Shown here: in pieces, positions 1 to 59,386 of the stretch
Position numbering within the stretch: the stretch's first letter is position 1
Layout: every line of letters starts with the position of its first letter
From: a bacterium
GTDB lineage: Bacteria; UBP6; UBA1177
Direction of reading: 5' to 3'
Assembly: GCA_017645765.1 (NCBI GenBank)
Contig: JAGCNV010000043.1
Location: forward strand, 1 to 59,386
Length of the DNA stretch: 59,386 nucleotides
Translations under genes and position numbers: made by a program
The notes under the pieces: model-generated
Told to the model about the DNA's origin: nothing
Databases searched by the model: none
Seen by the model: the letters and a program-made list of their open reading frames with translations, nothing else

Positions 1-110
1 AAATGGAACGAATGATCCTTGAATTTATTGAATATTATAACAACAGGCGAATTCAGAAAAAACTGAATTGGATGACACCTGTTGAATTTAGGTCTAAGAG
101 ATGTTATTAA
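1..110 (+). CDS. IS3-family transposase OrfB, C-terminal fragment
   Basis: This is the 3' end of a DDE transposase, cut by the window edge. The reading frame enters at base 1 and the first in-frame ATG (3-5) is internal. The visible residues include EFIEYYNNRRIQKKL and MTPVEF, the typical tail of rve/IS3 OrfB proteins that lies after the last catalytic Glu. None of the DDE residues is visible here. The gene is presumably complete outside the contig. Confidence 0.85.
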   Translation, partial: MERMILEFIEYYNNRRIQKKLNWMTPVEFRSKRCY

Positions 111-139
111 ACCGTGTCCAAAAAAATGGGGTCAGAACA
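1..139 (+). mobile_element. IS3-family insertion sequence, right end (partial)
   Basis: The stretch holds the last 35 codons of an IS3-family OrfB transposase (stop 108-110), 29 bp of non-coding end, and a terminal sequence finishing in GGGGTCAGAACA. IS3-family ends normally close in CA, which places the IS boundary at 139. The same 139 bases occur inverted at 59248-59386, with one difference (C at 113 here, T in the other copy). Two diverged copies therefore exist and the contig probably broke on this repeat. The 5' part of the element lies outside the window. Confidence 0.88.
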
Positions 140-262
140 GACGCTCCCGGCGGAGGAGGAAAGATCCCCCTCATCCCGAAATATTTTCAGGGAGAAGACG
201 ATGATTACGTCTACCTGAAGAATTTCGAAGGCAAAGACTACAAATACCCCAAACATTCATAA
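140..262 (+). pseudogene. KamA-family (lysine 2,3-aminomutase-like) radical SAM enzyme, C-terminal remnant
   Basis: An open frame begins exactly at the IS boundary and ends at TAA 260-262. It reads DAPGGGGKIPLIPKY, then YLKNFEG and a short basic tail. DAPGGGGK followed by a proline and a short Tyr/Asn-rich end is the well-conserved C-terminus of lysine 2,3-aminomutases and relatives, PLP- and SAM-dependent enzymes that move an amino group from C2 to C3. The radical SAM CxxxCxxC and the PLP lysine would be upstream and are absent. Because IS sequence directly precedes the Asp codon, the gene is disrupted in this copy. Twelve bases separate it from the ATP-grasp gene, which suggests they formed an operon. 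Confidence 0.8.
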
Positions 263-274
263 GGGAGGTAAAAA

Positions 275-1252
275 ATGAGAATAGGTTTCACATACGATCT
301 GCAGGACGACTATATAAAAGCGGGATTTTCACTTGAGGAAGCCGCTGAATTCGACGTTGCGGAAACGATAGACGGGATAGAAGATTCACTTAAGAAGCTC
401 GGCTACGAAGTTGACAGGATAGGAAACGTAAAATCGCTTGTCAGTCGTGTCGCGGCAGGCGAAAGATGGGATCTCGTATTCAACATCGCAGAGGGAGTCA
501 ACGGTTTCGGAAGAGAGGCGGAGGTCCCCGCAGTTCTCGAAGCATACGGCATCCCGTTCGTTTTTTCCGACCCGATGGTCCTCTCCCTTGCTCTCCACAA
601 AGGGATGGCTAAGAGGATCGTCCGCGATGCCGGGATAGCGACACCCGACTTTCAGATCGTCTATTCGCCGGAAGATATCGACAAGGTAAAGATCGACTTT
701 CCCCTCTTTGCAAAGCCGCTTTCCGAGGGAACAGGCAAAGGGATAGGAGCAAAATCGATAATAGGCAGCCGCAGAGAGCTGGTCGAAAACGTCACGGCAC
801 TCCTTCAAGAACACGGGCAGCCGGTGCTTGTCGAAAAATTCCTCCCCGGAAGAGAGTTCACAGTCGGGATCACAGGGACGGGAAAAGATGCCAAAGCGGT
901 CGGCGTTATCGAGATCAACTTCCTGGAAGATGCCGAGAGCAAAGCTTACGGGCTTGTCAACAAAAAGCACTATCAGTCGCTGATGCGCTACACTGTCCCC
1001 GAACATGAGATCGCGGAAAAGTGCATCGAAACGGCCCTTGCAGCGTGGAAAGTCCTTGAATGCCGCGACGGCGGAAGAATAGATCTCCGCTGCAACGAAG
1101 CAGGGATCCCCGAGTTTATCGAAGTAAATCCGCTGGCGGGACTCAACCCCTCCGATTCAGATCTCCCGATCCTCGGCAGGATGAACGGCGTCTCATACGA
1201 CGAAATCATCGCCAGGATAATGAAAAGCGCAGAAAAGAGGATCTCCGGCTGA
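275..1252 (+). CDS. ATP-grasp ligase of the D-Ala-D-Ala ligase superfamily
   Basis: The 325-residue protein has ATP-grasp architecture. DLVFNIAEG (about 66-74) and REAEVPAVLEAYGIPF (about 80-95) form the N-terminal substrate fold, LFAKPLSEGTGKG (about 148-160) is the ATP-binding lysine and Gly-rich loop, LVEKFLPGREF (about 187-197) follows, and IEVNPLAGLNP (about 280-290) is the Mg-binding end. It lacks the GGxSxExxVS start of cell-wall Ddl enzymes, so it is probably not the peptidoglycan ligase. The RBS GGGAGG lies just upstream of the ATG. It directly follows the KamA remnant, so the pair may once have made and ligated a beta-amino acid; that role is an inference from adjacency. The exact substrates are unknown. 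Confidence 0.8.
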   Translation: MRIGFTYDLQDDYIKAGFSLEEAAEFDVAETIDGIEDSLKKLGYEVDRIGNVKSLVSRVAAGERWDLVFNIAEGVNGFGREAEVPAVLEAYGIPFVFSDPMVLSLALHKGMAKRIVRDAGIATPDFQIVYSPEDIDKVKIDFPLFAKPLSEGTGKGIGAKSIIGSRRELVENVTALLQEHGQPVLVEKFLPGREFTVGITGTGKDAKAVGVIEINFLEDAESKAYGLVNKKHYQSLMRYTVPEHEIAEKCIETALAAWKVLECRDGGRIDLRCNEAGIPEFIEVNPLAGLNPSDSDLPILGRMNGVSYDEIIARIMKSAEKRISG

Positions 1253-1446
1253 AGCGCCTGATTTATACAAAAACCGCGTATCGTTTTGTTTTTATTCACG
1301 AATCCGTAACTCTTCCCTGACCTTCTCCCGCCTGAAAAATAAATTTTCAAAATTCTTTTGATAAAAATAAAAGAAAAATGGAAGTTTGAAAAAAAATTGC
1401 CTATAGTGTGACGGTTTTTGATTATTAACAATCTTCGGAGGGAAAA

Positions 1447-2346
1447 ATGGAATTCAAATCGATCAAAGAGTTTATCGCTATGGCAAAAGGACATGAGACC
1501 AGAAGAATCGCTGTTGCAGCTGCGGAAGACGAGCCGGTACTTGCGGCTATCAAAGATGCGATGGGCGAAGGAATCGTAATTCCTGTTCTTGTTGGTCACG
1601 AAGAAAAAATCAGAGAGATCGCGGCAAAAATCGGTCTTAACCTTGACGGGATCAAAATCATCCACGAGCCGAAACCGAAAGTTGCCTGCCAGAGAGCCGT
1701 AAAGGTCATCAAAGACGGTGAAGCTGAAATCCTTATGAAAGGTCTCGTTCCGACCGCTGATCTGCTCAGAGCAGTGCTTGACAAGGAAAACGGTCTCAGA
1801 AAAGGCAGCACTATCAGCCACATCGCATTTTTCGAAACTCCTTACTACCACAAACTCGTTGTCGTCACCGACGCAGCAATGAACATCGCGCCTGAGTTCA
1901 AAGAGAAAGTCGCTATCGTAAACAACGCGGTCGAAGCATGCCACAGAGTCGGCATCGAAAACCCGAAAGTCGCAGTTCTCGCGGCTGTTGAAGTTGTAAA
2001 CGAGAAGATGGAACCCACGGTTCACGCTGCAATGCTCACGATGATGAACAGACGCGGACAGATCCCCGGCTGCATCGTTGACGGTCCTTTTGCAATAGAC
2101 AACGCAATTTCGAAAGAAGCCTGCGCTCACAAGAAAATCGTTACAGAAGTCGGCGGAGACGCTGATATTCTTATGTGCCCCGATATCGAAGCTGCGAATA
2201 TCCTCTACAAATCGATGAACTTCCTCGGCGGTGCCCATTCGGCGGCTGTAATCATGGGAGCAAGCGTTCCGATAGTTCTTACAAGCAGAGCTGATTCCGA
2301 AGAATCGAAACTTTATTCAATCGCACTCGCTGCGGCAATGAAATAG
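1447..2346 (+). CDS. ptb: phosphate butyryltransferase
   Basis: Phosphotransbutyrylase converts butyryl-CoA and phosphate to butyryl-phosphate and CoA in the cytoplasm. The 299-residue length is normal for Ptb, and the family pattern is clear: AEILMKGLVPTADLLRAVL (about 94-112), ISHIAFFETP (about 123-132), GQIPGCIVDGPFAIDNA (about 204-220) and MNFLGGAHSAAVIMGA (about 257-272). A GGAGGG RBS precedes the ATG. The butyrate kinase gene follows after 9 bp, so the two form the classical butyrate-producing, ATP-yielding operon. The 194-bp upstream gap is AT-rich and has a possible -10 TATAGT at 1402-1407 without a convincing -35. Some Ptb enzymes prefer branched acyl-CoAs, so substrate chain length is not certain. 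Confidence 0.95.
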   Translation: MEFKSIKEFIAMAKGHETRRIAVAAAEDEPVLAAIKDAMGEGIVIPVLVGHEEKIREIAAKIGLNLDGIKIIHEPKPKVACQRAVKVIKDGEAEILMKGLVPTADLLRAVLDKENGLRKGSTISHIAFFETPYYHKLVVVTDAAMNIAPEFKEKVAIVNNAVEACHRVGIENPKVAVLAAVEVVNEKMEPTVHAAMLTMMNRRGQIPGCIVDGPFAIDNAISKEACAHKKIVTEVGGDADILMCPDIEAANILYKSMNFLGGAHSAAVIMGASVPIVLTSRADSEESKLYSIALAAAMK

Positions 2347-2355
2347 GAGAAAATC

Positions 2356-3438
2356 ATGAAAATATTGGCAATCAACCCCGGATCAACTTCCACGAAAGTA
2401 GCGGTTTACGAAGATACTAAAGAGATTTTGACTGTAAATATCAAACATGATGTAGAGGAACTGGCTGGTTTTACCTGTGTTTTCGATCAGTATGACTTCA
2501 GAAAAAATATCGTTCTCAAAAAACTTGAGGAAGAAGGGATCGATGTCGCATCATTAGACGTGATCGCAGGCAGAGGCGGTCTCCACAAACCTATTCTCGG
2601 CGGCGTTTACGAAATCAACCCGCTTATGATTGACGACATCAAACATCCGAAAATCGGCGAGCATGTCTGCAACCTCGGCGCACCTATCGCTTACGAAATC
2701 GCGAAAGAGGCGTCAAAACTCAGTGGAAAAGATGTCAAGGCCTACACCGTTGACACTTCTGTCGTCGATGAAATGGAACCTATCGCTAAATTCTCAGGAA
2801 TGCCCGAAATCGAAAGACGCAGCATTTTCCACGCACTCAACCAGAAAGCTGTTGCAAGAAGATATGCCCGCGAAAGAGGCAAAAAATATGAAGATCTTAA
2901 CTACATCGTAGCTCACATGGGCGGCGGAATCTCGATCGGTGCGCACAGAAACGGCAGAGTCATCGATGTCAACAACGCGCTCAACGGCGAAGGCCCCTTC
3001 ACTCCTGAAAGAAGCGGCGGCGTTCCGGTAGGACAGCTTGTAAACATGTGCTTCAGCGGCGAATACACGCAAGCTGAGATCATGAAAAAAATCAAAGGAA
3101 AAGGCGGTCTTGTCGCTTACCTCGGCACGAACAGTGCATACGAAGTCGAACAGCGCGTAAAAGCGGGCGACAAAGAATGGGAACTTGTTTACAGAGCTAT
3201 GGCTTACCAAGTCGCAAAAGGAATTGGCGCTTTGGCGGCGGCTCTTGACGGCAAAGTCGATGTTATCATCCTCACCGGCGGAATCGCTTACGACAAAATG
3301 TTCGTCGGCTGGATCAAAGAGAAAGTTTCATTCATCGCTGATGTCGAAGTTTTCCCCGGCGAAGACGAAATGAAAGCTCTCGCAGAAGGCTGCTACTACG
3401 GAATCAAAGGAGAGATCCCGGTTCACGTCTATGAATAA
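2356..3438 (+). CDS. buk: butyrate kinase
   Basis: This acetokinase-family enzyme converts butyryl-phosphate and ADP to butyrate and ATP. The 360 residues start with ILAINPGSTSTKVAVYE, the ASKHA phosphate-1 loop, and contain YIVAHMGGGISIGAH (about 184-198), the Buk signature; GRVIDVNNALNGEGPFTPERSGG follows and VIILTGGIAYD (about 305-315) is the adenosine motif. It lies 9 bp after ptb and overlaps the next gene by 8 bp, so three genes are probably cotranscribed. Together with ptb it implies that the organism conserves energy by fermenting to butyrate or branched-chain acids. Confidence 0.95.
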   Translation: MKILAINPGSTSTKVAVYEDTKEILTVNIKHDVEELAGFTCVFDQYDFRKNIVLKKLEEEGIDVASLDVIAGRGGLHKPILGGVYEINPLMIDDIKHPKIGEHVCNLGAPIAYEIAKEASKLSGKDVKAYTVDTSVVDEMEPIAKFSGMPEIERRSIFHALNQKAVARRYARERGKKYEDLNYIVAHMGGGISIGAHRNGRVIDVNNALNGEGPFTPERSGGVPVGQLVNMCFSGEYTQAEIMKKIKGKGGLVAYLGTNSAYEVEQRVKAGDKEWELVYRAMAYQVAKGIGALAAALDGKVDVIILTGGIAYDKMFVGWIKEKVSFIADVEVFPGEDEMKALAEGCYYGIKGEIPVHVYE

Positions 3439-4108
3439 AATTCAGGATTTAGTCCGAAATTTCGAAAATCATGTTTCAAAAGTAAATTCCGAAAATCCGG
3501 AATTTTTTCAAGCAGTTGAAGAAATTGCAAAAGCTTACGGTTATCCTCTTTCAAACGCGGCGGTATTCAACAGAAACCTGCTGAAGATCACAAACCTCAA
3601 ATACATTTTAGTTGCCGACAATCCGGGAATGACAGAGCAGCATGAAGAGTGTTACTTAGTCGGAAAAGCGGGAAAAACGGCGCGGAATTTCTTCAAAAAT
3701 AACGGTCTTGTCAGTGATTTCGATGAAGAAGTTGCCGTTTTAAATAAAACATTCATCCACACAAAAAGCACGCTTGATTTGAAGAAACTCAAAAATTTCA
3801 AGAGTTTGTTTGAAGATTCCGAAAAATTCACGGCAAATCTTGCAGTCGATATGCTTGAAGCGACAGAAGCCGAACTCTGGATAACCGGATGCAGCGAACT
3901 CGGCGAAAAAAAGTTGTTTTCCGAATATCTCAAGACTCTGAAATCGAGATGTGCCCAGAATCCCGCCTTGAAAAAACGGATATTCTTCTATCCCCACTTC
4001 TCTTTCGGAAACTTCAGCAAAAACCTCAACTCAGTTCTCGCGAAAAACCCTGAAATGAGCGTCAAAGAGGCTCTGAAAGCGGCAAACCTTGATATTTCAG
4101 TGGATTGA
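3431..4108 (+). CDS. uracil-DNA glycosylase-like protein
   Basis: This 225-residue cytoplasmic protein has features of the UDG superfamily. ILVADNPGMTEQ (about 60-71) resembles the water-activating motif A (GxDPG type), YLVGKAGKTARNFF (about 76-89) resembles the following family segment, VAVLNKTFIHT (about 102-112) the uracil-contact strand, and FYPHFSFGNFSKN (about 186-198) could be the HPS-type DNA-insertion loop. The last is degenerate, so glycosylase activity is not assured. The start codon lies 8 bp inside buk, which indicates translational coupling. A base-excision role is inferred from the fold; the DNA/RNA repair genes that follow (RNA ligase, DinD) fit it loosely. Confidence 0.55.
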   Translation: MNKIQDLVRNFENHVSKVNSENPEFFQAVEEIAKAYGYPLSNAAVFNRNLLKITNLKYILVADNPGMTEQHEECYLVGKAGKTARNFFKNNGLVSDFDEEVAVLNKTFIHTKSTLDLKKLKNFKSLFEDSEKFTANLAVDMLEATEAELWITGCSELGEKKLFSEYLKTLKSRCAQNPALKKRIFFYPHFSFGNFSKNLNSVLAKNPEMSVKEALKAANLDISVD

Positions 4109-4118
4109 TTGCAAACAG

Positions 4119-5162
4119 TTATTCCTCATTTTTCAGCAGATACTTGTTGCTGACGATTTTCATGGAAAGACTCGCGCTGATAAGCGGCGAAAATACCGGT
4201 TCTGTCGGACGTATAACGATTCCTTCTTTTTTGCCGCCTTTCGGATAATCACCGTCTGCGCGGATAAGAAGAGCTTCGACTGTCGGATATTTTGACGGCA
4301 GATCCATGCCGACTTCTTCGATCGGAACATGATCCATTCCGAGAGAATCGCAGATTTCGAGCATTCGCTTCAAACCGACTCTTTTGCCGTTTTCGCGAAT
4401 TGTGAAAACATACCACTCCGGTCTTGCGAGACGTAACCTGTTGCGCTGGATTCCCGGTGCACAGAGCTCGCCCTGAATCGTGAATGTTGTCAGATTATGC
4501 TCTTTTGCAAAGTTTTCGACCTTTTCGCGGTAGCCGCGTGCTTTCACCAGCTCGTAGAATGAACTTGTGCCGTCATCTTTGTACTCAAAATTGTGGCCGG
4601 TGACGTGAAAACCATCTTCGTCAATGCCGATGGAATGCGAAGAACCGTCCATTTTGGTTGAAATATAGTATTCAAGCCCGGCAAAAGCATGAATCAGCTC
4701 CGGCATTTCCTGCACGCGGGTCTCGTCTGTATGAGGAATGTCATGCGGCAGATTGCCTATAACCGTTCCGCCTGTGGTTGCACGTTCCTCAATTTCCCAT
4801 TTTCTGATGCCTAAAAGTTCGGTAACATCGGTTCCTATTTCAGTATTGGCAGGAATTTCAGGAAATTGCGACAGCGGAAGGAGGAGTCCCTGCGAAATTT
4901 CACCGCGGAAACGCATAGTTCTCAGCTTAAAACCTTCTCCCATGATGTCACTTTTCTTGTAGCTCGTCACCCGCATGAACTCAAAGCGCGGAGTAACCGG
5001 CAGAAAACTGTCGATTTCAAAGTAAACACCTGTATCCATCGGCTGGAACTGCCCTTTGTTCACGACGCACTGCCAGCCGAGAACGTGTGCGAGCTCGATT
5101 TTATCGGCTCCCTCAATCGGTTCAACCTTCCAGACCCGCTGAACACTCGCTAATTTTCTCAT
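4119..5162 (-). CDS. RNA ligase, Rnl5 (DRB0094/TIGR02306) family
   Basis: The 347-residue protein resembles Deinococcus-type Rnl5 ligases, which seal 3'-OH/5'-phosphate nicks in RNA-containing duplexes. An N-terminal OB-like domain (about 1-100, beginning MRKLASVQRVWKVEPIEGAD) precedes the nucleotidyltransferase domain. Motif I is TKMDGSS (about 172-178, adenylated Lys), EYYISTK leads into it, GELCAPGIQ is motif III-like, EGIVIRP (about 315-321) is motif IV and SMKIVSNKYL (about 333-342) motif V. The ATG at 5162 was chosen because GGAGG lies 6 nt upstream. It is convergent with the buk operon, with only 10 bp between the stops. Confidence 0.9.
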   Translation of the reverse strand: MRKLASVQRVWKVEPIEGADKIELAHVLGWQCVVNKGQFQPMDTGVYFEIDSFLPVTPRFEFMRVTSYKKSDIMGEGFKLRTMRFRGEISQGLLLPLSQFPEIPANTEIGTDVTELLGIRKWEIEERATTGGTVIGNLPHDIPHTDETRVQEMPELIHAFAGLEYYISTKMDGSSHSIGIDEDGFHVTGHNFEYKDDGTSSFYELVKARGYREKVENFAKEHNLTTFTIQGELCAPGIQRNRLRLARPEWYVFTIRENGKRVGLKRMLEICDSLGMDHVPIEEVGMDLPSKYPTVEALLIRADGDYPKGGKKEGIVIRPTEPVFSPLISASLSMKIVSNKYLLKNEE

Positions 5163-5378
5163 TTTTCCTCCAATTTTATCAAACAACCGACATAAATATA
5201 CACTAAGAGAATAGAAAGTCAAACAATATTTTGATAATTTTGCAATATATCAATATTTTTATTGACTAATATTATTTAAATAGTTATTGTTGAAAAGTTT
5301 TTTTATTTGTACTATTTGAAAATATTGGATTTTGAGATTAAGAAATGCTTATTGTCTTAACAAAATGGAGAGAAAGAA

Positions 5379-6206
5379 ATGAATCTTGTGAAGTATGACG
5401 AAAATTTGTTTGAAAACATCAAACACATCAATGAATTCGGGCAGGAATTCTGGTATGCAAGGGAACTGCAGCCATTGCTGGAATATGCCCAGTGGCGGCG
5501 TTTTGCCGAGGCAATTGAAAGAGCCAAAACAGCTTGCAAAAACAGCGGTCACGATGTCAATGAACATTTTGCCGATGTCGGCAAATCATCGGAAATGCCG
5601 AATGGCGGAACTCGCATCATCGAAGATTTCATGCTCTCGCGTTATGCCTGCTATCTCATTGTGATGAACGGCGATCCGCGCAAGGAAGTCATCGCTTTGG
5701 GGCAGACTTATTTCGCAGTAAAGACACGCCAGCAGGAGCTTATTGATGATTACGAACGACTTACGGAAGAGCAGAAACGCATAGCCATCAGAAACGAGAT
5801 GAAGCGTCACAATACGGCTTTGGCGGATGCTGCACACAACGCAGGAATTGACAAACCGCTTGACTATGCGATTTTCCAGAACTGCGGCTATATGGGTTTA
5901 TACGGCGGTTTGAAAGCTCAGGACATAAGGGAACGCAAAGGTCTCAGCAAGAATCAGAATATTCTTGATTATATGGGGAGCACTGAACTTGCAGCGAATC
6001 TTTTCCGAGCAACACAGACTGAGGAAAAACTCCGCCGCGAGCACATTCAAGTCAAGGAAGAAGCAAACAAAACCCACTTTGAAGTCGGGAAAAAAGTCCG
6101 TCAGACAATCTCTGAGCTCGGCGGCACTATGCCGGAAGATCTGCCGACACCTGAAAAAAGCGTGAAACAGATCGAAAAGGAGCATGAAAACAAGAAAATT
6201 GAATAA
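5379..6206 (+). CDS. dinD: DNA damage-inducible protein D
   Basis: The 275-residue protein matches DinD throughout. The N-terminal BRO-N-like domain (about 10-110) contains FWYARELQPLLEYAQWRRF and GGTRIIEDFMLSRYACYLI, followed by DPRKEVIALGQTYFA and the Lys/Glu-rich C-terminal half with GYMGLYGGL and MGSTELAANLFR. E. coli DinD is SOS-induced and antagonises RecA strand exchange. No LexA-type box could be recognised in the very AT-rich 216-bp upstream gap (5163-5378), although LexA boxes differ between phyla. GGAGAGA precedes the ATG. DinD genes are frequently exchanged between bacteria. Confidence 0.93.
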   Translation: MNLVKYDENLFENIKHINEFGQEFWYARELQPLLEYAQWRRFAEAIERAKTACKNSGHDVNEHFADVGKSSEMPNGGTRIIEDFMLSRYACYLIVMNGDPRKEVIALGQTYFAVKTRQQELIDDYERLTEEQKRIAIRNEMKRHNTALADAAHNAGIDKPLDYAIFQNCGYMGLYGGLKAQDIRERKGLSKNQNILDYMGSTELAANLFRATQTEEKLRREHIQVKEEANKTHFEVGKKVRQTISELGGTMPEDLPTPEKSVKQIEKEHENKKIE

Positions 6207-6240
6207 GCCGTAAAGCGGCTGAGGACTCGGCGAGCCGACG
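6207..6240 (+). other. hairpins after dinD
   Basis: Directly after the dinD stop, AGCCG-TAAAG-CGGCT can form a 5-bp hairpin, followed by a second one, TCGGC-GA-GCCGA. Neither is followed by a T-tract, so these are not convincing intrinsic terminators. They lie in the 188-bp gap between convergent dinD and the lipoprotein gene. Confidence 0.35.
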
Positions 6241-6308
6241 TCCCCAAAGCCTTGCCATAGGGAAGATCCAAGTGTGATGTTCCGTTTTTTACGCTGCTAC
6301 GGACCAAT

Positions 6309-6372
6309 GCTCCTGTAAATTATTTATTTAGCTTTGGCTTTAGCTTTATTTTTGGATAATTTTTACAGGAGC
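6309..6372. repeat. inverted repeat GCTCCTGTAAA...TTTACAGGAGC
   Basis: Perfect 11-bp arms (6309-6319 and 6362-6372), extended by TTAT/ATAA on the inner side, flank an AT-rich core that contains the direct repeat AGCTTTGGCTTTAGCTTT. It lies between the convergent 3' ends of dinD and the Cys-rich lipoprotein gene. It could fold as a long hairpin acting as a bidirectional terminator, or be a very small inverted-repeat element; the sequence alone does not decide. Confidence 0.6.
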
Positions 6373-6394
6373 GAAAGGGGACTAATTTCCGGAA

Positions 6395-7261
6395 CTAATC
6401 GTTGTCTCTGTAACCACAGCTGTAGACTTCGTCGTCGCAATAATCGTAGACACAATCTTGATATTCGTCGTCTCCCATATCAGAAGAACAATTCTCATTT
6501 AGGCAATTGTAAAGATTCCAAAATCTGTTATTTCCTTCGCTGGAAGCTGCATCCAAGCATGCCTGCTGACAATCTTCATCTTCGTAGCTACATTTGTTTA
6601 AGCAATCATAAATATGCGGGCAGTCGGTATTTGTGTAAAGAGGACAGTCGTGGGTTTCATCGTAGCAGTTTTCGTCAGCACATGTAGCAAAATCTGACGC
6701 ATCGGCGCAGTTTGAGTTCCAACAACCAAACATTGTTGAGGCTGTGCTCTGAGCCTCACTCGTGCCTTTGTAGAAACAATTCTCCTGACACTCTTGATCC
6801 GAACCACAGTCTTGCTGGCATTCCCATATTTCACCGCATGAATAGTTGCCGGTACCACCGTTGTTATTGCCGTTACCGCCACCGTTATTATTGCCGTTAT
6901 CATCGTTGCTGCCGCCACCGTTATTTCCACCGCCATTATTATTGCCGTTATCGTCGTTGCTGCCGCCACCGTTATTTCCACCGCCATTGTTATTGCCGCT
7001 ATCGTCGTTGCTGCTACCATTGTTGTCACTGCCGTTGTTGCTGTTACCGCCGTCGCATGTTCCTTTTATTTCGTTGCATGTTTGATCCATAGAACACTGT
7101 TTTTGAGTTTGCCATGTTCCGTTCGCGCAAACTTGAAGCATCAAGCCGATACACCTCATATTGCCGCTGGTAAGGCAGCTTTCCGCAGCTTCTGACGAGT
7201 TGCTGCCGCCGCAACTTACAAAAATAAAAAGAGTTATTAAGCAAAAAAATATTTTTTTCAT
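6395..7261 (-). CDS. Cys-rich lipoprotein with Gly/Asn/Asp repeat linker
   Basis: The 288-residue secreted protein has a lipoprotein signal peptide (MKKIFFCLITLFIFVSCGGS, lipidated Cys at about 17). Residues 30-70 hold a Cys module (CLTSGNMRC, then C-x-NGTW and two more Cys) shared with the next gene. A linker of Asn, Gly, Asp and Ser follows (about 72-140), including a 17-residue unit repeated in tandem. The C-terminal half has about 20 Cys in modules such as CGEIWECQQDC and CPHIYDCLNKC, presumably disulfide-bonded in the periplasm or outside. I recognise no enzymatic domain. Surface exposure is inferred. It is 18 bp from its upstream paralogue and probably cotranscribed. Confidence 0.8.
   Translation of the reverse strand: MKKIFFCLITLFIFVSCGGSNSSEAAESCLTSGNMRCIGLMLQVCANGTWQTQKQCSMDQTCNEIKGTCDGGNSNNGSDNNGSSNDDSGNNNGGGNNGGGSNDDNGNNNGGGNNGGGSNDDNGNNNGGGNGNNNGGTGNYSCGEIWECQQDCGSDQECQENCFYKGTSEAQSTASTMFGCWNSNCADASDFATCADENCYDETHDCPLYTNTDCPHIYDCLNKCSYEDEDCQQACLDAASSEGNNRFWNLYNCLNENCSSDMGDDEYQDCVYDYCDDEVYSCGYRDND
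6904..7019 (-). repeat. 51-bp in-frame tandem repeat
   Basis: Copies begin at 6904 and 6955, with a partial third at 7006, exactly 51 bp apart. Each encodes a 17-residue unit rich in Asn, Gly and Asp within the lipoprotein linker. The copies are almost identical in nucleotide sequence, which suggests recent expansion and possible length variation between strains. Confidence 0.8.
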
Positions 7262-7279
7262 GATTGATTCTCCTTAAAA

Positions 7280-7738
7280 TTAAATACCGCAGTTGCTACG
7301 TTCAGTCGCGCAGTATTCTTTTTCGGTTTGCTCAGTCTGATGGTTTTCCCTTGCGTTTTCCCAATTCTGCTGACAACTCTCGACTTCTTGATAAAGTTTC
7401 TTATCGTTATTCGTAGCATTTTTCAGGCAATCATCATAGCAATAAGTGCTTGCATGAGCATTGTTGTAGCATTCGTTTACGCAGTTATAAATTTCGCCGC
7501 AACCACTTGTTTGATTGTTTTTTTCATCTTCATTGCACTGTCCAGACACAATGTTACATCCGTTTGAGCACTGTGCAGCCAAAGCCCATCCGTTGTTGCA
7601 GAAATAAGACATTACGCCTTCGCATTTGTAAGTTCCATAGGTGCATTTGTCATCACTGCTGCCGCTGTCGCTTCCGCCGCAGGAAATCATCAAAAACATT
7701 GCCGTAAAAATTGCCAAGCAAACAAAAATTTTTTTCAT
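7280..7738 (-). CDS. small Cys-rich lipoprotein
   Basis: The 152-residue protein has a lipobox signal peptide (lipidated Cys at about 20, in LMISCGGSDS). It carries the same N-terminal Cys module as the following gene (CTYGTYKCEG, then CNNGW, then Cys pairs to about 68) and one C-terminal module beginning CGEIYNCVNEC. The long Gly/Asn linker of its neighbour is absent. The two genes look like an operon of paralogues; this one is first and has GGAGG upstream of its ATG. It is probably an envelope protein. I do not recognise a function. Confidence 0.78.
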   Translation of the reverse strand: MKKIFVCLAIFTAMFLMISCGGSDSGSSDDKCTYGTYKCEGVMSYFCNNGWALAAQCSNGCNIVSGQCNEDEKNNQTSGCGEIYNCVNECYNNAHASTYCYDDCLKNATNNDKKLYQEVESCQQNWENARENHQTEQTEKEYCATERSNCGI

Positions 7739-7795
7739 TTTTTCCTCCTAAAAATTTAAACAACAACAAAAACCTTTCGGTCTAAAACGGCGCAA

Positions 7796-7876
7796 GTGTA
7801 TACTAACGGCTACAGAAATCAAGAAAAAAGTGCATTAAAGGCTACAAAAACCGCAAAAATGTGTATTATCGGATAC
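7796..7876. promoter_or_regulatory. three-copy motif GTGYAT...GGMTAC upstream of an XRE regulator
   Basis: Three related elements occur at 7796-7813 (GTGTATACTAACGGCTAC), 7830-7845 (GTGCATTAAAGGCTAC) and 7861-7876 (GTGTATTATCGGATAC), starting 34 and 31 bp apart. They lie in the divergent gap between the Cys-rich lipoproteins and the XRE gene. This placement suits an operator for the regulator. The outer GTAT/ATAC of the third copy are inverted, as expected for a dimeric HTH protein. Confidence 0.5.
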
Positions 7877-7934
7877 ATACGTGAAAATTTTTTTGGTTAT
7901 TGTTATTGCTGTTGTTATTTTTTGAGTGTAAGCC

Positions 7935-8180
7935 ATGAACGCGCGGGAACAGCTTGGAAAACGCATTTTGTTTCTTCGGAAACAGCTGGGAATGACGCAG
8001 AACGACCTTGCTTTCAAATCGGGTCTCGGGCGCGAATACATCAGCACGGTAGAATGCGGAAAACGCAATATTTCAATCGATGCAATCGAAAAAATATCTT
8101 TCGCTTTGGAGCTTCCTTTAAAGGATCTGTTCGATTTTGATGGAATGGAACCTGCAGCGCGGCAGATTCCGACGGTTTGA
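7935..8180 (+). CDS. XRE-family HTH transcriptional regulator
   Basis: The 81-residue protein consists almost entirely of one lambda-repressor-like helix-turn-helix. It runs LGKRILFLRKQLGMTQNDLAFKSG (helices 1-2), then GREYISTVECGKRN with the recognition helix, then LPLKDLFDFDG. Family members of this size bind DNA as dimers and often repress their own gene or a neighbour. The three-copy motif just upstream is the obvious candidate site. No strong RBS precedes the ATG. Divergent from the lipoprotein operon and convergent with tmk; no toxin partner is visible. Confidence 0.88.
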   Translation: MNAREQLGKRILFLRKQLGMTQNDLAFKSGLGREYISTVECGKRNISIDAIEKISFALELPLKDLFDFDGMEPAARQIPTV

Positions 8181-8188
8181 TCAAAAAG

Positions 8189-8800
8189 TTACTTTTTACC
8201 CGCAAAAAGCGGTGCGAATTTTTTCTCGATATCGCCGTAGATTTCGGAAATTTCAAGGTTTCCGTCAAGGTAGACGACTTGGAGTTTGTCCTCGAATTCC
8301 TTGATCACTTCGCGGTAATTCCTGTCGATCTGCTGAAGGAGTTCCTTTTTCTCGTAAAGTTCAGTTGAATCGCGGAATTTCGTTAGTCTTTCCACCGCTT
8401 TGTCGACTTTTACATCGATAAAGACAAGAACATCGGGAAGTGTTGCGAAACGGTTTATTCCTTTGACCCATTCGTAACTCACGTTGAGCGACTGGTATGC
8501 GATCGAGCTGAAGAAGTATCTGTCTGTGATGACTGTCTGTTTTTTTCTGAGCGCTGGCCAGATCTCCTCTCTGAGATGGTTGATCCTGTCGGCCGCGAAA
8601 GAAAGTGCGAGCATCTCGTGGATAAGCGGCGTATCGCTGTTTGTTTCGCCTAAAAAATTGCGGACGATCCTCCCTGTCGCAAGTGATGTCGGCTCGGCCG
8701 TGAGATAAACCGCCTCCCCTTTTGCTTCCAGAAATCTTTTGAGTTCTTTGATAGTTGTGCTTTTGCCGCTTCCGTCAATTCCTTCGACTGCGATAAACAT
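8189..8800 (-). CDS. tmk: thymidylate kinase
   Basis: The kinase phosphorylates dTMP to dTDP for DNA synthesis. The 203 residues contain the P-loop GIDGSGKST (about 7-15), the substrate segment TAEPTSLATGR (about 34-44), the DRY-type motif ITDRYFFSSIAYQ (about 90-102) and a LID-region Arg pair. It is the last gene of the pepP-mutS2-degT-lipoprotein-tmk cluster. Its ATG overlaps the previous stop as TAATG, so translation is probably coupled. Confidence 0.95.
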   Translation of the reverse strand: MFIAVEGIDGSGKSTTIKELKRFLEAKGEAVYLTAEPTSLATGRIVRNFLGETNSDTPLIHEMLALSFAADRINHLREEIWPALRKKQTVITDRYFFSSIAYQSLNVSYEWVKGINRFATLPDVLVFIDVKVDKAVERLTKFRDSTELYEKKELLQQIDRNYREVIKEFEDKLQVVYLDGNLEISEIYGDIEKKFAPLFAGKK

Positions 8801-9426
8801 TATTTTTCCTCCAGAGAGTAAATTTTCAAATCATCGAATTCGACATCCGATTTCCAGTTCGCGAAAGAGAGTTTCGAATAGCCCTTTTCTACTTTGAGAG
8901 GCGCTTCGTCGTTATATTCCAGAAAAAGTTCTCCGTTCACGAACCATTTGATTTTATTGGATAATCTTTCAACTTTGATCTTATATTCCTTTCCTTTTTC
9001 AAGACCGGCATTCCTTTTTTCCACGCGCTTTTTCTCGTGCTCGTCAAGCTTTGAAATCACCGAAATACGGTTGTTCCAGCCGCCCAGAATAAACGAATAT
9101 CCGTCGCCGTGGTCGTGGATTTTTCCGTCGCCCCAGAGGTTGAATTTGACATCAACAGCATCGCTATTGCTTTTCATCGTAAGCTCGATAACGGCATTCT
9201 GCGGCAGATCAACAGATTTAAGGACAAGATTTCTGTTTTTTGCCGTTCTGCATTTGAGTTTTCCGTCAGAAATCTGCCAGTCGCCACCTTGGATCTCGTA
9301 ATTTTCCCCTATTTCGGCGCGGTTGAAATCGTCCTCGAAAATTTTGACCAGCTTTTTTTCGGAACTGCACGCAAAAACAAAAAAAGGAGAAAAAAGGAAA
9401 ATAAAGGTTTTGGAAAAAAGTTTCAT
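8800..9426 (-). CDS. lipoprotein with a LamG/DUF1080-like sandwich domain
   Basis: The 208-residue protein begins with a lipoprotein signal (FSPFFVFACSSEKK, Cys at about 20). The rest is beta-rich: EDDFNRAEIGENYEIQGGDW (about 31-50), NAVIELTMKSNS, GKEYKIKVERLSNKIKWFVNGE (about 147-168) and a closing VEFDDLKIYSLE. This layout is characteristic of DUF1080 and laminin-G-like jelly-roll domains, which often bind or process glycans. No catalytic residues can be assigned. It shares its stop with the tmk start and its own start follows the aminotransferase stop with no gap, so it is operonic. Confidence 0.65.
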   Translation of the reverse strand: MKLFSKTFIFLFSPFFVFACSSEKKLVKIFEDDFNRAEIGENYEIQGGDWQISDGKLKCRTAKNRNLVLKSVDLPQNAVIELTMKSNSDAVDVKFNLWGDGKIHDHGDGYSFILGGWNNRISVISKLDEHEKKRVEKRNAGLEKGKEYKIKVERLSNKIKWFVNGELFLEYNDEAPLKVEKGYSKLSFANWKSDVEFDDLKIYSLEEK

Positions 9427-10530
9427 TTAGAAAAATTTCTTAATGTTTTCAATAATATAATCCTGTTCTTCCTTTGTTATGAAAGCTGAAATCGGAAGAC
9501 TTACGATCTCTTTGCTGACACGCTCCGAAACAGGGAAATCACCGAGTTTGTAGCCCAGATTTTCGTAAGCCGCCTGAAGATGAAGCGGTTTCGGATAGTG
9601 TATAGCCGTAGGAACACCTGCGTTTTTCAAGTGCTCAATAAATTTTTCGCGCTCTTTCACACGGACCGAGAACTGCGCTACGACTGAATTTCTGTCGCTT
9701 CTCACCTTCGGAAGAACGATCCCGCCTACTCCTGCAAGATTGTCACAGTAATATTTCGCAGCAGAAATTCTCTTTTCAAGCGCTTCACCGAGATATTTCA
9801 TTTTCACGTTGAGAACAGCCGCCTGGACCGAATCGAGCCTGCCGTTCACGCCAACATACTGATGGAAGTATCTCGCCGTCTGGCCGTGGACACGGAGACT
9901 TGCGATCTTTGCCGCAAGAGCCTCGTCGTTCGTGAATATCGCGCCGCCGTCACCGTAGCAGCCGAGCGGTTTTGACGGGAAGAAGCTCGTGCAGCCGATT
10001 GTCGAAAGGTTGCAGCTTTTTTTCCCTTTATAAACCGCGCCGAAACTCTGGCATGCGTCCTCGATCACAGTGATCCCGTGTTTTTCGGCGATTGCGTTGA
10101 TTTCATCCATATCGGCCGGCTGACCGTAAAGCGAAACAGGGATTATCGCCTTTGTTTTCGGCGTTATCCTGCTTTCAATGAGTTTACAATCGATGTTGTA
10201 GGTTTCCTCGTCGATATCGACAAAAACAGGAGTCGCGCCGAGAAGCGAAATAACTTCGGCCGTAGCAATAAAAGTGAAAGGAGTCGTAATGACCTCGTCG
10301 CCTGCGCCGATTCCCAGAGCCATGAGCGAAATCATGAGCGCGTCTGTTCCGCTGCCGCATGTTATCGCAGCTTTCGAACCGGTGTATGCCGCAAGATTAG
10401 CCTCAAGTTCCTTTACCTGAGGACCCATGATAAAAGAAGCGTTCGTGCAGACTTCCTGTATCGCCGCGTCAAATTCAGCTTTATATGCCGCGTATTCAGC
10501 CTTTAAATTCATAAATTCGATTTTTTGCAT
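9427..10530 (-). CDS. DegT/DnrJ/EryC1/StrS-family PLP aminotransferase
   Basis: The 367-residue sugar aminotransferase family member would form 4-amino or 3-amino nucleotide sugars from keto-sugars. Visible marks are the N-terminal CGSGTDALMISLMALGIG (about 58-75, cofactor phosphate), EDACQSFGAVYKGKK (about 157-171, PLP Asp) and SFFPSKPLGCYGDGGAI (about 181-197, with the Schiff-base Lys). The length is typical. The Arg/Ser-rich C-terminus ending VSLPISAFITKEEQDYI also fits. Its position between mutS2 and tmk is odd, since no other glycan-modification gene is close; the product may feed LPS or O-glycan assembly elsewhere. Exact substrate unknown. Confidence 0.9.
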   Translation of the reverse strand: MQKIEFMNLKAEYAAYKAEFDAAIQEVCTNASFIMGPQVKELEANLAAYTGSKAAITCGSGTDALMISLMALGIGAGDEVITTPFTFIATAEVISLLGATPVFVDIDEETYNIDCKLIESRITPKTKAIIPVSLYGQPADMDEINAIAEKHGITVIEDACQSFGAVYKGKKSCNLSTIGCTSFFPSKPLGCYGDGGAIFTNDEALAAKIASLRVHGQTARYFHQYVGVNGRLDSVQAAVLNVKMKYLGEALEKRISAAKYYCDNLAGVGGIVLPKVRSDRNSVVAQFSVRVKEREKFIEHLKNAGVPTAIHYPKPLHLQAAYENLGYKLGDFPVSERVSKEIVSLPISAFITKEEQDYIIENIKKFF

Positions 10531-10540
10531 TGCACCTCTC

Positions 10541-12859
10541 CTAAAATTTTATTACCGTTACCGAGTCGCCGCCCTCTTCATTGCTGCCGGGCGCGAATGT
10601 AAATTTGTATTTTTTCTGCAAATCGGGGAGGAAATCACGGATGAACTTTTTAAGTTTTCCGCTTCCCTGACCGTGGATTATCGTAAGCGAGACAGCGCCG
10701 CCGCCGAAAGCCGTGTCGAGCGATTTTTCGATCTTCTCGGCAGCGTCCTCGACAAACATTCCTCTGACATCGCACATTTCGATATACTTTGATTCGACCG
10801 TGTTTTTGGACGCTTTTGTCTTAACTTCTTTCGAAAATTCAAGAACGAGAAGCCTTTCGACAGGAGAGACGAGCTGCTTTCCGCTGCTTGTGTACTCAGC
10901 TTTGCTGCCTTTAACTTTCTGCAAAATTCCCTCAAGTTTCAAAAGCTTATCGTAAACGACTGTTTTGCCTGGAATTACTTTATCAAGGCAGTCGGCAAGT
11001 TTTGCTCCTTCTTTCGTGTCAAGCGCCACAGTCTGGCGGTCTATCGCGTCCTGAAGAGTTTCCTTCTCCTTTTTGAGAAGAACGACTTTCTGCGGAACAT
11101 CCTTCTCTCCGACTTTTTCAACTTTCTTTTTCAATTCAGCTTCCTCCATTTCCACTAGTTTTTTAAGGCTCCTGAGGCGCGTTTCCTCGAACTGTTTTTC
11201 CTTCGTTTCGAGCTTTCTGCGGAGTTCCGATATCTCGCGTTCCTCCGCTTTGATAGTAGCTTTCGCAGCCTCGACCTCTTCGGTGAGAACGGCAAGCTGT
11301 TCCTCTTTTTTGTGGAGACGGTTTATCAAAGGCTCGACCCCGCTTTCCTTCGCAAGAAGAAGTTTTTCGAGCTTTTCGACGAATTCCTGCGGAAAACCGA
11401 TCTTGCGGACAAGAGAAAGGGCGTTGCTCGAACCAACGATGTTGTATGAAAACTTGTATGTCGGCTTGTCCTTTGCCTCGTCAAAACCCATAGCGACAGG
11501 GATGAATTTCTTATTCTGCAGAGCGATCGACTTGACTTCGGCAAGATGGCTCGTAACGACTGAGAAACACCCTTTTTCAGCGACAAATTCGAGATATGCT
11601 CCGGCAATCGCGCCGCCCTGAAGAGGATCTGTGCCCGTTCCGATTTCGTCGATCAGCACCAGATCGCGACTGTTGAGTTTGTCCGCAGTCGCGCTGAGAA
11701 GACGCAAGTGGCTCGAAAAACTCGATTCTCCCGCGAAAGCGTCCTGATTGTCGCCCAGAATAAGGAAAATATTCTCAAAAAACGGCAGTTTCGCCGAAGC
11801 CGCAGGAACAGGGAAACCGCGCACTGCAAGCTCTGCAATCGCGGCTACAGTCTTGATCGAAACCGTCTTTCCGCCTGCGTTGGGACCGCTTACGACCATG
11901 ATCTTCTCTTCATCCGAAAAGACAAAATCGTTTTTGACCAGATTTTCGCGGCGGCTTAAGAATACCGGCGGAAACCAGGCCTGAGTGAGCTTCATCGAAT
12001 CATCGCTGAACTCCGGAATCGCACAGCCGTTTTCCTTCATCCAGAAGTATTTCGTAAAAATATTTTCGATGTGGACCGCCCTTTCGATGCATTTTTCGAC
12101 ATAGCTGTAATTTCTGAAAAGAAGTCCGCGGAGCTCTCTAAGGATCCTGATGATTTCCTCAAGTTCGCGCGCCGCAAGAAGTGAAAGCGAGTTGTTGTGC
12201 TCGATAAGCGGCATCGGCTCCAGAAACGCCGTCTGACCTGTTCGGCTGTAATTGTGGATAACACCTTTCACAGTCCGCTTGAAAACCGATTTGAAGGGAA
12301 GGACATATCTGTCGTCGCGGATCGTGAACCAGTCTTCCTGCAGAAAACCACTGTATTCCGGCGAAGTCGTCATCTTTTTGATCTCGTCGCCGATATTGCG
12401 GTGTGTATCGGCAAGCTGTTTCCTTATTTTCGCAAGTTCTGGGCTCGCGTTCGAATTTATCTCCCCTTTTTCGTTCACGACCTGCTTTATCGTCATTTCC
12501 AGACTGACGTTGTATTCGAAATCGAGAAGAGAGTGTATTTTCGGGGTGAAGCCCTGCCTTTTCAACTCTTCGCCAGACCGTCTTACAACGCTTAAGAAAT
12601 CGCCTATAGTCCGGTAATTCATTGCTTCAAGCGGCTCGTTGGCTTCGAACATTTCTGTCACATTTTTCACGCTGTCCAAATTGAACGGAAAAAGACTTCT
12701 GTAATCGTTGGAAAGCGCCGCTGCCTCGCGAATTAACGCGAATTCATGCCCGCATTCCTCAATTGAGAGCCTTTCCGCCTCGTGAAGAGAGCGTTTTCCA
12801 TATTCAGAAAGAGATTTTTCACCGATCCAGTCAATTATCGAATTCCATTCCTGCAGCAT
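10541..12859 (-). CDS. mutS2: MutS2 family ATPase/endonuclease
   Basis: The 772-residue protein has the full MutS2 layout: helical core and clamp domains (about 1-310), the ATPase with Walker A GPNAGGKT (about 325) and Walker B LVLIDEIGTGTDPLQGG (about 400-416), a long Glu/Lys coiled coil (about 510-620), and a C-terminal Smr domain starting CDVRGMFVEDAAE with IIHGQGSGKLK (about 735-745). It lacks the mismatch-recognition domain of MutS. MutS2 proteins act on branched DNA and, in Bacillus, on collided ribosomes. GGAGG precedes the ATG at 12859. The gene follows pepP after 46 bp. Confidence 0.95.
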   Translation of the reverse strand: MLQEWNSIIDWIGEKSLSEYGKRSLHEAERLSIEECGHEFALIREAAALSNDYRSLFPFNLDSVKNVTEMFEANEPLEAMNYRTIGDFLSVVRRSGEELKRQGFTPKIHSLLDFEYNVSLEMTIKQVVNEKGEINSNASPELAKIRKQLADTHRNIGDEIKKMTTSPEYSGFLQEDWFTIRDDRYVLPFKSVFKRTVKGVIHNYSRTGQTAFLEPMPLIEHNNSLSLLAARELEEIIRILRELRGLLFRNYSYVEKCIERAVHIENIFTKYFWMKENGCAIPEFSDDSMKLTQAWFPPVFLSRRENLVKNDFVFSDEEKIMVVSGPNAGGKTVSIKTVAAIAELAVRGFPVPAASAKLPFFENIFLILGDNQDAFAGESSFSSHLRLLSATADKLNSRDLVLIDEIGTGTDPLQGGAIAGAYLEFVAEKGCFSVVTSHLAEVKSIALQNKKFIPVAMGFDEAKDKPTYKFSYNIVGSSNALSLVRKIGFPQEFVEKLEKLLLAKESGVEPLINRLHKKEEQLAVLTEEVEAAKATIKAEEREISELRRKLETKEKQFEETRLRSLKKLVEMEEAELKKKVEKVGEKDVPQKVVLLKKEKETLQDAIDRQTVALDTKEGAKLADCLDKVIPGKTVVYDKLLKLEGILQKVKGSKAEYTSSGKQLVSPVERLLVLEFSKEVKTKASKNTVESKYIEMCDVRGMFVEDAAEKIEKSLDTAFGGGAVSLTIIHGQGSGKLKKFIRDFLPDLQKKYKFTFAPGSNEEGGDSVTVIKF

Positions 12860-12905
12860 GAATCCTCCGGGAAAACAGACAGAATTTCAGAATAAATTTG
12901 AAAAC

Positions 12906-14684
12906 TTATATCGCAGCAGTCATCTTTTTGAGCCAATCTTTTTCCTCTTTGCCAAGAAGCGGCGACAATGTCTTGAAAACAAGTTTATGATAGTCGTTGA
13001 GATATTTCTTTTCCTCATCGGAAAGAAGCGCCGGCTCGATTGCGCGGATATCAATCGGGCACATCGTGAGGTTTTCAAATCCTACAAATTGACCCCAAGC
13101 CGTCTTTTCTTTCGGAACTGAAAGAACGAGGTTTTCGATCCTGATGCCGTACTGATCGGGTTCGTAGTAGCCGGGCTCGTTCGAAACAACCATTCCGGGA
13201 ACGATTTTTGTGTCGCTTCTGCGGGTCGAAATGCTCATCGGACCTTCATGGACGCTGAGGTAAGCGCCGACGCCGTGGCCTGTGCCGTGGAGATAGTTCT
13301 TACCGTCTTTCCAGAGTGCCTCTCTTGCAAACGCGTCGATGTTCGCGCCGGTCGTGAAGCCCTGCGGGAACTGCGTGATCGCGATCCTGATGTGACCTTT
13401 GAGGACGTTCGTGAAATCTCTTTTCATATTTTTGGTGAGTTTTCCCATCGCGACGGTTCTTGTGATGTCGGTCGTGCCGAAAAGATACTGCGCGCCGCTG
13501 TCAACGAGGTAAAGTCCTGCCGGTTTAAGCTCGCAGTCTGTTTCGGGAGTCGCGCTGTAGTGGATTATCGCGCCGTGAGCACCGTAGCCCGAAATCGTGT
13601 CAAAGCTGAGTCCTGCAAAGCCTTCGCCCTCTTTGCGGAAAGCTTCGAGTTTGTCGCTTGCCGAAATTTCGGTGATTTTTGTTTTGCCGATATTCTTGTC
13701 GAGCCAGCAGAGGAATTTTACCATAGCGACACCGTCAATGACGTGAGCTTTCTTCATTCCTTCGATTTCGGTCGCGTTTTTGATTCCTTTCATTATCTGC
13801 GACATGTTTTCGCCGTTTACGACTTCCGCTTTCTTGCAGTCAACTGCGTCAAGCAGGCTCTGCGATGTACGCGCCTTGTCAATAAAGATTTTTCCTTTGA
13901 GTTCTTTGATGAAAGTGTAAATTTCTTCGTATTTATGAATAGTTACGCCGTCTTTTGCAATAGAGTCGGCATCTTTTTTATTGAATTTGCCTTCTTTCAC
14001 GAAAAGATCTGCCGTTTTTTTACCGATTACACCGAAACCCATGACAACAGGATTGCACTCTACATCGTTTCCGCGGATATTGAAAATCCACGCGAGGTCG
14101 TCAAGAGAAGCGAAAAGATGGTAGTCGACACCTGCTTCAGCCATTTTCGATCTGATGTTTTCAAATTTCTCTTTTCTGCCGAGTCCTGCGTATTTTACCG
14201 GGTGAAGGAAGCCCTTTCCGCTCGGAAAAGCAGGTCTGTCCTTCCAGATTTTGTCGATAAGGTCTTCGCTGGAAGCAACTTTGATCCCTTTCGGTTCGAA
14301 AGTCTTTTTCAGATCGTCAACATCGTTTATAGACATTACAGATGCATCAAAACTGACGACTTCGCCTTTTTTAAGTTCACCGCCGATCCAGTCGGTGTAA
14401 CTCGGAGTTTCGGGAAGTCCCGCTTTGAAAAGGGTTATCGTGCTTCCTTTGAGCTGGTTTTCAGCCTGAAGGAAATATCTTCCGTCAGTCCAGAGCCCCG
14501 CTTTTTTCATCGTGACAACAACTGTTCCGGCAGAGCCTGTGAAACCGCTTATCCACGCTCTCGATTTCCAGCGCGGAGCGACATATTCGCTCTGGTGCGG
14601 GTCTGCACTCGGAATGATGTAAGCCGCAATCTTTTTTTCCTTCATCAAAGCTCTGAGCTCAGCAAGTTTAGATGTGATCTGCAT
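12906..14684 (-). CDS. pepP: Xaa-Pro aminopeptidase (M24B, three-domain type)
   Basis: This cytosolic metallopeptidase removes an N-terminal residue preceding proline. The 592 residues match the long three-domain aminopeptidase P: two creatinase-like N domains (about 1-300), then the pita-bread domain. Metal ligands are visible in LVDSGAQYLFGTTDITRT (two Asp), HGTGHGVGAYLSVHEGP (His) and NEPGYYEPDQYGIRIEN (two Glu). There is no signal peptide. GGAGG lies just upstream of the ATG at 14684. It heads the cluster that runs to tmk at 8189. Confidence 0.95.
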   Translation of the reverse strand: MQITSKLAELRALMKEKKIAAYIIPSADPHQSEYVAPRWKSRAWISGFTGSAGTVVVTMKKAGLWTDGRYFLQAENQLKGSTITLFKAGLPETPSYTDWIGGELKKGEVVSFDASVMSINDVDDLKKTFEPKGIKVASSEDLIDKIWKDRPAFPSGKGFLHPVKYAGLGRKEKFENIRSKMAEAGVDYHLFASLDDLAWIFNIRGNDVECNPVVMGFGVIGKKTADLFVKEGKFNKKDADSIAKDGVTIHKYEEIYTFIKELKGKIFIDKARTSQSLLDAVDCKKAEVVNGENMSQIMKGIKNATEIEGMKKAHVIDGVAMVKFLCWLDKNIGKTKITEISASDKLEAFRKEGEGFAGLSFDTISGYGAHGAIIHYSATPETDCELKPAGLYLVDSGAQYLFGTTDITRTVAMGKLTKNMKRDFTNVLKGHIRIAITQFPQGFTTGANIDAFAREALWKDGKNYLHGTGHGVGAYLSVHEGPMSISTRRSDTKIVPGMVVSNEPGYYEPDQYGIRIENLVLSVPKEKTAWGQFVGFENLTMCPIDIRAIEPALLSDEEKKYLNDYHKLVFKTLSPLLGKEEKDWLKKMTAAI

Positions 14685-14816
14685 GATAACCTCCTAAAAA
14701 TTGATATAAAAAAACCGTAGTTGTCTACTTTTAAGCAACAAAATGCGTGACAATATAATATCTTTTCAATTTTTGTGTAGTTTATTCGCTATCAAGCCTT
14801 TTTTTCCTTCAATTAG

Positions 14817-14844
14817 TTGTCATTTTCCGCTTCCTTTGTAAAAT
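14817..14844 (+). promoter_or_regulatory. sigma70-like promoter of the arylsulfotransferase pair
   Basis: TTGTCA (14817-14822) and TAAAAT (14839-14844) are separated by 16 bp and lie about 35 bp before the ATG at 14879. The match is good, and the 194-bp gap otherwise only separates this gene from divergent pepP. Confidence 0.55.
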
Positions 14845-14878
14845 AAAGGGCTTGTTTTTTGATTTTTAGGAAGTGATC

Positions 14879-16411
14879 ATGCGTAAATTTTTGATTATGC
14901 TTACTGTTCTTGTGCTGATTTTTTCTGTTTCATGCGAAAACAAGGTTTCAATTCCGAGCCACGAGATGTCGAATGACGATGATGCAGATCAGCTTCAGGA
15001 CAGTGATGAAATTTCTGATGATGATTCCGACACCGTTCAGAAACCTCTTTTCGACATAAAAGTTGAGGCAAACGAGAAAAATGTCCTTTCGTGCAGACTC
15101 ACCTTTTCGACAACGGAAGAACGAAAGACTTTTGTGAAATACTATTCCCCTACCCATTTTGGCTACAAAATCACCGAAGATTCGGCAAAAAGCGAACACT
15201 ATTTTTTCCTTTGGGGCATGAGAGAGAATCTTGATTACACTATCGAAATCTATTCAGACGAAGAAGAACCTGAACTTCTCGCCACAACTGATTTTCATTC
15301 TAAAATTTTACCAGATTATATTTATAAGCCGACCATTGTAGTTAACGATAAAGAACGTGCAGAGCGAGGTTTTCTGTTGCTGGCCCAGCAGTCGCATCCG
15401 GATAATGAAAAAATGAAGCCGTTGATATTTATGATTGATCAGGACGGATTCGTTGTATGGTATTTCGAGTATTATGTTTCCGGTTATTCGCTTTTAGCCG
15501 ATCCTTATTACCGTAAAAAGACAAATACGATATTTTTAGGAGTGCAAAAAGGAATAATGGACGATATGCTGGTAGAGGAAGGTATCGAAATTGATTTTGA
15601 GGGAAATATTGTCTGGAAATCGCCCGATCTTCCAGGTTCCGTATACGGAGAAACAACATGGCATCATATGTACAGAATTCTGGAAGATGATACTATTCTG
15701 TTTGTCCGTGCCCAGTATCAGGACACGGTGGTAAGCGACAGGATCGTTAATGTTGACAAAGATTATAATCTGCTTTGGGACTGGGGATATTTTGATTCTC
15801 CCGATTATTTTACCGACATAGAATGTAGAGATCCGAATGCTTACTGGTGCGACTGGACTCACACAAATTCGGCGATGATGTTCAAAGAGGACGGCTCAGC
15901 CTACTTCAATTCCCTCTGGCTCGGTTTTTTCAAAATTGACATGAATACCAAAGAAATTTCGTGGAAATTCGGTAAGGACGGTGATTTCACCATGCTTACC
16001 GACCATCCTTACCCGTGGCCGGATGCTTCACACGACCCGAAATTCCACGATGCTTCGAGAAAACGTCTTCTTTTCTTCGACAACGGAATGACTGAACGCT
16101 TTTATTCGAGAATCATTGAATACGAAATTGATGAAGACACCATGACTGCCGAAATAACTTTCGAATATGACGGACGCGATTCCGGGCACAGCTGGTTTGC
16201 CGGAGGATGGGGAGACGCCGAGTATCTTGAAAACGGGAATATTCTTGTCACAAAAGGCTATGTAGATTATACGCAGAACTCATCAGTTTTTGAGGTTACA
16301 CGCGACGGAAAAGTTGTTTGGGAGATTTATACTGCACAGGAAGATGGGTTTATGATTGAACTTTACAATGCAAGGAAATTTGTTCCTCCGCTGGAGTTTT
16401 TGAATGAGTAA
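14879..16411 (+). CDS. arylsulfotransferase (ASST)-family lipoprotein, copy 1
   Basis: The 510-residue envelope protein starts with a lipoprotein signal (LIFSVSCENKV, Cys at about 19), then an Asp/Glu-rich linker, an Ig-like domain (about 60-145) and a beta-propeller. The propeller carries ASST landmarks: GFVVWYFEY, WHHMYRILEDDTILF (about 261-275), DWTHTNSAMMF (about 324-334), HDPKFHDASRKRLLFFDNG (about 386-404) and SWFAGGWGDAEYLENGNILVTKG. ASST enzymes transfer sulfate between phenols by a histidine intermediate; which His serves here is not certain. ATG 14879 was chosen over an upstream GTG because AGGAAG is 5 nt before it. The stop overlaps the next paralogue by 8 bp. Confidence 0.8.
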   Translation: MRKFLIMLTVLVLIFSVSCENKVSIPSHEMSNDDDADQLQDSDEISDDDSDTVQKPLFDIKVEANEKNVLSCRLTFSTTEERKTFVKYYSPTHFGYKITEDSAKSEHYFFLWGMRENLDYTIEIYSDEEEPELLATTDFHSKILPDYIYKPTIVVNDKERAERGFLLLAQQSHPDNEKMKPLIFMIDQDGFVVWYFEYYVSGYSLLADPYYRKKTNTIFLGVQKGIMDDMLVEEGIEIDFEGNIVWKSPDLPGSVYGETTWHHMYRILEDDTILFVRAQYQDTVVSDRIVNVDKDYNLLWDWGYFDSPDYFTDIECRDPNAYWCDWTHTNSAMMFKEDGSAYFNSLWLGFFKIDMNTKEISWKFGKDGDFTMLTDHPYPWPDASHDPKFHDASRKRLLFFDNGMTERFYSRIIEYEIDEDTMTAEITFEYDGRDSGHSWFAGGWGDAEYLENGNILVTKGYVDYTQNSSVFEVTRDGKVVWEIYTAQEDGFMIELYNARKFVPPLEFLNE

Positions 16412-17918
16412 ATTTTTGACTGTTTTATTGTTTTTATTGGCTTTTATTTGCGTTTCGTGTGAGAATAAAGTTTTAATTCCATCACAAGAAATTTCTGACA
16501 ATGATACAGAAGAAGATATCCCGGACGAAGACGCAGACACTACTCAAGAGCCTCTTTTTGACTTAAAAGTAGAGGCAAACGAAAAAAATGTTCTTTCGTG
16601 CAGGCTTACTTTTTCTACTTCCGATGAGAAAAAAACTTTCGTAAAATATTACGCCCCCACTCATTCCGGCTATAAAATAAGCGAGAATGAGGCAAAAACA
16701 GAGCATTATTTCTTTCTCTGGGGAATGCGCGAAAACAGAGATTACAAAATAGAAATTTATTCCGATGAAGAAAATCAGGAACTTCTCGCAACCACTGAAT
16801 TCCATTCTGGAATATTACCTGATTATATTTATAAGCCGACGCTTGTAGTTAACGATAAAGAAAGTGCAGAGCGAGGTTTTCTGTTGTTTTCTCAAACTGT
16901 TTACCATCAGGATCCTCAGATACCTCTTATAATCATGGTAGACAACGATGGTTTTGTTATATGGTATTATCTGCATGATATTTCCGGAGTCGCCTATCTT
17001 GATGATCCTGCATATATTCAGAAAACAAAAACTATTTTTACAGGAATTCACAAATATCCAAGTATGGATGATATTCCGGCAGAAGAAGGAATAGAGATAG
17101 ATCTTGAAGGAAATGTTGTCTGGAAATCACCAGATCTTTTAGGTTCTTTTTATGAAGAAAGCAGCTGGCATCACGAATATAAACTGCTTGACGACAATTC
17201 GATACTTTTTCTCAAGTCGGAGTATCCCGATAATATAGTTTTATCTGACAGAATCAGAAATGTTGACAGAAATTACAATGAAATATGGAATTGGGGTTAT
17301 TTGGATTCCCCTGATTATTTTGATACTGTTGAATGTTCAAATCCTGAAGATGTGTGGTGTGACTGGACTCATACAAATTCGGCGATGATGTTCAAGGAAG
17401 ACAACGAGGTCTACTTTAATTCGCTTTGGCTTGGTTTTTTCAAAATGGACATGACAACAAAGAACATTTTGTGGAAATTCGGCAAGGACGGTGATTTCAC
17501 TATGCTTTCAGATCATCCTTATCCATGGCCGGCAGGTGTTCATGATCCTAAATTCGCAGATGCTTCGAGAAAGCGCATTCTCTTTTTTGACAATGGCTTA
17601 ACAGAGCGTTTTTACTCAAGAATTATTGAATATGAGATTAATGAGGAGGCAATGACCGCCGAAATAACCTTCGAATACGACGGAATTGATTCAGGACACA
17701 GCTGGTTTGCCGGAGGATGGGGTGATGCCGATTATCTTGAAAACGGCAATTTCCTTGTAACAAAAGGTTTGGTTGACGAAATGCATAATTCTTCAGTTTT
17801 TGAAGTTACACGCGACGGAAGGGTCGTATGGGAGCTTTACACTGGGCATAATGATGATTTTATGATAGAACTTTACAATGCGGACAAATTCGTGCCGCCG
17901 CTCGAATTCCTTGAATAA
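16404..17918 (+). CDS. arylsulfotransferase (ASST)-family lipoprotein, copy 2
   Basis: The 504-residue paralogue of the gene before it overlaps it by 8 bp. It has its own lipobox (LLAFICVSCENKV, Cys at about 19), a similar acidic linker (DNDTEEDIPDEDADT), and the same domain order. WHHEYKLLDDNSILF, DWTHTNSAMMF, HDPKFADASRKRILFFDNG and SWFAGGWGDADYLENGNFLVTKG repeat the propeller motifs nearly unchanged. The linker and the region after IMVDNDGFVIWYYLHD diverge most. A tandem duplication followed by specialisation is likely. Physiological acceptor and donor are unknown. The stop codon abuts the stop of convergent endA with no spacer. Confidence 0.8.
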   Translation: MSKFLTVLLFLLAFICVSCENKVLIPSQEISDNDTEEDIPDEDADTTQEPLFDLKVEANEKNVLSCRLTFSTSDEKKTFVKYYAPTHSGYKISENEAKTEHYFFLWGMRENRDYKIEIYSDEENQELLATTEFHSGILPDYIYKPTLVVNDKESAERGFLLFSQTVYHQDPQIPLIIMVDNDGFVIWYYLHDISGVAYLDDPAYIQKTKTIFTGIHKYPSMDDIPAEEGIEIDLEGNVVWKSPDLLGSFYEESSWHHEYKLLDDNSILFLKSEYPDNIVLSDRIRNVDRNYNEIWNWGYLDSPDYFDTVECSNPEDVWCDWTHTNSAMMFKEDNEVYFNSLWLGFFKMDMTTKNILWKFGKDGDFTMLSDHPYPWPAGVHDPKFADASRKRILFFDNGLTERFYSRIIEYEINEEAMTAEITFEYDGIDSGHSWFAGGWGDADYLENGNFLVTKGLVDEMHNSSVFEVTRDGRVVWELYTGHNDDFMIELYNADKFVPPLEFLE

Positions 17919-18674
17919 TTATTTTTTGCAGCGTTCTTTCAGAATAAGATTTTGATTTTTCTGGATTTTTTCTATTTCGGTGGTTCTTTTGCACTCCCAT
18001 TCGTCGACCGGGTCGGATTTATCCCAAGCTTCGAGCATTTTGCGGTTTTTCTCGTTTACAATTCCGTAGCCGGGATATGCCGAATCCATGTAAAAATAGG
18101 TTCTTGCAATGTCGCCGCGGATCGATTCTACCGGCTCGGCAGTGTTGTTTTTGACTTCGAAATCGCAGTTCCCGTACTTTCTTTCTTCGCCTGAAATTAT
18201 GCCGTAATCGAAGTTTGATCTGTCTGCATTGACTTTGCCGATTGCGGGAACGAGGTTATACATGTCTGCCTGCATAAACTGAAAATCTTTGTTCATTTTT
18301 GATGCGCAGTTGCGCCCTTTGAAACGCTTTCCCTTGCTGTCAACGCACTGCGGATCGCCGTCTTTCCACTCTTTCAGCCTTCCGCCGAAAGCTGCCGCCG
18401 GAACAATGTGCTCCCACTCGACACGCTTGCTGCGAGAATGGTTCTTGGCATCAAAATAGCTGCACCCTTCCGCGATAATTTTCTGCTTTTTGTCGTAGAA
18501 ACAGCCGCAATAGAAAGTTTTACGCACTTTTTCATCGCCGTAAATCACCTTGTCGAGCAGTTTTTTCGACTTTGAAAACGAATTTATTTCGGTGTTTCCT
18601 TTCTGCTGCTCCGACGCGAAGACAAAAACCGCCGCGACCGCGGAAAAAACGATAAAAATCAGGAGTTTTTTCAT
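17919..18674 (-). CDS. endA: endonuclease I (EndA-type secreted nuclease)
   Basis: The 251-residue protein has an N-terminal signal peptide (about 1-20, ending VFVFASE) and the endonuclease I fold. Family motifs are RVEWEHIVPAAAFGG (about 88-102, catalytic His), NCASKMNKDFQFMQADMYNLVPAIGKVNADRSN (about 125-157), and later RGDIARTYFYMD (about 195-206). Such enzymes are periplasmic or secreted and degrade double-stranded DNA for nutrition or competition. Several Cys (CGCF, NCAS, WEC, RCKK) suggest disulfides. It follows gpx by 9 bp and is the last gene of a three-gene group. Confidence 0.93.
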   Translation of the reverse strand: MKKLLIFIVFSAVAAVFVFASEQQKGNTEINSFSKSKKLLDKVIYGDEKVRKTFYCGCFYDKKQKIIAEGCSYFDAKNHSRSKRVEWEHIVPAAAFGGRLKEWKDGDPQCVDSKGKRFKGRNCASKMNKDFQFMQADMYNLVPAIGKVNADRSNFDYGIISGEERKYGNCDFEVKNNTAEPVESIRGDIARTYFYMDSAYPGYGIVNEKNRKMLEAWDKSDPVDEWECKRTTEIEKIQKNQNLILKERCKK

Positions 18675-18683
18675 AAACCGGAT

Positions 18684-19367
18684 TTACAGCAGGCTGTTGA
18701 TCTTGTCGGCGATTTCAGCCGGTTCGACTGTCGATTCGAAGCGCTCTATAACTTCGCCTTCGCGGTTTACAAGGAATTTTGTGAAATTCCATTTGATTTT
18801 GGAATTGTTTTTGTAGTCAGGATCCATTTTTGTGATGAAACCGTCCATGAATTCTGCTTTTTCGCCCGTAAATCCTGCAAAACTTTTCTTGCTTTTGAGG
18901 AAGGTGTAGAGCGGAAGCTCGTTTTCGCCGTTGACTTCGATTTTTTTGAAGTTGTCGAAACTTGTCGCGAATTTCGCCTGGCAGAACTGATGGATCTCAT
19001 CGTCGGTTCCGGGTGCCTGATGGCCGAACTGGTCGCACGGGAAATCAAGTATTTCCAAGCCCTTATGATGATATTCCTTCCAAAGTTTCTCTAACCCTTC
19101 ATACTGCGGGGTGAAGCCGCAGCCCGTCGCAGTGTTGACGATAAGAAGCACTTTGCCTTTAAAATTTGACATCGGAACATCGTTTCCCTTTCTGTCTTTT
19201 ACCGTGAAATCGTAAATACTCATCTCTTTTTCCTCCTTTACTTGTTCAGTTGCCTCTTTTGTTTCTGTTTTTGCCGGCGTTTCGTCAGCTTTGACCGCCG
19301 GTTTTTCCTTGTTGCAGGAGAGAACCGCGAAAATGATGCAAACAAGCGTCAAAATGATTTTTTTCAT
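18684..19367 (-). CDS. glutathione peroxidase-family lipoprotein (thiol peroxidase)
   Basis: The 227-residue protein starts with a lipoprotein signal (CIIFAVLSCNKEK, Cys at about 18) and a Lys/Glu/Ala linker, then a GPx domain from about residue 48. The catalytic set is present: peroxidatic Cys in NTATGCGFTPQY, Gln in FPCDQFGHQAPG, and Trp and Asn in KWNFTKFLVNREG. The catalytic position is Cys and not selenocysteine. Bacterial Cys-GPx enzymes usually use thioredoxin as reductant. Lipidation places it in the envelope, so it presumably detoxifies peroxides outside the cytoplasm; its reductant there is unclear. Confidence 0.92.
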   Translation of the reverse strand: MKKIILTLVCIIFAVLSCNKEKPAVKADETPAKTETKEATEQVKEEKEMSIYDFTVKDRKGNDVPMSNFKGKVLLIVNTATGCGFTPQYEGLEKLWKEYHHKGLEILDFPCDQFGHQAPGTDDEIHQFCQAKFATSFDNFKKIEVNGENELPLYTFLKSKKSFAGFTGEKAEFMDGFITKMDPDYKNNSKIKWNFTKFLVNREGEVIERFESTVEPAEIADKINSLL

Positions 19368-19383
19368 TGTTTTACCTCAAAAA

Positions 19384-20739
19384 TCACAGATATTTCACAA
19401 AAATATAGAGCGTGCTGATTGCAACAACCATTATCGCGGCAGGTGCGCTCAGCTTGCAGTATCTGCCCCAGCCGACGGGGTGACCTGATTTCGCCGAAAC
19501 CGAGGTTCCGACTACGTTTGCGCTTGCACCTATCGGGGTTCCGCTGCCGCCGATGTCGGTTCCCATCGAAAGCGCCCATGCCATTGTTTCAAGCGAAACT
19601 CCGGTTGATGCGGAAAGCGATTTGATAACCGGAATCATTGTCGCGGCAAAAGGAATGTTGTCGATGAAGGCACTTGCGACTGCCGAAACCCAGATGATTA
19701 TCGCAATCATGATGTAGGCGTTTCCGGCAGAGACTCTACCGATAAAATCGGCGATGAGTTTGAGTATTCCCGTCTGTTCCAAACCGCCTACTACAAAGAA
19801 AAGCCCGATGAAAAAAAGCAGTGTTTTATAATCAACATGCTGCAGTATTCTGGTTGCATATCTTGGAGCTGCAAAAAGCGTAAGAAGCGCGATTCCAAGG
19901 CCTATTGTCGCAACAGTGAGCCCGGTTTCGGCGTGGGTTACAAGCAGAACAACCGCAATCGAGAAGATTATGCAGCTGTTGCTGAAACCGATTCTGCTGA
20001 CTATTGCCGATTTTGGCGTCGGAATTGTTGAAATATCAATATCTTTTCCAGCACTTACATATTCCTTACGGCACATCATAATGAAGTAAACGAGCGTAAA
20101 AGCAAGACCTATAAACGCTATTTTTCCGGTATGCTCGAAGAAATCACCGAAAGAATAACCGAGACTTGTTCCTATTATGATGTTGGGCGGATCACCGCAC
20201 ATTGTCGCGGAACCGCCTAAGTTCGCGCAGAAAATTTCGGCAAGAATCATGCTGACAGGGTTGAATTTGAGAAGGCGCGAAAGTTCAACCGTTACCGCCG
20301 CAAGGAAAAGAATGACCGTGATGCTGTCAATGAACATCGAAAGGGCGAAGGAAATCAGCATGAACGCCACAAAAATGTAGATAACGCGGTAGTTTACAAG
20401 TTTTGCGAGCCTCATGCAGAGCCAGCGGAAGAAGCCTGACGCAGCCATTCCCTCGACCATGACCATCATTCCGCCGATAAAAAATATCGTCGCCCAGTTG
20501 ATTCCGGTCGAGTTTTCGGGAACATCGCCCGCGCTGTACCAGAAACTTTTTGTGAGAATTATTTTTATGTTCAGCGTTTCCATGATCGCGTCGAAACTGT
20601 GCATACCGAGTCCGAAAACAAAAATTGCCGTAAGAACCGCACAGCCGAGCGTCACAAGATGGCGTTCGATTTTTTCAGTCACCATGAGAATGAACATTGC
20701 AAGAAAAATTACGACCGAAAGTATTTGTGCCAGAAGCAT
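19384..20739 (-). CDS. ArsB/NhaD-type (SLC13-like) ion transporter
   Basis: The 451-residue inner-membrane protein has about 11-12 hydrophobic segments. Two inverted halves carry the family hairpin sequences LGGSATMCGDPPNIIIG (about 173-189) and MGTDIGGSGTPIGASANVVG (about 402-421), the second after SAFIDNIPFAATMIP. These are typical of the ArsB/NhaD permeases and related anion or sodium transporters. The substrate cannot be read from sequence: no arsR, arsA or arsC lies near, so arsenite export is unsupported. It is the first gene of the group with the peroxidase and EndA, and GAGGTG precedes the ATG. Confidence 0.82.
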   Translation of the reverse strand: MLLAQILSVVIFLAMFILMVTEKIERHLVTLGCAVLTAIFVFGLGMHSFDAIMETLNIKIILTKSFWYSAGDVPENSTGINWATIFFIGGMMVMVEGMAASGFFRWLCMRLAKLVNYRVIYIFVAFMLISFALSMFIDSITVILFLAAVTVELSRLLKFNPVSMILAEIFCANLGGSATMCGDPPNIIIGTSLGYSFGDFFEHTGKIAFIGLAFTLVYFIMMCRKEYVSAGKDIDISTIPTPKSAIVSRIGFSNSCIIFSIAVVLLVTHAETGLTVATIGLGIALLTLFAAPRYATRILQHVDYKTLLFFIGLFFVVGGLEQTGILKLIADFIGRVSAGNAYIMIAIIIWVSAVASAFIDNIPFAATMIPVIKSLSASTGVSLETMAWALSMGTDIGGSGTPIGASANVVGTSVSAKSGHPVGWGRYCKLSAPAAIMVVAISTLYIFVKYL

Positions 20740-20895
20740 GACCGCACCTCATTTATTTAAAGGCTGAAACTTTTTGCAAAGCGTCAGCTCGAAAAAAACC
20801 CGTTGTTATAGCGCGAACGATTTTTTTTGCAATACTGGAATGGCCTGCGTATATTCCCGAAGTTGCGGTTTGGTTGAGTTTTTAAAGGCTTAGTT

Positions 20896-22155
20896 TTGGC
20901 AAAACTTCTTTTCATAAATCCGTTTGTCGAAGATTTTACGGCATACAACCTCTGGGCGGCTCCGCTCGGCCTTTTCAGGATAATGGAGTATCACGAAAAT
21001 ATCGGTGACAGCGTGACTTATCTCGATTTTCTGGACGGTTCTTTTGTCGGAGACGATGCGGCGACACCGCCTGTTTACCGCTCATGGGAACGGCACACAT
21101 ACTGGAAGCGCGAAATCGAAAAACCCGAATATTTAAAGATGATTCCGCGCAAGTACTACCGTTTCGGAGCGAACGATGACACTGTGAGAAAGGCACTCTC
21201 CGAAGTTGAAAAGCCCGATCTTGTCTATATTTCGACAGGGATGACCTATTGGTACAAATGCGTTCTGAAAATGATCGCCTTTGTCAGGGAAATTTTCGGC
21301 GAAGTTGAGATAAATGTCGGCGGAACCTCGGCAATCCTGATGCCTGAATTTTTTGAAGGGGAAAATATCACCGTAAACACAGGGAAAGCGCAAATACCTG
21401 AAAATATTACTGGAACCGGAATGAAATATCTCAAAGACCTGCACTTTTTTCCGGCGAATCTGATCGAAGGCTGCCCCAACAGATGCCCTTACTGCTCAAG
21501 CGTCATTTTTAACCCGAAAGTTTCATACAAAGATGTCGCGGTCCTCGCCGCAAACCTCGAAAAATGGCACACCGAAACCGGACACTGCGATGTCGCGTTC
21601 TATGACGATGCCCTGCTTCTGCGAAACGGCGGGATTCTCCGCGATTTTCTCGACAGGCTTCCTTCAAATGTTTACCGCTTCCACACGCCGAACGGCCTTC
21701 ATCTGCGCGAAATCAATGAAGATTTGTGCAAATATCTTGAAAAATACGACTTCCCGCAGCTTCGTTTCGGTTTCGAAACCGCCTTCTCGAGATATGAGGA
21801 TAAAACCTCGCTCAACCAGCTTAAATCAGTTGTAAAAATTCTGAAAGAACACGGCTTCACAAGTGAAAGAATCGGTGTTTACCTTCTCTGCGGACTTCCC
21901 GGACAGACTGTTGACGAAGTGGACAAAACCATTGAAATCGTTGCTGATATCGGAGCAAGACCTTATCTCAACGAATATTCACCGGTTCCGAAAACAACTC
22001 TTTTCGAAGAGCATTTCAAGGAAAGCAAGCTTGATTTCAAACGCGAGCCGCTCTACCAGAACAACTCCGTTTCAGCGTGGAGAAGTCCCGTTTTCACCCC
22101 CGAAGTCGTGAAAAAACTCAAGGACAAACTCACTAAAATCTATTCGGGAAAGTAA
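20896..22155 (+). CDS. radical SAM protein with N-terminal cobalamin-binding-like domain
   Basis: The 419-residue protein begins at TTG (residues MAKLLFINPFVEDF); no ATG is available near. Residues 1-170 resemble the Rossmann-like domain of B12-binding radical SAM enzymes (PDLVYISTGMTYWYKCV, VEINVGGTSAILM) but without an evident DxHxxG. The radical SAM core has EGCPNRCPYCSS (about 194-205, CxxxCxxC for the 4Fe-4S cluster), DVAFYDDALLL (about 232-242), LRFGFETA and GVYLLCGLPGQTVDEVDKTIE (about 329-349). It stands alone between divergent and convergent genes, so neither substrate nor pathway is indicated. Confidence 0.82.
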   Translation: MAKLLFINPFVEDFTAYNLWAAPLGLFRIMEYHENIGDSVTYLDFLDGSFVGDDAATPPVYRSWERHTYWKREIEKPEYLKMIPRKYYRFGANDDTVRKALSEVEKPDLVYISTGMTYWYKCVLKMIAFVREIFGEVEINVGGTSAILMPEFFEGENITVNTGKAQIPENITGTGMKYLKDLHFFPANLIEGCPNRCPYCSSVIFNPKVSYKDVAVLAANLEKWHTETGHCDVAFYDDALLLRNGGILRDFLDRLPSNVYRFHTPNGLHLREINEDLCKYLEKYDFPQLRFGFETAFSRYEDKTSLNQLKSVVKILKEHGFTSERIGVYLLCGLPGQTVDEVDKTIEIVADIGARPYLNEYSPVPKTTLFEEHFKESKLDFKREPLYQNNSVSAWRSPVFTPEVVKKLKDKLTKIYSGK

Positions 22156-22163
22156 ATTTTTTA

Positions 22164-22649
22164 TTACGCCATATAGACGTCGGTGATCATTATCGGTTCG
22201 ACCGGGACATCGTCGTAAATTTTAACAGACTGGGTTGCGACATCGGAAATAGCATCAACGACATCCATCCCTTCGATTACTTTTCCGAAAGCGGCATACT
22301 GACCGTCAAGAAAGTCGCAGTCTGTGTTGCAGATGAAAAACTGGCTTGAAGCGCTGTTGGGATCTGAGGTTCTCGCCATCGAAATTACATATTTTTTGTG
22401 GAGAACATTCGGGCTTTTCTCAAGTTTGATCGGGTCAAGCATCGCCGATTTTTCCATCATGAACTTGTTCATTCCGCCGCCTTGGATCATGAAATCCTTG
22501 ATGACTCTGTGGAAAATGAGCTTGTTGTAGTATTTCGCTTCGATGTGTTTGATGAAATTCGCGACTGTGATCGGCATTTCGTTGCCGTAAAGTTCGATGA
22601 CCATCTTTCCTTTTGTCGTTTCGATGACTGCCTTGTTCGTTGCTTCCAT
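22164..22649 (-). CDS. peptidyl-prolyl cis-trans isomerase, cyclophilin type
   Basis: The 161-residue cytoplasmic cyclophilin has IFHRVIKDFMIQGGGMNKF (about 50-68, catalytic Arg, Phe, Gln), then YVISMARTSDPNSASSQFFI (about 90-109) and LDGQYAAFGKVIEGMDVVDAI (about 116-136). The Trp that binds cyclosporin in eukaryotic forms is replaced by Tyr, as is common in bacteria. The ATG at 22649 is preceded by GGAGG with 5 nt spacing; a TTG four codons upstream overlaps that RBS and was not used. No signal peptide is present. Confidence 0.94.
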   Translation of the reverse strand: MEATNKAVIETTKGKMVIELYGNEMPITVANFIKHIEAKYYNKLIFHRVIKDFMIQGGGMNKFMMEKSAMLDPIKLEKSPNVLHKKYVISMARTSDPNSASSQFFICNTDCDFLDGQYAAFGKVIEGMDVVDAISDVATQSVKIYDDVPVEPIMITDVYMA

Positions 22650-22740
22650 TGTTTCCTCCAAATAAAAAAAGAATAAAACCGGAAGATATTATTAAACGCG
22701 GGATCTTTTTCAAGTTTGAGAAAGAATTTTTTCGGGCCGG

Positions 22741-22857
22741 ATTTTATTGAAAAGTTGTATTTCTTGCCTCAGAATTTTATTGAAAAGTTGTAATTTATGC
22801 CCCAAAATTTTATTGAAAAGTTGTGATTTTTGTGCTAACATTCTATTGAAAAGTTGT
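22741..22857 (+). repeat. 33-bp-period direct-repeat array A, upstream of the first AAA+/DUF4143 gene
   Basis: Four copies begin at 22741, 22774, 22807 and 22840, exactly 33 bp apart. The 18-bp core is ATTTTATTGAAAAGTTGT (ATTC in copy 4), and the 15-bp spacers are AT-rich and less conserved. The last core ends 7 bp before the GGAGG of the ATPase gene. TTGAAA of copies 1-3 is followed after 17 bp by CAGAAT, CAAAAT and TAACAT, so each could be a weak promoter, but arrays B and C do not show this. Confidence 0.93.
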
Positions 22858-22874
22858 TTTTTCAGGAGGTAGAA

Positions 22875-24191
22875 ATGCTTTTTCGCAAGATAGCATCAGA
22901 GATCGAAGCTCACTTAAAATCGGATAGCTGGAAAGTTCTTCTCGTTGACGGAGCAAGACAGGTCGGCAAAACTTACATCATCCGTTACGTCGGCAAAAAG
23001 CTCTTCAAAAATTTTATTGAAATCAATCTGCTTGAAGATTCGCTGAGAGACCACCTTTTTGCAGAAGTCAAAACTGTCGAAGATGTTTACATGCAGATCA
23101 GCATGACAGCCGGAAATAAAATGAAAAGCAGAGAAAACACTTTAATTTTTTTTGACGAAATTCAGGTTTACCCTCACCTGCTGACACTGCTTAAATTTCT
23201 GGCACAGGACGGAAAATTCACATTTATCGCAAGCGGCTCGCTTCTCGGAGTGACCCTTTCGGAAACAACTTCAATACCTATGGGAAGTATCCGTAAAATC
23301 AGGATGTTTCCGCTCGACTTTGAAGAATTTCTCTACGCCTGCGGCATGAACGAGTTTGCTGTTTCTGCTATTAAACAGAAGTTTTTGCAGCTTGAATCAC
23401 TTGACGAAGCGACTCACGAAAAAATGAGCGGTCTTTTCAGAAAATATCTCCTCGTCGGAGGTCTTCCGGATGCGGTAAATTCCTATATCGCCAAGAAGAA
23501 CATAAAGTCGGTGCGTGAGATCCAGAGTGAAATCCGTGAATATTATGCCACAGATGCCTCGAAATACGATTCGCAGAAAAAACTAAAAATCAGAAGAATC
23601 TACGACCTGATCCCGTCAAATATGGAAAACAAAAAAAAGCGCATCGTCGCTCAGGATATCGAAAACAAAAAGGGAAAGGCTTTCCGCGATTATTCCGACG
23701 AGTTTGAATATCTCATCAGCGCAGGAATCGCCCTTCCTGTTCAGGCAATATCGAACCCCGTTTTTCCGCTTATTGAATCGTCAGGCAAAAATCTGCTTAA
23801 ACTCTACATGAACGATGTCGGCATTCTGAGCGGAATCCTTTACGGAAACAATATCCGCGCTGTTCTGGACGACGAAAAAAGCATCAATCTGGGCTCGGTA
23901 TATGAAAGTGTCGTCGCAACAGAACTGAGTGCACACGGACACCGGCTTTTTTACTACGACAACCGCAGCAAAGGAGAAGTCGACTATCTGATTGACGATT
24001 ATGATACACTTTCCGTCGTTCCGCTTGAAGTGAAATCAGGAAAAGACTACACAGTTCACAGCGCGCTGAACACTTTCGTTTCAAATGATGACTACCACAC
24101 CAAACGCGCCTTTGTCCTCTCAAACGAAAGGCTTGTCCGCCAAAAAGGAAAAATCTTCTACATTCCGGTTTACTATGTTATGTTTATGTAA
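22875..24191 (+). CDS. AAA+ ATPase with DUF4143 (PD-(D/E)XK-like) C-terminal domain, paralogue A
   Basis: The 438-residue protein has Walker A GARQVGKT (26-33), Walker B LIFFDEIQ (about 91-98), sensor-like FIASGSLLG (about 117-125), and the DUF4143-associated segments MFPLDFEEFLYACG and RKYLLVGGLPDAV. The C-terminal nuclease-like core reads GEVDYLIDDYDTLSVVPLEVKSGK, with the D...ExK pattern intact. The ATG at 22875 follows GGAGG by 5 nt. Proteins of this class are abundant and largely uncharacterised; cellular role unknown. A dedicated 33-bp repeat array ends just before its RBS, and an intrinsic terminator follows. It is more distant from paralogues B and C than those are from each other. 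Confidence 0.9.
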   Translation: MLFRKIASEIEAHLKSDSWKVLLVDGARQVGKTYIIRYVGKKLFKNFIEINLLEDSLRDHLFAEVKTVEDVYMQISMTAGNKMKSRENTLIFFDEIQVYPHLLTLLKFLAQDGKFTFIASGSLLGVTLSETTSIPMGSIRKIRMFPLDFEEFLYACGMNEFAVSAIKQKFLQLESLDEATHEKMSGLFRKYLLVGGLPDAVNSYIAKKNIKSVREIQSEIREYYATDASKYDSQKKLKIRRIYDLIPSNMENKKKRIVAQDIENKKGKAFRDYSDEFEYLISAGIALPVQAISNPVFPLIESSGKNLLKLYMNDVGILSGILYGNNIRAVLDDEKSINLGSVYESVVATELSAHGHRLFYYDNRSKGEVDYLIDDYDTLSVVPLEVKSGKDYTVHSALNTFVSNDDYHTKRAFVLSNERLVRQKGKIFYIPVYYVMFM

Positions 24192-24236
24192 AGCTGTAAA
24201 ATTTCTTGGTTTACTTTCGGCAGAAATTTCAAATTG

Positions 24237-24259
24237 GTGCGACAATATCGCACTTTTTT
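24237..24259 (+). terminator. intrinsic terminator after ATPase A
   Basis: GTGCGA-CAATA-TCGCAC forms a 6-bp stem with a 5-nt loop and is followed by six T (24254-24259). It lies 46 bp after the ATPase A stop and isolates that gene from the next operon. The remaining 160 bp to DUF2062 show nothing recognisable. Confidence 0.72.
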
Positions 24260-24419
24260 CAGAACAGCCACTCACAAAACTCCACGAAAAAATGCCGTGA
24301 ACAACCAAATGAGCTACAGCAAAACCTACATCCCAAAATAAAACCTTTATCTTCTTGAAGGATTGAATAATATACCCCGCTTTTTGTTTTGCGGTTTATT
24401 CACAGACTGGAATGGAACT

Positions 24420-24965
24420 ATGGCAGAAGGAACTGAAAATAAAAAAGAAATAAAGTGGTACGACCTGAAAGCGCAGCTGCTTAATATCTGGAAAAATCTT
24501 ATTCATCTCAATGCCGATCCGCACGATATTGCATTCGGTCTCGCGCTCGGAATTTTCGTCGGATTTCTCCCGATAATGGGAATCCAGATGGTGGTTGCCG
24601 GACTTGTCTGTCTGCCGTTCAAAAGGGCAAACAAACCCGCGGCAGTTGCAGGAGTATGGATCACGAACCCGCTCACTGTAATTCCGATTTATGCTTTCAT
24701 TTACTGGGTCGGAACTTTTTTCTATCCGGCAGATCATGTCGTAACCCCGTCAACGATCATGTCAAAAATGACCGCAGTCCTCAAACTTGACGGTTTTATC
24801 GAGCAGACGAAAGGGTTTCTCGCACTCGGAGCCGACATTTTTCTTCCGATGTGCATCGGCGGCGCTGTTGTCGGACTTATCGCGATGATCCCAACCTATT
24901 TCATAACAAAAAAATCGATCATCGCTTACCGGAACAAGAAAAAGGCGAAAAAAAATGCAGAATAG
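24420..24965 (+). CDS. DUF2062 integral membrane protein
   Basis: The 181-residue protein matches DUF2062: LNADPHDIAFGLALGIFVGFLPIMGIQMVVAG (about 32-63) contains the typical re-entrant or membrane segment, then NKPAAVAGVWITNPLT (about 71-86) is the most conserved part. Two or three more hydrophobic segments follow, and the C-terminus is Lys-rich and cytoplasmic. The family is widespread in Gram-negative envelopes and has no settled function. The start is MAEGTEN at 24420, with only a weak upstream RBS. The last 11 bp overlap the exonuclease gene. Confidence 0.85.
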   Translation: MAEGTENKKEIKWYDLKAQLLNIWKNLIHLNADPHDIAFGLALGIFVGFLPIMGIQMVVAGLVCLPFKRANKPAAVAGVWITNPLTVIPIYAFIYWVGTFFYPADHVVTPSTIMSKMTAVLKLDGFIEQTKGFLALGADIFLPMCIGGAVVGLIAMIPTYFITKKSIIAYRNKKKAKKNAE

Positions 24966-25563
24966 AAACGTTACGGTTTTCGACCTTGAAACAACGGGAC
25001 TTTCGCCTGACTGCGGCGACAGAATAACCGAAATCGGCGCAATAAAACTGTGCGGCAACAAACTTTGCGGCGTTTTCCAGACTTTGGTTAATCCGGGGAG
25101 AAAAATACCAGATAAAATCGTCGAAATAACGGGAATCACCAATGAAATGGTTGCAGGAAAACCGACGATTTCGCAGGTGCTGCCGCTTTTTATGGATTTT
25201 GTTCAGGACGATCTTATCGCAGCGCACAACGCAAAATTCGACACCTCTTTTCTCCGCTACGAGCTGAAAGAATGCGGCATAAACAAAAATTTTGAAATTT
25301 ACTGCACACTCCTCAACTCGCGCAAAGAGGTCAAAACTTCAGCCAATTTCAGACTTTCGACTCTTAAGAACCATTTCAATTTAAAGCCGATGGGAGCGAT
25401 GCACCGCGCACTTTCCGATGCTTACGTCACGGCTCAGCTCTACCTCAAACTCACAAAAAACTGGGGAACAGACACTATGAGCCAGTTTGAAAAAGAGGTC
25501 GAACTCCTCATGAATTCAATGGATGAGGACGATATTTACCTTATTGATCCGAAAATCTGCTGA
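24955..25563 (+). CDS. DEDDh 3'-5' exonuclease (DnaQ/PolC epsilon-like)
   Basis: The 202-residue exonuclease shows all DEDDh motifs: VFDLETTGLSP (ExoI, Asp and Glu, about 8-18), LIAAHNAKFDTSFLRYEL (ExoII Asp, about 87-104) and GAMHRALSDAYVTAQLYL (ExoIII His and Asp, about 151-168). It resembles stand-alone epsilon-type proofreading or RNase T-like nucleases. The start lies inside DUF2062 by 11 bp. It is convergent and adjacent to the UvrD helicase gene, with stops one base apart. Confidence 0.92.
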   Translation: MQNRNVTVFDLETTGLSPDCGDRITEIGAIKLCGNKLCGVFQTLVNPGRKIPDKIVEITGITNEMVAGKPTISQVLPLFMDFVQDDLIAAHNAKFDTSFLRYELKECGINKNFEIYCTLLNSRKEVKTSANFRLSTLKNHFNLKPMGAMHRALSDAYVTAQLYLKLTKNWGTDTMSQFEKEVELLMNSMDEDDIYLIDPKIC

Positions 25564-27666
25564 TCACAGAATATCGTAGTAAGAATTTGATATTTCAGCC
25601 AGAAATCTGCTCGGCAGCGCCGTTGAATTGAGTTTTCCGTACATCAGTTTTATCTGCGGATAAGTGAGGAAAAGGCGCGATTTGGCACGTGAGCAGGCCA
25701 CGTAGAAAAGCCTGCGTTCTTCTTCGAGGTCGTCGATCTTCGTAACAGCTTTCTCGCTCGGGAAGCTCCCTTCGTTGAGGCTTATCACAAAAACAGTGTC
25801 CCACTCAAGCCCTTTAGCGCTGTGGATCGTCGAAAGAACCACTTTGTCGCGGTTTTCCGCTGCATCAGAGGTGACTTTCGAAGAACTGAGTTTTGAATCG
25901 GGCGGGTCAAGTGCGAAATCGGTAAGAAAATTTTCAAGGACGCGGTAGTTCGAGGCAAGCTGGATGAGAGTAGGAAAATCCTTCAGCCTGTCGTCTGAGT
26001 CGTCTTCAAGCTCTTCAAGTATCGGCTTATAAAATTCAATAATTATTTCAAGCACTTTTGTTATTTTAAGCTCGTCATTTGAAGCAGTTTCGAGCATTTC
26101 GCAAAGCCGCCTGAGTTCGCCGTAATACTTCTTTTTTGCGTGGGCTTCTATCGCTTGAGACCCTTTTTCGGCGAAACTTTCGGCAAGACGCGCCGCAGTA
26201 GCAGCCCCGATCCCCGGAACAAGCTTGAAAATGCGGTTGAGCGAAACCGAATCCTTTGAATTCTGGATCACTTTTGCATAACTCAAGACATCCTTTATAT
26301 GCCGTCTTTCAACAAATTTTATCCCGCCGTAGACCGCGAAATCTATGCCGCGCTTAAGAAGAGACGCCTGCACGAAATTGGCATGAAAACTCGAACGGTA
26401 AAGCACCGCGATCTCCTCAGGTTTTATACCGTTTTCAAGCAGTTTTTCGATTTCCGAAGCGACGAACTCCCCCTCGTCCTCAGCCGAAAGAAAGCGTTTC
26501 ACGACCGGCCTTCCCTTCACTCTCTCGATGTTGGAAACGAGCGCTTTTTCGTATGAAACATAAAAATTCTTTATTATCTCGTTCGTGTAATTGAGAAGAG
26601 TCCTTTCGGAGCGGTAGTTCCTGAAAAGCTTGATCAGACGGGCATCTTCCCACTTCTGAGGAAAGCGGAGAATGTTCTCGAAATTGGCACCTCTGAAAGC
26701 GTAAATACTCTGCGAATCGTCGCCTACGACCATGATGTTGCGGCTTTTCGCGGCAATCAGATCGGCGATTTTCCCCTGAAAAATGTTTGTGTCCTGATAC
26801 TCGTCGACCATGATGTATTCGTAGCGGTTCTGTATCCTTTCAAGGGCTTCCTGCGAGTTTTCAAGAAGCTTCAGAAACTTTTCGAGAAGGTCGTCGTAAT
26901 CAAGCATGTTGCGCTCCGCCTTGTATTTTTCGTAACCTTGCGCAATCTTCGTTATCACATCGGAAAACTCGCTGTATTTAGAATAGTAGCCGTCAATAAC
27001 TTCCGCGATCGGCTTCGCATGGTTGCGCGAACGGCTTATGATCTCGGCAATAGTCCCTTTTTTAGGCATCGCCTTCCCTGTTTTTTTAATGTCGAGAGTG
27101 TTTTTTATGAGGTCGATCATATCGGCAGAATCAACTTGATCACATATCGTGAAATTGGGCATGATCCCGATGAAACGCCCGTATTTTCTGAGCTGGATAT
27201 TTGCAAAACTGTGGAAAGTCCCGGCAGTTATCCTGTTTGCAGTCTCAGAGCCGATAAGCTGGTTCACGCGCTGAGTCATCTCGCCCGCTGCGCGCCTTGT
27301 GAAAGTGAGAAGAAGTATCGATTCCGGCCTTATCCCCTTCTGAAGCATGTAAGCCGTGCGGTAGACGATAGTTCTCGTCTTCCCGCTTCCCGCTCCTGCA
27401 ATTACAAGCACCGGCCCTGTGAGTGCAAAAACAGCGCTGCACTGAGCCGAATTGAGCTGGTTTTCATAAAGTTTCTCGATCTCCCCTTTTTTCAACGCCG
27501 GAGCATCGGAAGTGCGCTCCTCGATATTCTTTATCACCGTCCGCAGCTCTTTGTAACGATCCCTTTCGGCACTGTCGAGCTCAGGGAACTCATACTCCGC
27601 CGTATCGGATATAGACTGAACTTCTTCCAGCAGCTCCCCGTCATCTGAAACTATGTATCTCGCCAT
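25564..27666 (-). CDS. UvrD/Rep/PcrA-family SF1 DNA helicase
   Basis: The 700-residue helicase carries motif I AGAGSGKTR, motif Ia LLLTFTRRAAGEM, motif II VDEYQDTN, motif III VVGDDSQSIYAFRGA, motif IV LFRNYRS, motif V STIHSAKGLEWDTVFVISLNEG and motif VI EERRLFYVACSRAK. These translocate 3'-5' on single-stranded DNA in repair and replication restart. ATG 27666 (MARYIVSDDGE) was preferred to a TTG 57 bp upstream because the upstream residues look unrelated to the family. Its 5' end faces repeat array B across 79 bp, so the array may also influence this gene. Confidence 0.92.
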   Translation of the reverse strand: MARYIVSDDGELLEEVQSISDTAEYEFPELDSAERDRYKELRTVIKNIEERTSDAPALKKGEIEKLYENQLNSAQCSAVFALTGPVLVIAGAGSGKTRTIVYRTAYMLQKGIRPESILLLTFTRRAAGEMTQRVNQLIGSETANRITAGTFHSFANIQLRKYGRFIGIMPNFTICDQVDSADMIDLIKNTLDIKKTGKAMPKKGTIAEIISRSRNHAKPIAEVIDGYYSKYSEFSDVITKIAQGYEKYKAERNMLDYDDLLEKFLKLLENSQEALERIQNRYEYIMVDEYQDTNIFQGKIADLIAAKSRNIMVVGDDSQSIYAFRGANFENILRFPQKWEDARLIKLFRNYRSERTLLNYTNEIIKNFYVSYEKALVSNIERVKGRPVVKRFLSAEDEGEFVASEIEKLLENGIKPEEIAVLYRSSFHANFVQASLLKRGIDFAVYGGIKFVERRHIKDVLSYAKVIQNSKDSVSLNRIFKLVPGIGAATAARLAESFAEKGSQAIEAHAKKKYYGELRRLCEMLETASNDELKITKVLEIIIEFYKPILEELEDDSDDRLKDFPTLIQLASNYRVLENFLTDFALDPPDSKLSSSKVTSDAAENRDKVVLSTIHSAKGLEWDTVFVISLNEGSFPSEKAVTKIDDLEEERRLFYVACSRAKSRLFLTYPQIKLMYGKLNSTALPSRFLAEISNSYYDIL

Positions 27667-27744
27667 TTTACACCCGAAAAAATCAAACCGCGCTGATATT
27701 ACGGTTTTTAAAAAATCTGGCAACTGCTAAGGAAAGATTTTCGG

Positions 27745-27876
27745 AATGTTGAAAAAACGGCACTTTTTGCACTTCACAATGTTGAAAAAACAGTACTTTT
27801 TACACTTTTACATATTGAAAAAACTTTACTTTTTGTAGAAATTGATGTTGAAATAACGGTATTTTTTGATGGAGAG
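27745..27876 (+). repeat. 33-bp-period direct-repeat array B, upstream of the second AAA+/DUF4143 gene
   Basis: Four copies begin at 27745, 27778, 27811 and 27844, exactly 33 bp apart. The core is approximately ATGTTGAAAAAACGGTACTT plus three T; copy 3 starts ATATTG and copy 4 has one A to T change. Core bases are conserved while the 10-bp tails vary. The last unit runs into the GGAG of the ATPase B RBS. The repeat sequence differs from arrays A and C, although the period is the same. Confidence 0.93.
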
Positions 27877-27880
27877 TGCG

Positions 27881-29215
27881 ATGTTCAGACGTAAAGTTTA
27901 TGACGAACTGCTTAAGTGGAAAAAGGAATATGCCGGCAGATACGCCTGTCTTTTGGAAGGTGCACGCCGTGTCGGTAAATCGACGATTGCGGAAAATTTT
28001 GCAAAAAACGAATATGATTCCTACATCAGAATCGATTTTGCCGACATAACAGAAGAAATGCTTGATGTTTTCCGTGATATCGCAAAACCCGATATATTTT
28101 TTCTCCGTTTGCAGGCAGAAACCGGAATCACTCTAAAAAAAAGAAAATCCGTAATTATTTTTGATGAAATTCAGCTGAATCCGAAAGTTCGTCAGGCAAT
28201 CAAGTATCTTGTGAAAGACGGTCGTTACGACTATATCGAAACAGGCTCCCTCATTTCAATCAGAAAAAATGTGAAGGATATCGTGATTCCGTCAGAAGAG
28301 CACAAAATCAAGGTCTATCCGATGGATTTTGAGGAATTTTCATGGGCTACTGGTAAAGATCCGGATACTTTGCGGCAGCTTTTTAAAGCGGGAATACAGG
28401 CCGGAAATGCACTCAACAGAAGTCTGATGCGTGATTTCAGGATATATATGGCTGTTGGCGGAATGCCGCAGGCAGTTGAGGCCTACATCAAAAGCAACAA
28501 CTTCAATCATGTTGACAGCGTGAAAAAAGAGATCATTGACCTTTATCTTGACGATTTGATGAAACTCGATCCAACAGGCAGGCTTTCCGCGATATACGAC
28601 TCCGTTCCGAGCCAGCTCGCGCTGAAAAAAAAGCGTTTTATCGTCTCTTCAGCAACTGGAAAGCAGAAAACCGGCAGGGATGACGAACGTATTTTCGAAC
28701 TCATCGACTCAAGAATGGTCATTCCGTGCTGGCATGTCGCAAATCCTGGAACAACACTTGCGCTGACAAAGGAAATTGACAAGTTTAAACTCTATCTTTC
28801 CGATACCGGGCTTTTTGTCACTATGATGATTGCGAAAGAACCTGAAAAAGCGGCAGATATCTACAAAAAGTTTTTAGGGGACAAACTTCCGGCAGATCTG
28901 GGTTATCTCTACGAAAACGCGGCTGCGCAGATATTCGCTTCACACGGCAAGGAACTTTACTATCACACATGGCGGAAAGAAAACAGCACACACAGTTACG
29001 AAATCGATTTTCTCCTTTCCAGCGGCAGCAAAATCGTCCCGGTAGAAGTGAAATCCTCCGAAACAAGAAACCACGAATCAATCGAGAGATTTTCCGAAAA
29101 ATACAAACAGTATGTCGGCAGACGGTATCTTTTTTCCCGGAAAGATGTCGCTAGCGACGGCCAGTTGCAGCTGAAACCAATCTATATGCTCCCTTTCGCG
29201 GCGGAAGAGATTTAA
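27881..29215 (+). CDS. AAA+ ATPase with DUF4143 C-terminal domain, paralogue B
   Basis: The 444-residue protein has Walker A GARRVGKS (27-34), Walker B VIIFDEIQL (about 90-98), DGRYDYIETGSLISIRKN (about 111-128) and VYPMDFEEFSWATG (about 142-155). The C-terminal nuclease-like core reads YEIDFLLSSGSKIVPVEVKSSE, with D and ExK retained. The ATG at 27881 has GGAGAG 5 nt upstream and is preferred to an ATG at 27869 that would overlap that RBS. It shares long identical stretches with paralogue C, which lies tail to tail with it, so these two are recent relatives or were acquired together. Biological function unknown. Confidence 0.9.
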   Translation: MFRRKVYDELLKWKKEYAGRYACLLEGARRVGKSTIAENFAKNEYDSYIRIDFADITEEMLDVFRDIAKPDIFFLRLQAETGITLKKRKSVIIFDEIQLNPKVRQAIKYLVKDGRYDYIETGSLISIRKNVKDIVIPSEEHKIKVYPMDFEEFSWATGKDPDTLRQLFKAGIQAGNALNRSLMRDFRIYMAVGGMPQAVEAYIKSNNFNHVDSVKKEIIDLYLDDLMKLDPTGRLSAIYDSVPSQLALKKKRFIVSSATGKQKTGRDDERIFELIDSRMVIPCWHVANPGTTLALTKEIDKFKLYLSDTGLFVTMMIAKEPEKAADIYKKFLGDKLPADLGYLYENAAAQIFASHGKELYYHTWRKENSTHSYEIDFLLSSGSKIVPVEVKSSETRNHESIERFSEKYKQYVGRRYLFSRKDVASDGQLQLKPIYMLPFAAEEI

Positions 29216-29228
29216 TTTCATTCCGAGA

Positions 29229-29260
29229 TACCACCAAATTTGGTGGTACTGTTACCACTA
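29229..29260. other. 20-bp perfect palindrome with overlapping second hairpin between convergent ATPase genes
   Basis: TACCACCAAATTTGGTGGTA (29229-29248) is its own reverse complement. Its right arm also pairs with a following TACCAC (GTGGTA-CTGT-TACCAC, about 29243-29258), so two exclusive hairpins are possible. It lies 13 bp after the ATPase B stop and about 30 bp from the ATPase C stop. No T-tract follows on either strand, so a bidirectional terminator is possible but atypical. Confidence 0.7.
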
Positions 29261-29291
29261 AAAACGATAAGCGATTTTTGCTTTTCAGAAA

Positions 29292-30644
29292 TTACAATAA
29301 TCCGGTCATATAAACCGGAAGATAAAGGATTCCCTCCTTTTCAGAGAGATTTTCGGTGTGGAGCACAAACGGAATGTTGGCTTGACCACTGAATTTATTG
29401 CGGAACTTGTTTATCGACGAAAGAGTGTAGTTTTTTCCCGACTTGACCTCAAGCGGAGAAATGTTGTGCCTGTCGGTGACTTTTGACTTGGCAAGGAGAA
29501 AATCTATTTCCATTCTCGAATTTCTGTCGGTTTTTGACGCATTGGAATAAAAATAAAGTTTGCGTTCGTTTGCAGCGAGCATCTGCGCCACTATGTTCTC
29601 GAAAAGCATCCCTTCGTTGACTTCGAGTTTTCCGAAAAGGAGTTTTTTGTAGATTTCCTCGGTCACGATCCCGTTTTCATCAAATGCGTGGCTTATCAAA
29701 AGGCCTGTATCACCCATATAAATTTTCATCGAAGAGTTGTCACGGTTGAGTCCGAGTCCGATATTCGGCTCGGTTGAATTGTAGCAGATGTTGACAATCA
29801 TTGAATCTTTCAGCCACAAGAACGCGCTTTCATAGTCTCTTGATTTAATTCCCTTGCCCAATGCGGAAAGTACAAATTTTTTCTCGTGCTTTGAAAGTTG
29901 TGCGGGAATTTCATCAAAAATTCCGAGTACTTTAGCTTCATAACCCGCAGCATGCTTGGCAATATCGGCGCGGTAAAGAAAAAGGATATCTCTTTTTACG
30001 GCATCCACAGCCTCAAAATCTTTTGAAACCAGGTATTCGCTTACAGCCTGCGGCATTCCGCCGACAATCATATATTCTCGAAAAAGAGTCATCGCCTTGC
30101 GGTGAAGGGCCTGAGAAAGCGGCTGTTTTTTCTCAAAACAGGTTTTAATCACTTCCCAAAGCGTTTCTTCTCCCGAAGCCCACAGAAATTCCTCAAAATC
30201 CATAGGATACATTTTCAAGTGCCGCTCTTCCGAAGGAATAACGATGTCTTTTACATTCTTCCGGATTGAAAGGAGAGAACCTGTTTCAATGTAGTCGTAC
30301 CGACCGTCCGCCACTAAAAATTTTATCGCGGCACGGGCTCTCGGACAAAGCTGTACTTCGTCAAAAATTATAACGGATTCCCTTTCATAAAGTTTAACAT
30401 TGTAGGCAGCCGTAAGAAACATGAAAAGCGAATCCAGATCCCTCAGATTCTGCTCGAAAAGCTCGGTTATTTCGCGTCCTGCCTCGTTGAAATCAATCAA
30501 AATGTAAGATTTATAGTTTGTTTTCGCAAACTCTTCTGCTGCATAGCTTTTTCCGACACGCCTCGCGCCGTCAATAAGCAGAGCCGTTTTTCCGTTGCTT
30601 TTACGCTTCCAATCAGCCATTTTTTCAAGGATTTTTCTTTTCAT
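29292..30644 (-). CDS. AAA+ ATPase with DUF4143 C-terminal domain, paralogue C
   Basis: The 450-residue protein has Walker A GARRVGKS (26-33), Walker B VIIFDEVQL, DGRYDYIETGSLLSIRKN, MYPMDFEEFLWASG, REYMIVGGMPQAVSEYL, and a C-terminal core MEIDFLLAKSKV...ISPLEVKSGKNY with D and ExK intact. ATG 30644 follows GGGAGAG by about 6 nt. The frame is also open upstream through array C, encoding a Cys/Lys-rich 11-residue repeat (IWCxKRCxKI), so an N-terminal extension from an alternative start cannot be excluded; homologous starts argue for 30644. It is convergent with paralogue B. Confidence 0.9.
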   Translation of the reverse strand: MKRKILEKMADWKRKSNGKTALLIDGARRVGKSYAAEEFAKTNYKSYILIDFNEAGREITELFEQNLRDLDSLFMFLTAAYNVKLYERESVIIFDEVQLCPRARAAIKFLVADGRYDYIETGSLLSIRKNVKDIVIPSEERHLKMYPMDFEEFLWASGEETLWEVIKTCFEKKQPLSQALHRKAMTLFREYMIVGGMPQAVSEYLVSKDFEAVDAVKRDILFLYRADIAKHAAGYEAKVLGIFDEIPAQLSKHEKKFVLSALGKGIKSRDYESAFLWLKDSMIVNICYNSTEPNIGLGLNRDNSSMKIYMGDTGLLISHAFDENGIVTEEIYKKLLFGKLEVNEGMLFENIVAQMLAANERKLYFYSNASKTDRNSRMEIDFLLAKSKVTDRHNISPLEVKSGKNYTLSSINKFRNKFSGQANIPFVLHTENLSEKEGILYLPVYMTGLL

Positions 30645-30660
30645 AAGAACTCTCCCACAC

Positions 30661-30758
30661 ATCGATTCGCACCAAATCGCGATTTTTATACATCGTTTTT
30701 TGCACCAAATCAAGATTTTTACACATCGTTTTTCGCACCAAATCGCGATTTTTGGTGA
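30661..30758 (-). repeat. 33-bp-period direct-repeat array C, upstream of the third AAA+/DUF4143 gene
   Basis: On the + strand GCACCAAATCGCGATTTTT begins at 30669, 30702 and 30735, exactly 33 bp apart; copy 2 has AA in place of the central GC. The intervening RYACATCG plus T-run is also conserved, and a shortened form of it (ACACATCGATTC) precedes the first core. The AAATCGCGATTT part of copies 1 and 3 is a perfect palindrome. Read in the sense of the ATPase, the array ends about 11 nt before its RBS. The other 158 bp up to 30916 hold nothing recognisable beyond the next gene's RBS. Confidence 0.93.
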
Positions 30759-30916
30759 TTTTTACATTTTCTGAAGTTCAGAACGGCTTATTCCGATATT
30801 TTATAATAAAACAAGATTATTGTTGAACCCAAGCGGCGTTAAAAAACAAAAAACTTTCAAATTTTCGAAAAAATGCTAATAAAGCGCGTCTTTTTTGTTG
30901 TTTTAAGGAAGAAACC

Positions 30917-32314
30917 ATGAATATGAATCCGAAAGATAAAATCAAAATTCCGGCTCAGATAATGCCGACGCTCGATCCGGGCTTCAGAAAGCATACTTTC
31001 GACGAGGTTCCGGTGGGTTACGGCGAGGATTCTGCTATCCTGGAGGCGTGGAGATGTCTCGGGTGCAAAAACGCACCGTGCGTCAAGGGATGTCCGGTAA
31101 ACATCGACATTCCTAAAGTCATGAAGCTGACGGCGGAAAGGCGTTTCGTCGAGGCGCTGCAGGTAATCCGCCAGGACAATTCGCTTCCTGCTGTGTGCGG
31201 TCGCGTCTGTCCTCAGGAAAACCAGTGCCAGAAAAACTGCAAGATGGGAAAAATCAATTCTCCTGTATCTATCGGAAATATCGAGAGATTTTTGGCAGAC
31301 AACTTTTCAAACGAGCTGCCTAAACCGAAAATAGATTCTTCGACAGGCAAAAAAATCGCAATCGCGGGAAGCGGTCCAGGCGGTCTTGCCTGCGCTTATC
31401 AGTCGGCTCTGTACGGTCACAAGGTCACTGTTTTCGAGGCTCTGCACGAGCCGGGCGGCGTTCTGGCTTACGGAATCCCCGCATTCAGGCTTCCGCGCAA
31501 AATCGTTGCCGAGGAAATCAAGATTTTGAAAAAGTACGGTGTCGAATTCAGGATGAACACTATCATCGGAAAAACGATTTCCGTTGAAGAAATCCTCAAT
31601 GAATTTGATGCTTTGTATATCGGAACAGGAGCGGGGGTTCCGTCATTTCCGGGAATTCCGGGAGAAGATCTTCCGGGTGTTTATTCGGCAAACGAATATC
31701 TTACCCGCGCAAACCTGATGCACGCAGGCAAACTTTGGAGCAAAACTCCGATCACAGTCGGAAAAACGACTGTAGTCATCGGCGGCGGAAATGTCGCGAT
31801 GGATGCGGCAAGAGTCGCACTCAGACTCGGAAGCGAACGCGTAGTTATCGCATACCGCAGGCTTGAAGCCGATATGCCGGTGCGCCGTGAAGAGCTTCTG
31901 CATGCGAGAGAAGAAGGGATCGAAACGATTTTCCTTATCTCTCCGATCGAAATCATCGAAGGCGACAAAGGGCATGTTGCAAGCATCGTTTTCAGAAAAA
32001 TGAGAGCCGAAGAAGATCCCAAAGGGGGCAGAAGCAAGATTTTCGAGACGGACGAAACTTTCACGATGGATTGCGAAGTTGTCATTTTCGCGACGGGAAC
32101 GAGCCCGAACCCGACTTTGACAAGCAACTGCAGAGAACTCGAAGTCAACAGAAAAGGCTGCATTGTGGTCAATCCCGAAACCTGCGCGACGAACATTCCG
32201 CATGTCTATGCCGGAGGTGATGCGGTAAGCGGCGCTTCGACCGTAATTCTTGCGATGTCAAACGGAAAGACAGCTGCGAATGCGATAAATGAAATGTTTA
32301 ATAAATCTAATTAG
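30917..32314 (+). CDS. gltD: NADPH-dependent glutamate synthase small subunit/NfnB-type flavoprotein
   Basis: The 465-residue oxidoreductase has the N-terminal Fe-S domain with CLGCKNAPCVKGCP (about 48-61) and CGRVCPQENQCQKNC (about 94-108), then FAD-binding IAGSGPGGLACAYQ (about 151-164), NAD(P)-binding VVIGGGNVAMDAARVALRLG (about 290-309) and a closing AGGDAVSGASTVILAM. This layout is shared by GltD, stand-alone GltA/SudA and the NfnB subunit of electron-bifurcating transhydrogenase. No large glutamate synthase subunit or NfnA partner lies nearby, so the physiological role is open, and the symbol is only a family label. Confidence 0.88.
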   Translation: MNMNPKDKIKIPAQIMPTLDPGFRKHTFDEVPVGYGEDSAILEAWRCLGCKNAPCVKGCPVNIDIPKVMKLTAERRFVEALQVIRQDNSLPAVCGRVCPQENQCQKNCKMGKINSPVSIGNIERFLADNFSNELPKPKIDSSTGKKIAIAGSGPGGLACAYQSALYGHKVTVFEALHEPGGVLAYGIPAFRLPRKIVAEEIKILKKYGVEFRMNTIIGKTISVEEILNEFDALYIGTGAGVPSFPGIPGEDLPGVYSANEYLTRANLMHAGKLWSKTPITVGKTTVVIGGGNVAMDAARVALRLGSERVVIAYRRLEADMPVRREELLHAREEGIETIFLISPIEIIEGDKGHVASIVFRKMRAEEDPKGGRSKIFETDETFTMDCEVVIFATGTSPNPTLTSNCRELEVNRKGCIVVNPETCATNIPHVYAGGDAVSGASTVILAMSNGKTAANAINEMFNKSN

Positions 32315-32323
32315 TTAAGCAAA

Positions 32324-33076
32324 ATGAAAAAAATCATCTATCTTTTTCTAGTCCTTATTTTTTCTCTCATTTCCTGCTCGAAAGATGCCGCTCCGGAAAG
32401 TCGTAAGGCGGTTGAAAAGCAGCCTTTTCCGATAAAAACCGACACTGGAAAAGCATTCACGGCACCAGAAAAAAAGGGAAACGATCAGGCTGAACCGAAG
32501 AAAGAACAAACGACTGACAAAAAGCTGAAAGAGGCAGATGAATCAATTGCCGACAGCTTCATCCAACACGGAAAAGGTTCAGTTCTGCACCCTTCCGACA
32601 AGCTCAACCAAAACGAAATGACCCACGGCAAATACAAAATCAACGAACCGGACTACGATATGCCGCCGCGTCCTATCGAATTCAAAAGCCTGAAAAAAGT
32701 TTATACTTACTTCAGACTGAAGGAAAAACTGCCGGAACCTGTAGTCGAATCACTGAACGGCTCACTCGTCACAATGGTCGGCGCCGTAATGCCGTTTGAA
32801 AAGATTCCGGAAGACGGAAAATTCTCGACATTCTGGCTCTCGAATCCGGCAATAGTCCTCAAAGGATGCGTTTTCTGCAATCCGCCGACAATGGGCGATA
32901 TCGTTTATGCTTACAAAGATGCAGGTGAAATTCCTTTTGAATTTGACCGTGAAAAACTTTTCAAACAGGTACTTTTAGTTCAGGTCACGGGGCGTTTTTT
33001 CTTCGGTCCCGACACGATAAACGGGCAGACATTTCTCAACAGCATATTAGTCAAAAAAATAGAAATATTAAATTAA
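32324..33076 (+). CDS. lipoprotein with DUF3299-like C-terminal domain
   Basis: The 250-residue protein has a lipoprotein signal (IFSLISCSKDA, Cys at about 19), a Lys/Glu/Pro linker to about residue 90, then a compact domain. In that domain LVTMVGAVMPFEKI (about 148-161) and FWLSNPAIVLKGCVFCNPPTMGDIVYAY (about 170-197) resemble the DUF3299 pattern of a conserved strand followed by a Cys and Pro-Pro segment. DUF3299 proteins often lie next to FtsX-like ABC transporters with His-rich partners, exactly as here. A metal-related periplasmic role is inferred. The gene follows gltD by 9 bp. Confidence 0.6.
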   Translation: MKKIIYLFLVLIFSLISCSKDAAPESRKAVEKQPFPIKTDTGKAFTAPEKKGNDQAEPKKEQTTDKKLKEADESIADSFIQHGKGSVLHPSDKLNQNEMTHGKYKINEPDYDMPPRPIEFKSLKKVYTYFRLKEKLPEPVVESLNGSLVTMVGAVMPFEKIPEDGKFSTFWLSNPAIVLKGCVFCNPPTMGDIVYAYKDAGEIPFEFDREKLFKQVLLVQVTGRFFFGPDTINGQTFLNSILVKKIEILN

Positions 33077-33115
33077 CTACTTGATTTTATTCTGTAAAAA
33101 AGTATTTGAGGCATC

Positions 33116-33796
33116 ATGGCGTCATTCGAAAAAATCTCGATAAAAAATCTTACAAAATCGTTCTCTGATACGAACGGAAAGAGAAACTTGATTTTTGAAA
33201 AGGTCTCTTTCGAGCTGCATTCTGGAGCGGTTCTTCGCCTTTCGGGTGCGAGCGGAAGCGGCAAAACGACTTTCATGAACGTCATGTCAGGTCTGATACA
33301 GCCCGATTCAGGATCGGTTTTATTCGGAAATATTGATATTACAAACCTCAGTGAAGGAAAAAAGGACAGGTTCCGCGCAGAAAACATCGGCTACATTTTT
33401 CAGACTTTCAACCTGCTCTCTCCTTTTTCGGTCATCGAAAACGTCTATGCGCCGCTTGCATTTGCCGGAAAACTCTCGAAAGATTACAAAGAAAATGCCC
33501 TTGAATCATTAAAGAAAGTAGAAATGGACGAGTTCGCGGCCAAAATGCCCTATCACCTTTCAGTTGGTCAGAAGCAGCGCGTCGCAGTGGCAAGAGTTCT
33601 CTTTGCCGATCCGCCGCTAATATTCGCCGACGAACCGACCGCGAGCCTTGACAGAAAGTCGTCGGAACTTGTCAAAAACACTCTGCTGGAACTCAACAAA
33701 AAAGGAACGACTCTCGTTCTGACATCGCACGACTCGATTTTCGACGATATCCGCCCCGATGTCGATTTCAATCTTGAAACGGGGGTGCTGTCATGA
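33116..33796 (+). CDS. ABC transporter ATP-binding protein (LolD/MacB type)
   Basis: The 226-residue ATPase has Walker A GASGSGKT (about 42-49), Q-loop IFQTFNLL (about 91-98), signature LSVGQKQR (about 142-149), Walker B LIFADEPTASLD (about 163-174) and the H-loop TSHD (about 202-205). Sequence class is that of FtsE/LolD/MacB ATPases. The stop overlaps the start of the permease by 4 bp, so the two are an obligatory pair. With the preceding lipoprotein the set recalls zrg-type zinc systems of Vibrio. Confidence 0.93.
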   Translation: MASFEKISIKNLTKSFSDTNGKRNLIFEKVSFELHSGAVLRLSGASGSGKTTFMNVMSGLIQPDSGSVLFGNIDITNLSEGKKDRFRAENIGYIFQTFNLLSPFSVIENVYAPLAFAGKLSKDYKENALESLKKVEMDEFAAKMPYHLSVGQKQRVAVARVLFADPPLIFADEPTASLDRKSSELVKNTLLELNKKGTTLVLTSHDSIFDDIRPDVDFNLETGVLS

Positions 33797-35187
33797 AATA
33801 CATATTTATTTTAAAAGCGGTTCTGCACAGCATAAGTCACCGTAAATTCTCGGTTTTTACAAGTATTTTCGCGATTTCCGCGGCATTTGCGTTCCTTGCC
33901 GCGATAGGCTGCGTCTCTTTCGGGCTTGCGGCGACTGCGGTGAACTCATCGCTTGCCTTCCCGCTTGTCGTAGGTCCCGCCGGAGCAAGCGACACGACTC
34001 TCGTCATGTCGACACTTTTCAATACCGACAAACCGGCTGGCACGCTTGACTATGAATTTGCCGGAAAACTTGCGAGTGACGAAAGAGTCTCGGCAGTTTT
34101 TCCGGTCGCGCGCTCAGACAGCTACATGGGAGTGCCGATAACAGGCGTCGAAAGTGCCTACATAAACGAGATTTCAAAAGGATTCTGGGATATCGACCCG
34201 ATGATCGATGCAAAAGACATTTTCGGCGGAAAGAACTCCGACTGCGCAGTTATCGGAGCAAAGGCTGCAATGCGCTACGATCTGTCGGTTTGGGACACAT
34301 TTTTCGGAAGCCACGGAACTGTGAGTGACGAGGATGCGCATGTCCACGACTTCAAATATAAGGTCTGTGCCATTCTGAAACCGCTGAACGGGCCTGAAGA
34401 CTTCGCGATTTTCACAAGCCTGAAATCCGTCTGGGAGATCCACGGACACGGACATCATCACCATCATCATGAAGATGCTGAAGATGAGGAACATGACCAC
34501 GGACATCACGAAGCTGAGCACGAAGAACACGAACACCATCACGAAGCTGAACACGAAGAACACGGACATCACGAAGCAGAACACGAAGAACACGGGCACC
34601 ATCATGAACACGAGCATGCTGATGCCGAAGAACACGCTTCGGAAGGAAAGATCACGGCGGTGCTCGTGAAAACGAAAAATCCCGTTTTTACGGCGGCTCT
34701 CGAGCGGGAATATTCCGAAAACGGCTTTACCAGCGCGACCGATACAGGAAGAACAGTACGGAAACTTATGTCTTACATGAACAAGGCCGAGGAAGCGGCC
34801 GGATTTTTCAGCTACGGAACACTTTTTTTAGTAATGATTCTGGTGTTCGTGACGATACTGACTTCGATAAACGAAAGAAAACGCGAAATGGCGCTCATGC
34901 GGACTTTGGGAATAGGGAAACTACCGGTTTCACTGATGATTTTTCTTGAAATGTTTTTTATTTCGGTATCAGGAATCGTCATAGGAACTGTCGGCGGACA
35001 CCTGCTTCTCGCTTTCTTCAAACCTGCGCTTGACTTTGAACTCGGAATAAATCTGGAACCTTTCTTTTTCACAGGAATCGAGATTCGAGGAATGCTTTAC
35101 ACGATTATTACGGGGGTTCTACTTTCACTCGCGGCGATGGGAAAAATTTACAAAATGAATCTTGTCGATGAAATTGCAAAAGAATAG
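33793..35187 (+). CDS. FtsX/MacB-like ABC permease with a His-rich periplasmic loop
   Basis: The 464-residue membrane protein has one N-terminal TM segment (about 20-45), a large extracytoplasmic domain and three C-terminal TM segments (about 335-360, 380-405, 430-455), the FtsX topology. Residues about 218-282 form a His/Glu/Asp/Ala tract with more than 25 His, including a run of six, and tandem units of the HHEAEHEEH type. Such loops bind Zn2+ or other divalent metals. ERKREMALMRTLGIGKLPV (about 357-375) is the typical coupling segment. Direction of transport is not clear from sequence; the context suggests metal acquisition or metal-responsive lipoprotein handling. Confidence 0.88.
   Translation: MKYIFILKAVLHSISHRKFSVFTSIFAISAAFAFLAAIGCVSFGLAATAVNSSLAFPLVVGPAGASDTTLVMSTLFNTDKPAGTLDYEFAGKLASDERVSAVFPVARSDSYMGVPITGVESAYINEISKGFWDIDPMIDAKDIFGGKNSDCAVIGAKAAMRYDLSVWDTFFGSHGTVSDEDAHVHDFKYKVCAILKPLNGPEDFAIFTSLKSVWEIHGHGHHHHHHEDAEDEEHDHGHHEAEHEEHEHHHEAEHEEHGHHEAEHEEHGHHHEHEHADAEEHASEGKITAVLVKTKNPVFTAALEREYSENGFTSATDTGRTVRKLMSYMNKAEEAAGFFSYGTLFLVMILVFVTILTSINERKREMALMRTLGIGKLPVSLMIFLEMFFISVSGIVIGTVGGHLLLAFFKPALDFELGINLEPFFFTGIEIRGMLYTIITGVLLSLAAMGKIYKMNLVDEIAKE
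34447..34640 (+). repeat. His-rich in-frame repeat within the permease
   Basis: Degenerate tandem units encode HHEAEHEEH and variants between the extracytoplasmic core and the C-terminal TM segments of the permease. CAC/CAT and GAA codons dominate. The tract probably expands and contracts by slippage. Confidence 0.8.
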
Positions 35188-35319
35188 AAAATAATGACTG
35201 GAAATAAAAAATTTCTGCACTCTAGAAAAATGTTAAAAGATAACTTATTGACATGACTAAAAAAAAAAGTTTGGGACATGATTTGCTAACAAAGATTTCG
35301 GAAAATTGTTCTTTTTCAT

Positions 35320-35348
35320 TTGACTTTGATTTGTGTTTCAACTATTTT
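35320..35348 (+). promoter_or_regulatory. sigma70-like promoter of the outer-membrane barrel gene
   Basis: TTGACT (35320-35325) and TATTTT (35343-35348) are spaced by 17 bp and lie 50 bp before the TTG start at 35398. A second TTGACA near 35249 lacks a good -10. The 210-bp gap holds no other recognisable element. Confidence 0.5.
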
Positions 35349-35397
35349 AGCGCGTTTTTTTGGAAATGGAAACTTGCTCATATTAAAGGAGGAGAGA

Positions 35398-36741
35398 TTG
35401 AAAGTGTTTAGGTTTTACTTTCTCGCTCTGCTGTTAATCTGTGCGTTGCCGGTTTTTGCACAGGAAGCTCCCGCTTCGGAAGGCACACCGGAACAAAGCG
35501 AAGCTGCGGCACCTGCTCAGGAAGCCCCGGCAGAAGCAGCACAGCAGGATGAAGCGGCAGCAGCCGAGCAACCGGCAGAAGCAGCTCAGGCAGAAGAAGC
35601 TGAGCCCGCAAAGGAAGAAGCCGAGCCTGCAAAAGAAGAGGCTGAACCCGCAAAAGAAGAGGCTGAGCCCGCAAAGGAAGAAGCTCCAGCTAAAGAAGAA
35701 GCTCCGGCCAAGGAAGCTGAACCTGCAAAAGAAGAGGCTCCGGCTAAGGAAGAAGGTCAGTCAGATCTTGAAGCGGAACTTGCAGCTCAGGCAGGTGAAT
35801 CAGATTCAGCCGAACTTGCAAAAGCCGAAGAAGAAAAAAAGAGTTCAAAAAAGTCTTCATTTACACTCGGCATCAACAACACCCTGTCACACGGTTTTGC
35901 AAAAGAAAGAAAGAGTTTCGGCTACACTCTGAATGTTTACGCATCTTATCAGCTCCCGCTGGAATTTTCGATCGGTGCGGATCTCGGTCTCAGAGAGTCC
36001 TACCGTTACGGAATGTCAGAAGCCGTAGCTACAGAGGCAGGTCTGGCATCTTCTTCAGACCTCAACTATTCTAAATTCGACGGTACACCGCTCAACATCG
36101 GCATTTCAAAAGGATTTGCAATCCCTGCCGGCATTGTCGGTTCGATCGGAATAGGCGTTTCGATTCCCTGCACTTCCAAGGAACTTTGGGATGTTTATGA
36201 AGTCAGGACTATTCTCGGAGTCGATTTAGGACTTGCAAAGAACTTCAAGCTTCCGAAAGAAGTAGTTCTCGGCCTTTCGTTCGGATTCAACTATGCAAAA
36301 ACATTTGCTGAATACGACGCAGCCTGGGATAAATACGGAAACGAACCGCTCGGTTATCTCCAGAACCATGACATCGGTCTTTCACTCGCTCTCGGAATCA
36401 ACTACAAAGGTTTCGGTTTCAAAGTTTCCGGCGGATATAATTTCGGTTCCGATTTCAAACTTAACACGAAAGACTACTACTATGACGGATTCAACGGTTC
36501 GATAAAAGATTCCGAATGGTACTACCTTTTCTCGTTCGGTGCTACGGCATCCTACTCGATCAAAGGTTTTGTCTTCGCTCTCGGCGTAAGAACGAACGCA
36601 CCTGAGTTCGACAACGGCAACTACAAAGGATTCACGGAACTTCCAGGCGATCCTGAAGTAAAGAACGGCAATACGAACTATCCGTTCAAGGCTAAATATA
36701 CGACAGTTTTTGCTAACATTGGCTATTCATACAGTTTTTAA
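35398..36741 (+). CDS. outer-membrane beta-barrel protein with Ala/Glu/Pro/Lys linker
   Basis: The 447-residue protein starts at TTG, 5 nt after GGAGG. The signal peptide (about 1-22, ending LPVFA) is followed by a low-complexity linker of AEPAKEE-type units (about 23-150). From about residue 160 the sequence consists of alternating amphipathic strands with aromatic girdles and ends with a terminal Phe (IGYSYSF), as expected for a barrel inserted by the Bam machinery. About ten to twelve strands are possible. No enzymatic motif is visible. The charged linker may span the periplasm or contact peptidoglycan. It lies 13 bp before the giant metalloprotease gene. Confidence 0.78.
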   Translation: MKVFRFYFLALLLICALPVFAQEAPASEGTPEQSEAAAPAQEAPAEAAQQDEAAAAEQPAEAAQAEEAEPAKEEAEPAKEEAEPAKEEAEPAKEEAPAKEEAPAKEAEPAKEEAPAKEEGQSDLEAELAAQAGESDSAELAKAEEEKKSSKKSSFTLGINNTLSHGFAKERKSFGYTLNVYASYQLPLEFSIGADLGLRESYRYGMSEAVATEAGLASSSDLNYSKFDGTPLNIGISKGFAIPAGIVGSIGIGVSIPCTSKELWDVYEVRTILGVDLGLAKNFKLPKEVVLGLSFGFNYAKTFAEYDAAWDKYGNEPLGYLQNHDIGLSLALGINYKGFGFKVSGGYNFGSDFKLNTKDYYYDGFNGSIKDSEWYYLFSFGATASYSIKGFVFALGVRTNAPEFDNGNYKGFTELPGDPEVKNGNTNYPFKAKYTTVFANIGYSYSF

Positions 36742-36754
36742 TTAGGAGGTTATT

Positions 36755-39700
36755 ATGAATTTGACCAAAAAAGCATTGTCGCTGCTTATTGCTCTCATTG
36801 CTGTGATGATGGCGGTATCATGCACAACTGAAAGAAGTGCAGTCGACAAAACAGACGAACTTGCTCTCGACAAAAGGTTGTTCGACGGTGAGTTCTTTTT
36901 ACGTCAGACCATTGTTGATCTGCCTTACACTGCGGACTACGCATTCATAGGCGAATCAAGCAGCGGTAAAGTTATCAAATGGAAAATCACCGAGAATTGG
37001 CTCATTGCTTACAGCATTTGGGACAAACTCACCGCTGTTGACACCAACGAAATCGTTGACGTCAACGAAACCCCGATCGTTGCTTACCCGATCGCAGCTC
37101 ACTACGACATAGTTCCGAGTGAGAACCCGACGACTGGCGAAGCACTTCCCGTTCTCGTTCCGAACACTGACAGACCGTGGAACGAGAGACGTTACTTCTC
37201 TCTCGCGACTTACTCGAGAAGCGGCGTAACGAACTATGAACTTCAGTACCTCTCACTCACCCAGGAATGGGGAGCTCCTTTCTACAGAGCAGGTCTCACG
37301 ACTGCTACGGATTGGGAGTTCTACGCTCATGACGGCACATTCATCGTTCCGAAGAAGTATCGTGACTACACTGCGATCAAAGACGACAAAGAAAGATACA
37401 ACAAGGAAGTTGAATGGTTCCAGTTCTTCTCGACCGAATACTTCGAGCCGATTAACGACTGGGATTCAATCTATAACTGGGACGATATCGATGAATTCGT
37501 CGGCAACGAACCGGCTGCTGTAACCTATCGTTTCGTATTTTCGAAAATCAACAGAGACGTTGTCGGAAGAAGAGATTACGACATCAAATCCAAGACATTC
37601 AAATGGACTCCCGGTGCAAAAGACAACGGTTTCAGACCGCTTGAATATCCGGATGAAATGTTCCGTGAATACGGTTTCTTCACCAACAAATTCAAAGGTT
37701 ACGACAACTATCACGGATACAGAGAAGACAACTATCACACCCTTGCAAACTACTGGAATATGGCTTGGGCTGATGCAAACAAAAACTGGAACTTCAACTG
37801 CGGAAACGAAAAAGACTACAACAAATGTCTTAGCAAAATCAAATACCAGCAGAAGATCGTTTTCACATCTTCTCCGAAAACTCCTCTCCGCATGCTTCCT
37901 GCAAACTGCGCGATCACGAAAGACTACAACTACGCAATGCTCGGCGCAAGATTTGCAGCTATGAATCCGGGAAGCGATACCCGTGCTTTCGATGCATGGT
38001 ACTTCGAAAACTACAAAAACGACTTCTTCAAGGAAGTTAAAGGCGCTGACGGCAAAACCGTTAAAGTCAGAGACCTTGAGTGGTACACTTCCAACCTCAA
38101 CGATCCGAACAACCCGCACAAAAACTGGAGAGAAAAATGCTTTGTTCCTGACAGACAGGCATGGATCCAGAAATGGAACGGTGATTTCATTGATGAGAAC
38201 ACCGAAGACTCGAAAAAGATGGCAGATCTTCTCGAACAGTACAAAAACGATATAGTCGTTATGGTCGAGAACCCTGTAGAATCTTATGTTCCTGCCAGAG
38301 ACGGTAAAGCTCTCTACGGTTTCGGAAATTACTACAACCTTTCTTCCGAAAGCCGTGAAAACGCTGTAAAAATCTGTGTAAAGAAAGACGAAGCTGACCT
38401 TTATGATGAAGAAAAGGTTATGTACTTAACGACCTGCTACACCAACGACGATAAAATGTCGGAACTTTACGTAGACAAGTTCGGTTATCCGGAATGGAGA
38501 GGCGATCGTTGGGACTGCCAGATTTTTGCTGAAGACGAAAACTGCCCCAAAGACTACGTTGCAGTAAAAGCTGCATGCGTTCTCAACGAAGAGAGAGCTT
38601 GTGAAGTTGAAGACGGACTTCCTGTTCTTCGTCACAAATATGACAACGGTAACCCGTACGCAGCTCTTATCAACTGGGTCGACAAACCGACAGAATACGG
38701 TATTCTCGGTGTTTCTCAGTGGAACGTAAACCCTGAAACCGGTATGAGCCTGGGCGGCGGCTCGAACATCGCAGGATCTGTTCTTGCATGGGCAAACACC
38801 AGAGCAATAGAGCTTGCAAGAGTTCTCATTAACGATGACGATCCGGCAGCTTGGGACTGGAAAGAACTCATCAATCCTGACTACTCCCACACTCCGGAAG
38901 TTATCTGGGACAATAAAACCAAAGCAGCAAGCAAGAAATCTGTTGCCAAGACATCGCAGAAACCTTACAGCTCCGGCAACCTTATGACCATGGTCAAAGC
39001 TTCATCAAAAGCAAAGACCCCGGAAGAAAGACTTGAGGAACTCAATCGTGAGTATGAACTTAAAACCAGAAATTACGACAGATTCAATTTCGCTTCAATG
39101 ATAGGCAACGCGAAATGGGAAACCCAGATGGTTCCTTACTCGATCAAAAAGAACCTCTTCCCGTGGATGAATCCTTCTGACAATCCTGCTTACTCCGATG
39201 AGCAGAAGGAAATGATGCAGCCCTGGTTCGTAGGTCCGGCAGCTATGGAAGCCGAAATGGTTAAATACCTCAAGGCTAAATCGCTTGACTTCGACTTCGA
39301 CGAATCCTTCATGGATGGTTCCATTATCCAGTTCATAAAGGAAAAACAGAAAGAACTTTACAAGAAGATGAATTTCGAGCTTACCGAAGACGGAACTCCG
39401 GATTGGGAGAATATCGGCGAAAAAGCTAAAAAAGAATACGAAGAAGCTCTTATGTACGCTATCTATGATCCGTTGGAAAAGATGCAGTACAAAGGTGTTG
39501 CTGAGCACGAAATGGGTCACACCATGGGTCTCAGACACAACTTCATCGGTTCGACAGACCAGAGAAACTACGTAGACAACTACTATGCTAGTGAAAATTA
39601 TCCGGCTATGATGGATGGTATCAAAGACCTTCTCGTCAAAGAGCAGAAAGAAAAAGGTGACAAATACAATCCGGCAACATTCGGTATCAAGGCTTACAGA

Positions 39701-42115
39701 TATAAAAAAGCTTTCGAAACCGACGTCAACTACTACACCTACACTTCCGTAATGGACTACCAGAGAGAAGTTTACATCCACGCTGTAGGTCTTGGAAAAT
39801 ACGATTTGGCAGCACTCAAGTTCGTTTACGGACGCAGCTTCGAACAGTTCAAAATCGCAGACGACGCTGAATACGGTGAACTTGTCCATCAGGGCGACGA
39901 AAACGATACTTACACCGGCGCAAACAAGATCCATCCGCTCAGAGACGCAAAATATCCGGACTATGTCAGAACGAACGAGCAGTATCTTGACGAAAACGGA
40001 AAACTCAAAACTGTTAAAGTTCCGACCCAACTTTACACTTATTACGATTCGAAGGGCAAAAAGATTGAAAGAATCGCTCCGAAAGTCGGTATTGGACTCC
40101 GTGCAAAATTGAAAACCGATGACGATCTCAACTATGACTATGACTATGACTGCGACGATACTCAGGCTGAATGCACGAAAAACACGACTTACCTCGTAAA
40201 CGACGGCAGACACTATGAATATCTCTTCATCACTGATGAAAAATCATCTGATGATCCGAGAGCAAATACGTTCGATGCCGGCTTCATGGCTTCAGATGTA
40301 ATCAGAAGCATGGTTGATATGGACAACGCTTACTACTTCCTGAGATTCTTCAGAAGAGGTAACCCGAAGTTCAGAGAGTTCCGCGGCAGAACATCCATGA
40401 AGATGATCTACGACACACTCTTCGGAAAATACAAATACATCCACTTCATGCTTGATTACAACTTCTATGTTTACAGCAAATGGGCACCATACATCCTTAT
40501 CCCGAACGCAAATTACGATGTTCCCGGCGACAGCACTGATTACGATGATAAAGTTACTGTAAAGAACTATCTCTATGACGAATATCAGAGAGCTCTTAAT
40601 GGTGAGGAATACTGGCTTGACGCAAACGGCGAGCTTAGAACCCTCACTCCGATGAGCCCGGCAGACTACATAATCGCAGGTATGGAAGGTATCAACTACT
40701 TCTACTTCAACGTTCTTTACAGACCGGCTGTCGGAGAATATATGGAGGTAGATGCATCTAACGATTCCGACATCGCAGATAAACTTGAAGACGGTCAGGC
40801 ATACTACTTCCAGTCAACCGAAAACTACCTCGACGGTTATGCTGACTACATGAGTTTAAGTACCGTTAAGGTAGATCCTGTTCTCGGACGTTTCCAGAAA
40901 GACCGCTGGGATATTCAGGACAACGAGAACATTTACTACGACAAAGTCTTGAGAAGAGGCTATGCAGAAGAAAAAATGGTTGCTATATATGCAATCGCAA
41001 ACGCAGGATGGTTCGATGCGAAGTACAGAAGAGAAAGCCGTGCCAACAGCGTTGACCAGTTGATTGAAGGTCTTGAGAACGTTAAGTTCACAATGCTTTC
41101 CGATGTTGTCGACGAAGAAGCACTCTTCACATTTTCTCCGTATTGCTATTCTGCGGAAACCAAAAGTATCGTAAAAGTCGATGTTCCGATCAACATGCTT
41201 TCCAACTGGGCAGTAGCTCCTCTGTCTGCAAGTGATGATACCAAAGTCTACACTCCGAAGAAGAACATCTGCTCGCAGATCGAAGGCAAATATAACCCGG
41301 TTCACGCAGGCTGGACTTACTTCGACAAGATGTGGCCGATGTACTGGACCATGGGTAACGTTGCAAACACTTCGGCTGATACCTCAGTTCTCCAGAGATT
41401 CGTAGCTTACAGGATCAACACTTACGACATCAAAAACTATCCGGAACCTGATGTAAACGAAACCCAGTTCCTCAACAAGGACGGAAACGCTTACTACAGA
41501 GCAGTTCTTGCGAAATCGTCTCTCGATATTCAGGATCAAACCGGTCTTATGAAATGGAAAGAGTGCAACGATCCTTACGATACCGCTGATGATGATCTTT
41601 GCATGAAACAAGTTACTTTCACGTCAGACGGTGCAGATGCAGCAAACGCTGAACTCGGTGTTACCTGGCTAGAAGAGAAGAAATGTGTACTTGTTGCAGA
41701 CGAGAACACTGAATCTGACAAATGCGTAGACGAAAAAGAAGAGGATGCCGAAACAACAAACGAAGCGAACGGTGTTAAATGGATAACGACAGAAAAGAAA
41801 TGCGTACTTGTTGACGACAATAAAACTATTTCCGATAAATGTATCTCTGAAGGAGACGAACGTTTCCTGGCAGGTGGAGATGTTACTCCTAAAGAACAGT
41901 TCAGACGCTATCTTGCAGACAAATACGCTAGACTTTCACCGTCGTTCAGACTTGTTCAGAGTGCCGGCAAACTCAAAGAAGGCGAAGATTCAGACCTTGC
42001 TAACGGTCAGGAAGGCTATTCCAGACTGGTCATCATGGAAACAACGATTGATCAGCTCAACTCTTTCGCAGCTGACAACCTCGGTTTCGCAGTCGAGTAT
42101 GCTTCACGCTACTAG
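36755..42115 (+). CDS. giant zinc metalloprotease-like lipoprotein (metzincin-type site)
   Basis: The 1786-residue protein has a lipobox signal (MMAVSCTTERS, Cys at about 23). AEHEMGHTMGLRHNF places the zinc site HExxHxxGxxH at 918-928, with the Glu at 919, as in metzincins and the large DUF4953/DUF5117-type bacterial metalloproteases. YTSVMDYQRE (about 1004-1013) lies where the Met-turn is expected. The flanking 900 and 850 residues are Tyr/Asp/Asn-rich and unknown. Near the C-terminus (about 1634-1700) a Cys unit occurs twice: GVTWLEEKKCVLV...SDKC and GVKWITTEKKCVLV...SDKC. It probably acts on the cell surface. An RBS AGGAGG and a strong terminator frame the gene. Confidence 0.82.
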   Translation: MNLTKKALSLLIALIAVMMAVSCTTERSAVDKTDELALDKRLFDGEFFLRQTIVDLPYTADYAFIGESSSGKVIKWKITENWLIAYSIWDKLTAVDTNEIVDVNETPIVAYPIAAHYDIVPSENPTTGEALPVLVPNTDRPWNERRYFSLATYSRSGVTNYELQYLSLTQEWGAPFYRAGLTTATDWEFYAHDGTFIVPKKYRDYTAIKDDKERYNKEVEWFQFFSTEYFEPINDWDSIYNWDDIDEFVGNEPAAVTYRFVFSKINRDVVGRRDYDIKSKTFKWTPGAKDNGFRPLEYPDEMFREYGFFTNKFKGYDNYHGYREDNYHTLANYWNMAWADANKNWNFNCGNEKDYNKCLSKIKYQQKIVFTSSPKTPLRMLPANCAITKDYNYAMLGARFAAMNPGSDTRAFDAWYFENYKNDFFKEVKGADGKTVKVRDLEWYTSNLNDPNNPHKNWREKCFVPDRQAWIQKWNGDFIDENTEDSKKMADLLEQYKNDIVVMVENPVESYVPARDGKALYGFGNYYNLSSESRENAVKICVKKDEADLYDEEKVMYLTTCYTNDDKMSELYVDKFGYPEWRGDRWDCQIFAEDENCPKDYVAVKAACVLNEERACEVEDGLPVLRHKYDNGNPYAALINWVDKPTEYGILGVSQWNVNPETGMSLGGGSNIAGSVLAWANTRAIELARVLINDDDPAAWDWKELINPDYSHTPEVIWDNKTKAASKKSVAKTSQKPYSSGNLMTMVKASSKAKTPEERLEELNREYELKTRNYDRFNFASMIGNAKWETQMVPYSIKKNLFPWMNPSDNPAYSDEQKEMMQPWFVGPAAMEAEMVKYLKAKSLDFDFDESFMDGSIIQFIKEKQKELYKKMNFELTEDGTPDWENIGEKAKKEYEEALMYAIYDPLEKMQYKGVAEHEMGHTMGLRHNFIGSTDQRNYVDNYYASENYPAMMDGIKDLLVKEQKEKGDKYNPATFGIKAYRYKKAFETDVNYYTYTSVMDYQREVYIHAVGLGKYDLAALKFVYGRSFEQFKIADDAEYGELVHQGDENDTYTGANKIHPLRDAKYPDYVRTNEQYLDENGKLKTVKVPTQLYTYYDSKGKKIERIAPKVGIGLRAKLKTDDDLNYDYDYDCDDTQAECTKNTTYLVNDGRHYEYLFITDEKSSDDPRANTFDAGFMASDVIRSMVDMDNAYYFLRFFRRGNPKFREFRGRTSMKMIYDTLFGKYKYIHFMLDYNFYVYSKWAPYILIPNANYDVPGDSTDYDDKVTVKNYLYDEYQRALNGEEYWLDANGELRTLTPMSPADYIIAGMEGINYFYFNVLYRPAVGEYMEVDASNDSDIADKLEDGQAYYFQSTENYLDGYADYMSLSTVKVDPVLGRFQKDRWDIQDNENIYYDKVLRRGYAEEKMVAIYAIANAGWFDAKYRRESRANSVDQLIEGLENVKFTMLSDVVDEEALFTFSPYCYSAETKSIVKVDVPINMLSNWAVAPLSASDDTKVYTPKKNICSQIEGKYNPVHAGWTYFDKMWPMYWTMGNVANTSADTSVLQRFVAYRINTYDIKNYPEPDVNETQFLNKDGNAYYRAVLAKSSLDIQDQTGLMKWKECNDPYDTADDDLCMKQVTFTSDGADAANAELGVTWLEEKKCVLVADENTESDKCVDEKEEDAETTNEANGVKWITTEKKCVLVDDNKTISDKCISEGDERFLAGGDVTPKEQFRRYLADKYARLSPSFRLVQSAGKLKEGEDSDLANGQEGYSRLVIMETTIDQLNSFAADNLGFAVEYASRY

Positions 42116-42140
42116 ATCCTGCTTAAACGGGTTTTTTACA

Positions 42141-42166
42141 GGGGAGCTTCGGCTCCCCTTTTTTTT
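42141..42166 (+). terminator. intrinsic terminator after the metalloprotease gene
   Basis: GGGGAGC-TTCG-GCTCCCC forms a 7-bp stem capped by a stable UUCG-type tetraloop and is followed by eight T. It closes the barrel-metalloprotease operon and separates it from the promoter at 42188. Confidence 0.95.
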
Positions 42167-42187
42167 GCTTTTCAATCAAACCTCTAA

Positions 42188-42216
42188 TTGACAAAAACGC
42201 CGTGCTAACGTAATAT
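42188..42216 (+). promoter_or_regulatory. strong sigma70-like promoter of the uncharacterised membrane operon
   Basis: TTGACA (42188-42193) and TAATAT (42211-42216) are separated by 17 bp, 28 bp upstream of the first start codon. It directly follows a terminator, so the downstream genes form an independent unit. Confidence 0.75.
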
Positions 42217-42243
42217 GCCGAGTCTTAACGATTGGAGCTGAAC

Positions 42244-42531
42244 TTGGCAAGCGGCAGAGAATCGCATTTTGGGAACAAAAGTCCGGAAAACGGCTTTCAG
42301 GCAGAAGAAATCGCCAGCTTTCTAATATCAAAAAAACTTGAACATGCATCTTTGATAATGCTTGACATGATGATCCCGTTCAAAAGACAGATTTCTGCTT
42401 TTCTTTCTGTTGCCGAGCCTCTGTCTTCCCTTCTCTTCGGTCAGGAAAGAGCTGTAAAAATACTCGATTTCTCCCGCGGAGAAAATTCTTTGGAAGCGTT
42501 GCGGTCGGCACTTGAAAGAGGTGAAGAATGA
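42244..42531 (+). CDS. small hypothetical protein, first gene of the membrane operon
   Basis: The 95-residue soluble protein is read from TTG 42244, with GGAGC about 6 nt upstream. It is mostly helical (AEEIASFLISKKLEHASLIMLDMMIPFKRQISAFLSVAEPL) with an acidic tail. No known domain is recognised. Its stop overlaps the next start (ATGA), so it is translationally coupled to the MutL-like protein and probably works with it. Confidence 0.65.
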   Translation: MASGRESHFGNKSPENGFQAEEIASFLISKKLEHASLIMLDMMIPFKRQISAFLSVAEPLSSLLFGQERAVKILDFSRGENSLEALRSALERGEE

Positions 42532-43988
42532 ATTCTGAGAACTTCACCGTATTTCTATCAATGCGGAATATCGTAAGAAAAATCAGGATAGATTTCGACT
42601 ACTACAACGAAAGTATCTCCGCCGAGACAGAAGAAAGAACGCTTGGAGCAGACGACGACATAAGGCGCGAAATAGCGAAATTTTATGAAAAAAGCGGAGC
42701 AAAAACGGAAAAAACGATACAGCGCATAATAATCCCGAAAAGACTTATGAACGCCGCGGTTTTCGGGATAAGCGAAGAAGGGTCCACCAGGTCGGCAAAA
42801 AGGCTCGCATGGTCGAAACTTCTCAATGTAAAGCAGGCATACTCGGCTTCCGACGCATTTTCGACAGTCGACCTGACTGACATAGATTATATAATAATTG
42901 CAGGCGGTTACGACAATTCTATAAACAACAGGCTTAACAGCATGATCGTTTCTCTCGGCAAGAATCCGCAGCTTCTGGAACTAAAACCAGACATTATTTT
43001 CGCGGGTAGCAGGCTTTCGCTGGAAACAGCACGCAAGGAACTTGCCAAACCGGGAATACGCTTTTCTGCACAGCCGAATGTGCTCGAAAACAGCAGCAGC
43101 TATGCCGCAGACGATGAACTTTTACAGCAGAACAGTATTTCAACGCTCCAGCAGATGACGCTTTGGGACGAAATCGAAGACGTGAAGATAAACGACATCG
43201 CATATACAGAAGCTTTGCGCAAAATTTCCGATGTTTTCTGCATGAAACGCTCCGAAACAGTTCTCTCGGCACTGTTTACCGATGACTATTCCCTGCTCAG
43301 TCACGCGGAACGAGGTGCCGGAACAACTTTGTTCAGAAACTATGCCGTTCCTCAGGAAGCAGGAACTCTGACCACAGAGGTCTTCGAGTCGGTTTTCAAC
43401 GATCTTCTAATTGAAAAGCAGACGGTTTTTGACGAAAATTTTCAGCAGAAAAATGTTATGGCCATCGACAACTCGGCAAAAGAAAACATTCTTTTCGAAC
43501 CTGACAGAGTAATAGGGGTAACGCTCACCGACAAAATCGATTTTGATGCTTTTCTCCGCTTTGTTTCCATCCCGGGAGTAACACACGGAACGATATACTT
43601 TCTCTTTGACGACCAGGGCATAATTCTCGCCGGAATGTCGATGTTTATGAAAGGAAAAGGGGCAAACAATTCGTTTCTCAGAGGATTTTTTAACACCACC
43701 GACATAAAAAACGGCTGGATATTCATACCTTACGGCAGATTCAGAAAAGGCGCTCCGGCAATTTTTATAGAAAAACTCGAAAATGACAGAAAAGAGGATA
43801 TCGTGCTCAGGTGGGGCGAATACCGCGTTTTCGAAATAAACCCCGATTCGGTAGTCGAGATCCACACTGCGAAAGGAGTCTTTATGACCAAAAACGACCC
43901 TGAAAGCAACAAGAAGACAATAGGCACGAAAAAGAGCAGGAAGACGCTGATTTTCGACCTTCGGGAAGAGATGCACAAATGGAAGTAA
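42528..43988 (+). CDS. hypothetical protein with MutL(GlmL)-like segments
   Basis: The 486-residue soluble protein has segments that resemble the second half of glutamate-mutase MutL-type ASKHA proteins: DYIIIAGGYDNS (about 120-131), LKPDIIFAGSRLSLETA (about 152-168) and AQPNVLEN (about 184-191). The typical phosphate loops of active ASKHA ATPases are not evident, so it may be a degenerate, non-catalytic member. The C-terminal third has NGWIFIPYGRFRKG and ends in a Lys-rich tail. No glutamate mutase subunits are near; a scaffold or regulatory role in the membrane complex encoded downstream is inferred. Confidence 0.5.
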   Translation: MNSENFTVFLSMRNIVRKIRIDFDYYNESISAETEERTLGADDDIRREIAKFYEKSGAKTEKTIQRIIIPKRLMNAAVFGISEEGSTRSAKRLAWSKLLNVKQAYSASDAFSTVDLTDIDYIIIAGGYDNSINNRLNSMIVSLGKNPQLLELKPDIIFAGSRLSLETARKELAKPGIRFSAQPNVLENSSSYAADDELLQQNSISTLQQMTLWDEIEDVKINDIAYTEALRKISDVFCMKRSETVLSALFTDDYSLLSHAERGAGTTLFRNYAVPQEAGTLTTEVFESVFNDLLIEKQTVFDENFQQKNVMAIDNSAKENILFEPDRVIGVTLTDKIDFDAFLRFVSIPGVTHGTIYFLFDDQGIILAGMSMFMKGKGANNSFLRGFFNTTDIKNGWIFIPYGRFRKGAPAIFIEKLENDRKEDIVLRWGEYRVFEINPDSVVEIHTAKGVFMTKNDPESNKKTIGTKKSRKTLIFDLREEMHKWK

Positions 43989-44710
43989 TGATCGATTTTA
44001 AAATATTTTCGCTTTTCGCGATATTCATGATTTCTCTTCTGCTCCCGAATATTTTCGTCAGAAAATTCCCTTCGAAACTGTCGAGAGAGACGATGCTCCT
44101 GCTTCAGTTCATCAAAACGATGATTGACGAGGACAGCGGAAGGATCGCGGTCAACAGCTCTATTGATTCGAAAGCTCACCCGCTCTTTTCGGCTGCTGCA
44201 AGATTCATAGACGAGATCCTGAAAGAAAGCGATGCCGGAAACAGTGTCAGAACGACTATTCCCGAAGAGTTCGGCGTTATCGCGACACACAGTTCGGAAA
44301 ATGCATCGATTCTTTTCACACCGCTTTCGAACGCCAACAATACATTCTACACAACTATCGAAAAACGCGAGATGAACGCATCGCTGATCCTCAATATTTC
44401 GGACGGATCGGCAATTTCAGACTGGGATGCCTACAATTCCGATTCCGACAAGAAACGGATCGCGCTGTCATGCTCGATAGAAGGACTTCTGATTGACGCA
44501 ATCAACTCGAAAAAGTGTCTGATTTCACTTGAACCGTTTCTGATGAGCGCACAGATCAAGAAGCTGAAAAACAAGCGTACTCTCGAAACTTTCGGGGTAT
44601 ATCTTTTTTTAGCAATAGTTGCTGTTCTGATACTTTTTCTTTCGCTGAGCAGAACTCTGGCACTATACTACCCTTTTTTCGATAAACTCATAAAAACGGT
44701 GAACGGATGA
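43979..44710 (+). CDS. hypothetical membrane protein with two terminal TM segments
   Basis: The 243-residue protein has TM segments near both ends (about 8-25 and 208-230) and a central domain of about 180 residues with no recognised fold. Two starts are possible: ATG 43979, 10 bp inside the preceding gene, or ATG 43988 in the TAATG overlap. The stop overlaps the next start by 4 bp. Tight coupling on both sides suggests it is a subunit of the same complex. Confidence 0.65.
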   Translation: MEVMIDFKIFSLFAIFMISLLLPNIFVRKFPSKLSRETMLLLQFIKTMIDEDSGRIAVNSSIDSKAHPLFSAAARFIDEILKESDAGNSVRTTIPEEFGVIATHSSENASILFTPLSNANNTFYTTIEKREMNASLILNISDGSAISDWDAYNSDSDKKRIALSCSIEGLLIDAINSKKCLISLEPFLMSAQIKKLKNKRTLETFGVYLFLAIVAVLILFLSLSRTLALYYPFFDKLIKTVNG

Positions 44711-46215
44711 AGTTAAAAATAATTCTCATATCGGTTTTCGTCTGCATCGTAGCAGTTTTCGTCATGATCTCGCTGGGTATAGAAAGCGTGTTTCTGACTA
44801 AGGCTGTGCGTTGGACGGAGATCGTCATAGTTCTTTCGTTCTTCGCCGGTCTAATGAAGTTTTTACTCAGAGAGACAGCTTCGATAAAAACATCCTTCCG
44901 TGCTCTCAAAGAGTCGTTCTCATCGCAGAAAACGACCTCGGTCATCAAAGATGTTCTCACTTCTTCCGACGAAAACGCAAAAAAGACGAAACTTCCGGGC
45001 GCAAATTCAGCCGTTCTGGCAAAAAAAGAACGTTCTCAGCATTTAAACCGCCTTTTGAATTCGCTTCTTATCGTCGTTTCAGCCGTTGCGACATTTACTT
45101 TAGGTTTCATAAATCCGGACCAAAGCCGGTATACTTTTGAAAACATCGTGCGGGAGCAGCCCGATTTCCTGACAGAAACAGCCCTTGTTTTTATCGAAAA
45201 CGATCTTTATCTCTCGAAATTTCCTTCGAAAAAAAAGCTGGCTCTCTACATTTCAGCCGATGTTTCGACAGATTTCTTCCCTTCAGAGGAGATGCTCAAG
45301 CAGGCAGATATAACGCTTAAAAACTATCAAAAACTCCTTTCTGAAAACAGGATCACTCCGCCTTATGCAGATTCATCAGATCCAGGAATAACTTTCATAA
45401 ATTCCAACGACATGAAACGCGTCAAAGAAATAAAAGAGAAAGTAAAATCGGCATCAGTCGACATAATTTCAGATATGTTCCCGATTTCTCAGGAACTTAA
45501 GGACTGGTTTGACGCATCAGTTTCGTCTTTGAAGCAGAACGAACTCAAATTCGGTCTGGAAGCAGGTGAAAAGAACCGTTTCGAAGACTTCAAATACAGC
45601 GGAATAAAAATCGACGGAAGCGGAACAGAACTTGAAACATGGATCACCAGAGAAAAGGAACTCCTGCGCACGAAATCGGAAAAACTGAACCAGGAGATGT
45701 TCAGATACAACAATTTTCTTACAAACAGCAGGATATCCGAAATGGCTGCGGAAAAACTTGCCGCTACCGGGTCATCGCCACTTCCGCCGGAAAGCAAAAA
45801 AAGAATAGCGGCGAAATTCCTTGAAACGGGAATCACTACAAGTCCAGAAATAAAAGGATTTATCCGCTGGATATACAGGTACATCTTCGATCCGCTGCTT
45901 TCATCTTTCGTAGCACTCCTGCTGCTCAATATGCTCTCTACGGTTTACAGCCGTTTTTCAGTCAGAAGTTACTCATACTGCGTCATAACAGTTGCCTTCG
46001 TACTGACGATGATCGGTCTCACTGACAAATACTGTATTTTTGCACAGGACCTTCTTTCAAACTGGAACGGTCCGTTCTCGCCAGGCTGGACAATGAATAT
46101 CCTTGCAGTGCCGGTATTCAAGGCATTGGCTATAGGAACGGCAAGCGGACTGCTGTTTTTTACGGCTGAAAACTTCTATACGACTTTTTTTGCAGGCTCA
46201 GGAGATAAAAAATGA
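44707..46215 (+). CDS. hypothetical multi-pass membrane protein
   Basis: The 502-residue protein has N-terminal TM segments (about 5-24 and 38-55), a third at about 118-138, a central soluble domain of about 250 residues rich in Lys/Glu/Ser, and three C-terminal TM segments (about 395-415, 425-443, 462-490). No known domain is recognised. It overlaps both neighbours by 4 bp. The size of the central domain suggests a periplasmic or cytoplasmic platform of the putative complex. Confidence 0.65.
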   Translation: MKLKIILISVFVCIVAVFVMISLGIESVFLTKAVRWTEIVIVLSFFAGLMKFLLRETASIKTSFRALKESFSSQKTTSVIKDVLTSSDENAKKTKLPGANSAVLAKKERSQHLNRLLNSLLIVVSAVATFTLGFINPDQSRYTFENIVREQPDFLTETALVFIENDLYLSKFPSKKKLALYISADVSTDFFPSEEMLKQADITLKNYQKLLSENRITPPYADSSDPGITFINSNDMKRVKEIKEKVKSASVDIISDMFPISQELKDWFDASVSSLKQNELKFGLEAGEKNRFEDFKYSGIKIDGSGTELETWITREKELLRTKSEKLNQEMFRYNNFLTNSRISEMAAEKLAATGSSPLPPESKKRIAAKFLETGITTSPEIKGFIRWIYRYIFDPLLSSFVALLLLNMLSTVYSRFSVRSYSYCVITVAFVLTMIGLTDKYCIFAQDLLSNWNGPFSPGWTMNILAVPVFKALAIGTASGLLFFTAENFYTTFFAGSGDKK

Positions 46216-47102
46216 GGAATTTTTTTAACAATATCTCGACCGGCATTGCAAAAATACCTCAGTGGAGTCTGATATTTCCTATTCTTTTCCTCATGCTGAT
46301 CCATTATTTTGTGATTTTCGACAGAAACACAACCGAAGCAAGACCTGAACTGAACGCCGCGGCAACGGAAAACGAAATGCAGGTTTTCAAGATGGTAAAC
46401 GAACTTCCTCATAATTCAAAAGTCCTGATTCTTGTAAACTACGGTCCCGAATCTAAATACGAACTTGAATCGGCAATGTCGGCACTGATCGGAGTTCTGG
46501 CCGAAAAAAACATCGGAATCGCCTTTGCGACAATGATTCCGAACGGCGTTGAATCGGCTTTCACCGCAGTCGAAAAAAGTATCGAGAACGGAAGTTTCGG
46601 CAAAGAACGCTTCGTTTACGGTCATGAATACACCCATTTGGGATTCATCGTAGGCGGCAATATCGCAACATACCTTATCGCCAACAACTTCGATGAAGTC
46701 AAAGAGCGCGACATCTTCGACAGCAGCACTGATATCCACCAGCCTCTGATGAGCGAAATCGGCACCATTTCCGATTTTTCGGCTGTTTTCGAGTTTTCAT
46801 CGCAGACTTTCGACGGCGTTCCGGGAATAGTCTCTTTTGCAGTAATGCAGAAAGACAAAAACGTGAAAAAAATCGCTTTCTGCTCGTCGGATATGCTTTC
46901 TGCCTACATTCCGTTCAGAGGATCGTTATATCTTGACGGGCTTATCGGCGGTTTTAAGTCGATCGCAGTATTCATCCACGAATTCCAGCCGTCCATGAAT
47001 ATAGAAAGGCAGTATTATATTATGTCTACGATCCTGTTTTACATAATCGGACTCGTGATATTTTCGAACTTGACAGCACTTACAAGAAAAAATAAAAAAT
47101 GA
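46212..47102 (+). CDS. hypothetical membrane-anchored protein with conserved alpha/beta domain
   Basis: The 296-residue protein has a TM segment near the start (about 18-36) and one near the end (about 268-288). The domain between reads as alternating beta and alpha elements: SKVLILVNYGPESKYELESAMSALIGVLAEKNI (about 69-101), FATMIPNGVESAFTAVEKS, and FVYGHEYTHLGFIVGGNIATYLIANN. I recall proteins with the same layout (a VNYGPE-like strand and a YxxLGFxxGG segment) in uncharacterised clusters of Chloroflexi and other phyla, but cannot verify it here. No catalytic motif is evident. Confidence 0.6.
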   Translation: MRNFFNNISTGIAKIPQWSLIFPILFLMLIHYFVIFDRNTTEARPELNAAATENEMQVFKMVNELPHNSKVLILVNYGPESKYELESAMSALIGVLAEKNIGIAFATMIPNGVESAFTAVEKSIENGSFGKERFVYGHEYTHLGFIVGGNIATYLIANNFDEVKERDIFDSSTDIHQPLMSEIGTISDFSAVFEFSSQTFDGVPGIVSFAVMQKDKNVKKIAFCSSDMLSAYIPFRGSLYLDGLIGGFKSIAVFIHEFQPSMNIERQYYIMSTILFYIIGLVIFSNLTALTRKNKK

Positions 47103-47743
47103 ATATTTTCAACGATATAGGAACAATAACGGCTTTAGTGCTCACCCTCGCGGTATTTTCAGGATTTTTCAAACCCAATCCGCTTTACCGTTTTGCAGAG
47201 TCGCTTTTCATAGGCGTTTCCGCAGGCTATTTTGCAGTTATCTGGTATTTTTCGATAATCAAACCTGCCTACAAATCGGCTGTCAGCGGAGATATTCTCA
47301 TACTGATACCGCTTCTGGCCGGTTTACTGCTCTTCATCCCTTCGAACAGCGAAGCAGCCTATTCCAAATTGAGATTTCTTCCGGCGGCATTCATCGTCAT
47401 CGTCACCACGGCGATCAACATTCCGATCTATTTTTCGGCTTTCATTCAGGAAATGATACGCTCTTCTATAATCCCTCTCGTTTCGTTTGACGAAAGCGGG
47501 AATATCCTGATCGATATGACGATAAACGCTGTACTCAGCATCGTATGTATCACGTCGGCAATCATGTTTCTGGTCGCACGCCACAGGAACAACAACCGTT
47601 TTATAAACACAACGGGCGAAATAGGAAGATTCTTCATATTAGTTGCAATAGGCTCTGCTTTTGCTTATACTTTGCTTTCGAGACTTATTCTTTTTATGGG
47701 TAAGATCGAGTTTATTATGAATGCTGTCAAAATGGGATTTTAA
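47099..47743 (+). CDS. hypothetical polytopic membrane protein
   Basis: The 214-residue protein is almost entirely hydrophobic with about six or seven TM segments (GTITALVLTLAVFSGFF, RFAESLFIGVSAGYFAVIWYF, ILILIPLLAGLLLFIP, AAFIVIVTTAINIPIYF and later ones). A polar loop FDESGNILIDMTINAV precedes the sixth segment. It overlaps the previous gene by 4 bp and is the last of the six tightly coupled genes; the S41 protease follows after 26 bp. No transporter family is recognised. Confidence 0.65.
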   Translation: MNIFNDIGTITALVLTLAVFSGFFKPNPLYRFAESLFIGVSAGYFAVIWYFSIIKPAYKSAVSGDILILIPLLAGLLLFIPSNSEAAYSKLRFLPAAFIVIVTTAINIPIYFSAFIQEMIRSSIIPLVSFDESGNILIDMTINAVLSIVCITSAIMFLVARHRNNNRFINTTGEIGRFFILVAIGSAFAYTLLSRLILFMGKIEFIMNAVKMGF

Positions 47744-47769
47744 TAAAAAATAGAGATAAAGGGGGAAAA

Positions 47770-50676
47770 ATGAGAAAGAAATTGGCGCTTGTGCTGGTTT
47801 TGTTTCTGGCGTTCATTCTCAACGCAAGCTTTTTCGGACATAATTCTCGGCTATTAAAAGATATGTCTCTGCAAAAAGGGGAAATAACAGTTTTCGCCCT
47901 CAAAACCGCAGAAAAACGCTATCTTGACAAATCAAAAATCAAAGCCGCAGACCTTCTGACTTATGCTCTGGATGCAGTTCAGGATGCTCTCCCTGAGACG
48001 CTCATCTCTTATGACAAAGAAAAAAAAGTAATAAATCTACAGATTTACAACCAAAAGCACTCTATAAAAGTGAAAAGTCTGCGCGATGTCGTCGATGTAG
48101 CCTACGCATTGAGACCGGTCTATATCCAGCTTGACCAAGAGTACGAACCGGAACCTCCGCTCACGAAAGACGATATAGAATACATCGCGATAAACGGCAT
48201 CCTCAAAAAACTCGATCCCCACTCATATATTTTTACGCCGAAAGATTTTGAAGACTTCGAGAAATCTACAGGCGGCAACTTCGGCGGTCTCGGAATAGTC
48301 GTCGGTATGAACGACAACGGCGAAATCACGGTAATTTCCCCGATGAAGGGAACTCCTGCGACAAAAGCGGGTATCGAGGCAAACGACGTCATCGTCCAGA
48401 TCGACGACACTTCGGCTGTAAACCTCACTCTCGACAAAGCTGTCAGCAAAATGAGAGGCGAACCCGGAACACCGATAACACTCATGATAAGGCGTGAAGG
48501 GGTGCCGGAACTTCTCAAATTCGAAATCGTCCGCGCCGTCATCAAAATCACGTCGGTTTTAGCGGCAATGCCTCAGCCGGGAATCGGATACATCAACCTT
48601 TCAGGGTTTATGGAAAACACCTATTCGACTCTTATCGAAGAGCTTGACGGACTCAAGAAGAAAGGAATGAAGGCACTCGTTCTCGATATGCGCAACAACT
48701 CCGGCGGTCTTCTCTCCCAGGCGATAGCGATAAGCGACATCTTCCTCGACAAAGGAGCTATAGTTGCAACAGTCGAAGACGATGAGGAGATCGAAGTCAA
48801 CTACGCAAAAAAGAGTCGCGGAGATATTCTCGATATTCCGATAATCGTAATGATAAACGAAGGTTCAGCTTCGGCGACCGAAATCGTCACGGCAGCACTC
48901 AAAAAGAACGGCAGAGCGACGGTTCTCGGCAGAAAAAGCTTCGGTAAAGGAAGCGTACAGACGATAATCGGCACTCCCGGCGGCGGCGGAATGAAGCTTA
49001 CGATCGCCGAATATCTCACTCCGGGCAACATTTCGATCCAGTCTGTCGGCATCACGCCTGACATCGAGACAAGAGCAGTTTTCATCCATCCCGACAAAAT
49101 TTCAGTCTTTGATTCCGGAGACAACATCCTGAAGGAAGGCGACCTCGAAGAACACATCGTCAGCCGCTACGCTCCGAAAACAATCGAAAAACCGAGCACG
49201 ACTATCCGTTACTTCAAAGAGTACAAAGATGTCAAAACGATAATCAAGGAACGCCGCGAACAGAAGGACGATGAGTTCAGAAGCGACGAAGAGATCGAAA
49301 TAGCCGTCAAAATCGCGCAGCAGATGACGCAAAACAAGAAAGCTTACGAAAGTTCTCAGGTGATAAAGGATGAAGAGTGGAAAAAAATCCTCGCCAAACT
49401 GCATGAAAACGGCATAAACTGGAAAGAAAAAGTCTCTCTCGCACAGCCGAAAACCGATACTTTGAAGGTCTCAATGCTGAGTGACGGAAAATTCAAAGGC
49501 GGCGAAACGGCGAAATTCACGTTCAAAGCGGAAATTGACGGCGAAATCGAAAACCTTCTCGGCGTTTTCGAGTCTCCGATCAAAAACCTCAGAAGGATAG
49601 AAGTTCCTTTCGGCACTTTCAGCGGCTCGGTCGAGCGAACCGTAAACATAAAACTTCCCGAATCGGTGCAGTGGCAGAAAACAGAAGGAACCATGAAACT
49701 CTATCTCAACGAACCGGAGAAGAAAAAAGAGATAAAAACCGAGAAATTCATGGTCGAAACTACTCCTGTCGAGCAGCCGGAACTTAAATTTGCTATTATG
49801 GCGGCAGAAACCGGCGGAAACCGTGACGGCTTCATCCAGAGCGGAGAATCGGCAGAACTCACCCTCATGATAACTAACGAAGGCAAAGGCGCCGTTCTTG
49901 AAGGAAAGGCGATGCTTATAAACACAAACGATACCGAAGAGATCTTCATCGAAAACGGAACGAATTCCTTCACACTCGAACCCGGAAAATCGATGAGTGC
50001 AAAATTCAAATTCAAGACCGAAATTCCTGCTAAAAAAGAGGATCTGGCGAAGCAGAAACTTTCCATGTCGGTTTACGACTACAAGCTTAAATACAGCGCA
50101 GAGTTCGACATTCCTTTTGCAGATGCTTCGAAATGCACTTTTGAAGAAGCTAAATCGAAAATAACGCTCTCTAAAGGAACCGAACTTTTCAGCGCGTCAG
50201 ACCTTTCGACAAAAATCGGCTCTGTCTCAGCGGAAGGGAACATTGATGCAGCAGGAAAATGCGGAGGCGCGACGCTTCTTGAAAGCGGTCTCTGGGTAAA
50301 AGCGGAAAACACAGCTCCGGCAAAAGGAAAAGCAGCTGCCGCGGTCGAAAACAACTATCCGATAAACATGCCTAAAATAACCTGCGATACGACGCCTCTC
50401 ATAACCGATCAGAAAACGACCAGAATAGAATTTGAGATCAATCCTGAAGAAGTCAAAGACGCTTTTGTTTTCCTCAACGGCAAAAAAGTTTTCTACAAAA
50501 GGATAGAAAAAGATGAAAAGAGCGAAAAAATAGGTGTTGATGTCGAAATGAAGAAAAAATACAACCGCATTTCCATTGCCGTAACGGGTCCCGATACGAA
50601 AACCAAAACCATTTCAAAGTTCATAACGTTTACAAAAGGCGAAGACAAAAACGAAGAAGACGACTACGACGATTAG
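47770..50676 (+). CDS. C-terminal processing protease, S41 family, with long C-terminal extension
   Basis: The 968-residue protein has an N-terminal signal or anchor (about 5-20), a helical region, a PDZ domain (about 165-250, with LGIVVGMNDNGEITVISPMKGTPATKAGIEANDVI) and the S41 core. The catalytic pair lies in INEGSASATEIV (Ser) and GRKSFGKGSVQT (Lys). Ordinary Ctp proteases end near residue 450. Here about 450 more residues follow, with beta-sandwich-like repeats (FKGGETAKFTFKAEIDG, QSGESAELTLMITNEGKGAV) that resemble CARDB/archaeal-type adhesive domains, and an acidic tail. It probably acts in the periplasm and may process products of the membrane operon before it. Confidence 0.88.
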   Translation: MRKKLALVLVLFLAFILNASFFGHNSRLLKDMSLQKGEITVFALKTAEKRYLDKSKIKAADLLTYALDAVQDALPETLISYDKEKKVINLQIYNQKHSIKVKSLRDVVDVAYALRPVYIQLDQEYEPEPPLTKDDIEYIAINGILKKLDPHSYIFTPKDFEDFEKSTGGNFGGLGIVVGMNDNGEITVISPMKGTPATKAGIEANDVIVQIDDTSAVNLTLDKAVSKMRGEPGTPITLMIRREGVPELLKFEIVRAVIKITSVLAAMPQPGIGYINLSGFMENTYSTLIEELDGLKKKGMKALVLDMRNNSGGLLSQAIAISDIFLDKGAIVATVEDDEEIEVNYAKKSRGDILDIPIIVMINEGSASATEIVTAALKKNGRATVLGRKSFGKGSVQTIIGTPGGGGMKLTIAEYLTPGNISIQSVGITPDIETRAVFIHPDKISVFDSGDNILKEGDLEEHIVSRYAPKTIEKPSTTIRYFKEYKDVKTIIKERREQKDDEFRSDEEIEIAVKIAQQMTQNKKAYESSQVIKDEEWKKILAKLHENGINWKEKVSLAQPKTDTLKVSMLSDGKFKGGETAKFTFKAEIDGEIENLLGVFESPIKNLRRIEVPFGTFSGSVERTVNIKLPESVQWQKTEGTMKLYLNEPEKKKEIKTEKFMVETTPVEQPELKFAIMAAETGGNRDGFIQSGESAELTLMITNEGKGAVLEGKAMLINTNDTEEIFIENGTNSFTLEPGKSMSAKFKFKTEIPAKKEDLAKQKLSMSVYDYKLKYSAEFDIPFADASKCTFEEAKSKITLSKGTELFSASDLSTKIGSVSAEGNIDAAGKCGGATLLESGLWVKAENTAPAKGKAAAAVENNYPINMPKITCDTTPLITDQKTTRIEFEINPEEVKDAFVFLNGKKVFYKRIEKDEKSEKIGVDVEMKKKYNRISIAVTGPDTKTKTISKFITFTKGEDKNEEDDYDD

Positions 50677-50773
50677 TTTTCTCTGACTGACAAGCAAAAA
50701 AGACTTTTTTTTATTATTTTTTCAGGTATAATCCGCGCCGTTGATGTTTTTTACACTTTTTAAGGAGGTTTCT

Positions 50774-52579
50774 ATGAAAAAGCTGATTGCATTGTTTGCA
50801 GTTTTGATGCTCTGCTGCTTATTCACAGCTTGCAGCGATGAAGAAGAAGAATCTACAATCAATCCGACAGATCCGACAAATCCGACCGATGAGCCGACAA
50901 ATCCGACGGATAATCCGACAAACCCGACAGATAATCCGACAAATCCGACGGATGATCCGACAAACCCGACAGATCCGACTGAACCGACCGAAGAACCGAC
51001 CGATGATCCAGTAGAAACCTGCATGTGCGGTCCGGACGATCAGGATGACGACGGAGACGGAATCCCGAACGGTGTTGACGGATGTGAAGATCTTGACGGC
51101 GATTCGCTTCCGAACTGCATTGACACAGACAGCGACGGTGACGGTATTCCCGATAATCAGGAATGTCCCGCACAGCCGTGCGTAGACACCGACGGTGACG
51201 GCACTCCCGATTTCCTTGACAGAGACAGCGACAACGACGGTCTTTCCGACAAGAAAGAAAAAGAAAACGGAACCGATCCGCTCAATCATGATACCGACGG
51301 CGACGGCGATGACGATTTGGCTGAAATCGCCTATGCTTCACAAGGTGGCGATGCAGATCCTCTGGACGACAGCAAACACATTCCGGAAGGTATTTTCTAT
51401 GTTGTTCTTCCCTATAACGCTCCGGCGGATGTAACGAGAGTTCTCACTTTCTCGACAAAGATCGAAGCTATCGATGTCGCGATTTTCTTCGACGACTCCG
51501 GCTCGATGGGCGATGAAATCAAAAAACTTAAAGAGGAAGTAAAAGAAAAAGTTGTCGGCGCAATCGCCAATCAGTTTGCAGACAATCCGAACTATGCTTC
51601 TTTCGGTCTTGTAAGATTCGGCTGGGAAAAACCCTTCATTGTTGAACAGACGATGACGACCGATGCAACGGCTGTTCAAGACGCTATCGGAAACCTCAAC
51701 GGCGACCAGGGCAACGAGCTTGCGATTTACGCGATTTACCTTGCTGCAACGGGCGAAGCTTACACGGGCAGCATGCTTCCGTGTGCGATGAACCAGTGCA
51801 AGGATCCTCTGCTTGGCGTTATGCACAGTGCAAAATACAATGTTGCAAAAGCTGACTGCTCAGGTGCAGACAAAATCGGAACGGCAGGCGCACTCTGTAT
51901 TAGAAAAAAATCAATGCCTATTTTCGTCGTAATCACAGACGAAGATTCGGACGACTGCATTCCTTACGGTTCACAGACAACTCTCAGCACTTCCTGCATG
52001 TTTGATGTCGGAACGAAAGAACTTTCAAAAGATCTTGCAATCGCCGGAATGAACGGAATCGGTGCAAAATTCATCGGTATTGATTCAGGTTTCGACGATA
52101 ACGGCAAAAAAACCGATCAGGCAAAAGACTGGTTCACCGGATTTGCACAGGCAACCGGTTCTCTTGACGCAAACGGCAACCCCTTCCTTTATCACACTGA
52201 AAACGCAGACGGAACAGGAATCGGCGGAAACATTACCGATGCAATCAAACAGCTTACGACCTGGATCGACATGGACGTTACGACAGGCAGTATCAGTGAT
52301 GAGGAATGCAACGGCGTTAACGCAGCAGAATTCGTAAAATCATCGAAAACTATAGCTGCTGATCCGCCTGAAGGTGTTGAAGGTCAGACTGAAACAACAT
52401 TCAAATCTGTAAAACAGGGAACCGACGTTACATTTGACGTTCACTTTTACAACGATTTCTGCGTCAACACCACGAACAGTTTCCTCAAATTCAACGCTCA
52501 TGCAACGGTTCTCGGAAACGGTTCATACCTTTCCAGCCACCTCATCAACGTCATCGTTCCTGAAGGAACCACAAAATAA
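50774..52579 (+). CDS. lipoprotein with Pro-Thr-Asp repeats, TSP3 repeats and a VWA domain
   Basis: The 601-residue protein starts at ATG 50774, after AAGGAGGT. The lipobox Cys is at about 20 ([11 protein letters not shown]). NPTD/NPTN repeats follow (about 30-75), then calcium-binding thrombospondin type 3 units ([21 protein letters not shown], about 88-190) and a VWA domain with MIDAS DDSGSM (about 241-246) that extends to about 530. Three or more Cys pairs occur inside the VWA region. It is probably surface exposed and binds partners or matrix through the metal site. A -10 TATAAT lies at 50727-50732, without a recognisable -35. Confidence 0.88.
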
Positions 52580-52625
52580 TCTGAAAATCCCAGCATTTTC
52601 CTAAAAACATTTCCAAAACATCCCG

Positions 52626-52666
52626 GAGACGCCATAATATTCTGAGACGCCATGATATGACGTCTC
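52626..52666. repeat. GAGACGYCAT direct and inverted repeat
   Basis: GAGACGCCAT occurs at 52626-52635 and 52644-52653, and its inverted form ATGACGTCTC at 52657-52666. The second and third copies make a hairpin with outer GAGACG/CGTCTC arms. It resembles the short GAGACG palindromes dispersed between genes in several bacterial phyla. Confidence 0.6.
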
Positions 52667-52681
52667 TACAACACCGCCGTT

Positions 52682-52734
52682 TCCTAAATTCCCTAAACAC
52701 CTTAAATTCCTTAAATTCCCTAGATTCCCTACAA
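52682..52734. repeat. 9-bp-period microrepeat, left
   Basis: Five 9-bp units are in register: TCCCTAAAC, ACCTTAAAT, TCCTTAAAT, TCCCTAGAT and TCCCTACAA, preceded by an 8-bp TCCTAAAT. The same TCCTTARAY-like unit recurs on the other side of the tRNA at 53029. Confidence 0.75.
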
Positions 52735-52789
52735 ATGCGGCAGTAAAAAAAATCAAAAAACCAAAATTTCCGGAATTTCAAAAAAGAAA

Positions 52790-52865
52790 TGGAGCTACCG
52801 AGGTGACTCGAACACCCGACCTGCTGATTACGAATCAGCTGCTCTACCGACTGAGCCACGGTAGC
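52790..52865 (-). tRNA. tRNA-Thr (anticodon CGU)
   Basis: The minus strand folds as a complete tRNA: acceptor GCTACCG/CGGTAGC, D-arm GCTCAGTCGGTAGAGC, anticodon arm GCTGA-TTCGTAA-TCAGC with CGT at the anticodon, T-arm GGGTG-TTCGAGT-CACCT, discriminator T and an encoded CCA. It reads ACG codons. Confidence 0.97.
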
Positions 52866-52979
52866 ACCATCGGGGCGGGAGTGTAGAAAAAAATTGTCAA
52901 AAGTCAATTTTTTTCTTTTTCGCCGCCGCCGAACTATTTTGTCGATATATCGATATTTCGAAATTCCGATATTTCGAAA

Positions 52980-53021
52980 GGCGGCGAATCATTATTATCG
53001 TTATTATCGATTCGCGCCGCC
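52980..53021. repeat. GC-rich inverted repeat with ATTATT loop
   Basis: GGCGGCGAATC (52980-52990) pairs with GATTCGCGCCGCC (53009-53021), with two unpaired bases, around an 18-nt loop of ATT/ATC repeats. A CGCCGCCGCC run at about 52921 could compete for the left arm. Between them, CGATATTTCGAAA units repeat. The region 52866-53086 otherwise shows no gene. Confidence 0.55.
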
Positions 53022-53028
53022 ACTAAGG

Positions 53029-53064
53029 TCCTTAGACTCCTTAAGCTCATTAAACTCCTTAGGG
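53029..53064. repeat. 9-bp-period microrepeat, right
   Basis: Four exact 9-bp units: TCCTTAGAC, TCCTTAAGC, TCATTAAAC and TCCTTAGGG. They match the unit at 52682-52734 in sequence, period and orientation, with tRNA-Thr lying between. Confidence 0.75.
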
Positions 53065-53092
53065 TTGCGGCGCGTGAAAAAATCGTTATAAT
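53065..53092 (+). promoter_or_regulatory. candidate psd promoter
   Basis: TATAAT at 53087-53092 is preceded after 16 bp by TTGCGG (53065-53070). The -10 is perfect, the -35 weak. TATAATCC also appears as the -10 before gyrB and the VWA gene. Confidence 0.45.
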
Positions 53093-53123
53093 CCCACGGT
53101 TTTTGTTTTTAATGGAGATCTCG

Positions 53124-53939
53124 GTGAAATACTTAACACAATTCTTTCTTTTCATAATTTCGTTCCCGGTTTTAAGCCGCATATGGGGAAAAATCACAAA
53201 ACTGGAGTTCCCTGCCGTACTCATTCGGAAAGCGATTCAGATGTATGCCTCACATTATGAAATCGATATGCAGAATTTTGAAGGTTATCTCGACGATTAC
53301 GACTCTCTCTGCGCCTTCTTCACGAGAAAGCTCGATCCTTCGGTCCGTCCGCTCAAAAACGACGAGAATGCGTTTCTTTCGCCGTGTGACGGTGTTGTGA
53401 GCGTTCTTGAAAACATCCATGCCGATGTTGCGACGCAGGTCAAAGGGAAAAACTATCTCGTTTCGGATCTTGTCAAAAAGGAGCTTCCTTTCGAAAAAGG
53501 TTTCTGGCTTGCAACGATTTATCTTTCGCCGCGCGACTACCACAGATTCCACATTCCGGTCGATTCGACTCTTTCTGCCCACATTCACACGGGCTGGAGG
53601 CTTTTCCCGGTAAATTCGCTTGGACTCAACAACATCGACAGGCTTTTTATCCGTAACGAGCGCGTAGTCGCGAAATTCAAAGCTGAAAACTTCACCTACT
53701 TCTACACTGCAGTCGGCGCTACTTTCGTGGGTTCGATAAAGATGAATTTCACAGAAAAGTTTTCTGACGAGTGGGTAAAAAACGATAAAAAATATTCGCA
53801 GAACGACGATTTCGGAATGTTCGAAATGGGTTCTACCATCGTTCTTCTCGTTCCCGAAGAAGCGGTCGAAAAACCGATGGTCTCACAAGGTGAAAAAATC
53901 CGCGCAGGTGAACCGCTCTTTCTGCTCAAAAAATCGTAA
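53124..53939 (+). CDS. psd: phosphatidylserine decarboxylase
   Basis: This inner-membrane enzyme decarboxylates phosphatidylserine to phosphatidylethanolamine. The 271 residues include CDGVVSVLE (about 94-102), FWLATIYLSPRDYHRFHIPVD (about 135-155, conserved HRxH region) and FEMGSTIVLL (about 234-243), in which the Ser of GST is where autocleavage yields the pyruvoyl cofactor; the usual LGST is MGST here. The GTG at 53124 was chosen because GGAG lies 6 nt upstream; ATG 53112 in the same frame would add four residues and contain that RBS. Confirms a PE-containing, Gram-negative type membrane. Confidence 0.93.
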   Translation: MKYLTQFFLFIISFPVLSRIWGKITKLEFPAVLIRKAIQMYASHYEIDMQNFEGYLDDYDSLCAFFTRKLDPSVRPLKNDENAFLSPCDGVVSVLENIHADVATQVKGKNYLVSDLVKKELPFEKGFWLATIYLSPRDYHRFHIPVDSTLSAHIHTGWRLFPVNSLGLNNIDRLFIRNERVVAKFKAENFTYFYTAVGATFVGSIKMNFTEKFSDEWVKNDKKYSQNDDFGMFEMGSTIVLLVPEEAVEKPMVSQGEKIRAGEPLFLLKKS

Positions 53940-53983
53940 ATTTTCACCCTGAAAAATCACAAATTTTCACCATAAAAAAATGC
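53938..53983. repeat. 23-bp direct repeat after psd
   Basis: AAATTTTCACC begins at 53938 and 53961, each followed by an A-rich tail; a more degenerate AAATTTTTGCCATAAAAAAA lies at 54018. The 246-bp psd-gyrB gap is otherwise occupied only by the gyrB promoter. Confidence 0.55.
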
Positions 53984-54110
53984 AGTTTTGTCAAAAAAAC
54001 GGCCATTTTTCGACCTCAAATTTTTGCCATAAAAAAAGTCTAATAAAATCAACCACTTAAAAACGCGTTTTTTAAGGCGAAAAAATCGTGTATGTCCAAA
54101 AAATCATTGA

Positions 54111-56645
<2,535 letters not shown>

Positions 56646-56654
56646 GAGGGAAAA

Positions 56655-59192
56655 ATGGACGAATTGATACACGGCAAAATTAAAGATATCGCGATTGAAC
56701 ACTCCATGAAAACGGCGTTCATCGACTATGCGATGAGCGTCATCACCGACCGTTCGCTTCCCGATGTCAGAGACGGTCTGAAACCTGTTCACCGCAGAGT
56801 CCTCTTCGCGATGAAGGAACTCGGAAACACCTACAACGCGGCTTACAAAAAGTCGGCTAGAATCGTCGGCGACGTCATCGGTAAATACCATCCGCACGGC
56901 GACCAGGCTGTTTACCAGACTTTGGTCAGAATGGCTCAGGATTTCTCGATGCGTTATACCCTTGTTGACGGACAGGGCAACTTCGGTTCGGTTGACGGCG
57001 ACGGCGCGGCTGCAATGAGGTACACCGAGGCGAGAATGGCCAAGATCGCAGGCGAAATTATGGCCGATCTCGACAAAGACACCGTCAATATGCGCGACAA
57101 CTACGACGGCAGCTTGCAGGAACCAGAAGTCATGCCGACTAAAATTCCGGAACTTCTTGTCAACGGAACAAGCGGTATCGCAGTCGGTATGGCAAGCAAC
57201 ATCCCGCCGCACAATATCACCGAAGCTGTAAACGCGACGATCCACCTTATCGACAATCCGGACGCAGACATTCCCGAACTTATGGAATTCATCACCGGCC
57301 CGGACTTCCCGACAGGCGGCTCGATCCTCGGCAAAGCCGGCATCAGAGCGGCTTACGAAACAGGTAAAGGCATCATCAAGATCCGCTCGAAAGCGACAAT
57401 CGAACTCGGCCAGAACGGTGCGCGTGACCGCATAATCATCCACGAGATCCCTTATCAGGTAAACAAGGCGAACATGATAATACAAATCGCCGAACTCGTT
57501 AAGGAAAAGAAACTCGAAGGGATCCACGACATCCGCGACGAGTCGGGAAGACGCGAAAAAATCAGAGTCGTCATCGAACTCAAGAAGGACGCAGACCCGA
57601 ACATCCTGCTCAACCAGCTTTTCAAAATGACGCAGCTTCAGGTCTCCTTCGGCATCAACATGCTCGCTATCTGCAACGGAATCCCGAAGACGATCAACCT
57701 CAAGGACGCGCTTCACTACTTCATCCTTCACAGAAAGGACGTCGTCACGAGAAGAACGCGCTACGAGCTTGCCGAAGCGGAAAAACGCGCACACATCTTG
57801 GAAGGACTCAAGATCGCGATCGACAACATCGACGAAGTCGTTCACATCATCAGATCGTCCGCATCGACTGACGATGCTAGGATCAATTTGATGGACAGAT
57901 TCGGCCTTTCGAAGCTTCAGGCGAACGCCATCCTCGATATGAAACTGAGCAGACTCACCGGTTTGGAAAGAGACAAAATCATTGCCGAACTCGAAGAGCT
58001 CTACAAAAAGATCGAATGGTACAAAGAGATCCTTGCAAACGAGCACGTTCTTTTCGGCGTAATCAAGGACGAACTCAAGGAAATCAAGGAGAAATACGGC
58101 GACGAGAGAAAGACCGACATCGTCAACTACGACGGCGACATCGACATTGAAGACCTCATTGCCGACGACGACATGGTCGTAACGCTCACGACTGAAAACT
58201 ACATCAAACGCACTCCGCTTGACCTCTACCGCAAGCAGAAACGCGGCGGCAAAGGTATCAACGCGATAAATCCGAAGGAAAACGACTATGTCAAGAACAT
58301 TTTCGTAGCAAGCAGCCACACCCTCCTTCTCCTCTTCACATCGTTCGGTAAAGTTTACTGGACAAAAGTCCATCAGCTTCCCGAAGCAACGAGAAACAGC
58401 AGAGGCAAACCGATAATCAACCTCGTAAACATCGAAAAAGACGAAAAAATCGCTGCTGTTCTTCCGATAAAGGATTTCGTTGAAGGCGAATTCATAATGA
58501 TGGGAACGAAAAACGGAACCGTCAAGAAGACCGATATCATGGAATACAAAACCCAGCGCACGAACGGCAAGAAGGCGATCAAACTCAACGAAGGCGACGA
58601 ACTTATCGAAGTCAAGATCACGAAAGGAAACGATGATGTCGTCCTTGCGACAAAGAAAGGCCTCAGCATCCGCTTCAACGAAAACGACGTCAGACCGATG
58701 GGCCGTGTCGCAGCAGGTGTCCGCGGTATCAGGATCAACAGCGATGATGAAGTCGTCACGATGGATGTCATCGAAGAAGGAACGACGCTCCTTTCGATAA
58801 CCGACAAAGGTATCGGAAAACGTACTCCGGTTGAAGATTACAGACTTCAGTCGAGAGGCGGCAAAGGTATCATCACCATCAAGACTTCCGAAGAAAACGG
58901 ATACGTTGTCGGCGTTCTCAAAGTCAACCAGAACGACGAGGCAATGCTCATCACTTCGAACGGTCAGGCAATCAGAATCCCGGTCAGCGGAATCAGCGTA
59001 ATCGGCAGAAACACGAAAGGCGTCAGACTTTTCAGAGTCGAAAACGGAGAAATCGTTGTTTCAGTCACCAAAATCATCGATCCCGAAGATCTGCAACCTG
59101 AATCAGGAAACATCACCGACATAATTGATTCCGAAAACGTCACCGAACCGCAGTTCGACGAACCGGAAGATTCCGACAATTCTGAAGAATAA
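56655..59192 (+). CDS. gyrA: DNA gyrase subunit A
   Basis: The 845-residue breakage-reunion subunit has the active-site Tyr in [11 protein letters not shown] (about 115-125) and a C-terminal beta-pinwheel with the GyrA box as QKRGGKG, which distinguishes it from ParC. LQSRGGKG is a second blade copy. In the quinolone-contact loop [11 protein letters not shown], Gln stands at the positions of E. coli Ser83 and Asp87 (here residues 84 and 88). An acidic tail ends the protein, as in many GyrA. It is cotranscribed with gyrB. The 53 bp after the stop reach the IS boundary and hold only a GTCAC-TGC-GTGAC hairpin. Confidence 0.97.
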
Positions 59193-59245
59193 ACCCCTCA
59201 GTCTGTTTTCAACAGCCAGCTCCAACCCATCCGTCACTGCGTGAC

Positions 59246-59386
59246 TGTTCTGACCCCATTTTTTTGGACACAGTTTAATAACATCTCTTAGACCTAAATT
59301 CAACAGGTGTCATCCAATTCAGTTTTTTCTGAATTCGCCTGTTGTTATAATATTCAATAAATTCAAGGATCATTCGTTCCATTTCC
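59246..59386 (-). mobile_element. IS3-family insertion sequence, right end (partial, inverted copy)
   Basis: This is the inverted counterpart of 1-139, differing at one base (A at 59272 on the + strand). The IS terminus is TGTTCTGACCCC at 59246. The transposase stop lies at 59275-59277, and the element continues past the window. The gyrA-proximal flank (GTGAC) shows no sequence matching the left flank, so a shared target duplication cannot be claimed. Confidence 0.88.
59275..59386 (-). CDS. IS3-family transposase OrfB, C-terminal fragment (second copy)
   Basis: This carries the same 35 C-terminal residues as the copy at the left end, plus one more Glu codon before the internal Met. It is truncated by the window edge. 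The amino-acid sequences of the two copies are identical where both are visible, since the single base difference lies after the stop codon. Confidence 0.85.
   Translation of the reverse strand, partial: EMERMILEFIEYYNNRRIQKKLNWMTPVEFRSKRCY

Follow-up and report, generated by a model that had tools for sequence, protein, structure and literature searches.

The window, by which the whole analysed stretch of 59,386 nucleotides is meant, belongs to a 2.65 Mb bacterial genome whose nearest kin among named records are metagenome bins from rumen and gut; several of these bear the label bacterium UBP6 or 'uncultured Spirochaetales'. The central feature of the window is an operon of tightly packed genes for soluble and membrane proteins, laid out as follows:

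42140..42166, + strand: intrinsic terminator of the upstream metalloprotease gene, an 8-pair stem with a T tract, kept in 11 genus loci
42188..42216, + strand: sigma-70-type promoter, TTGACA-17-TAATAT, with conserved hexamers and a drifting spacer
42244-42531, + strand: gene A, 95 aa, soluble, TTG start; homolog of a small gene found upstream of MutL elsewhere
42528-43988, + strand: gene B, 486 aa, MutL/GlmL-type ASKHA protein without any nucleotide loops
43979-44710, + strand: gene C, 243 aa, predicted topology TM-cytoplasmic domain-TM, in the position of DUF6754
44707-46215, + strand: gene D, 502 aa, 6 TM, with an extracytoplasmic insertion of ~256 aa between TM3 and TM4
46212-47102, + strand: gene E, 296 aa, TM-(beta-alpha)6 domain-TM, domain predicted outside
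47099-47743, + strand: gene F, 214 aa, 6 TM
47770-50676, + strand: gene G, 968 aa, exported S41/PDZ peptidase, MXAN_5808-like; operon member in the window's family

An earlier note made from the sequence had described a near-consensus promoter behind a strong terminator, and both elements are indeed present and conserved in 11 members of the genus. The terminator stem occupies 42140-42159, followed by the T tract, and the -35 (TTGACAAAA) and -10 elements hold constant positions; as the spacer varies and both hexamers, like the terminator, are retained, the promoter's match to the consensus is more than coincidence. Gene A starts with the TTG at 42244, preceded by GGAG. The same note put the overlaps of six successive genes at about 4-10 bp, and the measured values from A to F are 4, 10, 4, 4 and 4 bp, again conserved within the genus. 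It also counted two soluble and four membrane proteins, in agreement with a Kyte-Doolittle scan that finds no TM segments in A and B, two in C and E, and six in D and F. Its statement that one protein holds a domain between two TM segments is true of E but overlooks C, which has such a soluble domain too.

The A-F unit is real, but a six-gene operon leaves out gene G, which lies 26 bp downstream of F. The two genes are linked in all 16 window-family loci tabulated and overlap by 4 bp in two sister genera, so the operon comprises seven genes in the window's family. G matches Peptidase_S41 at 3e-49 and carries both S41 and PDZ domains, and it aligns over nearly its full length with TIGR03900, the MXAN_5808 family of S41 peptidases (1e-177, 593 bits, below the NCBIfam cut-off of 661).

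On the upstream side, directly before the operon, 36755-42115 encodes an exported protein of 1,786 aa with a Met-zincin motif (HEMGHTMGLRHN) and a DUF4953 match (8.6e-8), a gene conserved in both genus loci displayed (L021, L031). In sister genera, a PilZ-domain gene is found immediately upstream of the operon (L042 12320-12766, L043 12501-12938), and in L043 it is preceded by an OmpA/TSP3 protein. Downstream of G lie genes for a TSP3-repeat/VWA-like protein (50741-52579) and a phosphatidylserine decarboxylase (53103-53939, 1.5e-51).

None of A-F matches a Pfam or NCBIfam family above cut-off, in line with the earlier view that no family name gives a function. Relatives of E lead to distant genomes in which the neighbourhood consists of MutL, an RnfC_N-like protein, DUF6754, D, E and F, and where the two named families are matched strongly (MutL PF13941 at 1e-119, DUF6754 PF20539 at 1e-103). 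The canonical order is A-MutL(PF13941)-RNFC-like-DUF6754(PF20539)-D-E-F, as counted over 48 loci, with 40 further loci confirming the first neighbourhoods. In these far loci D-E-F follow 55 of the 57 DUF6754 genes; nine DUF6754 genes stand directly behind another quartet in tandem, and A-MutL-RNFC precede the DUF6754-D-E-F quartet in at least 15 cases. The similar MutL-plus-membrane clusters in other phyla that the earlier note mentioned are thus real, and they correspond in gene order and, as set out below, gene by gene.

Of 389 sampled genomes, 103 carried DUF6754, with as many as six copies in one genome. All 14 well-known control genomes lacked it, and this absence may be the reason why the module has gone unnoticed. 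A strong MutL match accompanies DUF6754 in 99 of these 103 genomes, compared with 10 of the 286 others (Fisher p ~5e-75, uncorrected for relatedness among partly related genomes). Exceptions are G083, G101 and G226, which have DUF6754 without MutL or RNFC, and G034, which has RNFC without MutL. Since Omp85 is carried by 365 of the 389 genomes, these proportions describe a mostly diderm sample; a restriction of the module to diderms was considered and set aside as uninformative, and three DUF6754 genomes (G085, G212, G328) have no Omp85 match. No DUF6754 gene was found on plasmids, and outside the window's family the genes that recur next to the module have housekeeping roles and offer no hint of its function. 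One small protein recurs widely beside the module (14 loci): usually of ~140-180 aa, with 2 TM segments near the N-terminus, it is encoded just upstream of A (L032 731-1189 and 13 other loci) and, although not seen in the window, is possibly a further module member.

The canonical module MutL is a clear member of the MutL/GlmL family (PF13941, TIGR01319; 1e-119 to 1e-132), but at ~600-650 aa it is longer than GlmL-type copies of 450-470 aa and is encoded beside membrane genes. GlmL itself is an accessory ASKHA protein of glutamate mutase. The RNFC-like protein matches the N-terminal barrel-sandwich domain of RnfC/NqrA (PF13375) weakly, over residues 69-116 and at 24.8 bits against a cut-off of 25.6, and the remainder of the protein matches no family. 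Several variants of the module were noted in passing. A second class of MutL-domain proteins (880-1,034 aa) occurs alongside it in G105, G133, G165, G245, G289 and other genomes; in G146 the module is otherwise complete and MutL is split into two frames of 474 and 131 aa (L066 11426-13220), with one in-frame TGA reported; and L072 carries three additional tandem copies of E (3263-5968) downstream of its DUF6754-D-E-F quartet.

Homology between the window genes and the module was assessed with profiles derived solely from members of the window's family, searched against 4,529 ORFs, and with HHalign for profile-profile comparison. The A profile reached the far A genes at 1.4e-13 (HHalign probability 96.9%), and the B profile reached MutL proteins at 3.4e-6 with no other match at E<=1e-3. 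HHalign joined D to its counterpart in L032 (98.8%, E 8e-14), E to the E family (99.9%, 1e-29) and F to the F family (100%, E 1e-37). The profile-profile comparison that the earlier note had proposed thus ties A, D, E and F to module families, at 96.9-100%, while C reaches DUF6754 at 3-4%. The window accordingly holds the D-E-F triplet of homologous membrane proteins in the same order, with A and a MutL homolog upstream. A duplication relating D and F was rejected (HHalign 6%). In a tree of E and F the sister lineage of the window's family is unplaced on account of the family's long branch. Taken together, the sequences of A, B, D, E and F and the position and topology of C make it almost certain that the window carries, as A-F, a divergent version of a bacterial module not described before.

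Gene C shows no detectable sequence similarity to DUF6754 (HHalign probability 3.8%), and DUF6754 has no match above the Pfam cut-off in C or elsewhere in the genome; membership by sequence was therefore dropped. The resemblance lies elsewhere. Both proteins are encoded directly before D, the TM spacing is 202 residues in C and ~220 in DUF6754, and in both the positive charges lie on the domain side. C is retained as the positional equivalent of DUF6754, with homology unproven. The window's C lacks an FN3-sized ectodomain, whereas C of sister genera has an N-terminal TM and a segment of ~90 residues outside, which falls where the FN3 domain of DUF6754 sits. In the AlphaFold model of a canonical DUF6754 (pLDDT 91), a signal or TM segment is followed by a beta domain, a TM, six beta-alpha units and a TM. 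Foldseek identifies the beta domain as FN3, as does its sequence similarity to titin and a bacterial Fn3, and FN3 matches swamped the Foldseek list for the whole model. Charge counts place the (beta-alpha)6 domain inside (mean positives 4.1 and 2.4 on the domain side, 1.7 and 0.8 on the other), and the family has runs of invariant polar residues (R178, GRATEMG, Q277, R290, E305, E345).

The AlphaFold model of the window's E (pLDDT 88.7) has a matching TM-(beta-alpha)6-TM layout. Paralogy of E and DUF6754 was rejected by sequence, since HHalign gives 1%, and the two are alike in the order of their secondary structure only. For E the charge counts run the other way, with mean positives of 1.6 and 2.0 on the domain side of the two TMs and 2.6 and 3.8 on the flanks that face away from the domain, and the domains of E and DUF6754 are thus predicted to lie on opposite faces of the membrane. 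In L086, the N-terminus of E (gene at 9732-14258) is extended by a long segment that includes a zinc ribbon, which is consistent with a cytoplasmic N-terminus. This extension is ~1,200 aa long and adds many 'DVPAWLRGDLADA' repeats to the ribbon; similar WL repeats occur in L085 and at the C-terminus of MutL in L086. E has no sequence relatives in the PDB, and Foldseek against the PDB returned a best match of 1.9e-3 with low TM-scores, mostly to generic Rossmann-like folds and with no enzyme family significant.

Gene B is a distant MutL/GlmL homolog (13.3 bits to PF13941, under the Pfam gathering cut-off of 27) whose nucleotide loops are gone. Canonical MutL carries the ASKHA loops DCGSTTTKA, STSSAGGG, DIGGATTD and GSGGVLSH, and all four are absent from the window's B and from every member of its family, which bears out the first impression of a MutL-like protein without evident ATPase loops. 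RNFC is missing as well from eight genomes of the window's family, the window's own included, and is present in the same-phylum genome G026. The joint disappearance of the DUF6754 signature, RNFC and the ATPase loops of MutL suggests that all three cooperate on the cytoplasmic side. That these three losses mark a decaying remnant of the module is scarcely conceivable, because dN/dS is 0.05-0.07 in B, a sign of strong purifying selection, and 0.05-0.08 in C, values like those of D-G that show both genes to be kept, and because the promoter and overlaps are conserved too.

The earlier note expected a stoichiometric membrane complex, and the conserved gene order together with the repeated DUF6754-D-E-F quartets makes formation of a complex plausible, as a prediction. 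The explanation to which we lean, tentatively and at somewhat below an even chance, is an ATP-dependent trans-envelope machine that has been rebuilt around a pseudo-ATPase in the window's family; its mechanism is what we infer from the parts. D and F, with six TM segments each, would form the membrane core, and DUF6754 (C in the window) and E would each hold a Rossmann-like domain by two TM helices, that of DUF6754 on the cytoplasmic face and that of E outside, together with the FN3 domains of DUF6754 in most members. Soluble MutL, as an ASKHA ATPase, and the RNFC-like barrel-sandwich protein would bind on the cytoplasmic side and power the core or gate it, and the output would be in the periplasm or at the cell surface. 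For the window's family we picture a rebuilt drive side, with MutL turned into a pseudo-ATPase scaffold, RNFC lost and C unrecognisable in sequence, and an output side of D, E and F that would be coupled to the exported S41/PDZ protease. The tie to this protease was observed in the window's family and not in other module loci, and there it points outward.

Alternatively, the module might be a surface-to-cytoplasm sensor, in which a ligand bound by the FN3 ectodomains of DUF6754 and the outer domain of E would send a signal via D and F to MutL and RNFC inside, with no transport involved. The ectodomain part of DUF6754 is highly variable in length (proteins of ~260 to ~1,000 aa), quartets are multiplied to as many as six DUF6754 copies per genome, as is often the case for sensor paralogs, and a PilZ gene stands upstream of A in two sister-genus loci. 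However, no kinase, cyclase or regulator is consistently linked among the neighbours, and almost every quartet includes both 6-TM proteins, so that we regard a sensor as unlikely, if worth keeping in view.

It is also rather improbable that MutL acts as a reactivase or assembly chaperone for a membrane enzyme with its active sites in the Rossmann-like domains of DUF6754 and E. Such a role has been proposed for GlmL and is known for EutA-type ATPases, canonical MutL matches GlmL models (239 bits, under the cut-off), and the invariant polar residues of DUF6754 look enzyme-like. Nevertheless, metabolic genes do not consistently accompany the module, E resembles no enzyme family significantly by Foldseek, and the window's family retains its MutL homolog without the ATPase loops.

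That the module is really a familiar transporter or secretion system (ABC, ECF, or a type II/IV pilus platform with a PilM/GspL-like ASKHA protein) is very improbable. Such an assignment, named at the outset as what would overturn the original reading, was looked for and none was found for A-F. An actin-like cytoplasmic protein at a membrane assembly does recall the PilM/GspL platforms of type IV pili and type II secretion, and GspL likewise lacks ATPase activity. The likeness is one of analogy only: the membrane partners differ, A, C, D, E and F lack family matches over cut-off, E lacks a PDB sequence relative, and the module contains no P-loop ATPase such as GspE/PilB, no secretin and no pilin. 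Known systems were rejected on the lack of family matches for the module genes.

The trans-envelope machine would, if taken further, represent a new class spread over many bacterial families, driven by an ATPase of the actin fold (ASKHA) and not by a P-loop ATPase, and with paired Rossmann-like domains on both faces of the membrane, working here with a pseudo-ATPase; this wider claim is possible, although doubtful. MutL and DUF6754 are named families, and the module as a system is not described, under the names looked for, in the 5.4 million open papers searched, a set that omits most subscription journals and all preprints and in which PF20539, DUF6754, PF13941 and MXAN_5808 receive no mention. 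With that coverage in mind the module is rated as categorically new, and the window's copy as a diverged variant of it.

To conclude, roughly one in four of the genomes sampled carries this membrane module, with as many as six copies per genome, and the module has had neither a name nor an assigned function. The window's lineage offers a natural experiment on it: the drive side in the cytoplasm has been stripped down or rewritten and the outer side retained, a pattern that suggests which parts can function by themselves.
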